Origin: Microbispora sp. ZYX-F-249
GTDB taxonomy: Bacteria > Actinomycetota > Actinomycetes > Streptosporangiales > Streptosporangiaceae
Assembly: GCF_039649665.1 (NCBI RefSeq)
Contig: NZ_JBDJAW010000002.1
Span: 62,001-126,000 of the forward strand
DNA: 64,000 bases
Reading direction: 5' to 3'
The notes beneath the pieces are model-generated. The model was given only the letters and a program-made list of their open reading frames with translations, had not been told where the DNA came from and ran no database searches. Within the stretch, counting starts at the first letter, position 1; each line of letters opens with the position of its first letter. Position numbers and translations under genes: made by a program. Shown one piece after another: positions 1 through 64,000 of this stretch.

Positions 1-1
1 G

Positions 2-2035
2 CGGCGGCTGCTCACGGCGGGCAGCGACGGGTACGCGTTCCGGCACGCGCTCCTGCAGGAGGCCGTCTACGACGACCTGCTGCCGGGCGAGCGGACCCGG
101 CTGCACACCACCTTCGCCGCGCTGCTCGCCGGACGCGGCGGTTCCCCGGCCGAGCTGGCCCATCACCATCTCGCCGGGCACGACCTGCCGGGCGCGCTGC
201 GGGCGTCGGTGGAGGCCGGCCGGCTGGCCGCCGGGCTCGGCGCGCCGGCGGAGGCGCACCGGCACTTCGAACGGGCGCTGGAGGTCTGGGAGCAGGTACC
301 GGAGGCCGAACGGCTGGCCGGGCAGAGCCGGACGGAGATCGCGCTGGCCAGCGCCGCGGCGGCGGCCGCGGGCGGCGACTACCACCGGGCGGCGGAGCAG
401 TTGCGGCGGCTGCGGCGCGAGGCGAGCGACCCGGTCCTGATCGCCGAGACCGGCGAGCGGCTGTCCTACTGTCTGGCGGACGCGGGCGGTGACGAGGCCG
501 AGGCGATCACCGTGGCCCGGGAGGCCGTGGACAACGCGCCGCACAGCCCGCTGCTGGCCAGGGCCCTGGCCACCTACGCCCGTGCCCTGTTCCGGGAGTA
601 CCGCTACGACGAGGCGGCCGCCACGGCGTCCAGGGCGCTGGAAGTGGCCCAGGCGACCGGCGCACGCGACGCGGAGGCCAGTGCCCTCGTCACGCTCGCC
701 CTGATCGAGGAGGAGTCGGCGAGCGGCGTCGAGCGCGCCGTCGACCTGCTCACCCGCGCCACCCGCCGGCCGTCGGGCGACCTGTCCATCGACCTGCGGG
801 CGCACTTCAACCTCGCCCGCATCCATTACGAGAACGGCGCCCTCGCGGTGGCCGCCCGCATCACCGAGGACGGCGGACGGCTGGCCGGGGAGACCGGGCT
901 CACCTGGAGCACGTACGGCACCGACCTGCGTTTCCTGCACTACCTCGTGCACTACGCCGACGGCGACTGGGACACGGCCGAACGGCTGGCCGGAGGCTTC
1001 GGCGTCCGGGTCGGCACCCTGGCGGAGGCCCGGTTGTCGTCGTTCGCCCTCTTCGTCGAGGTGGGCCGGGGACGCCCGGGCGCCGACGAGAGGCTGCGGT
1101 GGCTGGCCCGGTTCTGGTCCGACGAGCTGGTCGGCTACATGGCGCGCGGCATGGCGGCCGAGCAGGCCCTGTGGCGCGGCGACCCCCAGTCCGCGCTCGA
1201 CCACGCCGAGGCTGTCATCGCCACGCTCGAGCCGTTCGATCCCGGGGTGATCCGGATCGCGGCCACCGGCCTGTGGGCGCTGGCCGACCTCGGCCGGACC
1301 GGCGAGCCCTGCGACGACCTGCTGCGCCGGGCGCGGTGGGCGGCGGAGAACGGGCCGAACGGCCCGCGCGCCCGGCTGGGACCGGAAGGCGGCGCCTGGC
1401 TGGCCCGGGCGGAGGCCGAGTGGCACCGGGCCCACGGCACGGGCGGCCCGGAGGTCTGGCGGCGCGCCACCGACGCCTTCGGCTTCGGCTTCGTGTACGA
1501 GGAGGCGCGGTCGCGGTGGCGGCTGGCCGAGAGCCTGCTGCGCGCGGGCGACCGCGCGGCGGCCCGCGCCGAGTGGGAGCACGCGGTGCGCGTCGCCGCC
1601 GCGCTCGGAGCCCGGCCCTTCCTGGAGACGCTCAGGTCGGTCGGCACGCGAGCGGGCTTCCCGGACCCGTCCGCCCCCGTCACGACGGCCCTCACGACGG
1701 CCGGCACAACGGCCGCCACGGCGGACGGCCCGGCCACCGGGACGCCGGGCGTCCTCACCGCGGACGACGGGACCCCCGCGCCGGTCGCCACCACGGGCTC
1801 CGGACCCGGACGGCTGGCCGCGCTCACCGCGCGCGAGCGTGAGGTGCTGGCCCACGTCGCGGACGGCCTGGCCAACCGGGAGATCGGCGAGCGGCTTTTC
1901 ATCTCCCAGAAGACGGTCAGCGTGCACGTCTCCAACATCCTGGCCAAGCTCGGCGTGACCAGCCGCACCCAGGCCGCGGCGGTCGCCCTGCAGGAGGGCC
2001 TGTCGCCGGGCACCGCACATGGAAATACTGTGTAA
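2..2035 (+). CDS. LuxR-family ATPase-type transcriptional regulator, C-terminal part
   Basis: The frame is open from the first bases of the window, so the gene begins upstream; about 677 residues are visible. The first residues contain [15 protein letters not shown], the conserved motif at the end of the AAA/STAND ATPase domain of large (about 900 aa) LAL-type regulators. A long alpha-helical, TPR-like middle follows, then a low-complexity Ala/Thr linker (visible residues about 560-600) and a LuxR/GerE helix-turn-helix at about 605-665 ([20 protein letters not shown], then [13 protein letters not shown]). Such proteins activate transcription after ligand sensing by the helical domain; the target is unknown. 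It lies 38 bases before the aldehyde dehydrogenase on the same strand and may control it. Confidence 0.9.
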
Positions 2036-2073
2036 TCGAGGCTCGGCACCAGCAACACTTCCGGAGGTCAGCG

Positions 2074-3579
2074 GTGGCTCGGCAGATCGTTTCCGTCGTC
2101 GCGGGTGAGGAGCTCTCTTCGGGCACGCCGTACGAGTCGGTGAACCCGGCGCGGCCCGCGGAGACCGTGGCGACCGTCCTGCTCGCGGACGCGGACGGCT
2201 TCGCCGGCGCGTGCCGCGCCGCGGCGGCGGCCCAGCGGGAGTGGGCGCGCGTCCCCGCCCCCGTGCGGGGACGGGTGATCGCGTCGATCGGCCGCCTGGT
2301 CGAGGCCAACACCGAGGCGCTGGCCCGGCTGGTCACCGAGGAGATCGGCAAGCCGTACGCCGAGGCGCTGGGCGAGGTGCGCGAGATCGTCGACACCTGC
2401 GACTTCTTCCTGGGCGAGGGCCGCCGTCTCTACGGGCAGACCGTGCCGTCGGAGATGCCCGACAAGAGCCTGTTCACGTTCCGGGTGCCCGTCGGCGTGG
2501 CGGCGGTCGTGACGGCCGGCAACTTCCCGGTGGCCGTGCCCTCGTGGTACCTGGTCCCGGCCCTGCTGTGCGGCAACGCGGTGGTGTGGAAGCCCGCGGA
2601 GTACGCCGCCGCGTCCGCGCACGCGCTCTACCGGCTGTTCGCGGCGGCCGGCCTCCCCGACGGGGTGCTCAACCTCGTGTTCGCCGCCGGCGACCAGACG
2701 TACGCGGGTCTCGACCGCGCGCTCGGCGAGGGCACCGTGCAGAAGGTCGGCTTCACCGGGTCGAGCGCGGTCGGCCGGGCCGTCGGCGAGCTGTGCGGCC
2801 GGCACCTGCAGTCGCCCTGCCTGGAACTCGGCGGCAAGAACCCGATGGTCGTGATGCCGGACGCCGACCTCGACCTCGCGGCCGAGGGCGCCCTGTTCTC
2901 CGGGTTCGGCACGGCCGGGCAGCGGTGCACCTCCCTCGGCACGGTCATCGTCCACGAGGACGTGCACGACGAGTTCCTGCGCCGGTTCACCGCCGCCGTG
3001 CGCGACGCGAAGATCGGCGACCCGAACGGCGACGTCCTGTACGGCCCGCTGCTCGACCACAGGTTCGCCGAGCGGTACGAGGAGTACCTGGGCTGGATCC
3101 AGCCGCACCACACCGTGCTGCCCGGCCCGGCCGGGCGGATGGACGGCGACGGCCTCTACTATCACCCGGTGGTCGTGGACGGCGTCCGCCCGGACGACCG
3201 GCTGTTCCTGGAGGAGACCTTCGGCCCGATCGTGGGCGTGACGACGTTCTCCACCCTCGACGAGGCGATCGACCTGGCCAACCGGCCGGGGTACGGCCTG
3301 TCGTCGTCCATCTACACCACCGACCCGAAGGCGGTGTTCCGCTTCCGCGAGGGCGTGTCGGCCGGAATGGTCAGCGTCAACAACTCCACCTCCGGCGCGG
3401 AGGCCCATCTGCCGTTCGGCGGGAACGGCAAGTCGGGCAACGGCAGCAGGCAGAGCGGCATGTGGGTGCTCGACCAGTTCACCCGCTGGCAGGCGATGAA
3501 CTGGGACTACTCGGGCCGCCTGCAGAAGGCGCAGATGGACGTGGCGGAGATCACGCCGGACCTGGGCTTCCGGCTCTGA
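2074..3579 (+). CDS. NAD(P)-dependent aldehyde dehydrogenase
   Basis: 501 residues, the usual ALDH length. The GTG start has GGAGG at 2063-2067. The nucleotide-binding part carries TAGNFPVAVPSW and VVWKPAEY; the catalytic pair is Glu251 in LELGGKNP and Cys285 in AGQRCTS, and the C-terminal HLPFGGNGKSGNG loop is present. The AGQRCTS context is closest to the ALDH7 branch (aminoadipate semialdehyde / piperideine-carboxylate dehydrogenases), which would fit lysine catabolism, but this subfamily call is by eye only. It oxidises an aldehyde to the acid in the cytoplasm. No lysine aminotransferase or other pathway gene is adjacent, so the substrate remains open. Confidence 0.9.
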   Translation: MARQIVSVVAGEELSSGTPYESVNPARPAETVATVLLADADGFAGACRAAAAAQREWARVPAPVRGRVIASIGRLVEANTEALARLVTEEIGKPYAEALGEVREIVDTCDFFLGEGRRLYGQTVPSEMPDKSLFTFRVPVGVAAVVTAGNFPVAVPSWYLVPALLCGNAVVWKPAEYAAASAHALYRLFAAAGLPDGVLNLVFAAGDQTYAGLDRALGEGTVQKVGFTGSSAVGRAVGELCGRHLQSPCLELGGKNPMVVMPDADLDLAAEGALFSGFGTAGQRCTSLGTVIVHEDVHDEFLRRFTAAVRDAKIGDPNGDVLYGPLLDHRFAERYEEYLGWIQPHHTVLPGPAGRMDGDGLYYHPVVVDGVRPDDRLFLEETFGPIVGVTTFSTLDEAIDLANRPGYGLSSSIYTTDPKAVFRFREGVSAGMVSVNNSTSGAEAHLPFGGNGKSGNGSRQSGMWVLDQFTRWQAMNWDYSGRLQKAQMDVAEITPDLGFRL

Positions 3580-3635
3580 CCCCGCCGGGGCCGCCGCCCG
3601 GCATCCGACGGCCGGTGGTCCTCCCGGCGACGCGC

Positions 3636-3673
3636 AGGCACGCCGCCCGGTGAACGCACCGGACGGCGTGCCT
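3636..3673. terminator. Bidirectional hairpin terminator
   Basis: Arms AGGCACGCCG (3636-3645) and CGGCGTGCCT (3664-3673) enclose a second stem CCGGTG/CACCGG with an AACG tetraloop; one C/A mismatch separates the stems. It lies between the converging aldehyde dehydrogenase and ThuA genes and has no U-tract, as is usual in high-GC actinomycetes. Confidence 0.75.
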
Positions 3674-3709
3674 CGGCTCCCGAAAGCCGGGGTGGAAGCC
3701 CGCGCAGCC

Positions 3710-4501
3710 TCAGTCGCCGTCGGGGTCGCAGGGGAAGTTCGTCACCCCGGCGGTCATCCGGATTCCGCCCAGCAGGTGCTTGAGGAACAGCGGGTCGCTG
3801 TAGGACTCCTTGGTGTGGCCCATGCCCGTGTACCAGGAACGCCCGCCGTCGTAGTTGTGGCACCAGGCGATGGGGTGGTCGCCCATGGCGCCGGAGCCGG
3901 GGTTGTAGGACTTCTCGTCGAGCTCGGCGAGCACGCGCACCCCGGCGTCGCGCGGGTTGGTGCGGTAGTTGTACCACTCGTCCCAGCGGTTCCAGCGGTT
4001 CGGCAGCCCGCGGTTGGACGCCGCGCCCTGGCCCACCATCTTCACCGTGGCGTTCTGCTGCGCCGGGTGGTTGCGGAAGTAGGCGCCGACGAGGCCGCCG
4101 TACCAGGCCCAGTTGTAGCCGGAGTCTCCGGCGGCGTGCACGCCGACGAAGCCACCGCCGTTGCGGATGTAGCGCTCGAACGCCGCCTTCTGCTCGGGCT
4201 GGCCGAGCGGGTCACCGGTCGTGGACATGAAGACGACGGTCTGATACTTGGCGAGGTTCGCGTCGGTGAACTGGGCCGCGTCCTCCGTCACGTCCACCGC
4301 GAAGCCGTTCTCCTGGCCGAGCTGCTGGATCGCCGCCTCACCGGCGGGAATCGAGTCGTGCCGGAAGGCGGTGGTCTTGCCGAAGACGAGCACGCGGAAC
4401 TCGGGGTCGTCCGCGGGGGCCGCGAGCGCGCTGGTGCCGGCGAAGGCCGGCGCGATGATCGCGGACAGTGCCGCCAGAGCGAGCAGTCGCTTACGTGACA
4501 T
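3710..4501 (-). CDS. Secreted ThuA-domain protein
   Basis: 263 residues. The ATG at 4501 is chosen over one 21 bases upstream because GGAGG stands 9 bases before it and a clean Sec signal peptide follows (MSRKRLLALAALSAI..., cleavage near ALA-AP at residue 25-28). The mature part is one ThuA (trehalose-utilisation, glutamine-amidotransferase-like) domain: RVLVFGKTTAFRHDSI, then GGGFVGVHAAGDSG and AWCHNYDGGRSWYTGMGHT. ThuA domains are found in sugar catabolism and in many secreted actinobacterial sugar-binding proteins; the exact reaction is not known for this type. Monocistronic, between two hairpin terminators. Confidence 0.85.
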   Translation of the reverse strand: MSRKRLLALAALSAIIAPAFAGTSALAAPADDPEFRVLVFGKTTAFRHDSIPAGEAAIQQLGQENGFAVDVTEDAAQFTDANLAKYQTVVFMSTTGDPLGQPEQKAAFERYIRNGGGFVGVHAAGDSGYNWAWYGGLVGAYFRNHPAQQNATVKMVGQGAASNRGLPNRWNRWDEWYNYRTNPRDAGVRVLAELDEKSYNPGSGAMGDHPIAWCHNYDGGRSWYTGMGHTKESYSDPLFLKHLLGGIRMTAGVTNFPCDPDGD

Positions 4502-4772
4502 GGTGACAGTCCTCCATCTCATGCGTCATGGAGGCCGGCCCACTGGGGGGTGGTGGGCCGGCGGTTCCGTGACGGAAGGCAGGGCCGCGCACCGCCGAAA
4601 CGGTCTTCACGGCCTCAAGTGGGCGCCAAATTACCCTCTTTCATCACCGTATGGAAGAAGTTAAGTACAAGTTTCAAGAACTTTCGTTTGCGGTAGGACA
4701 AAGTTGTGACCGCATCAGGGCTTTCGCCGGACGGGCTGCGGCGGCGCGCTTCACCGGCCCCCGGAACACGCC
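4502..4772 (-). promoter_or_regulatory. Leader/promoter region of the ThuA gene
   Basis: No gene is supported in these 271 bases. The part at 4625-4710 is clearly more AT-rich than its surroundings and holds a 5-5-5 inverted repeat AAGTT-TCAAG-AACTT at 4669-4683, a possible operator. On the minus strand TTGAAA with CATACG 18 bases later is a weak promoter candidate. The assignment is tentative. Confidence 0.3.
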
Positions 4773-4804
4773 GATCCCCGGCGGGCGGTGGCCCGCCGGG
4801 GATC
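4773..4804 (-). terminator. Hairpin terminator after the FtsH-like gene
   Basis: Perfect 14-bp stem (GATCCCCGGCGGGC at 4773-4786 and its complement at 4791-4804) with a 4-base loop, starting 12 bases after the stop codon of the FtsH-like gene. It should end the lipoprotein/FtsH-like operon. Confidence 0.8.
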
Positions 4805-4815
4805 GGATCGGTGAT

Positions 4816-7761
4816 CTACGCCTCCGGGCCTCGGCGGCCGTCGTAGCCGAGCAGCCGCATCGCCACCTCCGGGTCCATCGCCGCCGCGAGCAACTGCGCC
4901 CGGTCCGCCGCCCGGTCCCTGGCCTCCTCGGCGCGCCGCCGTCCCGCCTGATGGGAGCGGACCAGCAGGACCGCCACCGCGATGCCGCCGACGACCGCGA
5001 CCAGCGCGACGGCCAGCAGCACGGCCGTGCCGGCCGGCACCCCGCCGACCGCGGCCACCCCCGCCGCTCCCCGCGGCGGGGCGAGGAGCAGCGCCCCCAG
5101 CAGTACGAACAGCACCACCGCCACGACGACTCCGACGACCGCCCACAGCGCGCCGTGCGACCGGCGGTCCGGCGCGGCGGGCGGCGTGGCGAACAGCGCG
5201 CCCGCGGGGAGGGGCGGCGGGGCGCCGTTCCACGGCACGAAGTCCGGCTGCGCCGGCGCCCCCGGCTGGACCGCCGGGGCGTGCCCGTTGCCGCCGGCCA
5301 CGCCGTTCGGCGGCGGGGCGACCAGCACCGGCGCGGCGCCGCCGGAGGACGCCGCGACGACCGACGCCTCGATCACACGCGTCCGCGGCAGCGGGAGCTC
5401 GACCGGGACCTCGCTGTGCGCCTTGTGGGCCGCCACCGCGGCCGTGTGGTACGCCTCGATCTCCTCGTAGAACTCGTCGGAGGTGTAGACGACGCCGTCG
5501 ATCAGCGGGCCCATCCTGCCCTCGATGACCGCGACCACGTCGTCGCCGTTGAGCGTCTTGTGCTGTTCCAGGGCGTGCGCGACCGACAGCACCTCGCGGC
5601 GGTTGTCCCGCAGCAGCTCGGCCGTCTTCTCCAGCAGCCGGCTGAGGTTGAACTCGATCCGCTCGGGGAGCATGTCGGGCACCATCTCGTCGCGCCGGCC
5701 CCCCGAAGCGCCGGAGCCGCCGGGCTGCGGCTGCGCCGCCTTGCCCTCGCGCAGGCCGAGCTCCTGCAGCGCGGGCAGCGAGGCGACTCCGATGCCCATG
5801 CCCCAGTGGGCCTCCATCATGCCGGTGATAGCGGTGGCGCTCTGCAGGTCGCCGGAGACGCCGGAGGAGTTGTCCTCGCCGAAGAACATCCGCTCCCCCG
5901 CGAGCGAGGCGAGCGACACCATGATGTCGGCCTCGTACTCCGACTTCCACCTGGTGAACTGGTCCTCCGGCTTGATGCTGCTGACCATGCCGAGGTAGTC
6001 GGCGCCCTTCTCGATCGTCGCCAGGTCGATTTCCAGGTGGTGGCGGGTGCGGTAGGCGGCGACGGCGTGGCACGCCTCGTGCACCGCGACCGCGTGCCGT
6101 TCGCGCTCGATGTACTCGACGTCCTCGGGCGGCCCGAGCTGCTTGAGCCGCTTGGCCCGCATGACGTCCGACCAGGTGATCGTCTCCCGGCCGTCCCGGA
6201 TCGCGGTGATCAGCGACTCGTTGACCAGGTCCTTGATCGTCGCACCGGTGGCGTACGGCGTGATCGTGGCGAGCTTGTCGATCTGCTCGTCGTCGAGCTC
6301 GTGGCTGACCTTGTCGAAGTAGCCCTTGTAGGTGCGGATCCGGCCCGCCTTCGAGGGGTAGCCGACCTTGTAGATGCGGTCGATTCGGCCCGGCCGCAGC
6401 AGCGCCTCGTCCAGGGCCTCGGGCAGGTTGGTGGCCATCATGATGAGGATGCGGTACTTCGGCGGCGGCTTGGGCCGCATGCCGAGCAGCCTGCGCACGT
6501 GACGGTTGACGAAGCCGCGCGGCTTCTTCAGACCGCTGATCTCGGTGAGCAGCGCCTCCAGCGTGCCCATCCCGCCACCGCCGCCCATGCCCCCGCCGTA
6601 CATCAGGCGGTTGACGAAGGCGCCGGTGCGCGGCATCCTCGCGGGCTCGGCCGCGGAGGCCGGGCCCGCGGCCTGACGGCCGAGCACGGTGCGCGTGTGC
6701 GGGTCGAGGTAGGCGAAGCCGTTGCACCCCGAGTTCTCGAACGGCGCCGGCACGGACCGGCCCCAGCCGCCCGGGCCGCCCTGGGCGAGCGCGCCGCGGT
6801 TGCCGAGCGAGTCGGCCTCGTCGAAGAAGACGATGACGCCGCCGTACCGCAGGGCCAGTTTGCGCAGCTTGCGGAACAGCGACTTCACCTTGAGGACGCC
6901 GACGCCGAAGAACATGTTGATGAAGGCGCCCGGGTCGACGAACACGTACGGCTTGCCGGTGGAGCCCGCGACCGCCTCGGCCATCAGCGTCTTACCGGTG
7001 CCGGGCGGGCCCCACAGCAGGATCCCGCTGGGCACGTAGCCGCCCCTGGCCTCGATCTCGTCCGGTTTCTCCAGGAAGACGATGTTCTCCTTGACCCGCT
7101 CGACGACGTGGTCCTGGCCCCAGACGTCCGAGAAGCGCGTTTTGATGTCGTCGGGGTAGTAGACGTCGACGCCGCCCCGCGACAGGAACCAGAAGATCGC
7201 CACGAACTGTCCCACGGCGACCACCATGATCAGCATGAGCTGCAGGACCATGGGGAGGAAGCCCCACACGGTGGCCGGGACGCTGAACAGCGCCTCGAGC
7301 GGCGAGACCTGCTGCACCTTGCCCAGCACCAGCGCGATGACCGCGATCCAGACGAACCACTTGATCGCCCGGGAGATGCGGTAGCGGTTCCAGTCGCTGA
7401 ACCTGCGGTGGGTCCAGCGGTTCCAGCCGCCGAAGACCTTCCGGGTCCAGAATCCGTGGTAGCCGGCCGACCGCTCGCTGATCAGGAAGTGGACCTGCCG
7501 GAGCACCTCGACGCCCGCCAGCCACAGGACCCAGGAGGCGCTCGCCACCGTGCGGACGGTCGCGTCGTACAACGAGATGATCCCGGGGAACGTCGCGATC
7601 TCGTTCCACACCAGCACGCCGAACGCGACGGCGAGCAGGATGAGGAACTTGATCCGGTCCCACATCGGGAGGCGTTTCCTGGTGAGGGGGTCGCGGTCCA
7701 CCGGACCCGACCCCGGTTCGCGAAGCCCCTCGTGGTGCTTCGGAGGGAGGGCCGTGCTCAT
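4816..7761 (-). CDS. FtsH-like membrane AAA+ metalloprotease with C-terminal membrane extension
   Basis: 981 residues; FtsH is usually 640-800. Hydrophobic segments lie at about 37-52, 72-86, 132-147 and 168-193. The AAA+ module has Walker A GPPGTGKT (251-258) and Walker B VIVFFDEAD (309-317), then a Gly/Pro-rich insert of about 100 residues (325-425) before the sensor and arginine-finger part (MMATNLPEAL, RPGRIDR). The peptidase has HEACH (561-565), matching HExxH with Cys where FtsH has Gly, and the third-ligand region SGDLQSATA (636-644). After a Pro/Ala-rich linker come two more hydrophobic segments (about 850-930), which FtsH lacks. The SD AAGGAG overlaps the stop of the upstream lipoprotein gene 13 bases away. 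Probably degrades membrane proteins; substrates unknown. Confidence 0.85.
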   Translation of the reverse strand: MSTALPPKHHEGLREPGSGPVDRDPLTRKRLPMWDRIKFLILLAVAFGVLVWNEIATFPGIISLYDATVRTVASASWVLWLAGVEVLRQVHFLISERSAGYHGFWTRKVFGGWNRWTHRRFSDWNRYRISRAIKWFVWIAVIALVLGKVQQVSPLEALFSVPATVWGFLPMVLQLMLIMVVAVGQFVAIFWFLSRGGVDVYYPDDIKTRFSDVWGQDHVVERVKENIVFLEKPDEIEARGGYVPSGILLWGPPGTGKTLMAEAVAGSTGKPYVFVDPGAFINMFFGVGVLKVKSLFRKLRKLALRYGGVIVFFDEADSLGNRGALAQGGPGGWGRSVPAPFENSGCNGFAYLDPHTRTVLGRQAAGPASAAEPARMPRTGAFVNRLMYGGGMGGGGGMGTLEALLTEISGLKKPRGFVNRHVRRLLGMRPKPPPKYRILIMMATNLPEALDEALLRPGRIDRIYKVGYPSKAGRIRTYKGYFDKVSHELDDEQIDKLATITPYATGATIKDLVNESLITAIRDGRETITWSDVMRAKRLKQLGPPEDVEYIERERHAVAVHEACHAVAAYRTRHHLEIDLATIEKGADYLGMVSSIKPEDQFTRWKSEYEADIMVSLASLAGERMFFGEDNSSGVSGDLQSATAITGMMEAHWGMGIGVASLPALQELGLREGKAAQPQPGGSGASGGRRDEMVPDMLPERIEFNLSRLLEKTAELLRDNRREVLSVAHALEQHKTLNGDDVVAVIEGRMGPLIDGVVYTSDEFYEEIEAYHTAAVAAHKAHSEVPVELPLPRTRVIEASVVAASSGGAAPVLVAPPPNGVAGGNGHAPAVQPGAPAQPDFVPWNGAPPPLPAGALFATPPAAPDRRSHGALWAVVGVVVAVVLFVLLGALLLAPPRGAAGVAAVGGVPAGTAVLLAVALVAVVGGIAVAVLLVRSHQAGRRRAEEARDRAADRAQLLAAAMDPEVAMRLLGYDGRRGPEA

Positions 7762-7774
7762 ATGAGGGGCTCCT

Positions 7775-8473
7775 TCACGGGTTGATGAGGCGCTTGACCT
7801 TGAAGGACTTGACGACGGTGCCGATCTCCGCGGCCCGCTGGCGGTAGCAGGCGGGCGAGCAGCGGATGAGAAGGGTGGACGCCGTCGTCCCGTCGGCCGA
7901 CAGGTAGGCGGTCCTGTCGAACGTCTCCACCGTGTTACCCACCCGGTAGTTGTAAACGGTGTGGACGCCGCGGACGCCGTCCGCGATGGGCAGCACCTCG
8001 TCGGCCAGCAGTTCGAACCCCGTCAGGCCGCTCGCCTCGAACGCCTGCTGCTGCTCCTCCGTCAGCGGCACCGGCATCGGAGGGGAGCCACGCAGCAGAT
8101 TGAGCGACGCCGCGTTCTGCTCGGCCTCGCTGAGCTTCTGCACCTTCGCGAACACGAAGGGTCTGTCGTCGGTGCCCGCGGAGCCCCGGACGAGATGAAT
8201 GAGGGACGGTTCGTCGTAGGCGTCGAACGCCGCCGTCCACACCGCCTGCTTCGCGAGCTGTTCGGTGGCGGAGTCCGTGTCGCCGAAGAGCACCTCGTCG
8301 AGCGTCTTCTGGTCGATCTGCCGCCATGACGCGGGGACCTTGAAGTAGGTGCCGCCCGAGTCGTCGCGGACGTACGTGTATTCGGGGCCGGCACAGCCGG
8401 ACAGCAAGGAGGCGGCCAGCGCCGCCCCCACGACCATGCCCACCGCCCCGGCCCTTACCCGCGGTTTTTCCAC
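7775..8473 (-). CDS. Lipoprotein of unknown function
   Basis: The GTG at 8473 is preferred: GGAGG lies 10 bases upstream and it gives a normal lipoprotein signal (basic start, AVGMVVGAALAASLLSGC lipobox). A longer frame from 8527 would put 18 polar residues in front. 232 residues; the mature protein (YTYVRDDSGGTYFKVPASW...) has no domain I recognise, though its fold resembles small LpqN/PsbP-like lipoproteins that begin with a substrate-free 'F.VPasW' strand. It is the first gene of an operon with the FtsH-like protease, so it may act on or regulate that protease at the outer face of the membrane; this is inference. Confidence 0.75.
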   Translation of the reverse strand: MEKPRVRAGAVGMVVGAALAASLLSGCAGPEYTYVRDDSGGTYFKVPASWRQIDQKTLDEVLFGDTDSATEQLAKQAVWTAAFDAYDEPSLIHLVRGSAGTDDRPFVFAKVQKLSEAEQNAASLNLLRGSPPMPVPLTEEQQQAFEASGLTGFELLADEVLPIADGVRGVHTVYNYRVGNTVETFDRTAYLSADGTTASTLLIRCSPACYRQRAAEIGTVVKSFKVKRLINP

Positions 8474-8818
8474 CAGGGCCAAACCTCCGCTTTGCGGGTC
8501 TACGAGGTAGTAGTGCCCGTTTTCCACCTGTCCATCTCACGGTAAGTCGGCGATACGCCAGAAAACTAGACCAAATCTTTTCCGGATTCTGGTTCCTCTC
8601 GTTACACGGAGGTTGCGCGGCTTCCGGCCCGTCGCGGCCCCGGAACACCGGCGGCGGCGTAGTCCTCTTTCTGCCGATACCCACTGGACGACCGCCGGAA
8701 GCGCACGCGGCACGTCGAACAGCCGCGCCGGATGGGCCGACGATGTAACGCCCGGCCGCCTCGAACACGACAACTTGATGCATGACGTCAGGAATCGCCG
8801 GGGGAAGGGCTGGAGGAC
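8474..8818. other. Divergent intergenic region, no gene
   Basis: 345 bases between the lipoprotein start and the carboxymuconolactone-decarboxylase-like gene. It should hold the two divergent promoters. A locally AT-rich stretch (about 8555-8585) is the likely promoter for the leftward operon. I see no convincing operator, small ORF or RNA structure. Confidence 0.4.
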
Positions 8819-9145
8819 ATGAAGCAGGTCTACGAAGAGGACGGCACCGGCGAGGGGCCGGACGGCTTCTTCGGATCGACGGCGGAGCGCATGTTCTCCG
8901 AGGTGTGGTCCCGGCAGGTCCTCACGGTCAGGGAACGGCGGCTGCTGCTGCTCGGCCTGCTCGTCGGCCAGGACATGGACGACATGCTCGCACTGCATCT
9001 CGACACCGCCCTGCGCTCGGGCGAGCTGAGCCCGGCCGAGCTGCGCGAGACGGTCGTGTTCCTCACCCTGTACGCCGGGTGGCCACGCGCCGCCCGCCTG
9101 AGCGCGAAGGTCGAGGAGCTGATCAGCCGCACCGCCGAGGTGTGA
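8819..9145 (+). CDS. Carboxymuconolactone decarboxylase-family protein
   Basis: 108 residues. The sequence follows the decarboxylase (PcaC) branch of the family: LTVRERRLLLLGLLVGQ, then HLDTALRSGELSPAELRETV and YAGWPRA. The Cys-x-x-Cys of the AhpD peroxidase branch is absent, so a peroxidase role is unlikely. Members are small helical hexamers; the true substrate is unknown because no protocatechuate pathway genes are near. The ATG at 8819 has GGAGG two bases upstream, closer than ideal. The gene is followed by an SDR oxidoreductase in the same direction, a common pairing for family members of unassigned function. Confidence 0.85.
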   Translation: MKQVYEEDGTGEGPDGFFGSTAERMFSEVWSRQVLTVRERRLLLLGLLVGQDMDDMLALHLDTALRSGELSPAELRETVVFLTLYAGWPRAARLSAKVEELISRTAEV

Positions 9146-9196
9146 CCCCGCCACGGAGCCGGACGGATCGACCCGTGCGGTGGGTACGCTGCCGTC

Positions 9197-9946
9197 ATGC
9201 CCACCGCACTCATCACCGGCGCGACCGCCGGCATCGGCGCCGCCTTCGCGCGCCGTCTGGCCGTCGACGGATTCTCCCTGGTCCTGCTGGCCCGCGACGA
9301 GGAGCGGCTCGCCGCCTCCGCCGAGACCCTGCACAAGCGGTACGGCGTGCCGGTCGAGCCGCTGCGCGCCGACCTGACCACCGAGGAGGGCATGACGGCG
9401 GCCGAGGAGCGGCTGCGCTCCGGGGTCGACCTGCTGGTCAACAACGCCGGGTTCGGGCATCACGGCGGGTTCCTGGACACCCCCGTGGAGGACGAGGTCC
9501 GGATGCTGCGGCTGCACTGCGAGGCGGTGCTGCGGCTGACCCGGGCGGCCCTGCCGTACATGGTCTCCAAGGGGCGGGGCGGGGTGATCAACGTGGCCTC
9601 GGTCGCGGCGTTCCTCCCGGGCGGCACCTACAGTGCCACGAAGTCGTGGGTGGTGAACTACAGCGCCTCGGCGGCCAACATGGTCAACCGGCACGGCGTG
9701 CGGGTGATGGCGCTGTGCCCGGGGTTCGTGCGCACCGAGTTCCACGACCGCGCGCAGCTCGACATGTCCAATCTGCCGCCCTTCGCGTGGCTGTCGGCCG
9801 ACCGGGTCGCCGCCGGCGCGATGCGCGACCTGGCCCGCGGGGCCTGGGTGAGCGTCCCGTCGGCCCGCTACAAGGCGGTCGTGGCGCTGGCCAGGCTCCT
9901 GCCGCTCAACCTCGTCGGCCGCATGGCGAAGGTGCGCTACCGCTGA
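9197..9946 (+). CDS. Short-chain dehydrogenase/reductase (SDR)
   Basis: 249 residues, classical SDR length. Cofactor motif TGATAGIG (7-14), NNAG structural motif, and active-site Ser135, Tyr145 and Lys149 in SVAAFLPGGTYSATK. The acidic/basic pattern after the second strand (LLARDEERL) does not settle NAD versus NADP. It resembles DltE-like SDRs that act on small ketones or acyl chains; substrate unknown. There is no SD, but TACGCT at 9185-9190 stands 6 bases before the ATG, fitting a leaderless transcript. The stop is one base from that of the converging dehydrogenase homologue. Confidence 0.88.
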   Translation: MPTALITGATAGIGAAFARRLAVDGFSLVLLARDEERLAASAETLHKRYGVPVEPLRADLTTEEGMTAAEERLRSGVDLLVNNAGFGHHGGFLDTPVEDEVRMLRLHCEAVLRLTRAALPYMVSKGRGGVINVASVAAFLPGGTYSATKSWVVNYSASAANMVNRHGVRVMALCPGFVRTEFHDRAQLDMSNLPPFAWLSADRVAAGAMRDLARGAWVSVPSARYKAVVALARLLPLNLVGRMAKVRYR

Positions 9947-9947
9947 C

Positions 9948-11186
9948 TCACAGGCGTTCGACGTTCGGCCCACGGCAGCGGCCCCGGGTGTCGAAGACGA
10001 ACCGGCTCGCCCGCTGGACCAGGTCGTAGTCGTAGCAGTCCTGTCCGCCGAGCACGACGACCGCGTCCGCCCGCGCGAGCTCGGCGGCGTCCGGCTCGAC
10101 GACCTCGACCCCGGCCGGTACGACGAGGTCGTGGGCGCCCCAGCCCGCGACGCGGGGGTCGGCGGCCCGCACCCGGGCGCCGAGCCGGCACAGCGTCTTG
10201 GCGACCTCGACCGGCGACAGCCCGAGCAGCAGGATCCGGCTGCCCCTGATCGAGCGGCACCTGCGGTTGAGCGCGAGACACAGCCGGTCCACGACCTGGG
10301 CGGGCATGTGCGCGTTGACATCGTTGGCCGTCTCCACCAGGCGGAAGGCCGGTCCCACCCCGCGCCGGATCCCCCACGGCAGGTACGCCACGTCGAGCGG
10401 CAGACAGGGGTCCTCGATCCCGGGGCCGGGCGTCACCGCCGCATGCCCGAAGGGCGTGGTGGCGGATGCCTCCATCGCCTCCCACACGTCGACGCCGAGG
10501 TGCGCGGCGAAGATCGACAGCTCGTTCGCCAGGGCCGCGTCGACGTGCGCGCGGGCGCTCTCCAGCAGGGCGCACAGCTCGGACACCCGGGGCGAGGAGA
10601 CCGGGACGGTCTCCCGCACCAGCCGGCCGTAGAAGTCCGTCACCGCCCGCAGCGAGGCGGCGTCGATGCCCGAGACGACCTTGGGCGTGTTGCCGAGCCG
10701 CCAGCGCGGGTTGCCCGGCGCGGCCCGGTGCGGGCTGTGGCCGAGGTGGAAGTCCTCCCCCGCGCACAGCCCCGATCCGTCTTCGAGCAGGGGCCGTACG
10801 AACTCCTCGGTGGTGCCGGGATAGGCGACGCCCTCCAGCACGACCGTCGCCCCCGGCCGCAGGAACGGGGCCACCCGGCCGGCCGCCGTGCCGAGCGGGC
10901 CGAGGTCGGGTGCGCCGTGCCGCATCCGCACGGGCGCGGTGAGCACGCAGACGTCGAAACCGGACGCGTCGGCCACGTCGGCGCTGGCCGCGTACCGGCC
11001 GGAGGCGTGCGCGGCGGCCAGCGCGCCCGCGCCGACTCCCTCGACGCAGGGCTCCCCCGCGTTCAGCCGCTTGACCCGCCACTCGTCCTCGTCGAGGCCG
11101 ACGACGCGGAACCCGGCCTCCACGGCACGCATCGCCAGGGGCAGCCCGGCCCGGCCCTGGCCCACGACCAGCAACTTCTCCGCCAC
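9948..11186 (-). CDS. UDP-glucose/GDP-mannose dehydrogenase-family protein, probably catalytically impaired
   Basis: 412 residues, the normal length for WecC/UGDH-type nucleotide-sugar dehydrogenases, which oxidise a UDP-sugar to the uronic acid in two NAD-dependent steps. The Rossmann start is VVGQGRAGLPLA and the catalytic Cys survives in PGPGIEDPC. By-eye alignment shows other key sites changed: the Lys and Asn of the EMxKLLENTF helix read SELCALLESA (Lys to Ala, Asn to Ser), and the Thr of the VPTP motif is replaced. It may bind a nucleotide sugar without oxidising it, or act differently. It faces the GT4/MraY-like pair across 165 bases, so a role in an envelope polysaccharide is likely. 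Confidence 0.8.
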   Translation of the reverse strand: MAEKLLVVGQGRAGLPLAMRAVEAGFRVVGLDEDEWRVKRLNAGEPCVEGVGAGALAAAHASGRYAASADVADASGFDVCVLTAPVRMRHGAPDLGPLGTAAGRVAPFLRPGATVVLEGVAYPGTTEEFVRPLLEDGSGLCAGEDFHLGHSPHRAAPGNPRWRLGNTPKVVSGIDAASLRAVTDFYGRLVRETVPVSSPRVSELCALLESARAHVDAALANELSIFAAHLGVDVWEAMEASATTPFGHAAVTPGPGIEDPCLPLDVAYLPWGIRRGVGPAFRLVETANDVNAHMPAQVVDRLCLALNRRCRSIRGSRILLLGLSPVEVAKTLCRLGARVRAADPRVAGWGAHDLVVPAGVEVVEPDAAELARADAVVVLGGQDCYDYDLVQRASRFVFDTRGRCRGPNVERL

Positions 11187-11331
11187 GCTACGACTGTAGG
11201 AGCGACCCCTCCGTCATCTGCGGAATTGGCGGACGGGACCGCTTTAAGGCTTGGGTACGGATAGGGAAAAGTCTCTTCCGGCGGCGTCCGGGCACCCCGT
11301 CGGCGGTGGGACCAGGGGCTAGCTTCTCCAC

Positions 11332-11355
11332 ATGATCAGGGAGGAGCCAGCATGA
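11332..11355 (+). CDS. Possible 7-codon leader peptide before the GT4 gene
   Basis: TAGCTT (11320-11325) stands 6 bases before an ATG that opens a 7-codon frame (MIREEPA). Its TGA overlaps the ATG of the glycosyltransferase as ATGA, and the SD of the glycosyltransferase (GGGAGGAG) lies inside it. This arrangement would couple the two by re-initiation. It is inferred only from spacing. Confidence 0.35.
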   Translation: MIREEPA

Positions 11356-12521
11356 AACCGGACGACCGGATTCGTGTCATGGAGATAATCGCCCGGATGA
11401 ACGTGAGCGGTCCCGCCACCCAGGTCACCGGGCTGTGCGAGCGGCTCAGCGCGGTGGAGTTCGACCACCGTCTGTACACCGGATACGTCGACGGCGGCGA
11501 AGGCGACCACCTGCAGCTTCGCGACGCGACGATCCCGGTCCACCGGGTGCCGGGCCTCGGCCGCGCGATCAAGCCGGCCGACGACTACCGGGCTCTGTTC
11601 CGGCTGGCGAACGCGATGCGCGAGTTCAGGCCGCACATCGTGCACACCAGGACCACCAAGGCGGGCGCGCTCGGCCGCCTCGCGGTGCGGCTGTCGGGTG
11701 TCGGGGCGGCACGGGTGCACAGCTACCACGGCCATCTCCTCGACGGGCAGCTGTCCCGTCCGCGGCGGGCCGTCTACGTCCGCATCGAGCGCCGGCTGGC
11801 CAGGATGACCGACCGCCTCGTCACGGTCGGCGCCCGGGTGCGCGACGACCTCCTCGCCGCCGGCATCGGCCGGCCCGAACAGTACGTCGTCATCCCGCCC
11901 GGCGCCGGTCTCGGCCCGCTTCCCGAGCGTGCCCGCGCCCGCGCCGCGCTGGGCGTCCCGCCCGACGCGCCGGTCGTGGCGTACGTCGGGCGGCTGAAGA
12001 AGGCCAAGCGGCCCGACCGGCTCGCGGAGGTGGCCCGGGCGGTCCTCGCCCGGCTGCCCGGCACCCGGTTCCTGGTCTGCGGCAGCGGCGAGCTGAAGGA
12101 GGAGGTGGAGCGGGCCGTCATGCCGATGTGGGACTCCTTCCGGCTGCTCGGCTGGCGCCGGGACGTCGAGACCGTGTACGCCGCCGCCGACGTGGTGCTG
12201 CTCACCTCCGACAGCGAGGGCACGCCGCTCGCGCTCGTGGAGGCCGGCATGGCGGGGCTGCCGGTGGTGGCCACCCGGGTCGGCAGCGTCCCCGAGGTCG
12301 TCGTGGACCGCCGCACCGGGTTCCTGACCGAACCCGACGCGGACGAGATGGCCGACCACGTCGTACGGCTGCTCGTGGATCCGGGCCTGGCGCGGCGGAT
12401 GGGCGAGTCGGCCCGCACGTGGACCGGGCGCGCCTTCTGCGTGGACCGGCTGGTGGCCGACACCGAGGCCCTCTACCGCGCGCTGCGCGGCGCGACGCGG
12501 TCGGAGGTGGGAAGTCTTTGA
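11352..12521 (+). CDS. GT4-family glycosyltransferase
   Basis: 389 residues with a GT-B fold. The N-terminal half starts VMEIIARMNVSGPATQVTG; the C-terminal Rossmann half has VVAYVGRLKKAKRPDRL, VCGSG and the donor-binding motif SEGTPLALVEAGMAGLPVV with the EX7E pair. Such enzymes transfer a sugar from a nucleotide donor, with retention, onto a lipid-linked or protein acceptor at the cytoplasmic face. The ATG has GGGAGGAG 6 bases before it. It overlaps the next gene by 4 bases (TTGA), so the two are translationally coupled and likely act together on one envelope glycan. Confidence 0.9.
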   Translation: MKPDDRIRVMEIIARMNVSGPATQVTGLCERLSAVEFDHRLYTGYVDGGEGDHLQLRDATIPVHRVPGLGRAIKPADDYRALFRLANAMREFRPHIVHTRTTKAGALGRLAVRLSGVGAARVHSYHGHLLDGQLSRPRRAVYVRIERRLARMTDRLVTVGARVRDDLLAAGIGRPEQYVVIPPGAGLGPLPERARARAALGVPPDAPVVAYVGRLKKAKRPDRLAEVARAVLARLPGTRFLVCGSGELKEEVERAVMPMWDSFRLLGWRRDVETVYAAADVVLLTSDSEGTPLALVEAGMAGLPVVATRVGSVPEVVVDRRTGFLTEPDADEMADHVVRLLVDPGLARRMGESARTWTGRAFCVDRLVADTEALYRALRGATRSEVGSL

Positions 12522-13660
12522 CGCCCGTTCCGGCACTGACCTCCGTTCCGGCACTGACCTCCGTTCCGGCACTGGCGCCCGTGCTCGCGGGAGCCGCCGC
12601 CTGCCTGCTCGCCGCCGTGGGGCTGCGCCCGGTCCGCCGTACGGTCCCCTACCTCGGCGGGGTGACGCTGGCGGCGGCCACGGCGGGCGCCGCGGTGGCG
12701 ATCCCCGGCCTGCCGGACCGGCGGGTGGGCGCGGTCCTGCTGGCCGCCGCGGCGGTGGCGCTGCTCGGCCTCATCGCGGACGTCGGCAGGCTGCCGCTCG
12801 CCACCCGGCTCATCGTGGAGTCGGTGGCGGCGGGCGGGGTCGTGCTGTGCGGCGTGCAGGTGACGCTGACCGGCGACTGGCTCGACGGGCCGGTCAGCGT
12901 CATGTGGATCGTCGCGATGACCAACGCGTACGGGCTGCTCGACCGGCTCGGCGGCGCGCTGGCCGCGGTCGCCGCCGTCACCGGCGCGTTCCTCGCCGGG
13001 ACGGCGCTCGTGCTGGGCGACCCGTTCCTCGCGGTGCTCGCCGCCGCCCTGGCCGGGGCGTTCCTCGGCGCCCTCCCGTACGGCAGGGCGCGGGGCAGGG
13101 TCCGGCTGGGTCCGTCCGCCTCGTTGTTCGCCGGGTTCGTCCTGACCTGCACGGCCGCCGCGCTGACGGCCGGACGGGGCACCGCCGTGATCGCGGCCGG
13201 GCTGCTGCTGCCGGCGCTGGCGGCCGTCGTGGGGGCCGGAGCGTACGCCGCCCGCCGGCCGCGGCGGTCCGGGCAGGCGCGGAAGGCCGCGCCCGCCCTG
13301 TGCTGCGTCTCGGCCGGCACCGGGACGGCCGGGCTCGCGGTCGCGCTCGGCTGGGTGCCCGCCGGAGTCGCGGCCGCGGTCACCGCCGCGACCGCCGCCG
13401 CTTTCCTCTCCCATGCGTGCCTGCGTCGCGGCCGCTTCCCCGTGGTCCACCCGTTCCACGCGCGCCGCCACCGGCGCGACGGCCTCCCTGCGCGCCTCCG
13501 GCGCGACGAGGTCACGCGCGGGAGGCCGGTGGGGGCCTCCGTCCGGGCCTCGTCCGGTGAAGCGTCCGGTGAAGCGTCCGGTGGTGGACGACAGCGCGGG
13601 CGCGTGCCGCCCCCGCGCTCCGCCGGAAACCCCCCGCCGCCCTACGTACGGCGGGGGTGA
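12518..13660 (+). CDS. MraY/WecA-like membrane protein lacking catalytic aspartates
   Basis: 380 residues from a TTG at 12518, chosen because TTGA overlaps the GT4 stop and GGAGG stands 10 bases upstream. About ten hydrophobic segments follow the polyprenyl-phosphate N-acetylhexosamine-1-phosphate transferase pattern: YLGGVTLAAA, LLGLIADVG, WIVAMTNAYGLLDRLGGAL and LPYGRARGRVRLGPSASLF. In active enzymes these read DD, N..N..DG.DG and GD.GS; here the second Asp, the second Asn, the DG.DG Asp and the GD Asp are missing. The C-terminus (about 315-380) is a basic, Ser/Gly/Pro-rich tail. The fold is probably kept for lipid or partner binding without the transferase reaction. Confidence 0.75.
   Translation: MTPVPALTSVPALTSVPALAPVLAGAAACLLAAVGLRPVRRTVPYLGGVTLAAATAGAAVAIPGLPDRRVGAVLLAAAAVALLGLIADVGRLPLATRLIVESVAAGGVVLCGVQVTLTGDWLDGPVSVMWIVAMTNAYGLLDRLGGALAAVAAVTGAFLAGTALVLGDPFLAVLAAALAGAFLGALPYGRARGRVRLGPSASLFAGFVLTCTAAALTAGRGTAVIAAGLLLPALAAVVGAGAYAARRPRRSGQARKAAPALCCVSAGTGTAGLAVALGWVPAGVAAAVTAATAAAFLSHACLRRGRFPVVHPFHARRHRRDGLPARLRRDEVTRGRPVGASVRASSGEASGEASGGGRQRGRVPPPRSAGNPPPPYVRRG
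13631..13657. terminator. Bidirectional hairpin inside the 3' end of the MraY-like gene
   Basis: A 9-bp G+C stem (CCCCCGCCG at 13631-13639, CGGCGGGGG at 13649-13657) ends one base before the stop codon and encodes the final PPPPYVRRG. It separates the MraY-like gene from the converging ABC ATPase gene. Confidence 0.6.
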
Positions 13661-13666
13661 CCGGGA

Positions 13667-14887
<1,221 letters not shown>

Positions 14888-14921
14888 CCCCAGTCCTTCG
14901 CGTGTCCGAGCCAAGATGATG

Positions 14922-14935
14922 TGGATACGTTTTCA
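14922..14935. promoter_or_regulatory. LacI-type operator candidate near the ABC ATPase start
   Basis: TGGATACGTTTTCA is an imperfect palindrome around a central CG, matching 5 of 7 positions per half. It lies 35 bases upstream of the ABC ATPase start. Confidence 0.55.
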
Positions 14936-14997
14936 AGACTGTCCCGTGAAATACCGCCTATTGTCAAGATTTCGATGACATAGGGCATGGAACCATG

Positions 14998-15013
14998 ATG
15001 GAATCGTTTCCAT
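14998..15013. promoter_or_regulatory. LacI-type operator overlapping the LacI start codon
   Basis: ATGGAATCGTTTCCAT has perfect 6-base arms and a central CG, close to the usual LacI-family operator. It covers the first two bases of the regulator's ATG (15012), so binding would block the gene's own start, and no SD is present. Autoregulation is inferred. Confidence 0.65.
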
Positions 15014-16016
15014 GAACGGTCCAGCGCAGCGGCGGATAACCATCAAGGAAGTGGCGGAGGCGGCGGGGGTCGGGGTGGCCACCGTGTCCCGGGTCCTGTC
15101 GGGCGGCTCGGCGAGCGCCGAGACCCGCGAGAAGGTGCTCGCCGCGGCGGCCCGCCTCGACTACCGGCCGAGCGCGCTGGGCCGCAACCTGAGGCGCCAG
15201 CGCACCGGCGGCATCGGCCTGCTGGTCCCCGACATCACCGACAGCTTCTACGCGCGGCTGGCCGACGGCGTGCTGTCGTGCGCCCGCTCGTACGGCGAGC
15301 CGGTCACGGTGGGGGTCACCGGCGACGACCCCGAGCGGGAGGCCGAGCTGATCGGCACGCTCATCGAGCAGAGCATGGACCGGCTCATCGCGGTGCCGTC
15401 CGGCGACGGGGACATGTGGGCGCCCGCGCTGCGCGCGGGCCTGAACGTGGTGTTCGCCGACCGGCGGGTGCGGGGGGACGTGCCGAGTGTGGTGCCCGAC
15501 GACCGGGCGGGGGTGCTGACGGCGGTGGAGTACCTCGCCGGGCTGGGGCACCGGAAGATCGCCTACCTCGGCCGGCACGCGCAGTCGCAGCGGGTGGCCG
15601 CCTTCACCGCCGCGCTCGACTCGCTGGGGCTGCCCGCCGACCGGGACCTGGTCGTGCACGCCCGGTCGAGCCGCGACTCCGCCTACGCGGCCGCCGCGGG
15701 GCTGCTGCAGCACCGGCCGGACGTCACGGCGGTGATCGCGGGCGGCAACGTGCTCGGCGAGGCGGCCGTGCTGGCCGCCCGGGAGCTGGACGTGCGGATC
15801 CCCAGGGACGTGTCGCTCATCATGTTCGACGACGTGCCGTGGGCCGAGCTGTGCTCCCCGCCGCTGACGGTGATCGCGCAGCCGGCCCAGGACATCGGCT
15901 ACCGCGCCGCCGAGCTCGTGCTGCGGCAGGGCAGGCGGCCTCCGACCGTCACGCTGCCCACCCAGCTCGTCGTACGGGCGAGTTGCGGGCCCAGGGTCGC
16001 GAGCCCTAGGCGATGA
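15012..16016 (+). CDS. LacI-family transcriptional regulator
   Basis: 334 residues. The N-terminal DNA-binding part is ITIKEVAEAAGVGVATVSRV with the hinge helix YRPSALGRNLRR; a periplasmic-binding-protein-like effector domain follows (GGIGLLVPDITDSFYARL, GHRKIAYLGR, RDVSLIMFDDVPWAEL). It probably represses the divergent MsiK-type ATPase in response to a sugar, through the operators at 14922 and 14998. No SD precedes the ATG; the operator overlaps it. Its 3' end overlaps the converging glutathione peroxidase gene by 11 bases. Confidence 0.92.
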   Translation: MNGPAQRRITIKEVAEAAGVGVATVSRVLSGGSASAETREKVLAAAARLDYRPSALGRNLRRQRTGGIGLLVPDITDSFYARLADGVLSCARSYGEPVTVGVTGDDPEREAELIGTLIEQSMDRLIAVPSGDGDMWAPALRAGLNVVFADRRVRGDVPSVVPDDRAGVLTAVEYLAGLGHRKIAYLGRHAQSQRVAAFTAALDSLGLPADRDLVVHARSSRDSAYAAAAGLLQHRPDVTAVIAGGNVLGEAAVLAARELDVRIPRDVSLIMFDDVPWAELCSPPLTVIAQPAQDIGYRAAELVLRQGRRPPTVTLPTQLVVRASCGPRVASPRR

Positions 16017-16494
16017 CCTTCTCGATCGCCTCGGCGATCTCCGGGGCCTCGGGGACGACGCGGGGGCGGAACCGGGCGGCCACCTGGCCGTCGGCGGAGA
16101 CCAGGAACTTCTCGAAGTTCCACTGGATGTCGCCCGCCTCGCCCTCCGCGTCCGGCACGGCGGTCAGCTCGTCGTAGAGAGGATGCCGTCCCGGGCCGTT
16201 GACCTCGGTCTTGGCGAGCAGCGGGAAGTCGACGCCGTACGTGGTGGAACAGAACTCCTTGATCTCCTCCGCCGAGCCGGGCTCCTGGCCCATGAACTGG
16301 TTGCAGGGCACGCCGACGACGGTGAACCCCCGGTCGGCGTACGTCCGCTGGAGGGCGACCAGGCCCTCGTACTGCGGGGTCAGCCCGCACCTGGACGCCA
16401 CGTTGACCACCAGGGCGGCCCCGCCGCCGAGCAGGCCGCCGAGGGTCGTGCCCTCGCCGTCGATCGTGGTCACCGGAATCTCGAGAACGCTCAT
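16006..16494 (-). CDS. Cysteine-type glutathione peroxidase
   Basis: 162 residues, the normal length. The peroxidatic Cys lies in NVASRCGLTPQY, the second conserved block is VPCNQFMGQEPG and the third is WNFEKFLV, giving the Cys/Gln/Trp/Asn site. In bacteria without glutathione such enzymes use thioredoxin, so reduction of lipid or organic peroxides with thioredoxin (or mycothiol-linked systems) is expected. Cytoplasmic. The gene stands alone and overlaps the 3' end of the LacI gene. Confidence 0.92.
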   Translation of the reverse strand: MSVLEIPVTTIDGEGTTLGGLLGGGAALVVNVASRCGLTPQYEGLVALQRTYADRGFTVVGVPCNQFMGQEPGSAEEIKEFCSTTYGVDFPLLAKTEVNGPGRHPLYDELTAVPDAEGEAGDIQWNFEKFLVSADGQVAARFRPRVVPEAPEIAEAIEKVIA

Positions 16495-16809
16495 GTCCGC
16501 ACCCTAAACGAGGGTCCCGTCCGTGCTCGCCGCAGGGCGCGCCGCACGGCCGCACGGTAACCCGCGCCTCCGGGGAGGGTCGGCGTTGGGGGGCGGAACG
16601 GCAAAGAACCGGCCGCCGCGTGTCGCGATGCCACCGGCGAAGCGGCTGTCCGTATTTCAATCCGCGTGAGGACCCGTCGCGGTGCCCGCCGGAAGCTCTT
16701 GGTGATCCGGGCGGGCCGAGCGGACGGCGGCGCCCATGCCATGGGCGCCGCCGGACGGAGGGCGTTCGCGCGCCCGCCTTCCGCACGCGACCCGACGACA
16801 AGGACCGAT
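16495..16809 (+). promoter_or_regulatory. Leader region of the transglycosylase-like gene with strong hairpin
   Basis: 315 bases without a supported gene. The notable element is a perfect 12-bp inverted repeat with a 3-base loop at 16726-16752 (GGCGGCGCCCAT / ATGGGCGCCGCC), 57 bases before the chosen start. It could be an attenuator or an RNA-stability element in the leader. I searched for the conserved blocks of the c-di-AMP (ydaO) riboswitch that precedes many actinobacterial wall hydrolases and did not find them. Confidence 0.4.
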
Positions 16810-17403
16810 TTGGACAGCAGAAGCCTTCTACGCAACACAGTCGCCGCCCTCATCGCGGCCACCGTGACCGGTGGCGGAAGCGGAGTGGCGTGGGCCGGCG
16901 AGTGGACCGCCCTCGGCCAGACCGGGGAGACGGGGCAGGCCGGGGACATGGGGCAGGCCGGGGACACGGAGCGGACCGGGGAGACGGGCCAGACCGGAGA
17001 GACGGAGCGGACCGCGGAGAGCGTGCGGCCCGTCACCCACCTGGGCGTGTGGACGACGCGGGCGGCGGCGCAGCCGCCCCGGTTCCGCCGGGCGCCGGCG
17101 AAGGTCCGCAGCAAGGCGTACGCCTTCCGGCTCGTCACCCGCCGCACCTGGTCCGGCCAGCAGTTCCAGTGCCTGGACAGCCTGTGGACCAGGGAGAGCA
17201 ACTGGGACCACCGGGCCTACAACCAGGGCTCGGGCGCCTACGGCATCCCGCAGGCGCTGCCCGGGCACAAGATGGGGTACGCCGGAAACGACTGGAGGTT
17301 CAACCCGCAGACCCAGATCAAGTGGGGTCTGCGCTACATCAAGGGCCGCTACGGTTCGCCGTGCGGCGCCTGGGGCCACTTCCGGTCCCACAACTGGTAC
17401 TGA
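16810..17403 (+). CDS. Secreted lytic transglycosylase-like protein
   Basis: 197 residues from a TTG at 16810, chosen because AAGGA stands 6 bases upstream and a clean signal peptide follows (MDSRSLLRNTVAALIAATVT..., AWA-GE). Starting at 16666 would add 48 unlikely residues. Next comes a Gly/Thr/Glu/Gln repeat of about 35 residues (TGETGQAGDMGQAGDTERTG...), then a small SLT-type domain ending at the C-terminus: CLDSLWTRESNW with the catalytic-type Glu, GAYGIPQALPG, and the AGNDWRFNPQTQIKWGLRYI block. It should cleave or bind peptidoglycan outside the cell. The repeat resembles a flexible linker. Confidence 0.82.
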   Translation: MDSRSLLRNTVAALIAATVTGGGSGVAWAGEWTALGQTGETGQAGDMGQAGDTERTGETGQTGETERTAESVRPVTHLGVWTTRAAAQPPRFRRAPAKVRSKAYAFRLVTRRTWSGQQFQCLDSLWTRESNWDHRAYNQGSGAYGIPQALPGHKMGYAGNDWRFNPQTQIKWGLRYIKGRYGSPCGAWGHFRSHNWY

Positions 17404-17411
17404 TCCGGGCC

Positions 17412-17443
17412 GAGGCGCCCGGCGGCCTACCGCCGGGCGCCTC
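17412..17443. terminator. Bidirectional hairpin terminator
   Basis: Perfect 14-bp stem (17412-17425 with 17430-17443) and a CCTA loop, between the transglycosylase-like gene and the converging TetR gene; it covers the last codons of the latter. Confidence 0.75.
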
Positions 17444-18095
17444 CGCGGCCGGTCGGCTCGCCGGTCCCGCGATCGGCCCGCGCGTCCGCCCGCACGGCCA
17501 TGGCCTGGACGAGCAGTTCCAGGCCGAACTCGAACTCCTCGTCGTGGTCGCAGGAGTCCAGATGCGGCCGCAGCTCGCTGACCACGGGGAACAGCGCCGG
17601 ATCCACCTCCGCGACCGCCGCATCTGCCCGCACCGGGGCGAACGTCGGGGTCACCCCGACCTCCCGCAGCAGCGAGCCCACCACGTACGCGATGAACATG
17701 CGCAGCATGCGGACGGCCTCCCGGCCGTCGAAGCCCGCGTCGCGCAGGGTCGCCAGGGCGCGCTCCACCGGCAGGAGGCCCGCCGTCGAGCCCAGTTGCC
17801 TGCTCACCACGACCATCGTCGAACGGGGGTAGTGGTGGGCGATGCGCCGGAAGGCCCGCGCCTGGATGCGTACCCGCTCGGTCCAGTGGGCGGACGGGTC
17901 GTCGGTGAAGCCGATCCGCGACAGCACGTCCTCGGCGACGGCGTCGAGCAGGGCGGCCTTGCTGGGCACGTGGTTGTACAGCGACATGACGCCGACGCCG
18001 AGCTCGGCGGCGATCCTGCGCATGGAGACGGCGTCGGCGCCCTCTCTTTCGATGAGCTCCACGGCGGCGGTGACGATGCGGTTCCGGTTGAGCAT
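17427..18095 (-). CDS. TetR-family regulator
   Basis: 222 residues from the ATG at 18095 (GAGAGG 8 bases upstream). The HTH is RIVTAAVELIEREGADAVSM with LGVGVMSLYNHVPSKAALLD; the C-terminal domain is of the TetR_C_1 type (TetR/TipAL-like core). It is divergent from the ferritin-like diiron gene, and two identical palindromes ACGTAC-N3-GTACGT lie between them, so it most likely represses both genes until a ligand binds. The inducer is unknown. Confidence 0.9.
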   Translation of the reverse strand: MLNRNRIVTAAVELIEREGADAVSMRRIAAELGVGVMSLYNHVPSKAALLDAVAEDVLSRIGFTDDPSAHWTERVRIQARAFRRIAHHYPRSTMVVVSRQLGSTAGLLPVERALATLRDAGFDGREAVRMLRMFIAYVVGSLLREVGVTPTFAPVRADAAVAEVDPALFPVVSELRPHLDSCDHDEEFEFGLELLVQAMAVRADARADRGTGEPTGRGGARR

Positions 18096-18139
18096 GACCG
18101 AATCCTCTCTCACCGCCGGCGTCCGGCGTCCATTGACGT

Positions 18140-18186
18140 ACGTACAGCGTACGTGCCACGCTCGCGGGTGAACGTACGGTGTACGT
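18140..18186. promoter_or_regulatory. Twin TetR operators
   Basis: Two copies of ACGTAC-N3-GTACGT at 18140-18154 (spacer AGC) and 18172-18186 (spacer GGT). Their centres are 32 bases apart, about three helical turns, so two dimers would sit on one face of the DNA. The second copy ends 4 bases before the AGGAGG of the diiron gene. Confidence 0.8.
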
Positions 18187-18201
18187 CAGAGGAGGTCCCC
18201 C

Positions 18202-19311
18202 GTGTCGACCCACGAGCTCTACACCATCCCCGCCGAGCTCTCCACGTGGGACGTGGAGATGACCGGAGCGGCCCGGTTCACCTGGGAGTACGACGACGGC
18301 CGGGACCGCATGCTCGCCCTCTACCAGAAGGGCAAGGACAAGCAGTGGGACTCCGTCAAGCGGATCGACTGGGACATCGAGGTCGACCCGTACGACGTGC
18401 TGGGCGTCCCGGACACCACCCTGGCGATCCACGGCACCCCGCTGTGGGAGCGCATGGACCGGCGGCAGCGCGACGAGGTGCGCAGGCACAACGCCGCCTG
18501 GCAGTTCTCCCAGTTCCTGCACGGCGAGCAGGGCGCGATGATCTGCTCGGCCCGCATCGTGGAGTCGGTCCCCGATCTGGACTCCAAGTTCTACGCCGCC
18601 ACCCAGACGATGGACGAGGCGCGGCACGCCGAGACGTACGCGCGGTTCCTGCAGGAGAAGGTCGGCCTGGCCTACCCCATCAACCGGCACCTCAAGGCGC
18701 TGCTGGACAGCACGCTGAGCGACTCGCGGTGGGACATGCCCTACCTCGGCATGCAGGTGCTGATCGAGGGCCTGGCCCTGGCCGCGTTCGGAGTCATGCG
18801 CGACGTCACCACCAAGCCCCTGCCCAAGCAGATCCTGGCGTACGTCATGCAGGACGAGGCCAGGCACGTGGCCTTCGGCCGGATGGCGCTGCGCGACTAC
18901 TACCGGAACCTGTCCGACGCCGAGCTGCGCGAGCGCGAGGACTTCGTGATCGAGGGCTGCTACCTCATGCGCGACAGGCTGCGCGGCCAGGAGATCTGGG
19001 AGAACCTCGGCCTGTCGCGGCAGGAGGTCGGCGAGGTCATGGAGTGCGTGGACCGGTCGGAGTACCTCCGGCTGTTCCGCGCGCTGCTGTTCAGCCGCAT
19101 CGTGCCGTGCGTGAAGGACATCGGCCTGTGGAGCCCCCGCCTGCGGCAGGCGTACGCCGACATGGGCGTGCTCGACATGGCCGGGCAGAGTCTCGACGCG
19201 CTGATGCGGCAGGACGAGGAGATCGCCGACCGGCTCGACGCGGAGCGCTTCGCGCGCGAGGAGAAGGAGCGGGCGGAGGAGGTCGCCGGCACCATCGCCG
19301 CCGCCGACTGA
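18202..19311 (+). CDS. Ferritin-like diiron oxygenase candidate
   Basis: 369 residues from a GTG at 18202 with AGGAGG 6 bases upstream. The carboxylate-bridged diiron ligands are visible as four helices: FLHGEQGAM, MDEARHAETYARF, LIEGLALAAFG and MQDEARHVAFG, that is Glu, ExxH, Glu, ExxH. The layout is that of the ferritin/ribonucleotide-reductase-R2 superfamily, and the length suits N-oxygenase or hydroxylase-like members rather than iron storage. The N-terminal 80 residues and the acidic/basic C-terminal helix match no domain I recognise. No electron-transfer partner is adjacent. Strict control by the facing TetR regulator suggests an inducible oxidation; the substrate is unknown. Confidence 0.8.
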   Translation: MSTHELYTIPAELSTWDVEMTGAARFTWEYDDGRDRMLALYQKGKDKQWDSVKRIDWDIEVDPYDVLGVPDTTLAIHGTPLWERMDRRQRDEVRRHNAAWQFSQFLHGEQGAMICSARIVESVPDLDSKFYAATQTMDEARHAETYARFLQEKVGLAYPINRHLKALLDSTLSDSRWDMPYLGMQVLIEGLALAAFGVMRDVTTKPLPKQILAYVMQDEARHVAFGRMALRDYYRNLSDAELREREDFVIEGCYLMRDRLRGQEIWENLGLSRQEVGEVMECVDRSEYLRLFRALLFSRIVPCVKDIGLWSPRLRQAYADMGVLDMAGQSLDALMRQDEEIADRLDAERFAREEKERAEEVAGTIAAAD

Positions 19312-19404
19312 CCCCCCGCCGGACGACCCCACAGCGGCGCGTCGGACGGTGGATTCGCGCCCGTTGTCCCCACCTGTGCGGGATCCTTGCCATACTCCGT
19401 CTTC

Positions 19405-19968
19405 GTGACAGTGGAGTTGACGCGGAGTGGCCGCGGGTCCCGGCGGATCGTGGTCGGGGCGATCGGCCTGGTCGTCTTCCTGCTCGCCGGCCTGGGCGCG
19501 TACGCCGTCGCGCGCGCGGACCGCCGGCAGGACACGAAATACTGCGGCCACGACTGCATCCCCGGCATCAGGATCGGCACCGTGGTCGAGGCGCTGCAGG
19601 GCCAGGGGCACACCTGCGCCGACAAGAGGCAGTTCTGGTCCTGTGAGCTCGAAGTCGGCAAAGTACGGTTCGAAGCGGATCTCTTCCGCGTCCCCAACGT
19701 GGCGGACTTCTACGAGTACATCGGCAAGGTCGAGGCCAGGATCGTCAATCCGGACAGCACCACGGCGGCGGCCGGGCTGGACTACATGTCGTGGTTCGCG
19801 GCCCTGCCGCACCGTGACGACCCCTCGACGGTCGGAAAGGTCCACGGCTGGCTGGCCGAGCAGATCACGGGCGACGGGGACATGACCTTCGTTCTCGACT
19901 GGGAGTACGCGCTGGAGCGCGAGGCGAACACCCGGTCCGTCGAACTCACGATGAAGAGGAGATATTGA
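19405..19968 (+). CDS. Membrane-anchored protein of unknown function
   Basis: 187 residues from the GTG at 19405. A basic N-terminus (RSGRGSRR) leads into one hydrophobic segment (IVVGAIGLVVFLLAGLGAYA), followed by an extracellular domain with four cysteines (YCGHDC, HTCADK, WSCELE). CATACT lies 8 bases upstream, hinting at a leaderless transcript, but no proper -35 is present. I recognise no family. The stop overlaps the ATG of the next gene by one base, so the pair is probably one operon acting in the envelope. Confidence 0.65.
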   Translation: MTVELTRSGRGSRRIVVGAIGLVVFLLAGLGAYAVARADRRQDTKYCGHDCIPGIRIGTVVEALQGQGHTCADKRQFWSCELEVGKVRFEADLFRVPNVADFYEYIGKVEARIVNPDSTTAAAGLDYMSWFAALPHRDDPSTVGKVHGWLAEQITGDGDMTFVLDWEYALEREANTRSVELTMKRRY

Positions 19969-20867
19969 TGGCGGCGCCCTCCGGCCGGCCGTACTCTCCC
20001 GACGGCAGGTTCTGGTGGGACGGCCGAGCCTGGCAGCCGGTGCAGCCGCCGCCTCCCGGATCACCCGCGCAGCAGGGCCTCGGCGTGCCACCACCCCCCG
20101 GGTTCCCCGAGCAGCAGCACCCCGTCGTGCCACCACCCCCCGGGCCCGCCGCCCGGCAGGGCTTCAGCGTGCCACCGCAGCCGCCGGGGCCGCACGCGGC
20201 TCAGCCGTACGCCGTCCGGCAGGGGCAGCCGTACGCGCCGCCCGACGCCGCGGCTCCCACTCCTCCCGGCGTCGCCTCCCCGGGCCGCCGACGTGGAACC
20301 GGGGTGTTCGTACTGGTCACGGTGGGCACGCTGATCGCGGCGCTGGCGCTGGGCGCAGTCACCGGCGCCGCCATCGGCCTGGCGACCGCCGAACCGGTGA
20401 CGGACGCCTCCGCGCCTGCCTTCCCTGGGAGGTTCCCCACGGCGAAACAGCGGTACCTGCCCAAGGTGACGGTCGACATGGTCGCGGTGAACTGGCTGCA
20501 GGCGGCCAATGCCTGGACATGCGCGAAGTCCGCGGCACCCGACCCGCTGACCGGCGCCAAGATGGGAATGATCTGCCGGCCCGGCGACGCCGCCAGGCAC
20601 CAGATGTCCGTCTCCATCTGGTACGACGGGCCCGACAAGGTGGTGTCCGTGAAGGCCGGCTGCAAACTCGGCGTCGGCACGAAGGCCTGCACGAGCCTCT
20701 TCGCGAAGATGGCGGACACTCTGCTGTCCCCCGCCCGGAGTCTGCGCGCCAAGGCGGAGAAGTGGGCGGGCGAGAACGCGGACAGGGCGGCGGTGACGGC
20801 CATCGGCGGCATCCGGCTGCAGACCAGCCCGCGCCCGCACAGCATGGAGGCGGTGCCCGCCATCTGA
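19968..20867 (+). CDS. Proline-rich single-pass membrane protein
   Basis: 299 residues. The ATG at 19968 shares a base with the upstream stop and has GAGGAG about 7 bases before it. The N-terminus YSPDGRFWWDGRAWQPV resembles the DUF2510 motif found on actinobacterial membrane proteins. A Pro/Gln/Gly-rich cytoplasmic stretch (about 25-105) leads to one transmembrane segment (GVFVLVTVGTLIAALALGAV) and an extracytoplasmic domain with four cysteines (TCAKS, MICRP, GCKLG, ACTSL). It looks like a small sensor or scaffold partnered with the preceding protein; function unknown. Confidence 0.65.
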   Translation: MAAPSGRPYSPDGRFWWDGRAWQPVQPPPPGSPAQQGLGVPPPPGFPEQQHPVVPPPPGPAARQGFSVPPQPPGPHAAQPYAVRQGQPYAPPDAAAPTPPGVASPGRRRGTGVFVLVTVGTLIAALALGAVTGAAIGLATAEPVTDASAPAFPGRFPTAKQRYLPKVTVDMVAVNWLQAANAWTCAKSAAPDPLTGAKMGMICRPGDAARHQMSVSIWYDGPDKVVSVKAGCKLGVGTKACTSLFAKMADTLLSPARSLRAKAEKWAGENADRAAVTAIGGIRLQTSPRPHSMEAVPAI

Positions 20868-20933
20868 CGTTCCCGGCCGCGATCCGCCGCGGTGCCGCGC
20901 CGCCCGGCTCCGGTGCCGATCAGCCTCGGATGC

Positions 20934-21272
20934 TCACAACGCCGGCATCAGCACAAGAACCAGCGCCGCGGCGGCGACGGCCAGCGCGCCGGCCCAGGCG
21001 ATCCGCCCGTCCAGCCGGTGGTCGAGCGGGTGACCGTGCCGCAGCGCCCGTTCCAGGCGGCGATGGCGGATTCCCGTGCGCAGGAGCAGGACCGCCCCGG
21101 CCAGCGCGGCGGCCGCGAAAGGGGCGGCGGGGCCGGGCAGATCGTGCCGTACGGCGAGTCCCGCCATCACCATGGCGGAGCCCGACATCGTCACGGCGGT
21201 GCGGACCCAGGCGAGCCGGGTCCGCTCGCTGTGCAGACCCGGCCTCGGCACGTCGCCCACGGGCCCGGTCAC
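20934..21272 (-). CDS. DUF202 (YidH-family) membrane protein, second copy
   Basis: 112 residues from a GTG at 21272 that overlaps the stop of the upstream DUF202 gene as GTGA. The DUF202 start SERTRLAWVRTAVTMSG is followed by three hydrophobic segments (about 24-37, 40-56, 88-110). The family is of unknown function. Being coupled to a second, diverged copy suggests the two proteins form a hetero-oligomer in the membrane. Confidence 0.75.
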   Translation of the reverse strand: MTGPVGDVPRPGLHSERTRLAWVRTAVTMSGSAMVMAGLAVRHDLPGPAAPFAAAALAGAVLLLRTGIRHRRLERALRHGHPLDHRLDGRIAWAGALAVAAAALVLVLMPAL

Positions 21273-21604
21273 CTCGACAGGAGGATCAGGACGAGGGCCA
21301 GAACGGCCACCCCCGCCACGCCGTACCCGAACAGGGGGGCCAGGGCGGGCGGCGGAAGCGCGCGGTCCCGCCGGAGCGCCCGGTCGATGTGCCGCCAGCG
21401 GGGGTAGGCCGAGCCCGCGGCCACGGCCGACAGCAGCACGAGCACCACGGCGAGCAGCGTGCGCACCCACGGCACGAAGACGCCCTCGGGAACGACCGCG
21501 ATGCCGATGCCGCCCGCGCTCAGCGCGAGCGAGGTGGTGATCCAGGTGAGAAACGTGCGCTCGTTGGCGAGGACGAAGCGGGGGTCGGGTTCGTTCTCTT
21601 CCAT
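21269..21604 (-). CDS. DUF202 (YidH-family) membrane protein, first copy
   Basis: 111 residues, MEENEPDPRFVLANERTFL then WITTSLALSAGGIGIAV, the standard YidH-family opening, and three hydrophobic segments with a final VAGVAVLALVLILLSR. It is the promoter-proximal gene of a two-gene operon with another DUF202 protein. Function unknown. Confidence 0.85.
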   Translation of the reverse strand: MEENEPDPRFVLANERTFLTWITTSLALSAGGIGIAVVPEGVFVPWVRTLLAVVLVLLSAVAAGSAYPRWRHIDRALRRDRALPPPALAPLFGYGVAGVAVLALVLILLSR

Positions 21605-21655
21605 ACGAGCACGCTATTTCCGCCCCTTTTCCCCTAGATTTGTCGGGGTTGCCGT

Positions 21656-22525
21656 TTATTGACCGTCGGGCGAAGCACCGGACGGCAGGCGTGTGGTGGT
21701 GGCGGCCAGGTGCCGCAGCTTCCGCTCCGACTCCGACCCGGCCTCCGCCGCGAACAGGTCCATGCCCTGCAGCTCCGGGTCGCCCGGCAGGCCGACGAGC
21801 TCGGCCGACAACCGCAGCTCGCCCACGACCGGGTGGTCGAGGACGTACTCGCGGTACGTCGCGGCGGTCACGTGGTGCTCGTGCCACAGCTCGCGGAACT
21901 CGGCGCTCTGCCGGCAGATGGTGTCCACCTGCTCCATGATCTGGGCGTTCTTCGGATAGCGCGCGGCCAGGACGCGCAGTTGGGCCACGTGTTCCCGCGC
22001 GAGCCGTGCCCACCCCTCGCCGTGCGTGCGCCTGATCTCCTCGTCCAGGAAGATCAGGTGCGCGATGGTCCTGCGTTACGCGGGGATGGCGGCGAAGTCG
22101 GCGAAGACCGCCGCTGCCAGTGCGTTCCAGGCGAGCACGTTCGCATGCCGGCCGAGGACGAAGGCCGGAGTCAGCACCAGCGAGTCCAGCACCCGCTGCA
22201 GCCCCTGTCTGACGGGAGCAGGCGCGAGGTCGCGGCTGCGCTGCGCCGGCCGGGCCAGCGCGTGGAGGTAGGCCCGTTCGTCCCCGGTGAGCCGCAGCAC
22301 GTCGGCGACCGCGTCCAGCACCTCGGCCGAGACGTTGCGGCCGTTGCCCTGCTCCAGGCGCGTGTAGTGGCTGACGCTCATCCCGGCCGCCAGCGCCAAC
22401 TCCTCCCGGCGCAGACCGCGCACCCGCCGCGTCCCGTGGCCCCGGTAGGGCAGGCCGACGTCCTCGGGCCGTAGCCGCGCCCTGCGGGACTTCAGGAACT
22501 CGCTCAGCTCCGCTCCACGGTCCAC
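21656..22525 (-). pseudogene. MmyB-type helix-turn-helix regulator interrupted by an in-frame stop
   Basis: The N-terminal part (22525 to 22079, 149 aa) has the HTH of MmyB-family regulators (GLRREELALAAGMSVSHYTR) and the start of the ligand-binding domain (VLAWNALAAAVFADFAAIPA). A TAA at 22076-22078 then stops it. The same frame continues directly with RRTIAHLIFLDEEIRR and on to a normal C-terminus at 21656, for 289 codons in all. The stop replaces a single codon of the conserved region, so this is one nonsense change, not a frameshift. A truncated product would keep only the DNA-binding part. It is divergent from an MFS exporter that is also broken. Confidence 0.85.
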
Positions 22526-22605
22526 GATCGTCCAGCCTAGGCGGAAATTGAGTAGTCAGAACGCGGGGATGGCTGGGGCCCGCGGCCGCGGCCAGGCTTC
22601 CGGCC

Positions 22606-24064
22606 ATGCGATCCGTGATCCCTCTCGTCCTCCTCGGCCTGGGCAGCATGATCACCGCCCTGGACTTCACCATCGTCTACGTAGCACTGCCGCAGATCGC
22701 CCGCGAGGCCGGATTCTCCCCGCACGCGCTGCAGTGGGTGGTGAGCGCCTACGCCGTGCCCTTCGGCGGCTTCCTGCTGCTCGGGGGCCGCCTGTCCGAC
22801 CTGCTCGGCAGACGGCGGATGTTCGTCTCCGGCCTGCTGCTGTACGGCGCCGCCTCGCTGCTGGGCGGGCTGGCCGCCTCCCCGGCCCCGCTGATCGGAG
22901 CCAGGGCGCTGCAGGGGCTCGGCGGCGCGGTGCTGATGCCCGCGACCCTCTCTGGTCGTCACCATGTTCGCCGAGGGCCGGGCGCGCACCCGGGCGATGA
23001 CCGTGTGGGCGGTGAGCGGTGCGGCCGGGCTGAGCCTCGGCGCGCTGCTCGGCGGGCTGCTGACCGGCGCGTTCGGCTGGCAGGCGGTCTTCTTCGTGAA
23101 CGTGCCGCCCGCCGCGGCCGTGGCCGCCGCGGCGTTCGTCGTCCTGACGCCCGACGGGAGGCGGCGGGCGGGCGGATTCGACCTTCCCGGCGCGCTCACC
23201 GGGACCGCCGGCGTGACGCTGCTGGTGTTCACCGTCGCGCAGGCCGGAGAACGGGGCTGGGCCTCCCCCGCCGTCCTGGCCCCCGCCGTCGTCGCGGCGG
23301 CGCTGCTCGCCGGGTTCTTCGTGATCGAGAGGCGCGGCCGCACCCCGTTGCTGCCGCCGCGGCTGCCGGCCAGCCGGCACACGAGCGCCGGAGCCATGGT
23401 CATCCTGGTCTACGGCCTGACGCTGCAGTGCGTGCCGTGCTTCCTCACGCTGCACTTCCAGGACGTGCTCGGTTACGGCGCCGTCGAGTCGGGTCTGGCC
23501 TTCCTGGGGCCGACCCTCGCGATCACGGCGGGGAACCTGGCCGCCGAGCGGCTGATCCCGCGCCTCGGGCTGCGCGGCACACTCGTGCTCAGTCTGGGCG
23601 TGGGCGCGGCGGGCACGGCCGCGCTGGCGTCGCTGCTGTCGCCCGGCGCGTCCTACCTCGGCCTGCTGCCCGGCCTCGCGGCCTACGGCCTGGGCGCGGG
23701 CCTGTCGTTCGCCACCATGTTCATGGTCGCCTCGACCGGCGTGGCCCCGCAGGTGCAGGGCGTGGTCTCCGGCCTGTCCTCCACCGTCCTGCAGGCGGGC
23801 ACCGCCGCCGGCCTGGCCGTCCTGGTGTCCGTGGCCGGCGGCGACACCGCCGGCCTCGCCGGGCAGGCCCTGCGCGCCGCCACCTCCGAGGGCCTGCGCT
23901 CGGCCGTCTGGGTCGCCGCCGCGATCTCCGTGATCGGTGTGGCGGCCGCGCTGGCCCTTCCGTCGGCACCCGCCCGTTCGGCGGCCCGGCCGGACAGGAC
24001 GCGGGACACTCCGGCGCGTCCGGCCGGCGGCCCCGGCATCAGATCTAGAGGCAGGCCTCGCTGA
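22606..24064 (+). pseudogene. MFS drug/multidrug exporter with a frameshift
   Basis: The first segment (22606 to about 22950) encodes transmembrane helices 1-4 of a 14-helix DHA2-type exporter (MITALDFTIVYVALPQI, GRLSDLLGRRRMFVSG, GARALQGLGGAVLMPATL). At the CTCTCT run (22948-22953) the frame shifts by one; the next frame continues LVVTMFAEGRARTRAMTVWA and runs to 24064 through the rest of the transporter. Removing one T restores ATLLVVTMFAEG. Either a sequencing error in a short repeat or a genuine loss. The 3' end overlaps the converging lipoprotein gene by 20 bases. The divergent regulator is broken too. Confidence 0.85.
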
Positions 24065-24410
24065 CCTGGCGCAGGTAGTTCGCGCCGTCGGCGGCGACCT
24101 TCTGCGCGGCGTCCACCGCCGCGTTGGCGTCGTCGACGTTGAGCTTCTGCAGGCTGTCGGCGAGGCCCTGGAGGGCGTCCCTGAGCGTGGTGTCGGCGGC
24201 CTTGTTCGCCATGCTCTCCAGATCGGCGGCGCCGTCCTCGAGCTTCTGGCGCATGGCGGCGGGGTCGTCGACGACCTTGCCGATCTCGCCGATGGTGCGG
24301 CTGATCAGCTGCGTCGCCTCGGCGCACGACTGGGCCTTGTCCGCGGTCGCGCAGCCGGTGACCAACAGGACGGCGGCCGCGCAGGCGGCGGCGAACGGGA
24401 GGAGTCGCAT
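24045..24410 (-). CDS. Small lipoprotein
   Basis: 121 residues from the ATG at 24410, which gives a compact lipoprotein signal (MRLLPFAAACAAAVLLVTGC). The mature part is wholly helical with heptad-like spacing (TQLISRTIGEIGKVVDDPAA, ALQGLADSLQKLN) and two cysteines (SCAEA, EACL), suggesting a small helical bundle or coiled coil on the outer face of the membrane. Unknown function; such lipoproteins are common and poorly studied in actinomycetes. Confidence 0.75.
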   Translation of the reverse strand: MRLLPFAAACAAAVLLVTGCATADKAQSCAEATQLISRTIGEIGKVVDDPAAMRQKLEDGAADLESMANKAADTTLRDALQGLADSLQKLNVDDANAAVDAAQKVAADGANYLRQVSEACL

Positions 24411-24501
24411 GCCGGTCACCCTACCCAACCGCCGCCCGCCCGCCGCGGAACCGGAGCAGGCTGCCGTTCGCGGCCCCGCCCGCATCGCGGTCCTCAGCGC
24501 C

Positions 24502-25215
24502 TCACCGCGCCATGACCTCGGCGACGACCGCGCGGAAATACCCCAGGACCTCGCGGGCGAAGGCGGTCCGGGACACCCCGGCGCCGCGCAGTGCGTCCCC
24601 GTGATCGATCACGACCACGGTCAGCACGCCCGCGAGCAGCGACCACCACAGGGCCGAGGCGGCCGCCCGCGGCAACCGGGACGACTCCCGGAAGGACCGC
24701 CGCAGCCGGTCCCGGTGGAAGGGCACGTGGCGCAGCTCGTCCGCGAGGATCCGGCCCGCGACCTCCGCGGCCAGGAGGTCCGGGACACCGTCGCGCACCG
24801 CCCGGTAGTAGCCCAGCGCGACGACCTCGGCGAGCATCAGGACCATCAGCTCGGTGCGCAGTCCGAGGAGCCGCCGCAGCCGGACGAAGGCGGCGTCGCT
24901 CCAGTGGCCGGAGATCGTGCCGGCGCCCGCCGACTCCAGGAGCCGGCCCAGCAGGCGGGCGTGCTCGCGTTCCTCCGCCACGAACAGGCGGACCGCCTCC
25001 GCGTACACCGGGTCGCCCGCCCGGCGGGCCTTGTCCAGGAGGCGGGCGCCGTCACCGTCCTCCCCCACCTGGAACCGTTGCAGGCTGCGTACGAGGGCTG
25101 GCTCCAGACGCGCTCCCGCGCTCCAGTCGGGGTCGCCCCAGGTGCGCCGCAGCAGCGCCGCGCCTTCGAAGTCGCGTAACCAGTCGGTGAAAGCGCCCGT
25201 GTCGACCGTCGTCAT
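24502..25215 (-). CDS. Ferritin-like diiron protein
   Basis: 237 residues. Four ligand-bearing helices are visible: FQVGEDGDGARLL, VAEEREHARLLGRLL, LAEVVALGYYRAV and ADELRHVPFHRDRL (Glu, ExxH, Glu, ExxH). The pattern matches ferritin-like di-metal proteins of about this size, not bacterioferritin or Dps. A hydrophobic stretch (ALWWSLLAGVLTVVVIDH, about 190-207) may associate with the membrane. Possible roles are metal-dependent oxidation or peroxide handling; none can be fixed. Monocistronic. Confidence 0.75.
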   Translation of the reverse strand: MTTVDTGAFTDWLRDFEGAALLRRTWGDPDWSAGARLEPALVRSLQRFQVGEDGDGARLLDKARRAGDPVYAEAVRLFVAEEREHARLLGRLLESAGAGTISGHWSDAAFVRLRRLLGLRTELMVLMLAEVVALGYYRAVRDGVPDLLAAEVAGRILADELRHVPFHRDRLRRSFRESSRLPRAAASALWWSLLAGVLTVVVIDHGDALRGAGVSRTAFAREVLGYFRAVVAEVMAR

Positions 25216-25336
25216 GACCCACGAACCTACGGAGACGATGTGCAGATTCCGGGGGGCGGTTCGTAGAGGTTCGGTGCGAGCGGCCCCGCCCGGGCGCGGC
25301 GCCGATCACCCGGCGAAGCGCCGTAGCATCTGCGGC

Positions 25337-25606
25337 ATGGGGAACTGCGAACACCTGCTCGTGACGGCCGACCCGCAGCCGCTCACGCCGGAAGGCTGCC
25401 AGGAGTGCCTGGAGCGCGGCATGCGCTGGGTCCACCTGCGCAAGTGCCTGGAGTGCGGTCACATCGGCTGCTGCGACTCCTCTCCCGGCAAGCACGCCAC
25501 CGCCCACTACAAGGAGACCGGCCACCCGGTGATGCGCTCGTTCGAACCGGGCGAGGACTGGCGGTGGTGCTTCGTGGACCAGCGCCTGGGCCAGGCCGTG
25601 TCCTGA
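25337..25606 (+). CDS. UBP-type zinc-finger protein
   Basis: 89 residues. The zf-UBP pattern is complete: NCEHLL, CQECLERGMRWVHLRKCLEC, GHIGCCDSSPGKHATAHYKE, TGHPVM. In eukaryotes this finger binds the C-terminal Gly-Gly of ubiquitin; free bacterial versions are common in actinomycetes and of unknown function, perhaps binding other C-termini. There is no SD, but TAGCAT (25324-25329) stands 7 bases before the ATG, which fits a leaderless message. A 14-bp tandem repeat begins right after the stop codon. Confidence 0.85.
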   Translation: MGNCEHLLVTADPQPLTPEGCQECLERGMRWVHLRKCLECGHIGCCDSSPGKHATAHYKETGHPVMRSFEPGEDWRWCFVDQRLGQAVS

Positions 25607-25648
25607 ACACCCTGTCCTGAACACCCTGTCCTGAACACCCTGTCCTGA
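25607..25648. repeat. Three perfect copies of a 14-bp tandem repeat
   Basis: ACACCCTGTCCTGA is repeated at 25607, 25621 and 25635. Part of a further copy (GTGTCCTGA) forms the end of the zinc-finger gene including its TGA, and a decayed copy follows at 25649. Because the unit is 14 bases, successive TGAs fall in different frames. Confidence 0.9.
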
Positions 25649-25696
25649 CCACCCTGGCCTGCGCGCCGGGTCCCTCGGGCCGGGTCCTGAGCCCGC

Positions 25697-27286
25697 TCAG
25701 CCGCGTTCGAGTGTCGCCTCCTCGAAGTCGAGCTCCTGCATGACCCGGTGGAGGACCTCGTCGTCGATGCGCCGCTCGTCCCGCATCCGCACGAACACCT
25801 CGCGTTCGGCGGCGAGCATCTCCCGGCGCAGCCGCCGGTAGACCGAGGCGGGCGTCTCCTCGCCCTCGGGGCCGGTGCCGCCGCCGAGCCGCTCCCAGGC
25901 GTGCAGGGCTTTACGCTCGGCCCTGGCGCGCAGCTGCTCGACCACCTCTTCGTGGACGTCCAGCACACCGTCGGCGGTGAGCTCCTCGAGCCGCGCCAGG
26001 GCCGCGGCCGCCGCGGCCTGCTGGGCTCCCGCCTCCGCGAGGTCGTCGCCGTAGCGCTCCCGCGCGGTGGACACGCCCAGCCGCCTGATCAGCCAGGGGA
26101 ACGACAGGCCGTGGACGATCAGCGTGCCCACGACGATCGCGAACGTCAGGAACAGCAGCAGGTTGCGCTGGGGGAACTGCTCGGGCAGGGCGAAGGCCGC
26201 GGCCAGCGACACCACCCCGCGCATGCCCGCCCAGCTCGTCAGCATCACGTTCTGCCAGGACGGCGTCTTGGGCTCCCGGGCGCGCACTCTCTTCGACAGC
26301 ATCCGCGGCAGGTAGGTGCTGGGCGGCACCCAGGCGATCCGCACGAGGACGACCACCAGGAACAGCACGATCGCGTACATCGCCAGCTCCCCCGGCCGCT
26401 CGCCGTTCAGCCCGGCGATGATCGGGCGCAGCTGCAGCCCGATCAGGGCGAACACGATCGACTCCAGCACCAGGTCGGCGACCTTCCAGACCGCGCCCGA
26501 CAGCAGGCGCGTGCCGTACGTCGTCCGGCTGAGCTCGTGGCCCAGGTAGATGCCGACGATCACGACGGCGATCACGCCGGAGGCGTGCACGGCCTCGGCC
26601 GCGAGGTAGGCGGCGTACGGCACGAGCAGCGAGACGCCGTTGGCGATCAGCGCGTCGTCGAGCCGCCGCAGCGCCACGCCTGCGACGTACGCGATGGCGA
26701 GGCCGATCGCGATGCCGAGGCCGGCGGCCAGGAGGAACTGCCCGCCGATGTCGAGCAGACCGGCGGCGGCGCCGGTCATCGCGCCGACCGCGACCCGGTA
26801 GGCCGTCAGCGCGGTGGCGTCGTTGAACAGGCTCTCGCCCACGAGGATGGTCAGTGCGCGTCGCGGCAGGCCGAGCCTGCGCCCGATGGCGACCGCCGAC
26901 ACCGCGTCGGGCGGCGCGATGATCGCCCCGAGCGCGAAGGCCGCGGCGAGCGGGAGATCGGGGACGATCGCGTGCGCGACGAAGCCGACCACCACCGTCG
27001 TCGCCAGGACGAGACCGACGGCCAGGAGGCCGACGGGCCTGGCGGCGTCGCGCAGCCGCAGGTACGAGCTGTCCAGTGCCGCCGAGTAGAGCATCGGCGG
27101 CAGGAAGACCAGCAGGACGATGTGCGGGTCGAGGCTGTAGTCGGGAACCCCCGGCACGTAGGAGGCGGCCAGTCCCGCCATCACCAGGAGCAGCGGGGCC
27201 GACCAGCCGCGCCAGTTGGCCAGGGCGGCGACGCCGAGGGCGCCGGCCGGGAGCAGGAGGAACTGCAGTGCCGTTGACGTGTCCAT
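25697..27286 (-). CDS. CPA1-family Na+/H+ antiporter
   Basis: 529 residues. About twelve hydrophobic segments make a Na_H_Exchanger domain with the CPA1 signature GESLFNDATALTAYR (Asn-Asp pair) and the earlier IIAPPDAVSAVAIGRRLGLP block; the gate region SWAGMRGVVSLAAAFALP is intact. The last 130 residues are a soluble, charged, helical cytoplasmic tail ([20 protein letters not shown]...), the usual regulatory extension of NhaP/YjcE-like proteins. It exchanges cytoplasmic Na+ (or K+) for external H+ for pH and salt balance. Monocistronic; it lies downstream of the Tyr-rich gene on the same strand, 47 bases away. Confidence 0.92.
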   Translation of the reverse strand: MDTSTALQFLLLPAGALGVAALANWRGWSAPLLLVMAGLAASYVPGVPDYSLDPHIVLLVFLPPMLYSAALDSSYLRLRDAARPVGLLAVGLVLATTVVVGFVAHAIVPDLPLAAAFALGAIIAPPDAVSAVAIGRRLGLPRRALTILVGESLFNDATALTAYRVAVGAMTGAAAGLLDIGGQFLLAAGLGIAIGLAIAYVAGVALRRLDDALIANGVSLLVPYAAYLAAEAVHASGVIAVVIVGIYLGHELSRTTYGTRLLSGAVWKVADLVLESIVFALIGLQLRPIIAGLNGERPGELAMYAIVLFLVVVLVRIAWVPPSTYLPRMLSKRVRAREPKTPSWQNVMLTSWAGMRGVVSLAAAFALPEQFPQRNLLLFLTFAIVVGTLIVHGLSFPWLIRRLGVSTARERYGDDLAEAGAQQAAAAAALARLEELTADGVLDVHEEVVEQLRARAERKALHAWERLGGGTGPEGEETPASVYRRLRREMLAAEREVFVRMRDERRIDDEVLHRVMQELDFEEATLERG

Positions 27287-27333
27287 CAGACGACGAGGTT
27301 ACTTACAGCTGGAACTCCTGCTGACCGGGGCCC

Positions 27334-28530
27334 TCACCAGCCCCGGGCACCCTCCCAGCTCTCCCCGTTCTCGTCCGACCACGGGATCGGGGAGTCCGCG
27401 GCGGGCTGTCCCGCACGCCGCCCCCCGCGGCGCTCGTGCTCGGCGTGCGGGTCGGGAGCCTGGCCACCCGGCCACTGGTCCGGCCGAAGCCGCTCGCCCG
27501 TGGTGTAAAGCGGCGGTTCGTTCGCGTACGACTCGTTGACGTATGGACGGACCGCGCCGAGCCCGAGGGGGTCGCTCGGGTCCACCGGCGCGGGCTGCTG
27601 CCCGGCCGGTTGCGGCGCCACGGGCTGCGCGGCCGCAGGGTAGGCCGCCTGGGGGCCGGTCTGCGTGGCGGACGACGCGACGAGGCGGTCCTGGGTGGGC
27701 GTGCCGCGGGCGACGAGCACGTCGTTGGGGCCGAGCGCGGCGGGCGCGGGATAGGCCTCGGGGGCCGGGGCGGGCGGCGGCACCGGCGGACGGGCGTACT
27801 GCCCGGTTCCCGGGTAGTCCGGGTACTCGTAGTCGGCCTGTCCGGGCGGCTCGGGGAACCCCGCGTCGCGCGGCCCGCGGCCGTAGCCGTTCTCGGCCTG
27901 CCCGTACCCGTCCTCGCCGTGCGCGTAGCCGTCGTGGGCCCTGCCGTAGCCGTCGGGCGCGGGAACGTGACCGTCGGCGGCGGCGTACCCGTCGTGGGCC
28001 TGCCCGTAGGGATCCTGCGGCACGTTGTGGGGCACGCCGTAGGGGTCCTGCGGCACGTATCCGTCAGCGGGCTGCCCGGCGTACGCGTCGGGCCCCGCGT
28101 AGGCGTCCTGGGCGCGCGCCGCGTACGCCTCTTGGGGCTCGGCCGCGTACGGGTCGTGGACCTGCGTGGCGAACGGGTCGTGGACCTGGGTCGCGTAGGG
28201 GTCCTGCCCCCGGTCCTGCGGGTGCGCGGGGTAGGCCCCCTGGGGCGCGTAGCCGTCCTGGCCCGCCGCCCCCTGCTGGGGGAACGGACCGGTCCCGGCG
28301 TCCTGCTCCTGGCCGCCCGCCTCGGCGAAACCCTCGTCCAGGGTGTCGATCAGCCGTCCCACGTCGTCCATGGGCATGCGGAAACTCGCCGTGCACATCT
28401 CGCCCCGCCACAGGCTCAGCACCAGCGTGCCGTCGTGCCACGTGACCCGGAGCACACGGTCCTGGCCTCGCGCGTCGAAGAACACCTCGCCGAACGATGG
28501 CAGTGGGACAACTTCCGACATGGCAGACAT
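27334..28530 (-). CDS. Tyrosine-rich low-complexity protein
   Basis: 398 residues from the ATG at 28530 (another ATG lies 9 bases later). Residues 1-70 form a small folded domain (VVPLPSFGEVFFDARGQDRV, LSLWRGEMCTASFRM, VGRLIDTLDEGF) that I do not recognise as a named family. From about residue 75 to 235 the sequence is made of short units with one Tyr each, such as DPYATQVH, DAYAGP, DGYVPQDPYG and DGYGRAH, rich in Asp, Gln, Gly and Ala. A Pro/Ala segment and a Gly/Arg tail ending PIPWSDENGESW follow. There is no signal peptide, so it is cytoplasmic. The repeat is prion-like in composition. Next gene divergently: DinG-type helicase. Confidence 0.8.
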   Translation of the reverse strand: MSAMSEVVPLPSFGEVFFDARGQDRVLRVTWHDGTLVLSLWRGEMCTASFRMPMDDVGRLIDTLDEGFAEAGGQEQDAGTGPFPQQGAAGQDGYAPQGAYPAHPQDRGQDPYATQVHDPFATQVHDPYAAEPQEAYAARAQDAYAGPDAYAGQPADGYVPQDPYGVPHNVPQDPYGQAHDGYAAADGHVPAPDGYGRAHDGYAHGEDGYGQAENGYGRGPRDAGFPEPPGQADYEYPDYPGTGQYARPPVPPPAPAPEAYPAPAALGPNDVLVARGTPTQDRLVASSATQTGPQAAYPAAAQPVAPQPAGQQPAPVDPSDPLGLGAVRPYVNESYANEPPLYTTGERLRPDQWPGGQAPDPHAEHERRGGRRAGQPAADSPIPWSDENGESWEGARGW

Positions 28531-28746
28531 AGTGCCTTTACCTGCCCTTTTCCGTCCACTCGATCTCGGGAACCCTCGCGAAACGTCCGTTTCGTCCCTT
28601 TTCGACCTCACTGGGTAGATCGCCGTTGACCTTGAGAGCACTGACACCCCAGTGTGCCATGCGCGCCGGGAGGGAGTTCCTGGAACGCCAGGATGTGGTG
28701 GGACGGACACGCACCGGATGTCGGTGGCACCGGGTAGCGTTCTTCC

Positions 28747-30786
28747 GTGCCCAAGGACCGTCCCGAGCTCCCGCCCGTCGAAGAACTCCTCGCCACCGCG
28801 GTGACCGCCCTGGGCGGCGTCGAGCGCCCGGGCCAGGTCAAGATGGCACAGGCGGTGCGCGACGCCGTCGAGAGCGAGGAGCACCTCGCGGTGCAGGCGG
28901 GCACCGGCACCGGCAAGTCGCTGGCCTACCTCGTGCCCGCGATCAGGCACGCGGCCGAGAGCGGCGACGCCGTGGTGGTGTCCACCGCCACGATCGCGCT
29001 GCAGCGCCAGTTGGTGGACCGCGACCTGCCCCGGCTCGCCGACGCGCTGGAGGGCCTGCTGCCGCACCGCCCCGAGTTCGCGATCCTGAAGGGCCGCCGC
29101 AACTACCTGTGCCGCCACAAGATGGCCGCCGGCATGCCCGAGGACGAGGACGACCAGCTCTTCGACCCGCGTGAGGTCAGCGCCACCGGCCGGATGGTGC
29201 AGCGCATCCAGGAGTGGGCCAACGAGACCGAGACCGGCGACCGCGACGAGATCGTGCCCGGCGTGAGCGACCAGGCATGGCGGCAGTTCTCGGTGACGGC
29301 CAGGGAGTGCCTGGGGGCGCAGCGATGCCCCAGCGGCGCCGACTGCTTCGCCGAGCTCGCGCGGGAGCGCGCGGGCGAGGCCGACGTCGTGGTGACCAAC
29401 CACGCGCTGCTGGCGATCGACGCGATGGAGGACTTCGCGGTCCTGCCCGAGCACGACGTGGTCGTGGTCGACGAGGCGCACGAGCTCGTCGACCGGGTGA
29501 CCTCGGTGGTCACCGGAGAGCTGTCGGAGAGCACGGTCGGCCTCGCCGTGCGCCGGGCGGGCCGGCTGGTCGAGCAGGGGATCGCCGACCGCCTGCAGGA
29601 GGCGGGAGAGGACCTGCGCGCCCTGCTGGCCGTCGCTCCGCCCGGCCGGGTCGACACGCTGCCGCAGTCGCTCGGGCTGACGCTCGCGCTGATCAGGGAC
29701 GCCGCGTTCGCCTGCATCACCGCCCTCGGGCCGCGCAACAAGGACAAGGACGACCCGGAGAACGCCGGGCTGCGCAAGGCGGCCTTCACCGCGCTGGACG
29801 ACGTCCACGACACCGCCCAGCGGATGCTCGACGCCTTCGGCCCGGCGGCCGGGCACGACGCGGACGAATCCGACGACACCGCGAACGGCTCCCGCGCGGG
29901 AGACGCCGGGTCCGAGGAGGTCCACCGGGCCGAAGTCGTCTGGCTGGAGGAGGGCCGCGGGCGCATTCCCCCCACGCTGCGGGTCGCGCCGCTGTCGGTC
30001 GGCGGCATGCTGCGCGACAAGCTGTTCGGCGACCGGACCGTCGTCCTCACCAGCGCCACGCTCGCGCTCGGCGGCACGTTCGACAGCCTGGCCCGCCAGT
30101 GGGGCCTGCGCGCGGGCGAGTGGACCGGCCTCGACGTCGGCTCGCCGTTCGACCATCCGCGCCGCGGCATCCTCTACGTCGCCACGCATCTCCCCCAGCC
30201 CGGCCGCGACGGCCTGCCCGAGGCGTACGTCGACGAGATCGCCGAGCTCATCGAGGCGGCCGGCGGACGGACGCTCGGCCTGTTCTCCTCCATGCGGGCC
30301 GCCAAGGCCGCCACGGAGGCGCTGCGCGAGCGGCTGGACGTGCCGCTGCTGTGCCAGGGCGACGACTCGACCTCGCAGCTCGTCAAGCAGTTCGCGGGCG
30401 ACCCCGCGACGTGCCTGTTCGGCACGCTGTCCCTGTGGCAGGGGGTCGACGTGCCGGGCCCCTCGCTGACCCTCGTGATCATCGACAGGATCCCGTTCCC
30501 GCGCCCCGACGACCCGCTCGCCTCGGCCCGGCAGCGACATGTGGCGGCCACGGGCGGCAACGGCTTCATGGCGGTGGCGGCCACCCACGCCGCGCTGCTG
30601 CTGGCGCAGGGCGCGGGCCGGCTGCTGCGCTCGATGGACGACCGGGGCGTCGTCGCCGTGCTCGATCCGCGGCTCGCCACCGCTCGTTACAGCGGGTTCC
30701 TGCTCAACTCGCTGCCGCCCTTCTGGCGCACCACCGACCCCGCGAAGGTCCGCGACGCCCTGCGCCGGCTCACCGCCGGCTCCTGA
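28747..30786 (+). CDS. dinG: DinG/XPD-type ATP-dependent DNA helicase
   Basis: 679 residues, normal for the family. Walker A GTGTGKSLAYLVP, DEAH box VVVVDEAHELVD, the four-Cys iron-sulfur region (LKGRRNYLCRHK, RECLGAQRCPSGADC), and motifs V-VI LFGTLSLWQGVDVPG and QGAGRLLRS. This superfamily-2 helicase unwinds 5'-to-3' and removes D-loops, R-loops or G-quadruplexes. An acidic linker (about 375-390, DADESDDTANGS) is unusual but lies on the surface. The GTG start has no SD; TAGCGT (28735-28740) is 6 bases upstream. Monocistronic, ending in a hairpin whose loop holds the stop codon. Confidence 0.93.
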   Translation: MPKDRPELPPVEELLATAVTALGGVERPGQVKMAQAVRDAVESEEHLAVQAGTGTGKSLAYLVPAIRHAAESGDAVVVSTATIALQRQLVDRDLPRLADALEGLLPHRPEFAILKGRRNYLCRHKMAAGMPEDEDDQLFDPREVSATGRMVQRIQEWANETETGDRDEIVPGVSDQAWRQFSVTARECLGAQRCPSGADCFAELARERAGEADVVVTNHALLAIDAMEDFAVLPEHDVVVVDEAHELVDRVTSVVTGELSESTVGLAVRRAGRLVEQGIADRLQEAGEDLRALLAVAPPGRVDTLPQSLGLTLALIRDAAFACITALGPRNKDKDDPENAGLRKAAFTALDDVHDTAQRMLDAFGPAAGHDADESDDTANGSRAGDAGSEEVHRAEVVWLEEGRGRIPPTLRVAPLSVGGMLRDKLFGDRTVVLTSATLALGGTFDSLARQWGLRAGEWTGLDVGSPFDHPRRGILYVATHLPQPGRDGLPEAYVDEIAELIEAAGGRTLGLFSSMRAAKAATEALRERLDVPLLCQGDDSTSQLVKQFAGDPATCLFGTLSLWQGVDVPGPSLTLVIIDRIPFPRPDDPLASARQRHVAATGGNGFMAVAATHAALLLAQGAGRLLRSMDDRGVVAVLDPRLATARYSGFLLNSLPPFWRTTDPAKVRDALRRLTAGS

Positions 30787-30799
30787 ACGGAGCCGGCGG
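30773..30799. terminator. Hairpin terminator with the dinG stop codon in its loop
   Basis: An 11-bp perfect stem (30773-30783 with 30789-30799) closes a TGAAC loop that holds the TGA of dinG. It ends one base before the stop of the converging peptidase gene, so it serves both. Confidence 0.75.
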
Positions 30800-30800
30800 A

Positions 30801-31541
30801 TCACATCCTCGTGACGGCCGCGAAGGTCTCGCCCGCGTTGAGGCGCCGGACGAGATCGAGCACGGCGTGCGGCCCGCCGTTCGCGGTGACCCATCGGCTC
30901 ACCCGGCAGGCCGCCTCCGCGTAGGTGCGCCGGTCGGCGCCGGCCGCCCGCAGCCAGGCGTCCAGCGTCACCGGCAGCGGCGCGTCCGAGCTCACCAGGC
31001 AGCGGTCGGCCGCCGTCTCCGGGGCGAGATAGCGCGGGTCGCCGGAGACCAGCACGGCCAGCCCCTCGTCGAACCACTGCGGCACCTCCGCACCGCCCGA
31101 GTCCAGCCTGGCGTGCAGCTCGACGTGCGACATCTCGTGGGAGGCGATCACCGGGTCAACGCCCGCAGGCGACAGCATGACCGAGCGGTTCAGCACCGCG
31201 ACGCCCCGCTCCCCGCCCCCTCCGATCCGGCGGTAACAGCCGTCGCTGAGACAGGCGAGGATCCGGGGAGAGGTCCGCCTGCCGCCATAGAAGGCGCGGA
31301 CCCGCCGCTCCGCCTCGTCCACCGCGGACAGCACCTGTCGTGTCCGGGACGGCGGCAGGCCCGATTCGGCGTAGACGCCGGAGGCCAGCCGCTCCAGCCC
31401 GTAGCAACCGGGGCACGTGGTGGCGGCGACCGAAGGAAAGGCGACCGCCACGACGGCGGCCGCCGCGATCGGCAGGGCCGCGAGCACGGCGAGTGGCCAC
31501 GCCCGTCCACGCCGTGACACGGGCCGTCGTTTCCACGCCAT
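30801..31541 (-). CDS. Membrane-anchored gluzincin-type metallopeptidase (peptidase MA-like)
   Basis: 246 residues from the ATG at 31541. A basic N-terminus and a single hydrophobic segment (WPLAVLAALPIAAAAVVAVA) anchor an extracytoplasmic domain. The zinc site is HEMSH with the third ligand Glu in WFDEGLA about 25 residues later, the spacing of peptidase-MA-like gluzincins. Four cysteines (CPGCYG, ACLSDGCYRR) and later CLVSS and ACRVS may form disulfides. It should cut peptides or wall-associated proteins outside the cell; substrate unknown. Confidence 0.82.
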   Translation of the reverse strand: MAWKRRPVSRRGRAWPLAVLAALPIAAAAVVAVAFPSVAATTCPGCYGLERLASGVYAESGLPPSRTRQVLSAVDEAERRVRAFYGGRRTSPRILACLSDGCYRRIGGGGERGVAVLNRSVMLSPAGVDPVIASHEMSHVELHARLDSGGAEVPQWFDEGLAVLVSGDPRYLAPETAADRCLVSSDAPLPVTLDAWLRAAGADRRTYAEAACRVSRWVTANGGPHAVLDLVRRLNAGETFAAVTRM

Positions 31542-31773
31542 CGTCACCTGCTTTGCTCGAATTCGGCCATCGGCGGCCCCTGCGACGGTGGCCGTGAGGC
31601 AGGATCATCGCGCGATGTCCGCCCGTCGCGCATCGGACCGTGGTAGGACCTCCACGGCCGGAGGGGCGCCGCGCCGTCCGGGCTGCCGGTGGCACCGGCG
31701 CGTGGGCCGGGCGGCGCCGTCCGCGCCTCGGGCAGGGTGTCAGCCCCCGCGACCGCGTGTAGGGTGCGGGCGC

Positions 31774-32265
31774 ATGAGCGCTGACACCCCTGTCACGTCG
31801 GAGTGCCTCACCCGGGGCGGCCGGCCGGCCTTCGTCGTGAACGTCGAGGTCTTCCTGGAGCGAAACGGCCGGTGGCTGCTCATCCGGCGCGGCAGGCAGG
31901 AGGCTCACGCACCGGGCACGCTCGCCGGCGTGGGCGGCAAGGTCGAGGCCGACGACGCGGGACTCGACGTGCTCGAAGAGACGGCGCGGCGTGAGGTCGC
32001 CGAGGAGATCGGGGTCGACATCACGGGAGCCCGACTCTCCTACGTGGAGAGCGGGTTCTTCGTCACCGACGACGGCGACCCCGTCGTCAACGTGGTCTTC
32101 CGCGCGACGATGCCACCCCACGCCCAGCCCGTGGCCGCCTCGGCGGAGGAGGTGGAGGACTTCCTGTGGCTCACCGCCGCGGAGGCCCAAGGCGATCCGG
32201 ACTGCCCGCCCTGGACGTCCCGGAGCCTGCGCCGCGCGGCGGCGTGGACCGGCACGCCCGCGTAG
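31774..32265 (+). CDS. NUDIX hydrolase
   Basis: 163 residues from an ATG at 31774. The Nudix box is recognisable as GGKVEADDAG followed by EETARREVAEEIGV; compared with the consensus it has extra residues after GGKVE and Asp for the first Glu. These enzymes cleave a nucleoside diphosphate linked to another group; this one is related to the MutT/NTP-pyrophosphohydrolase side, but substrate cannot be told. No SD; TAGGGT (31760-31765) is 8 bases upstream. The stop codon lies inside the first copy of a 52-bp tandem duplication. Confidence 0.85.
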   Translation: MSADTPVTSECLTRGGRPAFVVNVEVFLERNGRWLLIRRGRQEAHAPGTLAGVGGKVEADDAGLDVLEETARREVAEEIGVDITGARLSYVESGFFVTDDGDPVVNVVFRATMPPHAQPVAASAEEVEDFLWLTAAEAQGDPDCPPWTSRSLRRAAAWTGTPA

Positions 32266-32349
32266 TCGTCGGCGGGGACGCGCTGTCACCGCGGCGCGGA
32301 CCGGCACGCCCGCGTAGTCGTCGGCGGGGACGCGCTGTTACCGCGGCGC
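32246..32349. repeat. 52-bp tandem duplication over the NUDIX 3' end
   Basis: Copies at 32246-32297 and 32298-32349 are identical except for one C/T difference (GTCACC versus GTTACC). The first copy contains the last codons and stop of the NUDIX gene; the second lies in the intergenic region before the converging SGNH gene. The near-identity implies a recent event. Confidence 0.92.
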
Positions 32350-32372
32350 GGGCCCGGGTCAGGGAGCAGGGG

Positions 32373-33167
32373 TCAGTTGACCGGGGGCAGCGGGCTGAGG
32401 TCGGGGCGCTTGGGGGCGAGACCGTCGCCGGACGACGTGCCGCGCAGGCGCCGCCCGATCCACGGGCCGAAGTGCTCCCTGAGCCACTGCACGTCCTCGC
32501 GGCGCTTGGCCCTCGGGTCCACCGCCTCGCGGGGCGGCCAGGTCTTGCGCCAGTCGTCCTCACCGGGCACGCCGAGCACGTGCAGGACCCGGGCGGCGAC
32601 CAGGCGGTGGCCTTCGGCGTTCATGTGCAGCCGGTCGCCGCTCCACGCCCGCCAGTCCCGCAGCCCCTGCATCGACCACATGTCCACCAGGTGGCAGCCG
32701 TACAGGTCGGCGATCGAGCGGACGTGCATGAAGAAGATCGCGAACTTGCCCCGCACCCTGCGCATGATCGGGGTGTCGCGGGGGTCGGTGCCGGTGAACA
32801 GCACGACGTCCGCGCCGGTGGCCCGCAGGGTCCGTACGGCGGCGGCCAGCTTCTTGGCCATCACGTCGGGGTCGCTGCCGGGGCGGATGAGGTCGTTGCC
32901 GCCCGCGCAGAAACTGATCAGATCCGGCTTCAGGCCGACGGCCACGGGCACCTGGTCGGCGACGATCTGATCGATCAGCTTCCCCCGCACCGCGAGGTTG
33001 GCGTAGCGGAAGTCCGGCTCGAGGTCGGCCAGCCGCTCGGCGACCCGGTCGGCCCAGCCCCGGTAGCGCACCACCTCGCCCGGCGCCGGAGGGGGCGCGT
33101 CCGGGAGGGGGTCGTTGAGCCCTTCGGTGAAGCTGTCTCCGACCGCCACGTACGACCGGTAGCCCAT
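32373..33167 (-). CDS. SGNH/GDSL hydrolase
   Basis: 264 residues from the ATG at 33167 (AAGGG upstream; a GTG at 33185 that overlaps aroQ as GTGA is the alternative). All four SGNH blocks are present: Ser in VAVGDSFTEG, Gly in AVRGKLIDQ, Asn in CAGGNDL, and Asp/His in GDRLHMNAEGH. No signal peptide, so a cytoplasmic esterase or deacetylase of the TesA/lysophospholipase-L1-like group. It is the last gene of the aro operon, 14 bases from aroQ, but has no obvious role in the pathway. A Pro/Gly-rich basic C-terminal tail follows the catalytic core. Confidence 0.88.
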   Translation of the reverse strand: MGYRSYVAVGDSFTEGLNDPLPDAPPPAPGEVVRYRGWADRVAERLADLEPDFRYANLAVRGKLIDQIVADQVPVAVGLKPDLISFCAGGNDLIRPGSDPDVMAKKLAAAVRTLRATGADVVLFTGTDPRDTPIMRRVRGKFAIFFMHVRSIADLYGCHLVDMWSMQGLRDWRAWSGDRLHMNAEGHRLVAARVLHVLGVPGEDDWRKTWPPREAVDPRAKRREDVQWLREHFGPWIGRRLRGTSSGDGLAPKRPDLSPLPPVN

Positions 33168-33181
33168 GATCCCTTCTTTCG

Positions 33182-33616
33182 TCACTCGCCCATGTCCGCG
33201 ATCGCGCGCAGCGCGAGCTCGTACGACCGCATGCCGAACCCCGCGATCGTCCCGGTGGCCACGGCCGCCACGACCGAGGTGTGGCGGAACTCCTCCCGCG
33301 CGTTCGGGTTGGAGATGTGCACCTCGACCAGCGGGGCCGTACGCTGCGCGATCGCGTCGCGCAACGCGTACGAATAGTGGGTGAAGGCGGCGGGGTTGAG
33401 GACCACGGGGGTCCTGCTGTCGGCCGCCTCGTGGATCCAGCTCACCAGCTCGGCCTCGTCGTCGGTCTGCCTGACCTCGACCGACAGGCCGAGCTCACGG
33501 CCGGTCTCGCGGCACAGGCCCGCCAGGTCGTCGAAGGTCTGCGCGCCGTAGACGTCGGGCTCCCGGCTGCCGAGACGGCCCAGGTTGGGTCCGTTCAGGA
33601 CGAGCACCTGCCTCAT
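33182..33616 (-). CDS. aroQ: Type II 3-dehydroquinate dehydratase
   Basis: 144 residues, normal for the dodecameric type II enzyme, which dehydrates 3-dehydroquinate to 3-dehydroshikimate. [18 protein letters not shown] carries the catalytic Tyr and Arg; [23 protein letters not shown] with the catalytic His, and EEFRHTSVV are all conserved. The ATG overlaps the stop of aroB as ATGA, so they are co-translated. Third step of the shikimate pathway; cytoplasmic. Confidence 0.96.
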
Positions 33617-34689
33617 CGGGCGACCTCCCGGTAGGCCGCTTCGAGCAGCTCCTCCGACGGGTTCTCCAGACGCGCGGGCCTGCCGACGTCGTCGAGCACG
33701 ACGAAGCGCAGCACCGCTCCCCTGGCCTTCTTGTCCACCCGCATGTGGTCGCGCAGCCGCGGCCAGGCGTCGGCGCGGTAGGAGGTGGGCAGCCCGACCG
33801 ACTCCAGGATGGAGCGCGTGCGGTCCACGACGTCGCGCCCGACCCGGCCGTCGAGCCGGGACAGCTCGGCGGCGTAGACCAGTCCGATGGCCACGGCCTC
33901 GCCGTGCCTGATGCGGTAGTCCTCGACCCGCTCGATCGCGTGACCGAGGGTGTGGCCGTAGTTGAGGATCTCCCGCAGGCCGCTTTCGCGCAGGTCCGCC
34001 CCGACGACGTCGGCCTTCACCCGGATCTTGCGTTCGACCAGCTCACGGGTGTGCTCACCCTCGGGGGTGCGGGCGGCGGCGGGGTCGTCCTCGATCAGCA
34101 TGAGGATCGTGGGGTCGGCGATGAACCCGCCCTTGATGATCTCGGCGAGGCCCGCGACGTAGTCGTCGCGCGGGACGCTCGCCAACGTGGCCAGGTCGCA
34201 CAGCACGCCCTTCGGGGGGTGGAAGGACCCGACCAGGTTCTTGCCCTCGGGTGTGTTGATGCCGGTCTTGCCGCCGACCGCCGCGTCCACCATGGCCAGC
34301 AGGGTGGTGGGCACCTGCACGACCTGGACGCCGCGCAGCCACGTCGCGGCCGCGAAACCGGCCAGGTCGGTGGTCGCCCCTCCGCCGACGCCGACGACCG
34401 CGTCGGACCGCGTGATGCCGTACCGTCCGAACGCCGACCACAGCTCGGCCGCGACGTGGACGGTCTTGGCCTCCTCGCCGTCCGGCACGGGCAGCGCGAC
34501 GACCTCCAGCCCGGCGCCCTCGAGCGTCTCGCGCACCGGCCTGGCGATCTCGGGCAGCCCGGCGGGGTGGATGATGGCGACCGTGCGCACCGTCGCGTCC
34601 AGCAGGCCGGGCAGCTCGGGCAGCACGCCGGTGCCGACGACCACGTCGTAGGGGCTGTCGCCCCGCACGGTGATGCGCGTCGCGGTCAC
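33613..34689 (-). CDS. aroB: 3-dehydroquinate synthase
   Basis: 358 residues. GTG start overlapping the aroK stop (GTGA). NAD-binding VPDGEEAKT and [21 protein letters not shown], substrate and zinc ligands in [21 protein letters not shown] and the His of [11 protein letters not shown]. It converts DAHP to 3-dehydroquinate, the second step of the shikimate pathway. Part of aroC-aroK-aroB-aroQ. No DAHP synthase lies in the window. Confidence 0.97.
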
Positions 34690-35198
34690 AGCGCCGCCTC
34701 GATCTCGGTCACCACGTCCTCGGGCTCGCGGCCGTCGGTGGCGACGGTGATCGCGGCGAGGCTCTCGTAGATCGGGCGGCGCTGCTCCATGAGCTGCCTG
34801 AGCCGGCTGCGCGGGTTGAGCACCAGCAGCGGCCGGGCCGAGGCGAGCCCGACCCGCTTGACCGCCTGGTCGAGCCCGACCTGGAGGTACACGACCCGGT
34901 GGCCGGCCAGCAGCTTCTGCGTGTGCTCGTGCAGGATCGCCCCGCCGCCCAGCGAGAGCACGCCGGGGTGGGTCTCCAGCGCGTCGCGCACGGCCTGCGC
35001 CTCCAGCTCGCGGAACCGCTCCTCGCCGTCCTCCACGAACACGTCGCTGACGCTCTTGCCGGCGACGGCCTCGACGTCGGCGTCGGTGTCGCGGAACGGC
35101 AGGCCGAGGCGGTCCGCGAGGATTCGCCCGACCGTGGACTTGCCCGAGCCGGGCGGGCCGATGAGGACCGCGGCGGGGCCTTGTGGCGCCGATTGCAT
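34686..35198 (-). CDS. aroK: Shikimate kinase
   Basis: 170 residues from ATG 35198; a GTG two codons earlier is possible. P-loop IGPPGSGKSTVG, shikimate-binding Asp in FRDTDADVE, Arg in ERFRELE and the LSLGGGAIL loop; the lid region lies around LLVLNPRSRLRQL. It phosphorylates shikimate with ATP, the fifth step. Only 14 bases separate it from aroC, and it overlaps aroB by 4 bases (GTGA), so all are one transcript. Confidence 0.96.
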   Translation of the reverse strand: MQSAPQGPAAVLIGPPGSGKSTVGRILADRLGLPFRDTDADVEAVAGKSVSDVFVEDGEERFRELEAQAVRDALETHPGVLSLGGGAILHEHTQKLLAGHRVVYLQVGLDQAVKRVGLASARPLLVLNPRSRLRQLMEQRRPIYESLAAITVATDGREPEDVVTEIEAAL

Positions 35199-35212
35199 GA
35201 TCACAAACCCTA

Positions 35213-36391
35213 TTACTTGATGACCAGGGACGACAGGTAGCCCGCCAGGTTGCGCGCGACCTCTTCCACGGAGTCGCCGCCGAACTTCTCGACGGCCGCG
35301 TCCGCGAGCACGAGCGCCACCATCGCCTCGGCGACGATCGCGGCGGCCGGGACCGCGCAGACGTCCGAGCGCTCGTGGTGCGCCTTGGCCGGCTCGCCGG
35401 TCAGCACGTCGACCGTGGCGAGCGCGCGGGGCACGGTGGAGATCGGCTTCATCGCGGCGCTGACCCGCAGCGGCTCACCGTTGGTCATGCCGCCCTCGAC
35501 GCCGCCGGCCCGGTTGGTCATCCGGCGCACGCCCTCGGAGGTGTTCTCGATCTCGTCGTGCGCCTGCGAGCCGGGGCGGCGGGCCGTCTCGAAGCCGTCG
35601 CCGACCGCGACCCCCTTGATCGCCTGGATGCCCATGAGCGCCGCGGCGAGGCGGGCGTCGAGGCGCCGGTCCCAGTGGGTGTAGCTGCCGAGGCCCGGCG
35701 GCAGGCCGTAGGCGACGACCTCGACCACACCGCCGAGGGTGTCGCCGTCCTTGTGCGCCTTGTCGATCTCGGCGACCATCGCCGCGCTCGCGGCCGGGTC
35801 GACGCAGCGCACCGGGTCGGCGTCCACCGTCTCCATGTCGCCGGGACCGGGCAGCACGTCGCGGGGCGCGCTCGCCTCGCCGATGGAGACCACGTGGCTG
35901 ACGATGTCGACGCCGAGCGCCTGCTTGAGGAAGGAGCGGGCGACCTGCCCGAGCGCCACCCGGGCGGCGGTCTCCCGCGCGCTGGCGCGGTCGAGCACCG
36001 GCCGGGCGTCGTCGAAGCCGTACTTCTGCATGCCGGCGAGGTCCGCGTGGCCGGGGCGGGGGCGCGAGCGCGGCGCGTTGCGCGCCTGGCCCTCCAGCAC
36101 CGCCGGGTCCACCGGGTCGGCGGCCATGACGGTCTCCCACTTCGGCCACTCGGTGTTGCCGATGCGGATCGCGACGGGCGAGCCGAGCGTGCGGCCGTGC
36201 CGTACGCCCCCGGAGATCGTCACCACGTCCTGCTCGAACTTCATCCGTGCCCCCCGGCCGTATCCGAGACGGCGGCGGCGCAGTGCCTCGGCGAGGTCGG
36301 CGGTGGTCACCTCCACACCTGCGGGCAGGCCTTCCAGGATCGCGAGAAGCTCGGGGCCGTGTGACTCCCCGGCGGTCAACCAGCGCAGCAT
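35213..36391 (-). CDS. aroC: Chorismate synthase
   Basis: 392 residues. [52 protein letters not shown] and the C-terminal [20 protein letters not shown] blocks match the FMN-dependent family, with the two conserved catalytic His (GESHG and the one in the RPGHAD block). It makes chorismate from EPSP, last step of the pathway. First gene of the aro operon; the promoter should lie within the 93-base gap before the prepilin peptidase stop or further upstream. Confidence 0.97.
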
Positions 36392-36484
36392 GGGGACAAG
36401 TCTTCCATGTGCATCCCAGTGCGCCGCCCCCTGACACCCCCTTGACCATCCGCGGGTGCCCCGATACCGGGAAACGGGTCCGTC

Positions 36485-37147
36485 CTATATATCCGGAAAA
36501 GCCAGCGCCACGAGCGTGCCCGCGAGCATGAACGGGCCGAACGGGAACTCGGTCGTGCGGGTGGCCCTGCGGGCCAGGAGCAACCCCACGGCGTACAGCG
36601 CGCCGAAAACCTGGCCCGCCATCCCGGCGGCGATCGTGGCCTGCACGCCGAGCGCCCCGGTGAGCAGGCCGATCAGCCCGGCCAGTTTCACGTCGCCGAG
36701 CCCGAGGCCCGTGGGGCGGGCGAACCACAGCACGGCGTAGACCGCGCCGAGCGCGCAGCCCGACGCCACCGCCGGCAGCAGCCGGCCCGACGGCGCGAGC
36801 AGGACCAGCAGGATCGGGTACGACGGCAGCGTGATCGCGTCGGGCAGCCGCCAGGTCCTCCGGTCGATCTCCGCGAGGGCGGCCCCTGTGAGAACCGCGT
36901 ACAGCCACGCGGCGAGCACCCAGCCGTCGTGGACGCGCCAGGCCACCAGCGCCGCGGCCAGCGCGGTCGCGACCTCGAGCACGTACGGCGGGCGGGGCAG
37001 CGGCACGGCGCGGGCCGCCGCGGCGAACGCCGGCAGCGCCTCCGCGCGGCGGTCGTCCGGCTCGGGGCCGAACCCGGCGGCGAGGGCACGGGCGTAGGCC
37101 CCCGCGATCAGGCCGAGGACGGCGGCGGCGGGGACGACGAGGGACAC
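36485..37147 (-). CDS. A24-family prepilin peptidase
   Basis: 220 residues from a GTG at 37147 (SLVVPAAAVLGLIAGAYARA starts a first hydrophobic segment); longer starts add a polar tail. The two catalytic Asp of type IV prepilin peptidases are visible: AEIDRRTWRLPDAITLPS and GLGLGDVKLAG, and the C-terminus has FPFGPFMLAGT. About seven hydrophobic segments. The methylating N-terminal cysteine domain is absent, as in TadV/short archaeal-type versions. No pilin or tad genes are near. It sits just upstream of aroC, a position seen in other actinobacteria. Confidence 0.88.
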   Translation of the reverse strand: MSLVVPAAAVLGLIAGAYARALAAGFGPEPDDRRAEALPAFAAAARAVPLPRPPYVLEVATALAAALVAWRVHDGWVLAAWLYAVLTGAALAEIDRRTWRLPDAITLPSYPILLVLLAPSGRLLPAVASGCALGAVYAVLWFARPTGLGLGDVKLAGLIGLLTGALGVQATIAAGMAGQVFGALYAVGLLLARRATRTTEFPFGPFMLAGTLVALAFPDI

Positions 37148-37367
37148 GCGGCCGACCCTAACGCCCGCATACCCGCCATGGCCCTCGATGGGCGCCGCCC
37201 TGTGGACGACCGCGTTCCTGGGCACGGCGTGGCCATCGCCGGGAGGCAGGTCTCGCCGGGTCGAGCGTGCCAGGAGGCCGGTCGGAGGCCGATGCGGCCA
37301 CGCGCCGGCGCCGGCACGACCCGGCGGGGAGGAGTCAGGGCGTCACCAGGGCGGCGGCCGGCGCCGG

Positions 37368-37934
37368 TCAGGCGCGGCGACGGCTCCACCAGCGGCGGCG
37401 CTTGTCCTCCGTCGTCCCCAGGCGGGCCACGGTGGCGCCCGGCACCTCGCGGGCGAGCCGGTCCACGGCCGAGGCGTCCCTCTTGGCATCCTCCACCGTG
37501 GCGAGGGCCTGCAGCATTCCACCCTCGATCACGAACGGGACCGGCCCGGCCACGTCCACCACCACGGCGGCGGCGCTCTCGTGCCGCGCCGCCTGGCAGA
37601 CCTGCGGCGCGGTGGCCTGCACCGGCCGGGCGTCCGCGCGCCACCTGCGCATCGGCTCGGTCCCGGTGAAGGCGAGCACGGCCTCACGACCGTCCTTGCC
37701 GACCAGTTTCGGGAGGGCCATCTCGCTCTCCTTCTCCTGGCGCAGTCCGTGCTCTCCCACTTCCGACTCGGTCAGCAGTGCGACCACGGGGACGAGCAGC
37801 CTGGTCCCGGCGAGCACCGCCAGGACGTCGGCCGCCGTCGCCGTGCCGGCCTGGAACGCCGACAGCGCCGCCGCGACGGGCGCGTCGGTGCCGCCGTCGT
37901 CGTCGGGACGCAGGGGCTGCGGAATCGATGGCAC
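37368..37934 (-). CDS. SseB-family protein
   Basis: 188 residues from a GTG at 37934 (GGGAG upstream). The SseB N-terminal domain is clear: FQAGTATAADVLAVLAGTRL, LVPVVALLTESEVG, EMALPKLVGKDGREAVLAFT, RRWRADARPV. A second part (SAAAVVVDVAGPVPFVIEGG) and a basic Arg-rich tail follow. The family was named for enhanced serine sensitivity in E. coli, and its role in actinomycetes is not established. No signal peptide; cytoplasmic. Monocistronic. Confidence 0.82.
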   Translation of the reverse strand: MPSIPQPLRPDDDGGTDAPVAAALSAFQAGTATAADVLAVLAGTRLLVPVVALLTESEVGEHGLRQEKESEMALPKLVGKDGREAVLAFTGTEPMRRWRADARPVQATAPQVCQAARHESAAAVVVDVAGPVPFVIEGGMLQALATVEDAKRDASAVDRLAREVPGATVARLGTTEDKRRRWWSRRRA

Positions 37935-37974
37935 GTCTCCCGACCCTACCCCCAACCCGGGCAGGCCTCCCCAC

Positions 37975-38041
37975 CTGCATGATCACGGCGGACGTCGCCG
38001 CTTGTGAGAGCGCATCCGCCCGATTCTCTGCATGATCACGG
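37975..38041. repeat. Pair of 14-bp direct repeats
   Basis: CTGCATGATCACGG occurs at 37975-37988 and 38028-38041, 53 bases apart, in the gap between the SseB gene start and the cyanuric acid hydrolase stop. It contains the palindrome TGATCA and may be a regulator site for the SseB gene. Confidence 0.6.
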
Positions 38042-38088
38042 AGGGTCATCGCGCAGGTCAAACGGCATCGATGCGACTAACTACAAGA

Positions 38089-39195
38089 TCACGCGAGGTC
38101 GGCGATGGCGATCACCGGGCCTCCGCCGGACGGGCCCTGATGGACCGCCGCCACGGAGACGAACACGGCCGGGTCACCGGTCACGCTCGCCGCCACCCCG
38201 CCGACGGTCGCCTTGATCTGGCGATGCCAGTGGACGTCGGAGTCGTCGAGCATGATGTTGCGCCGCCCGCGTACCCGGCCCGAAGGGTCCGCCTCGCACT
38301 TGATGAACAGGTTGACCAGCCGGTCGCCCAGGTCGTCCGGGTGCGGGCGCTCGGGCAGGTCGATCCCGGCGCTCCGGACGGCCTCCCAGATGCCGTCGGC
38401 GTCCAGGGCGTCCTTCATCACCGAGTGGCCGGCGCGGTAGCGCCCGCCGATCCCGCGCACGTTGCCCACGACGACGATCTGGGCCCGGTCGAGCTCGACG
38501 CCGCTGGAGCACGAGGCGACCGACGAGTAGAGCGACAGGTCCTTGTGGATCTGCTCGGCCGACGGCATCTCGATCTCCCCGAGCGCGACCGCGATGCCGA
38601 GCGCCGTGGTGGAGTTGGAGATGTCCATCGACTTCAGCGTGTCCTCGGTGACGACCGTCTGGCCGCGTTCCTTCGCGTCGGTGATCGTGGACAGCGTGAG
38701 CAGCGGCGTCTTGGTCTGCACGTAGTGGACGTCGGCCGGGTCGTCGATGCCGGCGATCTTCATGGCCTCGCGGACCCCTGCGGCCACCTTCTCGACCATC
38801 GCCGGCCTGCCGATGTCCTCGGGAAAGATCACCTCGCTCATCGCCACGCCGACGCTCACCCGCGGCTCGTCGGTCCGCACGGCCTTCGCCGGGCCGATCG
38901 TGGCGAAGATCGTCGCATGCGGGCTGAGCACGCCGTCGGTGCCGCCGGACCACACCAGGGGCACCTGCGCGACCTCCTCGGCGGTGCGGGTGCCCTTGGC
39001 CACGAGCACCTCGCGGAAGGCCCGGTCGGCGAGGATCCGCGTGTAGTCGTTCACGCCGCCGTTGCCCTCGGTCTTGCCGATCACGGCAAGCACGCGGTCG
39101 GCCTCGATCACGCCGTCGTCGATCAGCCTCGCCAGCCCGGAGGCGTCGGTGACGCTCTCGATGGGGACCTTCCGTACCTCGATCGGATCCGGCAC
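38089..39195 (-). CDS. Cyanuric acid hydrolase/barbiturase-family ring-opening amidohydrolase
   Basis: 368 residues, GTG start sharing one base with the upstream stop (TAGTG). The family's three repeated units each carry the Lys/Ser elements: [11 protein letters not shown] (Lys41), SGGTDG (83-88), QTKTPLL (Lys162), SSVASCSSG (224-232) and GHSVMKD. The protein has the unusual 'Toblerone' three-fold and opens cyanuric acid to 1-carboxybiuret, or barbiturate to ureidomalonate. Which substrate is used cannot be told here. It is co-transcribed with carbamate kinase, suggesting a route that ends in carbamoyl phosphate or carbamate. Confidence 0.88.
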
Positions 39196-40130
39196 TATGC
39201 CTCCACCCCTCTGTACACCCTCGTACCGATATTTCCTGACAGCGCGGCACCGATGTGGTGCAGCGAGGTGATCACCGCCCGTCCCCCGCCGTCTTCGGCG
39301 AAGCGCACGGCGGCCTCGACCTTGGGCCCCATGCTGCCCCCGGCGAAGTGGCCGGCGGCCTGCAGCTCACGCAGGGCGGCGACCTCTATCTCCCCGATCG
39401 GACGGGCATGGGGCGTGCCGAAGTCCACCATCGCGTTCGGCACGTCCGTCGCGATGACGAGATCGGTGGCGCCGACGGCGGCGGCCAGCGCGGCGGCGGC
39501 GAGGTCCTTGTCGATCACGGCCTCGACCCCGGTCAATGTGCCGTCCGCGCCGCGCACGACCGGCACTCCCCCGCCTCCGGCGGCGACGACGGTGAAGCCG
39601 GCCTCGATGAGCGCGACCGCGGCGGAGGCGTCCAGGATCTCCACGGGGCGCGGCGAGGCGACCACCCGCCGCCAGCCGCGTTCGAAGCGCCGCCAGGCCT
39701 GGCCGTGCCCCTCGAAGCGGCGCGCCTCGCCCTCCCCGAAGTACCGTCCGATCGGCTTCACCGGGTCCTGGAAGGCCGGATCGGCCGGGTCCACGAGCGT
39801 GCGGGTGACGACGGTCGCGACCCGCGCGTCCCCGAGTTCGCGCTGCAGGGCGTTCATGACGAGGGTGCCGATGGTGCCCTGCGTCTGCGCCACGCACCAG
39901 TCGAGCGGCACCGGCGGCACGACGTGCGCGCTGAGCTGGTTCTTCAGCAGGATGTTGCCGACCTGGGGGCCGTTGCCGTGCGTGAGCACCACCTCGTGCC
40001 CGGCCCTGATGAGCGCCGCCACGTGGGCCATCGCCTCGCGGATCGCCCGGTGCTGGTCGGCCGGGGACGCGCTCCCGTCGGGAGCCGTCATGGCGTTGCC
40101 GCCCAGTGCGATCAGTACGCGTCCGCCCAC
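39195..40130 (-). CDS. arcC: Carbamate kinase
   Basis: 311 residues. Amino-acid kinase fold: [47 protein letters not shown] and [10 protein letters not shown], the normal set of the family. The enzyme interconverts carbamoyl phosphate plus ADP with ATP plus carbamate. It is not with arcA or argF (arginine deiminase route) but precedes a ring-opening amidohydrolase gene. The GTG has no SD; TAGTTT (complement of 40137-40142) is 6 bases upstream, pointing to leaderless expression. Confidence 0.92.
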
Positions 40131-40365
40131 ACCCGGAAACTATCCAGCCCCACCCGGGCCTTCATTGGCGAGTCTCGCCCACCCCTGCCACATCCATGGG
40201 CACATTTCACCAAGCTCGGCACCGGGCGGCGGCGCCGTTCCCTGTGAGGCGGCGGGAAGGCGGTCCGGGTGCAGGGGCTTCGGCCGTCAGCGGCATCGGG
40301 CCGACTTTTATCGCGAGTGACTTCTGCCACAATGCTCGCCACTGCCCCCCTTTTATTGGAGACAC

Positions 40366-40998
40366 ATGGCCACCCCCCAGGTGCGTCCCGGGCTCACCCA
40401 CGAGCGCGTCGGCGTCTTCGCCGACGCCATCTTCGCGATCGCCATCACGCTGCTCGCCCTGGAGCTCCCCCGCCCGGAGGGTGCGGACTTCCAGCGGCTG
40501 GGGGCGTTCTTCGGCGACCACTTCGGCTCCTTCATGGCCTTCGCCATCGCCTTCCTGATGCTCTGGTTCGCCTGGCGGGCCCATCACACGCTGTTCGACC
40601 AGATCGAGCGGGTGTCCCAGCCGGTGCTCCTGCTGCACATCCCGCTGTTGTTCTTCGTGGCCTTCCTGCCGTACACGACGTCGCTCTTCGGCGAGGCCAA
40701 CGCCGGCCACCTCACGGCGAGCAGCAGGGCCCTGGTGACCGGGATGTTCGGCGGCAACGAGGCCATCCTGCTGCTGTCCCAGGCCGCGCTGTTCACTCTG
40801 GTGCCGGCGCAGCGCCTGCACCGGCCGGACACCGACCTGCCCCGCCTGCGCGTCAACACCTGGGTCTACTGGGCCATCGGGATCTACTGGCTGCTGACCG
40901 CGCTGGCGAGCGCGTGGGCGGTCGACGTGGTGCCCTTCCTGTGGCTGGCGACCCCGCTCGTCGCCTTCGGCACGGTCCGGGTGCTTAAGAGGCGGTGA
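40366..40998 (+). CDS. TMEM175-family (DUF1211) potassium channel
   Basis: 210 residues, six hydrophobic segments. The family's opening motif, usually R..FSDAVFAIAIT, appears as RVGVFADAIFAIAITLLALE, with Ala where the Ser of the FSD motif stands. Bacterial members are leak potassium channels made of tetramers of six-helix subunits. The Ser-to-Ala change is at a conserved site and could alter gating or be neutral. GGAG 4 bases upstream of the ATG. The 3' end overlaps the converging doc gene by 14 bases. Confidence 0.85.
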   Translation: MATPQVRPGLTHERVGVFADAIFAIAITLLALELPRPEGADFQRLGAFFGDHFGSFMAFAIAFLMLWFAWRAHHTLFDQIERVSQPVLLLHIPLLFFVAFLPYTTSLFGEANAGHLTASSRALVTGMFGGNEAILLLSQAALFTLVPAQRLHRPDTDLPRLRVNTWVYWAIGIYWLLTALASAWAVDVVPFLWLATPLVAFGTVRVLKRR

Positions 40999-41365
40999 AG
41001 CCGCGCAGCACGTCCGCGATCTCGTCGACCTCGGTGAGCTTCCCCGACGCCACCGCGATCACGAAGTCGTAGGCGACATCGTCGTCCCGCGGCTCGATCT
41101 CCACCCCGTTTTTTGCGCAGAAAACGTACATCGTGAGCCAGGCGGCTCGCTTGTTGCCGTCCACGAACGGATGGTTGGAGACGATCGAGTGCAGGATGGC
41201 CGCGGCCTTGGTCAGCAGATCGGGGTAGGCGTCCCGCCCGAACAACGACGTCCGCGGACGCAGGAGGGCCGCCTCCAGGAGCCCGATGTCACGAACCTCG
41301 ATCGGCGCCCCCGTCGCGTGACGGGCGATCCTCAGCGCCTGCTCAAGGGTGATGTAGCGGGTCAC
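40985..41365 (-). CDS. doc: Doc-type Fic toxin
   Basis: 126 residues. The Fic motif is HPFVDGNKRAAWLTM (HPFxxGNxR). Doc proteins phosphorylate elongation factor Tu and stop translation. Starts with GTG overlapping the antitoxin stop (GTGA), so toxin production depends on translation of the antitoxin. The N-terminal ITLEQALRIARHAT and the terminal helix are those of the Doc group. Confidence 0.9.
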   Translation of the reverse strand: MTRYITLEQALRIARHATGAPIEVRDIGLLEAALLRPRTSLFGRDAYPDLLTKAAAILHSIVSNHPFVDGNKRAAWLTMYVFCAKNGVEIEPRDDDVAYDFVIAVASGKLTEVDEIADVLRGFTAS

Positions 41366-41559
41366 TCCCCCAGCCTGCGCAGGAGGTCGGCGAAACGCTG
41401 CGCCCCCTTCTCGGCCAGCAGGTCGGTGTACTCATCGTCGGCGACGCGGGCGAGGTAGTCGTCGATCGCGTGAAGAGCGATCTGCTGCATGCTCCGGCCT
41501 TCCTTCTCGGCGCGCCGCCGGAGGGCCTCGGTCTGCTCGTCACTCAGTCGAAGCGTCAT
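41362..41559 (-). CDS. Ribbon-helix-helix antitoxin of the Doc toxin
   Basis: 65 residues from the ATG at 41559 (GGAGG 7 bases upstream; an ATG at 41565 lies too close to it). N-terminal RHH: MTLRLSDEQTEALRRRAEKE, GRSMQQIALHAIDDYL; the acidic C-terminal part (VADDEYTDLLAEKGAQRFAD) should wrap the toxin. Doc is classically paired with the Phd fold; an RHH partner is a known but less usual swap. Autoregulation through the palindrome at 41584-41600 is likely. Confidence 0.85.
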   Translation of the reverse strand: MTLRLSDEQTEALRRRAEKEGRSMQQIALHAIDDYLARVADDEYTDLLAEKGAQRFADLLRRLGE

Positions 41560-41583
41560 GGCCATGCCTCCATGGTACGGCGC

Positions 41584-41600
41584 GGTATCAGCGTGATACC
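41584..41600 (-). promoter_or_regulatory. Operator of the toxin-antitoxin operon
   Basis: Perfect palindrome GGTATCA-GCG-TGATACC immediately downstream of the -10 box of the antitoxin promoter, where the RHH antitoxin is expected to bind. Confidence 0.8.
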
Positions 41601-41610
41601 ACCAACGGAG

Positions 41611-41640
41611 AGTATAGGACCGATAACGCTGGGCTATCAA
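41611..41640 (-). promoter_or_regulatory. Promoter of the toxin-antitoxin operon
   Basis: On the minus strand TTGATA (complement of 41635-41640) is followed after 18 bases by TATACT (complement of 41611-41616). It is the clearest housekeeping-type promoter in the window. The operator starts 10 bases after the -10. Confidence 0.8.
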
Positions 41641-41651
41641 ACCTTCTCCAC

Positions 41652-42821
41652 TCAGCCGGCGCCGAGACCGCGAAGGCGGGTCACCGCCTCGTCGATGACC
41701 TCGTCCCGCTTGCAGAAGGCGAACCGCAGGAAGTGACGGCCCCGCGCGGGGTGGTCGTAGAAGACCTGGGTCGGGATGGCGACCACCCCGGCCAGCTCGG
41801 GCAGCCGCCGCGCCAGCTCCAGCCCGTCGTCGAACCCGAGCGGCCGTATGTCGGTCTGCACGAAGTAGGTGCCGGCGGGCCGGAGCACGTCGAAGCCGGC
41901 CTCGGTCAGGCCGGCCACGAGGCGGTCCCGCTTGGCCTGCAGGGCCGCCCGCTGCGCGGCCACCCAGTCCATCTCCTCCCGCAGGGCGTACGCGACCGCG
42001 ATCTGCCAGGGGGCGCTCGCGGTGTAGGTGAGGAACTGCTTGACCGTCTGCACGGCGTCGATGAGCGGCGCCGGGGCGCACACCCATCCGGTCTTCCAGC
42101 CCGTGACGCTGAAGGTCTTGCCCGCCGAGGAGATCATGACCGTGCGCTCGCGCATGCCGGGCAGCGTGGCGAGCGGCACGTGCTCCACACCGTCGAAGGC
42201 GAGGTGCTCGTAGACCTCGTCGGTGACCGCGATCAGGTCGTGCTCCCGGCACACGCGGGCCACGCACTCCAGCTCCTGCCGGGTGAACACGGTGCCGGTC
42301 GGGTTGTGCGGCGAGTTCACCAGGATCACCCGGGTGCGGGGCGTGACGGCGGCCTCCAGCTCGGCCGGGTCGAAGGTGAACCGCCCCGCGTCGACGCGCA
42401 GCGTCACCGCCCTGCGCACGGCTCCCGCGAGCGCGATGGCCGCGGCGTAGGAGTCGTAGTACGGCTCGAACACGATCACCTCGTCGCCCGGTTCGCAGAG
42501 CGCGAGGACCGCCGCGGCGATGGCCTCGGTGGCGCCGACGGTGACGAGGACCTCCCCGTCCGGGTCGTAGGCGAGGCCGTACCACTGCTTGCGGTGCTCG
42601 GCGACCGCCTGGCGCAGCTCGGGGAGGCCCGGCCCGGGCGGGTACTGGTTGAGACCCCTCCGCACGGCCTCGACCGCCCGCTCCAGCATGCGCTCCGGCC
42701 CGTCGGTGTCCGGGAAACCCTGGCCCAGGTTGATCGAGCCCGTCTCCACGGCCAGCTTCGTCATCGTGGCGAACACGGTTGTGCCGAACTCCCGCATCCG
42801 CCGCACCAGCGGCTCCTTCAC
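41652..42821 (-). CDS. dapC: PLP-dependent aminotransferase, DapC-like
   Basis: 389 residues from a GTG at 42821. The opening FGTTVFATMTKLAVETGSIN, the INLGQGFPDTDGP block, QYPPGPG, NSPHNPTGTV and the PLP-Lys region SSAGKTFSVTGWKTGW follow the actinobacterial N-succinyldiaminopimelate aminotransferase (Rv0858c-like) closely. It would make N-succinyl-diaminopimelate in lysine and wall-precursor synthesis; kynurenine-type activity is the alternative. No SD is present; TAGGGT (complement of 42829-42834) is 7 bases before the GTG. Confidence 0.85.
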   Translation of the reverse strand: MKEPLVRRMREFGTTVFATMTKLAVETGSINLGQGFPDTDGPERMLERAVEAVRRGLNQYPPGPGLPELRQAVAEHRKQWYGLAYDPDGEVLVTVGATEAIAAAVLALCEPGDEVIVFEPYYDSYAAAIALAGAVRRAVTLRVDAGRFTFDPAELEAAVTPRTRVILVNSPHNPTGTVFTRQELECVARVCREHDLIAVTDEVYEHLAFDGVEHVPLATLPGMRERTVMISSAGKTFSVTGWKTGWVCAPAPLIDAVQTVKQFLTYTASAPWQIAVAYALREEMDWVAAQRAALQAKRDRLVAGLTEAGFDVLRPAGTYFVQTDIRPLGFDDGLELARRLPELAGVVAIPTQVFYDHPARGRHFLRFAFCKRDEVIDEAVTRLRGLGAG

Positions 42822-42942
42822 GGCCCTCACCCTATCCGCGACCGCCGAGGGCCGACACGCGCCAACGACAACGGCGTGATGCCGGACGACCGGGAAACGG
42901 CTGTCCGAAAACGAGGACGAGCAGAGAAGGAATCCGGCATTC

Positions 42943-42971
42943 CTGTCGCCCCTGCGGCGCAAGCCTATAGT
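42943..42971 (+). promoter_or_regulatory. Promoter of the fxs remnant operon
   Basis: CTGTCG (42943-42948), a 17-base gap and TATAGT (42966-42971), followed by a GGGAGG SD and the start of the fxsC remnant. The -10 matches the consensus at five of six positions. Confidence 0.65.
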
Positions 42972-43000
42972 GAAGTGACCGGCGGAGCGCGGGAGGTGGG

Positions 43001-43391
43001 GTGGCTGGTACCTCGGGCGCTGAAGGCCGTCTCCCGTATCTCTTCATCAGTTACGCGCACACGCCTCGTACGCATCCCGAGGACGAGAACCCCAACCGGT
43101 TCGTGCAGCGCTACAAGGAGCTGCGCCGATAGCCGTCCTCGCCCACACGACGGCCACGGCTACGGCACCGCGGGACGCGTGGTTCTACGGGTCCTCTCCG
43201 TGCGGCTGCATTCCTCACCACCCCAAGAATCTCGGCCCGATGGCGCCACCCTGCGCGCACCGCTGCCGGCGAAGCCGGCGCAGCCGGTGCCTCGCAGCGG
43301 CCGCCCGCGACTGTGGCCGCTCACGCCGGAGGACCGGGCACCCGAAGATGCCGCGCCCGACGAACCGCCAGGACGGAAGGGGAGGCAATGA
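43001..43391 (+). pseudogene. fxsC: Collapsed fxsC (TIR-like protein of an FxSxx-COOH system)
   Basis: The GTG at 43001 with GGGAGG upstream opens a 43-codon frame, LPYLFISYAHTPRT...ENPNRFVQRYKELRR, the typical FxsC N-terminus with the TIR-like FISYA strand, then stops at 43130-43132. The following bases still encode recognisable C-terminal pieces in other frames (AWFYGSSP...HHPKNLGPMA near 43170-43245) and end in a frame whose TGA overlaps the fxsT start as ATGA, as an intact fxsC would. The central several hundred codons are deleted. What remains is a gene with both ends preserved and its middle lost, plus frameshifts. It may now serve only as a leader for fxsT. Confidence 0.75.
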
Positions 43392-46300
43392 GCGAGTTCC
43401 GGGACGGCCACATCGTCACCTTCTACTCCTACAAGGGAGGGACGGGCAGGACGATGGCGCTGGCCAACACGGCCTGGATCCTCGCCTCCAACGGTCACCG
43501 CGTGCTGGTCGTCGACTGGGATCTGGAGTCCCCCGGTCTGCACAAGTTCTTCCGGCCCTTCCTCGACGAGGAGATGATCGCCGGCACGGCCGGCGTGATC
43601 GATCTGATCGCGGGCTTCGCCTGGGCCTCGACGCGCCCCGGTTCCCGGCCCGCCGACTGGCACACCCGGTACGCGGACGTGGGGCGGCACGTCGTCCCGG
43701 TCGAGTGGCCCCACTTCCCCGACGGCGGCTCCCTCGGCTTCCTGCCCGCCGGACGGCAGGACCGCGACTACTCCTCCCTGGTGTCCACCTTCGACTGGGA
43801 CAACTTCTACGAGCGGCTGGGCGGCGGGCAGTTCCTCGACGCCCTGCGGATGGACATGCGGCGCGGCTACGACTACGTGCTCATCGACAGCCGCACCGGT
43901 CTGAGCGACGTCGCCGGCATCTGCACGGTCCACCTCCCCGACACCGTGGTCACCTGCTTCACGCTCAGCGACCAGAGCATCGAGGGGGCCGCGCGGGTCG
44001 CGTCGGAGATCGCCGAGCGGTTCTCCGACCGCCGCATCAGGATCCTGCCGGTCCCCATGCGCGTGGACGACACGGAGAAGGAGAAGCTCGACACGGGCCG
44101 GGCCTTCGCCCGGAGCCGGTTCGAGGAGTTCCCCAGCGGCATCGGCCAGGACCAGGCCGGCAGTTACTGGGGCGCCGTCGAGATCCCTTACAAGCCGTTC
44201 TACGCGTACGAGGAGACCCTGGCGGCCTTCGGCGACGCGCCCGGCTCGCCCGGCTCGCTGCTGGCCGCCTACGAGCGGCTCACGAACGTCATCACCGGGG
44301 GCCGCGTGCCGTCCCTTCCCCCGTTGGACGAGGACCTGCGGTTGAGTTACCGGGAGCTGTTCGTCCGGCGCCGCCCGTCGCTGTCGGAGGACGTCACCCT
44401 GAGTCACGTCCCCGAGGACCGGCTGTGGGCGGACTGGATCACCGCCGTGCTGACGCGGGCCGGCATGCGGGTCCGTACGCAGGGGGGCGAGCGCGAGGAG
44501 GACGCGAGCGGGCAGTCGCGGACGCCGGAGGCGGCGGGCCGCACGGTCGCGCTGCTGTCCCCCGCCTACCTGCGCTCGGGGCGGGCACGGGAGACATGGC
44601 GCGCCGCCGGGGGCCTCGCCGCGCCGTCGGCCGATCTGGTCGCCGTCCGGGTGTCGGACGTACGGCTCCCGCGGCCGTACGCCGACCCGCCCGCGCTGGA
44701 CCTGTTCCGGCTGGACGAGCAGCACGCGGCCGCCGCGCTGCTGCGCGCCCTCGGCCGCCCGTCGGGGGCCGAGGCCGCCGGGCGGGGAGGGACGCCGCGG
44801 TATCCCGGCATCCAGCCGGCCATCGTGAACCTGCCGACGAGGAACGCCGCCTTCACGGGCCGCGGCGAGATGCTGGAGCGGCTGCGCGACCGGTTCGCCG
44901 GCGGCAGCCCGGCCGTGGTGACCCAGGCGCAGGAGGGCCGCGCCCAGGCCCTGTTAGGACTCGGCGGCGTGGGCAAGACCCAGCTGGCCATCGAGTACGC
45001 CCACCGGTTCATGAGCGACTACGACGTCGTGTGGTGGGTGCCGGCGGAGCAGCCGGAACTGCTGAACGGAGCGATGGCCGATCTGGCCGAGCGGCTGGGC
45101 ATGAGGATCGGCGACAACCTGGCTGAGGCGGCGCTGGCGGCCAAGGACGCGTTGGGGCGAGGCGAGCCGTACGCCCGCTGGCTGCTCATCTTCGACGACG
45201 CCGACAGCGCGGAGGACGTGCAGACCTACCTGCCGGGGGGCACCGGGCACGTGCTGATCACGTCGCGGAGCCAGGCCTGGTCGCGGATCGCCATGCCGCT
45301 GGAGGTCGACGTCTTCACCCGGGAGGAGAGTCTGGAGCACCTGCGGCGCCGGGTGGCCGATCTCAGCGACGGGGACGCCGGTCGGGTGGCCGCCGCGCTG
45401 GGCGACCTGCCGCTCGCCATCGAGCAGGCCGGCGCGTGGCTGCAGGAGAGCGGCATGAGCGTGGACGAGTACGTCGGCACGCTGTCCGAGCAGCTTGAGC
45501 GGACGCTCGCACTCGGGGACTCCCCGACCTACCCGACCTCGGTCGCCGCCACCTGGAACGTGTCCATCGAGCGCCTGCGGGAGAAGTCACCCGCGGCGGT
45601 CCGGCTGCTCCAGCTGCTGGCCTTCTTCGCCGCGGAACCGGTGTCGCTGTCCATGTTGTACGGCGACGAGACCGTGCGCTGCCTGATCCCGTACGACGAC
45701 TCGCTGCGCGAGAAGATCATGATCGGGCGGCTGGTGCGCGAGCTGCACAGGTTCGCCCTCGCCAAGGTGGACCAGCGCAACAGCTCGGTGCAGGTGCACA
45801 GACTCGTGCAGGCCGTGCTGCGTGACCAGATGGACGACGACGAGCGCGAGCGCACCGTCCACGAGGTGCACCGCATCCTCCTGGGCGCCCGCCCGCGCGA
45901 GGGCGGCACCGACGACCCCGGCAACTGGCCGCGGTACGACGAGATCTGGCCGCACCTCGCCCCGTCCAGCGCGCAGGACTGCGACGAGGAGGAGACCCGG
46001 CAACTGCTGGTCGACCGCGTGCGGTACCTGTGGCGGCGCGGCGAGTTCGACCGGGCGCTCGATCTCGGCCGCCGCCTGGAGGAGCTGTGGATCAGGAAGC
46101 TCGGCGACTACGACCGGCAGACGCTCCACCTGCGGTTCCACCTGGGGAACGTGCTGCGTTCCCAGGGCAGGTACCGCGAGGCGTGCGATCTCAACCGGGC
46201 GATCCTCGAAGACCAGCGCCGGGTGCTGCCCGACCCGCATCCGCACACGCTACAGACGGCCGGCAGCCTCGCCGCCGATTTGCGCGCCCTGGGCGAGCCG

Positions 46301-47314
46301 ACCGAGTCGCTGCGGATGGAGCAGGAGACCTACGAGCGCACGAAGGAGCTGTTCTTCGACGACCACCCGCGCGTCCTCGCGGCGTCCCACAACCTGGCCG
46401 TCGCCCTGCGGCACGCCGGGGACTTCAACGCCGCCCGCCGGCTCGACCAGGAGACCGCGGACAAGCGTCGCGAGGTGCTCGGCCCCGCCCACCCCTCCAC
46501 GCTCCTATCCGAGGCGAACCTCGCTCTGGACATCCGCGAGGCCGGGGAGTACGCGAAGTCGGCCGACCTGCTGCGCGAGACGCTGAACAGCTACGCCGAG
46601 GTGGCCGGCCCCGAGCTCCCCGACAGGTTGAGCACCGCGCGCAGCCTCGCCGTGTCCCTGCGAGAGACCGGCGCGCTCGCGGAGGCGCGGCGGCTCACCG
46701 AGGCGACCTACGAGCGGTGTCTCCGGCGCTTCGGCCCCGACTCACCCGAGACCGTCGCGTGCAAACTGAGTCTCGCCTGCGATCTCGCCGCGGCGGGCGA
46801 CGCACGGCGGGCGCTCGACCTCGCCGCCGAGGTCCGGGCGAGCTACGAGAGCACGCTGGGCGCGGACAACCCGTACACGCTGATCGCGGCCGGCAACCTC
46901 ACGATCTACCTGCGGCACCTCGGTGAGTTCGCCGAGAGCCGGGCGCTGGGCACCCGTACCCTCCAGACGCTGCGGCGCAGGATCGGGTCCGATCACCCTT
47001 TCTCACTCGCCTGCGCCGTCAACCTGGCCAACGCGCTGGGAGACCTGCAGGACCACGCCGAAGCCGAGAGGCTGCAGCGGGACACCCTCGAACGGCTGCG
47101 CGCGGTTCTCGGCGCCTACCACCCCACGACACTGATCTGCGAGGCCGACCTGGCCGTGACCCTGCGCGACGTCGGGCGGACCGACGAGGCCCGGATGCTG
47201 CGCGAGCCCCTGCTCGTCCAGCTCCGCCGGATCCTCGGGGAGGCGCACCCGGTCATCGGCGCGGTGCTGGACTGGCGCCGCGTCGACCGCGAACTGGAAC
47301 CCCTCCCCTGGTGA
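43388..47314 (+). CDS. fxsT: FxsT: FxSxx-COOH system ATPase/TIR/NB-ARC/TPR protein
   Basis: 1308 residues. Domains in order: MinD/ParA-like P-loop at 1-260 (TFYSYKGGTGRTMALANTAW, deviant Walker A 15-22; VVDWDLESPG), a TIR-like domain at about 333-465 (DRLWADWITAVLTRAGMRV, TVALLSPAYLRSG), NB-ARC from about 480 (P-loop GLGGVGKT 524-531, WLLIFDDAD, LPLAIEQAGAWL), a winged-helix part, and about ten 42-residue TPRs from 870 to the end. It is a STAND-type signalling protein. In the family it accompanies FxsA (peptide), FxsB (radical SAM) and FxsC; here neither A nor B is seen. The start has GGAGG close upstream and overlaps the fxsC relic. Confidence 0.88.
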   Translation: MSEFRDGHIVTFYSYKGGTGRTMALANTAWILASNGHRVLVVDWDLESPGLHKFFRPFLDEEMIAGTAGVIDLIAGFAWASTRPGSRPADWHTRYADVGRHVVPVEWPHFPDGGSLGFLPAGRQDRDYSSLVSTFDWDNFYERLGGGQFLDALRMDMRRGYDYVLIDSRTGLSDVAGICTVHLPDTVVTCFTLSDQSIEGAARVASEIAERFSDRRIRILPVPMRVDDTEKEKLDTGRAFARSRFEEFPSGIGQDQAGSYWGAVEIPYKPFYAYEETLAAFGDAPGSPGSLLAAYERLTNVITGGRVPSLPPLDEDLRLSYRELFVRRRPSLSEDVTLSHVPEDRLWADWITAVLTRAGMRVRTQGGEREEDASGQSRTPEAAGRTVALLSPAYLRSGRARETWRAAGGLAAPSADLVAVRVSDVRLPRPYADPPALDLFRLDEQHAAAALLRALGRPSGAEAAGRGGTPRYPGIQPAIVNLPTRNAAFTGRGEMLERLRDRFAGGSPAVVTQAQEGRAQALLGLGGVGKTQLAIEYAHRFMSDYDVVWWVPAEQPELLNGAMADLAERLGMRIGDNLAEAALAAKDALGRGEPYARWLLIFDDADSAEDVQTYLPGGTGHVLITSRSQAWSRIAMPLEVDVFTREESLEHLRRRVADLSDGDAGRVAAALGDLPLAIEQAGAWLQESGMSVDEYVGTLSEQLERTLALGDSPTYPTSVAATWNVSIERLREKSPAAVRLLQLLAFFAAEPVSLSMLYGDETVRCLIPYDDSLREKIMIGRLVRELHRFALAKVDQRNSSVQVHRLVQAVLRDQMDDDERERTVHEVHRILLGARPREGGTDDPGNWPRYDEIWPHLAPSSAQDCDEEETRQLLVDRVRYLWRRGEFDRALDLGRRLEELWIRKLGDYDRQTLHLRFHLGNVLRSQGRYREACDLNRAILEDQRRVLPDPHPHTLQTAGSLAADLRALGEPTESLRMEQETYERTKELFFDDHPRVLAASHNLAVALRHAGDFNAARRLDQETADKRREVLGPAHPSTLLSEANLALDIREAGEYAKSADLLRETLNSYAEVAGPELPDRLSTARSLAVSLRETGALAEARRLTEATYERCLRRFGPDSPETVACKLSLACDLAAAGDARRALDLAAEVRASYESTLGADNPYTLIAAGNLTIYLRHLGEFAESRALGTRTLQTLRRRIGSDHPFSLACAVNLANALGDLQDHAEAERLQRDTLERLRAVLGAYHPTTLICEADLAVTLRDVGRTDEARMLREPLLVQLRRILGEAHPVIGAVLDWRRVDRELEPLPW

Positions 47315-47404
47315 CCGGGCCTGGCCGGGTGACCGGGCAGCCCCCGGCGATCAGGCCGCCCCGCAAGCTGTCGGGGCATCGGCTGCGCCTTCGCTTCCCG
47401 TGCG

Positions 47405-47611
47405 GAGCCCGAGCCGCGTCTCTCCTTCGAGGACCACGAGATCGAGCAGCTTGCGATGATGGAGCAGGAACGGTGGCTGCGGCACCTGGTCGCCGACCGG
47501 GACGCGCTGTCGGCGCGTGGGTTCGGCGGCACGGCCGACGTCGTCGTGCACGTCCGCGAGCGGGAGACGCGCGTGCTGGTGCTCTGGCCGCCCGGCTCGC
47601 GAAGAGGCTGA
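47405..47611 (+). pseudogene. Fragment with a RyR-like domain
   Basis: A 68-codon frame without a start codon: RLSFEDHEIEQLAMMEQERW then LRHLVADRDAL, a RyR-domain helix pair (the EIExLAxxxHexW pattern with Gln for His), then ADVVVHVRERETRVLVLW and a stop at 47609-47611. It resembles the C-terminal end of a larger RyR-domain protein that has lost its front. The 90 bases before it hold no gene. Its location directly after fxsT suggests more of the former cluster has decayed. Assignment rests on a short match. Confidence 0.45.
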
Positions 47612-47628
47612 CAAGGAGGGGCCGGAGG

Positions 47629-48672
47629 GTGAGCCTGACGGCAGGCAGGATCCGGCGGGTGGACGCGCTGCGCGGGTTCGCCGTGTGCGGGATCATGCTC
47701 GTCAACGCGTGGCAGCAGACGGTGCGGCGGGCGCCCACCTCGCTGGACTGGGTGATGACGAACCTGTTCCAGAGCCGCTTCTACCCGATGTTCGCCTTCC
47801 TGTTCGGGCTGTCCTTCGCGCTGTTCCTGCGCTCGGCGCGGCGGCGCACGCGGCGCCCGCGCGTCGTCATGCTCCGGCGCCTGGCCGTGCTCGCCGTGCT
47901 GGGCGCGGCGCACACCCTGATCGACCCGGGCGAGGTGCTGCTGCCGTACGCGCTGCTGGGGGCGCTCGTCCTGCTGCCGGCGAGCCTCCTGCCCCGGTGG
48001 GCTGTGCTGCTGGCCGGCTCCGGCACGCTGGTCGCCTCCGTGCTCGACTCCCACCCGTACGTGCTGATCACCGCGTTGTTCCTGCTCGGCCTGGCCGCCG
48101 CCCCGGGTACGGAGCCGGGAAGAGGACCGACGCGCCTCGGCGGGGCGGACGGCCTGGGCAGCGGGCCGTTCCTCGGCGTCGTGTGCGGGGCGGCTGCCGT
48201 GCTCGCGGCCTGGCTGACCTGGTGGTGGAACCACGCACCGCCCGGCGGCGGGGTCTACCAGGCGGCGGCGCTGTGCGGGGCGGTCGCGTACGCGGCGGCG
48301 TTCCTGTTGCTCGCCCGGCGCGCCACCCTGTTCGAGACGCTGGGACGGATGACGCTGACCAACTACGTGACGGGCACGACGGTGATCGTGGTGGCGATGC
48401 CGCTGCTGGAGGCCGACGACACGGGAGCCGCCCTCGTGGTGCTCGCCGCCGTCACCGTCGCCGCGCAGGCGGTCTTCTGCCGGTGGTGGCTCGCCCGGCA
48501 CCGGTACGGCCCGCTGGAATGGGTGTGGCGCACGCTCACCTGGTGGGGCACTTCGCGGGGCATCTGGTGGGGTGTGGAGACGACCGGGCAGACTGTGGTC
48601 CGTGACCCGCGTAGCGCTGTGCCAGATCCCCGTCGACCACGACCCGGAGACCAACCTCGCGACCGTGCGTGA
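47629..48672 (+). CDS. DUF418 membrane protein
   Basis: 347 residues from a GTG at 47629 with AAGGAGG 9 bases upstream. About eight hydrophobic segments; the N-terminal RRVDALRGFAVCGIMLVNAW, then RFYPMFAFLFGLSFALFLRS, and the C-terminal DUF418 block TLGRMTLTNYVTGTTV to LEWVWRTLTWW. DUF418 proteins are unassigned relatives of acyltransferase-3 enzymes. The last 40 residues are polar and overlap the start of the next gene by 71 bases, so the true protein may function without them. Confidence 0.82.
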   Translation: MSLTAGRIRRVDALRGFAVCGIMLVNAWQQTVRRAPTSLDWVMTNLFQSRFYPMFAFLFGLSFALFLRSARRRTRRPRVVMLRRLAVLAVLGAAHTLIDPGEVLLPYALLGALVLLPASLLPRWAVLLAGSGTLVASVLDSHPYVLITALFLLGLAAAPGTEPGRGPTRLGGADGLGSGPFLGVVCGAAAVLAAWLTWWWNHAPPGGGVYQAAALCGAVAYAAAFLLLARRATLFETLGRMTLTNYVTGTTVIVVAMPLLEADDTGAALVVLAAVTVAAQAVFCRWWLARHRYGPLEWVWRTLTWWGTSRGIWWGVETTGQTVVRDPRSAVPDPRRPRPGDQPRDRA

Positions 48673-49393
48673 CGCTCTCGCGCGGGCGCGGGGAGCGGAC
48701 CTCGCCGTGTTCCCCGAAGCGACGCTCGCCCGGTTCGGCCCGCGGATCGTCGAGACGGCCCAGCCGCTCGACGGCCCGTTCGTCACCGGCCTCGCCGAGG
48801 CGGCGCGGGAACACGGCACCGCGGTCATCGCCGGCGTCTTCGAGCCCGCCGCGGACGGCAGGGTCTGGAACACCGCGGTCGCCCTGCGCGAGGACGGCTC
48901 GCTCGCGGCGGCCTACCGGAAGATCCATCTGTTCGACTCCTTCGGCGCGAAGGAGTCGAAACTGGTCGCGCCGGGAGACGAGCCGGCGGTGGTGGAGCTG
49001 GCCGGGCTCAGGATCGGGCTGATCACCTGTTACGACGTCCGCTTCCCCGAACTGGCCCGCGCACTGGTCGACCGTGGCGCGGACACGTTCGCGGTGATCG
49101 CCGCCTGGGGCTCGGGGCCGCTGAAGGAGGACCACTGGACGACCCTCGTCAGGGCGAGGGCCATCGAGAACACCACCTGGACCATCGCGGTCGGCCAGGC
49201 GCCCAACCCTGCCATACCGGACGGGTTCGGTGTGGGCCGCAGCATGCTCGTCGACCCGATGGGGGTCGCCCGCCACGACCTGGGCACGGGCCCCGGCGTG
49301 CTGCCGGCGGAGATCGACGCGGCGTGGACCGAGACCGCGCGCGCGACCCTCCCCTCGCTCGAACACCGCCGGCTCGGAGCCGGCAGATCGTAA
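48602..49393 (+). CDS. Carbon-nitrogen hydrolase (nitrilase superfamily)
   Basis: 263 residues from a GTG at 48602 (TRVALCQIPVDHD). Catalytic triad visible: Glu in AVFPEATLARF, Lys in YRKIHLFDSFG, Cys in ITCYDVRFPE. The protein is close to the Nit1/Nit2 (omega-amidase, deaminated-glutathione amidase) branch, which cleaves amides rather than nitriles. It overlaps the DUF418 gene by 71 bases on the same strand in another frame. Cytoplasmic; substrate open. Confidence 0.9.
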   Translation: MTRVALCQIPVDHDPETNLATVRDALARARGADLAVFPEATLARFGPRIVETAQPLDGPFVTGLAEAAREHGTAVIAGVFEPAADGRVWNTAVALREDGSLAAAYRKIHLFDSFGAKESKLVAPGDEPAVVELAGLRIGLITCYDVRFPELARALVDRGADTFAVIAAWGSGPLKEDHWTTLVRARAIENTTWTIAVGQAPNPAIPDGFGVGRSMLVDPMGVARHDLGTGPGVLPAEIDAAWTETARATLPSLEHRRLGAGRS

Positions 49394-49403
49394 ACTTGGC
49401 CCC

Positions 49404-49862
49404 ATGAGCGAGCCGGGACGCAGGACGCGGATGCAGAAGGTGGTTCCGCCGCGGCTGCTCGTGCCGTACCTGTCGGGCCGCCGGACGATCATCTCCGGAT
49501 ACGTCTACCGGGTGCAGGACTGCGACCGCCTCACCACCCCCGCCGCGCTCGTCGAGGCCCTCGACCTGTGCTTCGACGGATCGGAGCTGACACCGGACGT
49601 GCCCGAGCTGTACATCATGCGCTGGGACGCACGGGACATCGACACTTACGTCGTCCCGTACGGGCCGCACATGGGCGGTGATTGGAGCGATGCACCGCCC
49701 TTCACCGGGAACGGCTTCACCGCCTCGCGCGAGCAGGTGGTGCCGCAGTTCCACACGATGCCCATGCCGATCCCGGCGGGCGCGGAGATCGTGCACCTCA
49801 CCGCGGCCGGGGAGCGTCCCTTCGCCGGGTACGACGGCCTGACCTGGCGGCCGGCGCGATGA
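49404..49862 (+). CDS. Protein of unknown function, operon partner A
   Basis: 152 residues from the ATG at 49404. TAAACT (49391-49396) lies 7 bases upstream and there is no SD, so the transcript is probably leaderless. The sequence (VVPPRLLVPYLSGRRTIISG, VYRVQDCDRLTTP, MRWDARDIDTYVVPYG, FTASREQVVPQFHTMPMPIP) contains many Tyr, Trp and Pro and no membrane segment. I recognise no family. Its end overlaps the next gene by 4 bases (ATGA), so the two are translationally coupled. Confidence 0.65.
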   Translation: MSEPGRRTRMQKVVPPRLLVPYLSGRRTIISGYVYRVQDCDRLTTPAALVEALDLCFDGSELTPDVPELYIMRWDARDIDTYVVPYGPHMGGDWSDAPPFTGNGFTASREQVVPQFHTMPMPIPAGAEIVHLTAAGERPFAGYDGLTWRPAR

Positions 49863-50323
49863 GCGAGATCGAGCCGGTCGGCCTGGGATTCGTCGCCCGC
49901 TACCGCGACCGTGACTACGCCGCCGCGGTCGGGCCCGGCGGCGACGACGTGGTGCTGTTCAGCGAGACCCCGCAGGAGGGCTTCACCGCCGCCGGCGGCT
50001 ACTGGCGGCTGCGGGTGAACCGCTCCACGCTGGAGCGGCTCACCCTGCTGCGCACGGTCGGCGCCTTCGGGGGCGAGCCGTGCCTCGTGCTCGACGAGGA
50101 CGACGGCGGCGACGGCGGCGAGGGCGGCCTGCACATCGCCTACACCGGCCACAACGGCCTGAAGGCCGAGGCGCTCGGCTACTGGCTTGTGGACCACGGC
50201 GCGTACGAGGTGGTCGTGCCCCGCGACGAGGTGCACGCGATCCGGGTGGAGCGCGTGCCCGTGCCGCTCGCTCCTGACCGGGCGGACGGTCAGGAGACCT
50301 CTCAGCAGCCCAGCGGGCGGTAG
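49859..50323 (+). CDS. Protein of unknown function, operon partner B
   Basis: 154 residues; ATG overlapping the stop of partner A as ATGA. MSEIEPVGLGFVARYRDRDY, GGDDVVLFSETPQEGFTAAG, an acidic Gly/Asp loop (DEDDGGDGGEGG), and HIAYTGHNGLKAEALGYWLV. Soluble, acidic, no known family. An acidic protein always made with a partner is compatible with an enzyme-regulator or toxin-immunity pair, but nothing in the sequence demonstrates it. A duplicated hairpin terminator follows. Confidence 0.65.
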   Translation: MSEIEPVGLGFVARYRDRDYAAAVGPGGDDVVLFSETPQEGFTAAGGYWRLRVNRSTLERLTLLRTVGAFGGEPCLVLDEDDGGDGGEGGLHIAYTGHNGLKAEALGYWLVDHGAYEVVVPRDEVHAIRVERVPVPLAPDRADGQETSQQPSGR

Positions 50324-50345
50324 CGGGCGAGCCGCGCCGTCGTCC

Positions 50346-50431
50346 ACGTCGCCGCCGGACGGTCCGGCGGCCCCTGCCCCCGGCTCGGACGTCGCCGCCG
50401 GACGGTCCGGCGGCCCCTGCCCCCGGCTCGG
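50346..50431. repeat. Tandem duplication of a 43-bp hairpin terminator
   Basis: Two identical 43-bp copies (50346-50388, 50389-50431), each with a 10-base inverted repeat (GCCGCCGGAC / GTCCGGCGGC). They stand between the unknown operon and the converging small gene, so transcription from the left meets two terminators in a row. The other bases of this 238-base gap hold nothing else I recognise. Confidence 0.85.
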
Positions 50432-50561
50432 ACGCGGGCGCGGCCCACGCCGTCGACCAGAGCGGATCGGGCGCCCGCGTCCGGCCCGGTCACGGCGGCC
50501 GCGCCCCCGCTCGGCCGGCCGGGGCGTCGTCGTCCTGGCCCGGCCCGGGGTCACGAACGCG

Positions 50562-50717
50562 TCAGCGGTGGGTGCGATGGCCGCGCCACTGGTCCATCAG
50601 CCGGCGCATCCGCTGCCGGTTCTCCGGATCACGCGTCATGGTCTTGGCCTTCTCGACGTTCTCCCGGCCCTTGGGGCTCTGCAGGTACTCCCTGATGCGC
50701 TGCACGATAGATGCCAT
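50562..50717 (-). CDS. Small basic protein (51 aa)
   Basis: Starts at ATG 50717 after GGTGAG and ends with TGA at 50562. MASIVQRIREYLQSPKGREN, VEKAKTMTRDPENRQRMRRL, then MDQWRGHRTHR: wholly helical, highly charged, net basic. The codon use is that of a real actinomycete gene. Such proteins are widespread in Streptomyces relatives and have no function assigned; the charge would suit binding of nucleic acid or a partner protein. Divergent promoter space of 200 bases separates it from the next gene on the same strand. Confidence 0.6.
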   Translation of the reverse strand: MASIVQRIREYLQSPKGRENVEKAKTMTRDPENRQRMRRLMDQWRGHRTHR

Positions 50718-50917
50718 TTGTAGCTCACCATCCCTTTTGTGCCGTCACTGGACGGCTACCCACGGACACCGCCGCCAATCACCGGTGCGAGAGCGCACGG
50801 AACGGTCCGGCGAAACCCGGGGACGATGCAGAAGAACCTCCTCGGGGCGGCCGAGGCCCGGCGGCTCGTGCGGGCACAGGGGCGGGGGCCGCGTGAGCGC
50901 CGCCCTTCCGGCTCGTG

Positions 50918-52750
50918 TCAGACGGTGTCCACCTCCGCGTACGGGAGGCCGCCGGAGAGTTTGGGATAGCCGGGGCCGCGGTCGAAGAAGGCGGGGGGAC
51001 GCGTTTCGCGCAGCCGCTCCCGCAAGCGCTCGGTCGCCTCCGCGTCCACCACGACGCTGTCGCGGGTGCCGGTCAGCACGACGCCGTAGTCCTCCCGCGC
51101 GCCCTCGAACGAGACCTTCCCGTCGCGGACGTCGGCGGCCACCGTCTCGGCCGGCCGGTCGTACGGCGAGCCCCAGCCGCCTCCGCCCGTCGTCCGGATG
51201 CGGATGACCTGCCCGGCGCGTACGGGGAAGTCGTCGACCAGGCCCTCCATCTCCACACCGTCCACGGTGACCTGGAAGGGACGGCCCGCCCGGCCGCCGT
51301 TCACACCCCAGCACGACAGGATCGAGCGGTCGGCGATCGACATGAAGGAGGCGTCGCGCAGCATGCGGATGTGCTTGTCGTAGCCGAGCCCGCCGCGGAA
51401 CTCCCCCGGGCCGCCGCTGTCCACGGCCAGGCCCAGCCGCTCCACCCGGAACGGCCAGCGCGCCTCGGCGAACTCCACCGGGATGTTGCGGCTGTCGGGC
51501 ACCACGTGGATGGTGTCCTCCCCGTCGGCGTACCAGCGCCCGCCCGACCCGCCGCCCAGCACCTCGCGCATGAGGTAGGGCCCGTCGTCCGACTCGCCGT
51601 ACACGCCGGTGTAGCGGATGGTCTCCTGGTCGGCCGGCATGCGGCCGCCGGTCGCCTTGGCGAGCACGCCGGCCAGCACCCCGAGCAGTCGCAGGATCAC
51701 GAACGTACGGGCGTTGGTGGGCGCGGGGAAGATCGGCGTGAGCAGCGTGCCCTTCTCCGGGAAGACCATCTTGATCAGTGGCACGACGCCCTCGTTGACG
51801 TCGAGCTGGGCCATCCGCTCGGGGGTGTCGGCGAGGTTGCGCAGGATCGGCGCCAGCCACTTCTTCAGGAACACCCCGTCGGCGTAGTCGCCCGCGTGGT
51901 TGATCGGCCCCTTGGCCTGCGGTGAGGTGCCGGTGAAGTCGATGGTCAGCGGCGTGTCCGCCGAGTGGTCGACGGTGAGCGTGATCCGCTGGGCGTGCAG
52001 GCGCGGCTCGTCCACGCCGTCATGCTCGGCGTAGTCCTCCCAGACGTGCACACCCTCGGGGATCTTGGCGAGCAGCTCGCGGCGGAAGGTCTCGGTCGTC
52101 TTGCCGACGATCGCGTCGAAGCACACCTCGACCGCCTCCCGGCCGTAGCGGCCGAACAGCTCGCCGAGCCGCCGCGCGCCCATGAGGCAGGCCGAGCACT
52201 CGGCGTCGAGGTCGCCGGCGAGGCTGTCGGGCATGCGGGAGTTGCGCGTCATGATCGTGAGCGCGGCACGGTTGGGCACCCCCTGGTCCCACAGCTTGAT
52301 CGGCGGGACCATCAGGCCCTCCTCGAACGCGCTGCGCGCGTGCGACGGCATGGAACCCGGCACGGCGCCGCCGATGTCGTCGTGGTGACCGAACGCCTGG
52401 ACGAACGCGACGACCTCGCCCTCGTGGAAGACCGGCACCGTCACGCACAGGTCGGGCAGGTGCCCGATGCCGCCCTCGGACAGGTACACGTCGTTGTGGA
52501 AGAACACGTCGCCCGGGCGCATCGTGTCCACCGGGAAGTCACGGACGACCGGCTGCACCAGCGCCGAGTAGGACCGCCCGGTCAGCTTGCGCATCCGCAC
52601 GTCGTGGATGCCGGCGCGGAAGTCGTGGGCGTCGCGGATCATGGGCGACCTCGCCGTCCGCGCGATCGCCGTCTCCACCTCCTTCTCCACCGAGGCGAGC
52701 GTGCCTTCCACGATCTCCACGAGCACGGGGTCGGCGGTCCTACCGGTCAT
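50918..52750 (-). CDS. Hydantoinase B/oxoprolinase-family subunit
   Basis: 610 residues. DPVLVEIVEGTLASVEKEVE, FHNDVYLSEGGIGHLPDL, FGHHDDIGGAVPGSMP (the conserved HxDxGG block), PTNARTF and TTGGGGWGSPYDRP are typical of HyuB. With HyuA it forms an ATP-dependent amidase acting on 5-oxoproline, N-methylhydantoin or related cyclic amides. It starts inside the last bases of hyuA (11-base overlap), so a fixed ratio is expected. Close to 40% longer copies exist in eukaryotic fusions; here the two subunits are separate. Confidence 0.92.
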   Translation of the reverse strand: MTGRTADPVLVEIVEGTLASVEKEVETAIARTARSPMIRDAHDFRAGIHDVRMRKLTGRSYSALVQPVVRDFPVDTMRPGDVFFHNDVYLSEGGIGHLPDLCVTVPVFHEGEVVAFVQAFGHHDDIGGAVPGSMPSHARSAFEEGLMVPPIKLWDQGVPNRAALTIMTRNSRMPDSLAGDLDAECSACLMGARRLGELFGRYGREAVEVCFDAIVGKTTETFRRELLAKIPEGVHVWEDYAEHDGVDEPRLHAQRITLTVDHSADTPLTIDFTGTSPQAKGPINHAGDYADGVFLKKWLAPILRNLADTPERMAQLDVNEGVVPLIKMVFPEKGTLLTPIFPAPTNARTFVILRLLGVLAGVLAKATGGRMPADQETIRYTGVYGESDDGPYLMREVLGGGSGGRWYADGEDTIHVVPDSRNIPVEFAEARWPFRVERLGLAVDSGGPGEFRGGLGYDKHIRMLRDASFMSIADRSILSCWGVNGGRAGRPFQVTVDGVEMEGLVDDFPVRAGQVIRIRTTGGGGWGSPYDRPAETVAADVRDGKVSFEGAREDYGVVLTGTRDSVVVDAEATERLRERLRETRPPAFFDRGPGYPKLSGGLPYAEVDTV

Positions 52751-54785
52751 CGCTCACCACCACGAGGTTGCCGTAGTCGTCCATGGTCGCCGTGAAGCCG
52801 GGATGCACCGGCAGGGTCGAGCCGTACTCCTCGATCACGGCGGGGCCGCGCACGACCGCGCCCGCGCCGAGGTCGCCCCGGCGGTAGATCACGGTGCGGC
52901 CCCACCGCTCGTAGTAGACGTCGCGGGTCGCGACCGGGCTCGGCTCGTCCTCCTGGCGGGGCCTGCGCGCGATCTTCGGCCGGACGATCGGGCCGATGCC
53001 GGACACCCGGAGGTTGACCCACTCGACGGCGTGCCGGGGATCGGCACGGTAGCCGTACCCGTAGAGCCTCTCGTGCTCGGCGTGGAACCGCTCGGCGACC
53101 GCGCCGAGCCACGCCTCGTCCAAGGGGCCGTCGGGGGCGGGCACGCGCACCTCGTACGCCTGGCCGTAGTAGCGCAGGTCGGCGCTGCGCGCGTACACGT
53201 GCTCGGCGAAGCCCTCACGGTCGAGCGCGGCGGCGGCCTGGGCCTCCAGGTCGCCGAGGATGTCGGCGACCGCCTCGGGCGAGGGGTCGCGGGCGACGTG
53301 CGTGCGGACGTAGTCGTTCTTCACGTCGACGGTGAGCAGGCCGAACGCGGACACGTTCCCGGGGTCCGGCGGGACGATCGCGGCCGGCAGGCCGAGGATG
53401 TCGATGAGGCGGCAGGCCAGCAGCGGCCCCGATCCACCGAAGGCGACCATCGGGAAGTCCCGCACGTCGAGGCCGCGCTGCACGGTGATCTGCCGGATCG
53501 CGTTCGACTGGTTGAACGCGCTGATCTCCAGGATGCCGGTGGCGCAGCGCTCCGGGGTCAGCCCCAGCCGGTCCGCCAGCGCCGCCACGCCCGCCCGCGC
53601 GGCGGCGACGTCGAGGGGGATCTCGCCGCCGAGCAGATGCGGAGGCACCCGCCCGAGGAAGACGTGCGCGTCGGTCACGGTCACCTCGGTGCCGCCCCTG
53701 CCGTAGCAGATCGGGCCGGGATCCGCGCCCGCCGACCTCGGGCCGACCTTCAGCGTCCCCTCGGGCGAGATCCAGGCGATCGACCCGCCGCCCGCCCCGA
53801 CCGTGACGATGTCGATCATGGGGATCTTGCACGGGTAGCGGCCGATGCTGCCCTCGGTCGTCAGCGACGGCTCCCCGTCCACCACGACCGCCACGTCGGT
53901 CGAGGTGCCGCCCCCGTCGAGGGTGATGACGCTCGGGTGCCCGGCGGTCCCCGCGACGAGCGCCGCGCCGAGCGCCCCCGCCGCCGGGCCGGACAGCACG
54001 GTCGTGATCGGCTGGTGCACCACCTCGGCCGCCGACAGCACGCCGCCGTTGCTCTTCATGACCGAGAACGGCCGGCCGAGCCGCTCCGACAGGTTGTCGA
54101 TGTACCGCCGCATGATCGGCTTGACCGCCGCGTCCACCAGCGTGGTCACCGACCGCTCGTACTCGCGGTACTCCCGCAGCACGTCGCTCGACAGCGACAC
54201 GACCGCCTCGGGGTGCTCGCGCTCCAGCACCTCGCGCATCCGCCGCTCGTGTTCCGGGTTGGCGTAGGAGTGCAGGAAGCACACCCCGATCGCGGTGACG
54301 CCGCGCTCCCTGAACCACCGGGCGGCCCGTACGGCCTGCGCCTCGTCGAACGGCCGGACCTCCCGGCCGAGGTGGTCGAGCCGTCCGCCCACGGTACGCA
54401 CCCGGTGCACGGGCACGATCCGCGGGGGTTTGACCCAGAAATAGGAGTTGCCGTAGCCGTCCGGCACGCTCTGCCGCGCGATCTCCAGGACGAACTCGAA
54501 GCCCTCCGTGGTGACGAACCCCAGGTGTGACGTGCCGTCCGGACGGTCCTCCAGCAACTGGTTGGTGGCGACGGTGGTGCCGTGGACGAGGGCGGAGACG
54601 GCGTCGAGGGCACGGGACCCCGCGTGGGCCTCGAGCACCTTGTGCACGCCTGCCATGAACCCGTCGGCCGGGTTGGCGGGAGTCGAGGGAGTCTTGGTCG
54701 TGACGATCCGGCCGGACTCCTCGTCGACGAGCACGACGTCGGTGAAGGTGCCGCCCGTGTCGACCCCGATGCGGACGCTAGGCAT
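52740..54785 (-). CDS. Hydantoinase A/oxoprolinase-family subunit
   Basis: 681 residues. N-terminal actin-like ATPase signature IGVDTGGTFTDVVLVDEESG, HGTTVATNQLLED, the ITLDGGGTSTDVAVV block, and DIVTVGAGGGSIAW. With HyuB it hydrolyses a cyclic amide or hydantoin at the cost of ATP. First gene of the two-gene operon. The sub-type cannot be assigned from sequence: acetone carboxylase or acetophenone carboxylase subunits use the same fold, but those carry additional partner genes not present here. Confidence 0.92.
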   Translation of the reverse strand: MPSVRIGVDTGGTFTDVVLVDEESGRIVTTKTPSTPANPADGFMAGVHKVLEAHAGSRALDAVSALVHGTTVATNQLLEDRPDGTSHLGFVTTEGFEFVLEIARQSVPDGYGNSYFWVKPPRIVPVHRVRTVGGRLDHLGREVRPFDEAQAVRAARWFRERGVTAIGVCFLHSYANPEHERRMREVLEREHPEAVVSLSSDVLREYREYERSVTTLVDAAVKPIMRRYIDNLSERLGRPFSVMKSNGGVLSAAEVVHQPITTVLSGPAAGALGAALVAGTAGHPSVITLDGGGTSTDVAVVVDGEPSLTTEGSIGRYPCKIPMIDIVTVGAGGGSIAWISPEGTLKVGPRSAGADPGPICYGRGGTEVTVTDAHVFLGRVPPHLLGGEIPLDVAAARAGVAALADRLGLTPERCATGILEISAFNQSNAIRQITVQRGLDVRDFPMVAFGGSGPLLACRLIDILGLPAAIVPPDPGNVSAFGLLTVDVKNDYVRTHVARDPSPEAVADILGDLEAQAAAALDREGFAEHVYARSADLRYYGQAYEVRVPAPDGPLDEAWLGAVAERFHAEHERLYGYGYRADPRHAVEWVNLRVSGIGPIVRPKIARRPRQEDEPSPVATRDVYYERWGRTVIYRRGDLGAGAVVRGPAVIEEYGSTLPVHPGFTATMDDYGNLVVVSDDR

Positions 54786-54879
54786 GCTCAGTGTTTACCG
54801 ACCGCCGCCGATCGGAAGAACCGGCGCACTCTGCCGAAGAATCGCCGTCCTGTCGTCACACCCTGCCCGGACGGATGAC

Positions 54880-55533
54880 TCAGACCGCGCAGGCGCCGTC
54901 GTCGCAGTCCCCGCCCGCCGGCGCCGCCTCCTGGGCCGTACGCGCCTCGACCTCCCGCAGGGCGGCCACGAGCGTCTCGGCGGGCTGCGCGCCCGAGACG
55001 GCGAACTTCTCCTCGAACAGGAACAGCGGGACGGCGCGGACGCCGAGCGCGCGGGCGCGGGCCAGCTCGGCGCGCACCTGCTCGCCGCCCTCCCCGGTGT
55101 CCTCGACGCCGGTCTCGGCGGCGAGCTTCGCCAGCGTGGCGGGGTCGCCGACGTCGAGGCCGTCGGTGAAGTGGGCGCGGAAGAGCCGGTCGGCCATGTC
55201 CCCGTCCCGCCCCGCGCGCCCGGCCAGCCAGATGAGCCGGTGCGCCTCCAGCGTGTTGGCCGCGACCGCCCGGTCGAAGCGGAGCTCCAGCCCGTCCTGC
55301 GCGGCCACACCCGTGACGTGACCGGTCATCTGGGCCACCCGGTCGGCGCCGCCGAACTTGTGCTCCAGCGCGCGCAGCAGCGGCTCACCGCCGGAGACGC
55401 CGTCCGGGTCGAGCTGGAACGGCCGGTGGACGACCTCGACGTCCCCGTCGAAGGCCCGGACGGCCTGCCGGAGCCGGTGGTGGCCGATGTAGCACCAGGG
55501 ACACACGACATCGGAGAAGATCTCTACTTTCAC
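54880..55533 (-). CDS. DsbA/FrnE-like thioredoxin-fold oxidoreductase
   Basis: 217 residues from GTG 55533 (an ATG four codons earlier is possible). KVEIFSDVVCPWCYIGHHR has the CxxC of the FrnE/2-hydroxychromene-carboxylate isomerase-like group; VRAVPLFLFEEKFAVSGAQP carries the cis-Pro. It lacks a signal peptide, so it is a cytoplasmic thiol-disulfide or redox enzyme. The C-terminal tail has two more Cys (GGDCDDGACAV). Monocistronic between the hyuA promoter and CoxG. Confidence 0.88.
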   Translation of the reverse strand: MKVEIFSDVVCPWCYIGHHRLRQAVRAFDGDVEVVHRPFQLDPDGVSGGEPLLRALEHKFGGADRVAQMTGHVTGVAAQDGLELRFDRAVAANTLEAHRLIWLAGRAGRDGDMADRLFRAHFTDGLDVGDPATLAKLAAETGVEDTGEGGEQVRAELARARALGVRAVPLFLFEEKFAVSGAQPAETLVAALREVEARTAQEAAPAGGDCDDGACAV

Positions 55534-55579
55534 GCCATGTCCCAACCGGCGGCACCGGCCGCCGATTCCCCGGCCGCGG

Positions 55580-56293
55580 CTATCGCCGGCGGCTCTGGCG
55601 TCCCAGGAGCCAGCCGATGACGGCGCTGCCGAGCGCGACCCCGGCGCCGGTCCCGAACGCCGCGAGCATCGTCCAGGCGGGCACCCCCTGACGGGGCGCG
55701 GCCGGAGCCTCGCGGGTGAACACCCGCGGCGCGGACTCCCCTGTGACGGGCGCCACCACGGGCGCCACCACGGGCGCGGTCACGGGCGCGGTCACGGGCG
55801 CGGTCACGGCGTCAGCGGACTCGGCGGGGACGGCGGGGACGGCGGGGACGGCGGGGACGGACAGCAGGTGCCGCTCGACGGCGGCGAAGAACTCGCCTGC
55901 GGTCTTCTTGGCGACCGAGGCGAGCATCCGCTGCCCCACCCCGCCGATCATGCCGCCGACCACGGCCTCGGCGTCGTAGTCGATGCGGGTGCCGCCCCCC
56001 GCGTCGCTGAGCCGTACGGCCACGGTCGCCTCGACGGTGCCGGGGGCGCCCTGCCCGCGCGCGCCGAGCGTGAACCGGTCCGGCTCCTCCTGGTCGCGCA
56101 GCGCGACCTCGCCCTGGTAGACGCCCTTGATCGAGGCGACCCCCGCGGTCACCGTCATCGCGTACACGTTCTCGCCTGTCGTCTCCAGGCGCTCGCAGCC
56201 GGGGATCGTCCGCACCAGGACACCGGGGTCCTGGAGGGCGTCCCAGACCCGCTTGCGCTCCGCCGCGACCAGCGCGCTGCCCGAGACCTTCAT
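55580..56293 (-). CDS. CoxG-like SRPBCC protein with C-terminal membrane anchor
   Basis: 237 residues. KVSGSALVAAERKRVWDALQ, PGVLVRTIPGCERLE, and RIDYDAEAVVGGMIGGVG are the CoxG (carbon-monoxide dehydrogenase subunit G) type of SRPBCC domain, which anchors or matures molybdenum hydroxylases at the membrane. A Pro/Ala/Val repeat linker (about 147-185: VPAVPAVPAVPA, then TAPVTAPVTAPV) leads to a final hydrophobic segment (WTMLAAFGTGAGVALGSAVI) and an Arg tail. A molybdenum hydroxylase operon lies 5 kb away on the same strand, possibly its partner. Confidence 0.85.
   Translation of the reverse strand: MKVSGSALVAAERKRVWDALQDPGVLVRTIPGCERLETTGENVYAMTVTAGVASIKGVYQGEVALRDQEEPDRFTLGARGQGAPGTVEATVAVRLSDAGGGTRIDYDAEAVVGGMIGGVGQRMLASVAKKTAGEFFAAVERHLLSVPAVPAVPAVPAESADAVTAPVTAPVTAPVVAPVVAPVTGESAPRVFTREAPAAPRQGVPAWTMLAAFGTGAGVALGSAVIGWLLGRQSRRR
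55744..55860. repeat. Intragenic short tandem repeats in the CoxG linker
   Basis: Several tandem copies of 12- to 15-base units (CGGGCGCCACCA, CGGGCGCGGTCA, then GGCGGGGAC repeated four times). They code for the TAPV and VPA linker repeats, so length may vary between strains without a frame change. Confidence 0.8.
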
Positions 56294-56412
56294 GGGCCAC
56301 CTCCGATGCCGAGCACCCTAGAAAATCACCTGTCCGGCGAGAACGGCAAGATCTGCCCCGGCACGGCGCGGCGGTCGTGCAGAGTTCACATGCCGCCGCG
56401 ACGCCGGCGGGT

Positions 56413-56985
56413 CTACCGGGACGCCGCGGCCGCTTCGGTGGGCGCGGAGGAGGGCTTGGAGGAGGGCTTGGAGGAGGGCGCGGAGGAGGGCATGGCGGGC
56501 TGGGACCGCGCGACCTCGCGGCAGGTGTTGCGGGTGACCACCGCCAGCAGCGAGCGGAGCGTCTCCACCTCCTCCGGCGTCAGGCCGTCGGACATCCGGC
56601 GGTGGAGCTCCTCCTCGACCCGGCGGATCTCGGGACGCAGTGCGTCGCCCTTCGGCGTCGTGCTCACCACGCTGACCCGCCGGTTGGCGGGCGACGGCGC
56701 GCGGCTCACGAGCCCGCTGCGCTCCAGCCGCTGCAGGCTCTTGGTCATCGTGGACATGTCGATGCCCAGCGCGGCGGCGAGCTTGTTCTGGGACATCGGG
56801 CCGTTCTCCCACAGCGTGCCGAGCACCCGGTCCTGCCCGGGATAGAGGCCGATCTCCGCGAGCATGGCGGCGAGCAGGACCCGGTGGCCCAGGGCCGCCT
56901 GCGCCATCAGGCAGCTCAGGCTGTCGGAGCCCTCACCTTGCGGCACCCCGCACGCCCCCGCGTCGCCGGTCAGCGCATCCATCAT
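56413..56985 (-). CDS. MarR-family regulator
   Basis: 190 residues from ATG 56985 (AGGAGG 6 bases upstream). The winged helix is clear: LYPGQDRVLGTLWENGPMSQ, NKLAAALGIDMSTMTKSLQR, LVSRAPSPANRRVSV. The tail carries a Ser/Pro/Lys repeat (SSAPSSKPSSKPSSAP). It is divergent from an ene-reductase gene and the shared gap holds repeated TTGGTCGGCCAA-like sites, so it most likely represses both until a redox or electrophile signal relieves it. There is no Cys in the position of classical OhrR sensors that I can see. Confidence 0.9.
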   Translation of the reverse strand: MMDALTGDAGACGVPQGEGSDSLSCLMAQAALGHRVLLAAMLAEIGLYPGQDRVLGTLWENGPMSQNKLAAALGIDMSTMTKSLQRLERSGLVSRAPSPANRRVSVVSTTPKGDALRPEIRRVEEELHRRMSDGLTPEEVETLRSLLAVVTRNTCREVARSQPAMPSSAPSSKPSSKPSSAPTEAAAASR

Positions 56986-57017
56986 CACGCCCCCTCCTCC
57001 GCGTTCAGCCTACCCGC

Positions 57018-57076
57018 TTGCATATTGGTCGGCCAAGTTGTATTACTTTCGTTGGCCGACCAAGTTTGCCGACCAA
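57018..57076 (+). promoter_or_regulatory. Ene-reductase promoter with three MarR operators
   Basis: TTGCAT (57018-57023), a 17-base gap and TATTAC (57041-57046). TTGGTCGGCCAA (57025-57036) lies in the gap, its inverted form TTGGCCGACCAA (57052-57063) covers the transcription start, and a third related site TTTGCCGACCAA follows at 57065-57076. Binding would block RNA polymerase directly. Confidence 0.75.
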
Positions 57077-57113
57077 GTTGGCTGGCCACATGATGACGCG
57101 AAAGGACACGATC

Positions 57114-58190
57114 ATGCCGTTCACCTCCTTCGAGCTGGGCTCCCTCCGTCTGCCGAATCGCCTCGTCATGGCGCCCATGACGCGGTCACGCTCGTACGTC
57201 GCCGGAATCCCCTCTCCGCTCACCGCGCTCTACTACGCCCAGCGCGCCTCGGCCGGGCTGATCATCACCGAGGGCGTCCAGCCGAGCCCCGCCGGGCAGG
57301 GCTACATGGACACGCCGGGGCTGCACACCGACGAGCAGGTGGCGGGGTGGCGCGAGGTGACCGACGCCGTCCACGCGGCGGGCGGCAGGATCGTCGCCCA
57401 GCTCATGCACGCGGGCGGGGCCGGCCATCCCGCCAACACCGGCAGGCTTCCCGTCGCCCCCTCGGCCGTACGGATCGGGGGGCAGATCTTCACGCCGTCC
57501 GGTCTCCAGGACACGCCGGTGCCGGTCGCGTTGTCCACCGCCGAAGTTGAGGCCACGGTCCGCGACTTCGCCGCCGCCGCGCGGCGCGCGGTGGACGCCG
57601 GGTTCGACGGGGTCGAGCTCCACGGTGCCAACGGCTACCTCGTCCACCAGTTCCTGTCCCGGAACGCCAACCTGCGCGACGACCGCTACGGGGGGACGGT
57701 GTCCGGCCGCATCCGGTTCGCGGTGGAGACCGCCCGGGCCGTGGCGGCGGAGATCGGCCCCGAGCGGGTGGGCATCCGCCTGTCCCCCCGCAACGGCGCC
57801 CAGGGACTGGCCGAGGACGACGCGGACGAGCTCTACCCCGTGCTGGTGTCCGCGCTCGCCGATCTCGACCTGGTCTATCTGCACCTGGTGGCGACCGGCG
57901 GCGACGAGCTCAACGCGCGGATCCGCGACCTGTGGCCGAACGCCCTCGTCGTCAACGATCCCGCGGCCACCGACCCGGCGTCCGCCGCGGAGCGGCTGCT
58001 GGACTGGGGCGCCGACCTGGTCGCGCTGGGCAAGTCCTTCCTGGCCAACCCCGACCTGCCGCTGCGCCTGCGGGTCGGCGCGCCGCTCAACGAGGCGGAT
58101 CTGAGCACGGCCTTCGGCGGCGACCACCGCGGCTACACCGACTACCCGACGCTCGCCCTGCACCCTGCCGCCCACCCTGCCGCGGCGTAG
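57114..58190 (+). CDS. Old yellow enzyme-family ene-reductase
   Basis: 358 residues from ATG 57114 (AAAGGA upstream; an ATG 24 bases earlier is possible). TIM-barrel flavoprotein with LPNRLVMAPMTRSR, GGRIVAQLMHAGGAG, HGAN (His170/Asn173 of the active site) and GYLVHQFLSRNANLRDDRYG. It reduces activated C=C bonds (enals, maleimides, nitro-esters) with NADPH using FMN; the physiological role is electrophile detoxification. Divergent MarR and three operators indicate inducible expression. A perfect 17-bp terminator hairpin follows. Confidence 0.92.
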   Translation: MPFTSFELGSLRLPNRLVMAPMTRSRSYVAGIPSPLTALYYAQRASAGLIITEGVQPSPAGQGYMDTPGLHTDEQVAGWREVTDAVHAAGGRIVAQLMHAGGAGHPANTGRLPVAPSAVRIGGQIFTPSGLQDTPVPVALSTAEVEATVRDFAAAARRAVDAGFDGVELHGANGYLVHQFLSRNANLRDDRYGGTVSGRIRFAVETARAVAAEIGPERVGIRLSPRNGAQGLAEDDADELYPVLVSALADLDLVYLHLVATGGDELNARIRDLWPNALVVNDPAATDPASAAERLLDWGADLVALGKSFLANPDLPLRLRVGAPLNEADLSTAFGGDHRGYTDYPTLALHPAAHPAAA

Positions 58191-58204
58191 CCGGCACACA
58201 CGAC

Positions 58205-58241
58205 GCGAAGACCTCCGGTTCGGCGAACCGGAGGTCTTCGC
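58205..58241 (+). terminator. Strong hairpin terminator after the ene-reductase gene
   Basis: A perfect 17-bp stem (58205-58221 and 58225-58241) with GGC loop, 14 bases after the stop codon. The rest of the gap up to 58510 shows no gene. Confidence 0.85.
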
Positions 58242-58517
58242 CGTTCCCGCGTCCCGCCTCCCCGCGGGTCTCAACCGCGCGGCGTACGGGCGAATCAGCC
58301 GCGCGGCGGACGCGCCGCATGCCGGTGTTCGCCCATTCTTGATCCCGTGCCTCCCCAGGAGGCGCTCCCGGCGGGACGGGACCCGTGTCCCTGGCGGCCG
58401 GGACCATCCGGCCGCAATCGTCGGTACTGCAAGAAACGGGGTTCCGGCCCTCGCGACGCGGAGTCCGGGCGGCACTCCGCCGGCTGTGACGAAGATCGCA
58501 CGCCGCAGAGCCCTAAT

Positions 58518-58566
58518 GCTCTACAGCTTGTAGTACTACTTGTTATAGGACTACGGGCCGTAGAGC
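58518..58566. promoter_or_regulatory. Nested palindromes upstream of cydA
   Basis: A compact regulatory region 18-66 bases before the cydA start holds CTACA-GCT-TGTAG (58521-58533), CTACG-GGC-CGTAG (58551-58563) and an outer GCTCTAC / GTAGAGC pair. They differ from the TTGTG-type Rex operator expected at cyd genes. Unusually AT-rich for the window, so probably the promoter. Confidence 0.5.
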
Positions 58567-58583
58567 TCCGGTGTGAGGGAGAC

Positions 58584-60053
58584 ATGGACGCGCTTGACCT
58601 GGCACGGTGGCAGTTCGGGGTGACCACCGTGTACCACTTTCTCTTCGTACCCCTGACGATCGGACTGGGCGTCTACGTCGCCGGACTCCAGACCGCCTGG
58701 CTGCGTACGGGCAAGGAGCACTACCTCAGGCTGACGAAGTTCTTCGGCAAGCTCTTTCTGATCAACTTCGCCATGGGCGTCGTCACCGGCATCGTCCAGG
58801 AGTTCCAGTTCGGGATGAACTGGAGCGAGTACTCGACCTTCGTCGGCGACGTGTTCGGCGCGCCGCTGGCGCTGGAGGCGCTGCTCGCGTTCTTCCTGGA
58901 GTCGACGTTCCTCGGGTTGTGGATCTTCGGCTGGGACCGCCTGCCCAAGCGGATCCACCTCGCCTGCCTGTGGGCCGCCGTCATCGGGTCCAACCTGTCG
59001 GCGTACTTCATCCTCGCGGCCAACGCCTGGATGAAGCACCCGGTCGGCTACGAGGTCGTGGACGGCAGGGCCAGGATGACCGACCTGTGGGCGGTGCTGA
59101 CCAACTCTACGGCCCTCGCCCAGGTGCCCCACGTGGTCGCCGCCTCGTTCGTCGTCGCGGGCGGGTTCGTCATCGCCGTCGCGGGCTACCGCATCCTGCG
59201 CGAGCGCGGCGCCGGCCTGATGCCCGGCCGCGGGAACGCCCGGGCCGTCCGGGACGCGACCGTGCCCATGCGCCGCCTGCCGGACATGTGGCGGACCAGC
59301 CTGCGCGCCGCGCTCGTCATGACGGCGATCGCGGGTGCCGTCGTCGCCGGCAGCGGCGACCTGTCCGGCCAGCTGCTGCGTGAGCAGCAGCCGATGAAGC
59401 TCGCCGCGGCGGAGGGCCTGCGCCACGACACCGCCGGCGCGCCGTTCTCGATCGCGCCCGGCGTCGAGGTGCCCGGCCTGCTCAGCCTGCTCGCGGCGCA
59501 CGACCCCGGCGCGACCGTCCAGGGCGTCGACGACATCCAGGCGCGGTACGAGAAGACCTTCGGGCCGGCCGACTACACCCCGAACCTGCCGGTCGTCTTC
59601 TGGTCCTTCCGTGTGATGATCGGCTTCGGCATGGCCACGGTGGGCCTGTCCGTGCTCGGCCTGTGGCTGACCCGGCGGCCCCGGCGCCGGCAGGGCGGCA
59701 CCGCGAAGCCGGTGCCCGCCTGGTTCGCCCGCCTCTGCGTCCTGGCGCTCCCGCTGCCCACCATGGCGATCGTCGCCGGCTGGCTGCTCAGCGAGATCGG
59801 CCGTCAGCCGTGGACCGTCCAGGGCGAGCTCATGACCGCCGCCAGCGTCTCGCCCGGCGTCTCGCTCGGCGAGGTCGCGATCACCCTGGCCGTCTTCACG
59901 GTCCTGTACGGCGTGCTGGCCCTGGCCGAGGGCGTGCTGCTGGTGCGGCACGTCAAGGCGGGCCCGGAGCTGCCTCCGGCCGAGACCGCGCCCGCCGGCG
60001 CCGTTCCGGACCGGTCCGACGAGGCGCGGCTCATGCCGACGCTCATGTACTGA
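58584..60053 (+). CDS. cydA: Cytochrome bd ubiquinol oxidase subunit I
   Basis: 489 residues from ATG 58584 (AGGGAG upstream). RWQFGVTTVYHFLFVPLTIG with the heme ligand His, EFQFGMNWSEYSTFVGDVFG, LEALLAFFLESTFLGLWIFG and GWLLSEIGRQPWTVQGEL are all diagnostic. The Q-loop is of the short type. It accepts electrons from a quinol (menaquinol in actinomycetes) and reduces oxygen to water with high affinity, adding redox energy without proton pumping. cydB follows after 11 bases; the assembly exporter cydDC is not in the window. Confidence 0.95.
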   Translation: MDALDLARWQFGVTTVYHFLFVPLTIGLGVYVAGLQTAWLRTGKEHYLRLTKFFGKLFLINFAMGVVTGIVQEFQFGMNWSEYSTFVGDVFGAPLALEALLAFFLESTFLGLWIFGWDRLPKRIHLACLWAAVIGSNLSAYFILAANAWMKHPVGYEVVDGRARMTDLWAVLTNSTALAQVPHVVAASFVVAGGFVIAVAGYRILRERGAGLMPGRGNARAVRDATVPMRRLPDMWRTSLRAALVMTAIAGAVVAGSGDLSGQLLREQQPMKLAAAEGLRHDTAGAPFSIAPGVEVPGLLSLLAAHDPGATVQGVDDIQARYEKTFGPADYTPNLPVVFWSFRVMIGFGMATVGLSVLGLWLTRRPRRRQGGTAKPVPAWFARLCVLALPLPTMAIVAGWLLSEIGRQPWTVQGELMTAASVSPGVSLGEVAITLAVFTVLYGVLALAEGVLLVRHVKAGPELPPAETAPAGAVPDRSDEARLMPTLMY

Positions 60054-60064
60054 GGAGTCACGAG

Positions 60065-60976
60065 ATGACGACCTTCTGGTTCATCGTGATCGCGTTCCTC
60101 TGGACGGGCTACTTCGTCCTGGAGGGGTTCGACTTCGGCGTGGGCGCGCTGCTGCCGCTGCTGTCGCGCTCGGAGACCGACCGCAAGCAGGTGCTGGGCA
60201 CCATCGGCCCGGTCTGGGACGGCAACGAGGTGTGGCTGATCACCGCGATCGGGGCGATGTTCGCCGCCTTCCCGGCGTGGTACTCGGGCCTGCTGAGCGG
60301 CTTCTACCTGGCGGTCTTCCTCGTCATCGCCGGTCTGATCGTCCGCGGGGTGGGCCTGGAGTGGCGGGGGAAGGTCCACTCCCGGCGCGAGGTCGCGCTG
60401 TGCGACGCCGGGATCGTCACCGGCAGCGTGCTGCCGGCGTTCCTGTGGGGCGCGATCTTCGGCAACCTGCTGTTCGGCACGGCGCTGGCGACCGTGCTCG
60501 GCGGGGCCCTGTCGCTGTCGGTGGCCGTGCTGCACGGCGCGGTGTTCGTCGCGCTCAAGACGACCGGCGCGGTCCGCGCCCGCGCCCGCCGCGCCGCGCT
60601 GCTCGCGGCCGTGGGCGCGGTGCCGGTCGCGATCGGCACGCTGCCGTCCGTGCCCGGCAAGGGGCCGATGTGGACGCTGGGGACGGCCCTGCTCGCCGCG
60701 TCGGCGCTGGCGGCCGGGGTGACGCTGGTGTGGGGCCGCCGGGAGGGCTGGGCCTTCACCGCGACCGCCACGTCGATCGCCGCGACGACGGCCACCGTCT
60801 TCGGCGTGCTGTGGTCGGCCCCGCTGCCCGGGCTCACGCTGGCCGAGGCGGCCTCGGCGCCGTACACGCTGACCGTCCTCACCTGGATCGGCCTGCTCGC
60901 CCTGCCGGGCGTCATCGCCTACCAGGCCTGGACCTACTGGGTCTTCCGCAAGCGCCTCACCGCCCAGGTGTCCTGA
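60065..60976 (+). CDS. cydB: Cytochrome bd ubiquinol oxidase subunit II
   Basis: 303 residues, shorter than the usual 330-380. MTTFWFIVIAFLWTGYFVLE, GFDFGVGALLPLL, GTIGPVWDGNEVWLITAIGAMFAA are the typical start; the middle and C-terminal helices are shortened but present (eight hydrophobic segments). It joins CydA in the oxidase heterodimer. GAGGAG upstream of the ATG lies at the cydA stop, so the two are one operon. Confidence 0.94.
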   Translation: MTTFWFIVIAFLWTGYFVLEGFDFGVGALLPLLSRSETDRKQVLGTIGPVWDGNEVWLITAIGAMFAAFPAWYSGLLSGFYLAVFLVIAGLIVRGVGLEWRGKVHSRREVALCDAGIVTGSVLPAFLWGAIFGNLLFGTALATVLGGALSLSVAVLHGAVFVALKTTGAVRARARRAALLAAVGAVPVAIGTLPSVPGKGPMWTLGTALLAASALAAGVTLVWGRREGWAFTATATSIAATTATVFGVLWSAPLPGLTLAEAASAPYTLTVLTWIGLLALPGVIAYQAWTYWVFRKRLTAQVS

Positions 60977-61017
60977 GGACCGTGCTGGCCCTCCCGGTCT
61001 ACCGGCGGGACGACACG

Positions 61018-61191
61018 ATGGCGAAAGTCATCCATCCGCGCCGTCTCTTCACCGTCCCGGGGACCGGGGTCGCGGACCTCGGAGTGATAGAGACTCTCCA
61101 CGTGGCCAGCCTCACCAAGCCCCACACGAAGATCGATCCAGGCTCCCATGGGGAGCTCGTCTTCCGGGTCGGTCAGATGATCGGGCCATGA
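61018..61191 (+). CDS. Possible small ORF after cydB
   Basis: A 57-codon frame MAKVIHPRRLFTVPGTGVAD to a stop at 61189-61191 (a GTG at 60981 could extend it). Third-position G+C is about 80%, lower than neighbouring genes, and I recognise no family. It may be real, a relic, or chance. Confidence 0.2.
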   Translation: MAKVIHPRRLFTVPGTGVADLGVIETLHVASLTKPHTKIDPGSHGELVFRVGQMIGP

Positions 61192-61197
61192 CGGTGA

Positions 61198-63582
61198 TCA
61201 CCGTTCCAGGCGCAGGTGGTGGAGGTCGGAGGGGGAGATGGGCATCCGGTCGATCGCGATGCCCTCGGCGTCCTCGACCGCGGAGGCGATGACGGCGGAG
61301 ACGGGGATCACCCCGGCCTCCCCCGCGCCCTTGATCCCGAGCGGGTTCAGCGGCGAGGGCGTCTCCAGGTGGGCCGTCTCGATGCGCGGGACCTCCGTGG
61401 CGTACGGCATCAGGAAGTCCATGAACGAGGCGTTCAGCAACTGGCCGTGCTCGTCGTAGACCATCTTCTCGTACAGGGCGCCGCCCACGCCCTGGGCCAC
61501 CCCGCCGTGGATCTGCCCCTCGACGATCATCGGGTTGATCAGCTTCCCGCAGTCGTGGACGACGGCGTACCGCAGGATCCTGATCTCGGCGGTGTCGGGG
61601 TCGGTCTCCACGATCGCCGCGTGCATGCCGGCGGCGAAGGTGGATCTCACCGGCGAGTAGTAGTCGCGGCCCTCCAGCCCGGGCTCCTCCCCCTCGGCCA
61701 CCGGCGGCCGGTCGTCGGAGGCCGGCCCGGCGAACTGCGTGGCCCGCTTGGCCTCCTCGTCGAAGGCGTACCGCAGCGGGTTGGACAGCACGGCGACGGT
61801 CGCCAGCGGGATCGACGCCGACGGCACGCCGGCGACGTGGACCGTCCCGTCGGTGATCTCCAGGTCGCGCGGGTCGGCCTCCAGTGCCTCCGCCGCGATC
61901 CGCAGCGCCTTCTCCCTGACCTTCCGGCAGGCGAGCGCGATCGCGTTGCCGCTCATCACGGCCGCCCGTGAGGCGAAGGTCCCCACGGCGTACCCGAAGC
62001 GCCGGGTGTCGCCGGTGACCACCGACACCTTCTCGATCGGCACGCCGAGCTCGGTGGCGGCGATCTGCGCGAACACCGTCTCGTGCCCCTGCCCCTGGGA
62101 GGTGAGGCCGGTCGAGACGTGCACCCGGCCGTCGGAGGTGACGTGCACGTGCCCGCCCTCGTACGGGCCGACGCCGGTGCCCTCGACGTAGCAGCCGACG
62201 CCGATGCCGATCCTGCGCCCCTCGGCCGCCGCGCGGGCCTTCTCCTGGGCGAAGGAGTCCCAGCCGATCAGCTCCTTGAGCATGCGCAGCGCCTCGGGGT
62301 AGTCGCCGCTGTCGTAGATCAGCGGACGCCCGTCCTGGAACGTCAGGCCCTGGTCGTAGGGGAACTCGTCCGGCTGGATGAAGTTGGCCGCGCGGACCTC
62401 CGTGCGGTCCCTCCCGAGGTACGCGGCGATCTTGTCCATCGTCCGCTCCATGCAGAACACGCCCTGCGGGCGGCCCGCGCCCCGGTAGGGCGTGACCTGC
62501 ACGGTGTTGGTGTAGATCGAGGAGAACTCGACCCGGTAGGCCCCCACCTTGTACGGCCCGAGCAGCTGCGTCGAGGTGATGATCGGCACGATGATCCCGT
62601 ACGGCGTGTAGGCGCCGTGGTCGTGCAGGATCTCCACCTCCAGGCCGAGGACGCGCCCGTCGTCGTCGAAACCGACCCGCACGTGCTGGACCTGGCCGCG
62701 CTCGTGCGACGACGAGACGAAGTGCTCGCGCCGGTCCTCGGCCCACTTCACCTCGCGGTTCAGCAGCCGGGCCGCCCACGGCACGAGGATCTCCTCGGGC
62801 CACGGGTGGACGATCTTGACACCGAAGCCGCCGCCGACGTCCGGCGCGATGACCTCCACCTTGGGCAGCGGCAGGCCGAGCTTGGCCGCGATCGCCATCC
62901 GCACGCTCGTGGAGGTCTGGGTGGAGGAGTAGACGCGCAGCGAGCCGTCGTCGGCGTCCCAGCGGGCGTACACGCCCTTCCCCTCCAGGGGGGTGCACGC
63001 GCTGCGCTCGACGTCGAGGCGGAACTCCAGCCGGTGCGGGGCCGCCTCGACCGCCTCCCGCGCCGTCACCCCGCCGTGGCCCGGCACCTCCTGGACGAGG
63101 TGCGCGCCGACGTTGCCCGGCACGTCCTCGTGCACGAGGTGGACGCCGCGCACGGCCTCCTCGATGCCCACGACGGGCTTGAGGATCTCGTAGTCGACCC
63201 GGATCAGCGCGCAGGCGTCCTCGGCGAGGTAACGGTCGCGGGCGACGACCATGACGACCGGCTCCCCGACGTGCCGGACGATCTCCCGGGCCAGCGGGTG
63301 GGCCGTACGGCCGTGGGTGAGCGCGGGGTGCGGGATCAGCAGCGGCAGCGGCTCGGCCAGCGCGCCCGGCAGGTCCTCCCAGGTGTAGATCGCCACCAGG
63401 CCCTCGACGTCGAGGGCGGCCGACACGTCGACGTCGAGGATCCGCGCGTGGGCGTGCGGCGACCTGACGAAGGCGGCGGCCAGCGCGCCCCGGCCCAGGT
63501 CGTCGAGGTAGCGCCCCCGCCCGGTAATCAACCGGGCGTCCTCGCGCCGCCGGACCGGCTCGCCGAACAGCTTCGTCGTCAT
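61198..63582 (-). CDS. Molybdenum hydroxylase, large (Mo-cofactor) subunit of the xanthine dehydrogenase family
   Basis: 794 residues from ATG 63582, which overlaps the stop of the small subunit (ATGA). VRRREDARLITGRGRYLDDL, PDVGGGFGVKI, and the catalytic Glu755 in IKGAGEAGVIP. The molybdopterin loop reads PYRGAGRPQGVF, the form-II/aldehyde-oxidase type, not the AYRCSFR of true CO dehydrogenase, so it is not expected to oxidise CO. A hydroxylase of an N-heterocycle or aldehyde is likely. FAD subunit is not yet seen; it may lie beyond the right edge. Confidence 0.92.
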   Translation of the reverse strand: MTTKLFGEPVRRREDARLITGRGRYLDDLGRGALAAAFVRSPHAHARILDVDVSAALDVEGLVAIYTWEDLPGALAEPLPLLIPHPALTHGRTAHPLAREIVRHVGEPVVMVVARDRYLAEDACALIRVDYEILKPVVGIEEAVRGVHLVHEDVPGNVGAHLVQEVPGHGGVTAREAVEAAPHRLEFRLDVERSACTPLEGKGVYARWDADDGSLRVYSSTQTSTSVRMAIAAKLGLPLPKVEVIAPDVGGGFGVKIVHPWPEEILVPWAARLLNREVKWAEDRREHFVSSSHERGQVQHVRVGFDDDGRVLGLEVEILHDHGAYTPYGIIVPIITSTQLLGPYKVGAYRVEFSSIYTNTVQVTPYRGAGRPQGVFCMERTMDKIAAYLGRDRTEVRAANFIQPDEFPYDQGLTFQDGRPLIYDSGDYPEALRMLKELIGWDSFAQEKARAAAEGRRIGIGVGCYVEGTGVGPYEGGHVHVTSDGRVHVSTGLTSQGQGHETVFAQIAATELGVPIEKVSVVTGDTRRFGYAVGTFASRAAVMSGNAIALACRKVREKALRIAAEALEADPRDLEITDGTVHVAGVPSASIPLATVAVLSNPLRYAFDEEAKRATQFAGPASDDRPPVAEGEEPGLEGRDYYSPVRSTFAAGMHAAIVETDPDTAEIRILRYAVVHDCGKLINPMIVEGQIHGGVAQGVGGALYEKMVYDEHGQLLNASFMDFLMPYATEVPRIETAHLETPSPLNPLGIKGAGEAGVIPVSAVIASAVEDAEGIAIDRMPISPSDLHHLRLER

Positions 63583-64000
63583 GCTCCGCCCTCCTCCGAC
63601 TGGATCTCCGCAGCCCGGTGGACGGCCTTGAGGATGTTCTGGTAGCCGGTGCACCGGCACAGGTTGCCCGCCACGGCCTCCAGCGCCTCCTCCTCGGACG
63701 GGGCGGGGTTGTCCCGCAGGAACGCGGTGACCGTGCACAGGAAGCCCGGCGTGCAGAACCCGCACTGCAGGGCGTGGCACTCGGTGAAGGCCCGCTGGAC
63801 CGGCGACGGCTCGCCGTCGCCGCGGGCCAGGCCCTCCACGGTGGTGATCTCGTGACCGTCCGCCGTGACGGCCAATGTCAGGCACGACCGCACCGGCTCA
63901 CCGTCCAGCAGCACCGTGCAGGCGCCGCAGACGCCGTGCTCGCAGCCCACGTGGGTGCCGGTGAGGCCGAGGTCGTGGCGCAGGCAGTCGGACAGCAGCC
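63579..64000 (-). CDS. Molybdenum hydroxylase, [2Fe-2S] subunit, 5' part outside the window
   Basis: The frame is open to the edge; visible residues cover the first cluster CEHGVCGACTVLLDG and the second ECHALQCGFCTPGFL with NLCRCTGYQNIL. The residues before CEHG (LRHDLGLTGTHVG) continue beyond the boundary at 64000, so the start lies outside. It passes electrons from the molybdenum site to FAD. Overlaps the large subunit by 4 bases (ATGA). Confidence 0.92.
   Translation of the reverse strand, partial: LLSDCLRHDLGLTGTHVGCEHGVCGACTVLLDGEPVRSCLTLAVTADGHEITTVEGLARGDGEPSPVQRAFTECHALQCGFCTPGFLCTVTAFLRDNPAPSEEEALEAVAGNLCRCTGYQNILKAVHRAAEIQSEEGGA

What the first reader, a model, noticed from the sequence alone, without database searches (positions are those of the whole stretch)
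42943..47611. Orphan FxsT beside a collapsed fxsC: a decayed FxSxx-COOH system that kept its signalling ATPase
An intact 1308-residue ParA/TIR/NB-ARC/TPR protein follows an fxsC relic that keeps its promoter, SD, first 43 codons and final ATGA overlap but has lost its centre. No FxSxx peptide or FxsB radical-SAM gene is visible. FxsT-type STAND proteins may act independently of the peptide, for example in defence or signalling.
Basis: partly seen in the sequence, partly recalled or inferred. Interest (0 to 1): 0.72.

Follow-up and report, generated by a model that had tools for sequence, protein, structure and literature searches.

The report
Orphaned FxsT in a decayed locus
A soil actinobacterium has lost the peptide, peptide-modifying enzyme and partner genes of one peptide-signalling locus but kept the large ATPase protein of that locus intact, while a second complete copy of the system sits elsewhere in its genome; this is a natural knock-out of a poorly understood system rather than a new kind of system.

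Summary
FxsT (43388-47314, 1308 aa) is intact (NF040586, 1039.7 bits) beside an fxsC relic. Related Microbispora loci give the older order: aminotransferase, fxsA, fxsB, AAC(3)-like, fxsC, fxsT, alpha/beta hydrolase (convergent), TrkA_N/RyR gene, small ORF, DUF418. The window and Microbispora sp. H13382 share the loss of fxsA/fxsB/AAC(3), two fxsC deletions (one frameshifting) and two deletions after fxsT that removed the hydrolase and left a chimeric RyR relic (47456-47611). Their other fxsC deletions differ, so fxsC was already dead in their ancestor while fxsT stayed open in both.

Orphan fxsT evolves below neutrality (omega 0.34), faster than orthologues beside fxsA/fxsB (0.12-0.20) but like the second-system fxsT in the same genome pair (0.37). 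It is a maintained or recently orphaned STAND-type protein; independent action is possible, not shown. The family is known; interest is moderate.

The parts
41652..42962 (-). class I/II aminotransferase, left boundary gene of the locus (ORF as listed; true start probably further in)
   Evidence: Pfam PF00155; same neighbour in L016, L018 and G010
42840..42904 (.). scar where fxsA, fxsB and an AAC(3)-like gene lie in M. triticiradicis
   Evidence: window 42839 aligns to L018 3095, window 42905 to L018 6627; the L018 genes between are identified
42962..43005 (+). conserved stretch with TATAGT and Shine-Dalgarno-like GGAGGTGG up to the GTG start: candidate promoter/start region formerly of fxsC
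   Evidence: 44 identical bases window versus H13382; TATAGT also in L018; no sigma-70 consensus match
43001..43132 (+). 5' relic of fxsC, 43 codons, ends at a TAG produced by the 517-bp deletion
   Evidence: NF040588 hit; alignment to L017 and L018
43128..43391 (+). 3' relics of fxsC, three pieces separated by 259-bp and 126-bp deletions, ending in the ATGA overlap
   Evidence: pieces 43128-43246, 43243-43283 and 43279 onward align to separated parts of intact fxsC
43388..47314 (+). fxsT: variant ParA/MinD-like domain (KGGTGRT), TIR-like domain, NB-ARC NTPase, TPR array
   Evidence: orthologues; motifs
47328..47361 (.). scar where a convergent alpha/beta hydrolase gene and most of the TrkA_N/RyR gene lie in M. 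triticiradicis
   Evidence: window 47327 aligns to L018 11934 and window 47362 to L018 14412; hydrolase at L018 11943-12926 minus; no hydrolase hit in the window
47362..47500 (+). remnant of the TrkA_N/RyR gene of intact loci
   Evidence: aligns to L018 14412-14549 inside ORF 12105-14711, Pfam TrkA_N and RyR; ryr hit 47375-47497
47456..47611 (+). 51-codon chimeric ORF made by deletion: RyR end fused to the end of a small ORF (161 aa in L018)
   Evidence: 47486-47601 aligns to L018 15076-15191; junction also in H13382
47311..48672 (+). DUF418 gene (ORF as listed; conserved part from about 47632), right boundary gene
   Evidence: Pfam PF04235; same neighbour in L016-L018 and G010

Best explanation
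The region is the remnant of a once complete FxSxx-COOH locus (fxsA-fxsB-AAC(3)-like-fxsC-fxsT, followed by a convergent alpha/beta hydrolase gene and a TrkA_N/RyR gene). In the common ancestor of this strain and Microbispora sp. H13382 the precursor peptide, the radical-SAM maturase, the AAC(3)-like gene and the hydrolase were deleted, fxsC was frameshifted and the RyR gene was reduced to fragments. fxsC then eroded further and separately in each line. fxsT alone stayed intact. By domain content FxsT is a STAND-type NTPase: the TPR array binds or senses, NB-ARC is the ATP-driven switch, and the TIR-like and variant ParA-like parts are output or adaptor. Without its own peptide it is most likely still made and folded; its signal would come either from the intact second fxs system in the same genome or from a non-peptide trigger. 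Shown here: the history, the intact motifs, the below-neutral evolution and the second system. Inferred: the switch mechanism, expression, and the source of the signal.
For: Intact orthologous loci in M. triticiradicis and M. hainanensis. Shared and private deletion junctions. Second complete system, 95-97% identical DNA in G004 = H13382. FxsT is open, breaks only 1 gap-free column that is otherwise invariant in a 40-sequence alignment, and keeps GLGGVGKT. N fraction of clean window-branch changes 0.618 against a neutral expectation of 0.742 +/- 0.033. No frameshift in 3.9 kb, although fxsC next door suffered five deletions across the two strains. In the 80-genome sample 18 of 22 full-length FxsT loci have fxsB within 10 kb, one is split by a contig end, one is unresolved, and two are orphans, the window and G004:C66.
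Against: Orphan fxsT is less constrained than orthologues in related loci that keep fxsA/fxsB (N:S 68:42 versus 75:138, p 6e-6; H13382 28:24, p 0.017), so it may be drifting towards decay. The fxsT gene tree is nearly a trifurcation and slightly groups H13382 with M. hainanensis/G010 (43 sites versus 29), against the flanking genes, so recombination is likely and the branch assignment of changes is imperfect. P(no stop) under neutrality with 140 changes is still 0.07. Expression and function are untested.
Confidence: 0.72

Rival explanations
1. fxsT is simply next in line for decay: the locus was made redundant by the second complete system and fxsT has not yet met a disabling mutation.
For: Elevated N:S on the window and H13382 branches against related loci that keep fxsA/fxsB (68:42 and 28:24 versus 75:138), on the window branch in ParA, TIR and NB-ARC. 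P(no stop) under neutrality 0.07. A related FxsT-like gene in M. hainanensis already carries 5 stops (G012:C187). In S. anandii and S. naganishii, which show no FxsB, the NB-ARC P-loop is degenerate.
Against: The N fraction lies below the spectrum-matched neutral range (0.618 versus 0.5th percentile 0.650). Second-system fxsT in the same two genomes has an equal dN/dS (0.37 versus 0.34, p 0.45-0.50). No frameshift despite many neighbouring deletions.
Confidence: 0.35
2. The orphan FxsT now works with the second system's peptide or FxsC supplied in trans (a retained receptor with a swapped ligand).
For: Of the five genomes with this orthologue, the two decayed ones (G000, G004) also hold the second system, and G009, G010 and G012 do not show it (one search scored only the 8 best candidates per genome, all of them).
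Against: The two decayed genomes share ancestry, so this is one event. The two FxsT proteins are only 47% identical. No binding evidence.
Confidence: 0.3
3. FxsT acts independently of any FxSxx peptide, for example as a defence-type STAND protein.
For: 3 of 35 named genomes with full-length FxsT have no FxsB at E<=1e-60: Microtetraspora glauca, S. anandii, S. naganishii. STAND/TIR/TPR architecture. Kaur et al. 2020 place such AP-ATPases among conflict-system effectors.
Against: 32 of 35 have an FxsB match, 31 over the cut-off. PADLOC hits cover only the ParA-like N-terminus. The TIR position of a catalytic Glu is not conserved.
Confidence: 0.25
4. Assembly or sequencing artefact across the relics.
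For: Draft assembly in 206 contigs.
Against: H13382, assembled separately, shares the fxsA/fxsB loss, two fxsC junctions and both downstream junctions; no N in the window.
Confidence: 0.02

Closest known systems
FxSxx-COOH system (NCBIfam TIGR04268 FxsA, TIGR04269 FxsB, NF040588/TIGR04276 FxsC, NF040586 FxsT)
   Same: FxsT is a full-length member over the curated cut-off; orthologous loci carry the full set
   Different: in this locus fxsA and fxsB are gone and fxsC is a relic
Standalone peptide-processing systems with an AP-ATPase bearing an inactive MinD/ParA-like domain (Kaur et al. 2020, PMC7159879; one section read in full, passages)
   Same: same AP-ATPase/TPR plus variant ParA architecture (KGGTGRT)
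   Different: the section and passages read do not describe an orphaned or decayed example
Bacterial STAND/NLR-like defence proteins (recalled as a class)
   Same: NB-ARC plus TPR plus TIR-like part
   Different: no PADLOC match beyond the ParA-like part; TIR catalytic position not conserved

Membership tests
FxsT (NF040586) | full-profile match above the curated cut-off | tested here: met
   1039.7 bits vs 300, profile 1-829 of 830
FxsT (NF040586) | encoded with fxsB in the same locus (usual, not absolute) | tested here: not met
   no FxsB on the contig; 18 of 22 full-length loci in the sample have it within 10 kb
FxSxx-COOH system (complete) | FxsA peptide with C-terminal FxSxx | tested here: not met
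   none in 42500-43500, forward strand, by pattern. Present in the second system (FNSAI; 22.5 bits, under the 28-bit cut-off), in L018 (FNSAIG, one residue longer) and G010 (FNSTS)
FxSxx-COOH system (complete) | FxsB radical SAM maturase | tested here: not met
   absent here, present on C15 (548.5 bits)
FxSxx-COOH system (complete) | intact FxsC | tested here: not met
   relic only
STAND NTPase | P-loop and Walker B of NB-ARC | tested here: met
   GLGGVGKT and LIFDDA present
TIR NADase | conserved catalytic Glu | tested here: inconclusive
   E in the window but D, other residues or a gap in other FxsT; which residue is catalytic is recalled, not tested
anti-phage defence system | phage resistance phenotype | not testable with these tools
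   none

The most novel reading that the evidence does not exclude
The orphan FxsT is a functional receptor that outlived its own ligand system and was rewired to the peptide (or FxsC) of an intact second fxs system: a STAND signalling protein that swapped ligands between two FxSxx systems.
Probability: 0.22. Interest if true: 0.65.

Novelty: new member of a known kind. Interest (0 to 1): 0.36.

Why it matters
I found no experimental account of what the FxSxx-COOH peptide does to FxsT in the searches made. Closely related Microbispora supply a natural series: complete locus, locus without fxsC (G010), and locus with fxsT alone. Deletion genetics on such strains could show directly whether FxsT needs FxsA/FxsB, FxsC, or neither. 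G010 also suggests that fxsC can be lost while fxsA, fxsB and fxsT stay, though that loss could be recent.

Tried and rejected
Consensus promoter and terminator scan: nothing found. The FxsA family search of the own genome found nothing although a real fxsA exists there, so that negative was discarded. First flank-gene dN/dS run: the aminotransferase rows were out of frame, and the nitrilase rows with L017 and G010 carried stops from misframed segments; these were dropped, and only the DUF418, amino-acid kinase and AtzD-like rows and the window/L016/L018 nitrilase rows were used. In one search the fxsC2 row was misframed and was redone. The neutral simulation takes its spectrum from 140 changes defined without G010, while the 68:42 count includes G010; the two are compared only as fractions. 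PADLOC gave only partial ParA-region hits. PDB sequence search gave kinesin-light-chain TPRs and a MinD-type hit, uninformative for function. Structure prediction was not used: the whole protein exceeds the 1200-aa limit. Literature: 'FxSxx-COOH' and 'FxSxx' gave 2 and 3 papers, of which PMC7159879 bears on this system; the other two are fungal studies seen only in the listing. 'FxsB + radical SAM' and 'FxsA + cyclophane' gave none. 'FxsT'/'FxsC' gave 48 papers, the 12 listed being unrelated uses, the other 36 unseen. A four-term search gave 4 papers, unrelated by title.

Full report
What is there. The window lies at G000:C2:62001-126000 of an 8.8-Mb draft genome. The closest named relatives of its FxsT are Microbispora. 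FxsT, 43388-47314, is open for 1308 codons and matches NF040586 along the whole profile at 1039.7 bits (cut-off 300). It also matches the KGGVGR-variant ATPase domain, TIR_2, NB-ARC and TPR families. The upstream ORF 43001-43132 matches the first 31 positions of FxsC_Nterm at 20.7 bits. Flanking genes are ordinary: AtzD-like amidohydrolase, amino-acid kinase, TMEM175-like channel, Fic/Doc and aminotransferase on the left; DUF418, carbon-nitrogen hydrolase and hydantoinase B on the right.

Ancestral locus. In M. triticiradicis (L018) the same two boundary genes enclose fxsA (ending FNSAIG), fxsB (558.7 bits against cut-off 370), an AAC(3)-like acetyltransferase gene, fxsC (195.8 and 154.9 bits, both over cut-off), fxsT, a convergent alpha/beta hydrolase gene (11943-12926, minus), an ORF with TrkA_N and RyR domains (listed as 12105-14711; its true start lies probably after the hydrolase), a 161-aa ORF and DUF418. 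In M. hainanensis fxsC and fxsT are intact at a contig start (L017). The fxsB contig of the same genome (G012:C179) aligns through the AAC(3) region to just before fxsC, so the locus is complete but split. G010, a single-contig genome, has fxsA (FNSTS), an NB-ARC/TPR gene, fxsB and fxsT but no FxsC hit anywhere at E<=0.001. A 71%-identical orthologue in another genus, G039, has fxsB and fxsC, an FxSxx ORF and hydrolase and RyR genes downstream.

How it decayed. Relative to L018 the window jumps from 3095 to 6627 (fxsA, fxsB and AAC(3) lost), then within fxsC by 517, 259 and 126 bp, then downstream of fxsT from 11934 to 14412 (hydrolase and most of the RyR gene) and from 14549 to about 15076-15091. 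It lacks the 517-bp deletion and has its own deletions of about 130 and 190 bp in fxsC. The scar before fxsC differs in detail, L016 keeping about 125 bp more. The shared 259-bp deletion is frameshifting, so fxsC was dead in the common ancestor and has eroded separately since.

A second complete system. On contig C15 of the same genome (L011, minus strand) there are fxsA ending FNSAI (22.5 bits, under the 28-bit cut-off but with the motif and position), fxsB (545.8 bits), two FxsC-type genes (148.7 and 136.5 bits, both over cut-off) and fxsT (876.4 bits), again followed by a convergent alpha/beta hydrolase. Its FxsT is 47% identical to the orphan. G004 holds the same segment at 95-97% DNA identity. 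G009, G010 and G012 show no second full-length FxsT (which scored the 8 best candidates per genome) and one FxsB each. The co-occurrence of scar and second system is one shared event, not two.

Is the orphan maintained? Pairwise dN/dS (Nei-Gojobori) of fxsT is 0.335 for window/H13382 and 0.12-0.20 among L017, L018 and G010. Counting clean branch-specific changes gives N:S 68:42 (window), 28:24 (H13382) and 75:138 (branches with fxsA/fxsB; this pool includes G010, which lacks fxsC), Fisher p 6e-6 and 0.017. On the window branch the excess lies in ParA, TIR and NB-ARC, not in TPR. A spectrum-matched neutral simulation expects an N fraction of 0.742 +/- 0.033; the window branch has 0.618, and P(no stop) is 0.07. 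The best control goes the other way: second-system fxsT in the same two genomes, with its own fxsA/B/C present, has dN/dS 0.373 (N:S 132:116), not different overall from the orphan (p 0.45-0.50); by domain only the TPR part differs, and there the orphan is the more constrained (47:70 versus 59:39, p 0.004). So orphaning cannot simply be blamed for the faster evolution. Flanking genes put window and H13382 as sisters (dS 0.07-0.14), while fxsT itself is close to a trifurcation with 43, 29 and 22 informative sites, so recombination within fxsT is likely.

Motifs. In an alignment of 40 FxsT the window breaks one otherwise invariant gap-free column, N604D in the Walker B region (DN to DD); H13382 breaks none, and 15 other sequences break 1-10. 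The window keeps KGGTGRT and GLGGVGKT. The TIR position where a catalytic Glu would lie (recalled from TIR enzymes) is E, D, another residue or a gap across the family, so the TIR-like part may not be an enzyme.

How common is orphaning? Of 22 full-length FxsT loci in 20 of the 80 genomes searched, 18 have fxsB within 10 kb, one is split by a contig end (G012), one is unresolved at contig ends (G002), and two are orphans: the window and G004:C66. Of the 35 named genomes with full-length FxsT (all 35 such loci of the 80 listed), 3 have no FxsB at E<=1e-60: Microtetraspora glauca, S. anandii and S. naganishii. M. glauca keeps fxsC, fxsT and only the C-terminal part of fxsB. The two Streptomyces have degenerate NB-ARC P-loops.

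A side result. The alpha/beta hydrolase of L018 has a homologue close after fxsT in 26 of these 35 loci, convergent in 25 and co-directional in one (L020), and also in C15, C23, G010 and G039; it is absent from the window and H13382 loci. It may be an unlisted part of the fxs neighbourhood. No literature search was made on it beyond those named.

Known or new. Kaur et al. 2020 (PMC7159879; [quoted passage not shown] The orphaned state, the stepwise decay and the natural series across Microbispora were not found in print. The thing itself is a decayed locus of a known kind.

Noticed in passing
L018:11943-12926 (minus); same place after fxsT in 26 of 35 named full-length fxsT loci: An alpha/beta hydrolase gene lies directly after fxsT, convergent in 25 of the 26, and also beside the second-system fxsT (C15, C23): a possible regular partner of fxs loci, lost in the window and H13382 loci.
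   Followed up: partly
L130:3561-6323 (minus), 6313-7317 (minus), genome G004: An FxsC-type domain (181 bits) sits in the C-terminal part of a 920-aa protein next to an AAA ATPase, reminiscent (recalled) of MoxR/vWA conflict systems.
   Followed up: partly
G012:C187:5537-8410 (M. hainanensis): A second FxsT-like gene (39% identity) carries 2 TGA, 1 TAG and 2 TAA, so FxsT relatives do become pseudogenes in this genus.
   Followed up: no
L125:3356-5662, 5780-7996, genome G010: fxsA, an NB-ARC/TPR gene, fxsB and fxsT with fxsC and AAC(3) missing: a variant locus without fxsC.
   Followed up: partly
L018:12105-14711: TrkA_N plus RyR domain gene after the hydrolase; present in L017, L018, G010 and in another genus (G039) but not near fxsT in the other loci apart from the relics in the window and L016.
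   Followed up: partly
L023:6064-6654: In Microtetraspora glauca the radical-SAM part of fxsB is gone but its HExxH-type C-terminal part stays as an open frame beside intact fxsC and fxsT.
   Followed up: partly
L012:6346-9789 (minus), own genome C19: A third TIR/NB-ARC/TPR protein (1147 aa) without the ParA-like part lies beside an MMPL-family gene.
   Followed up: no
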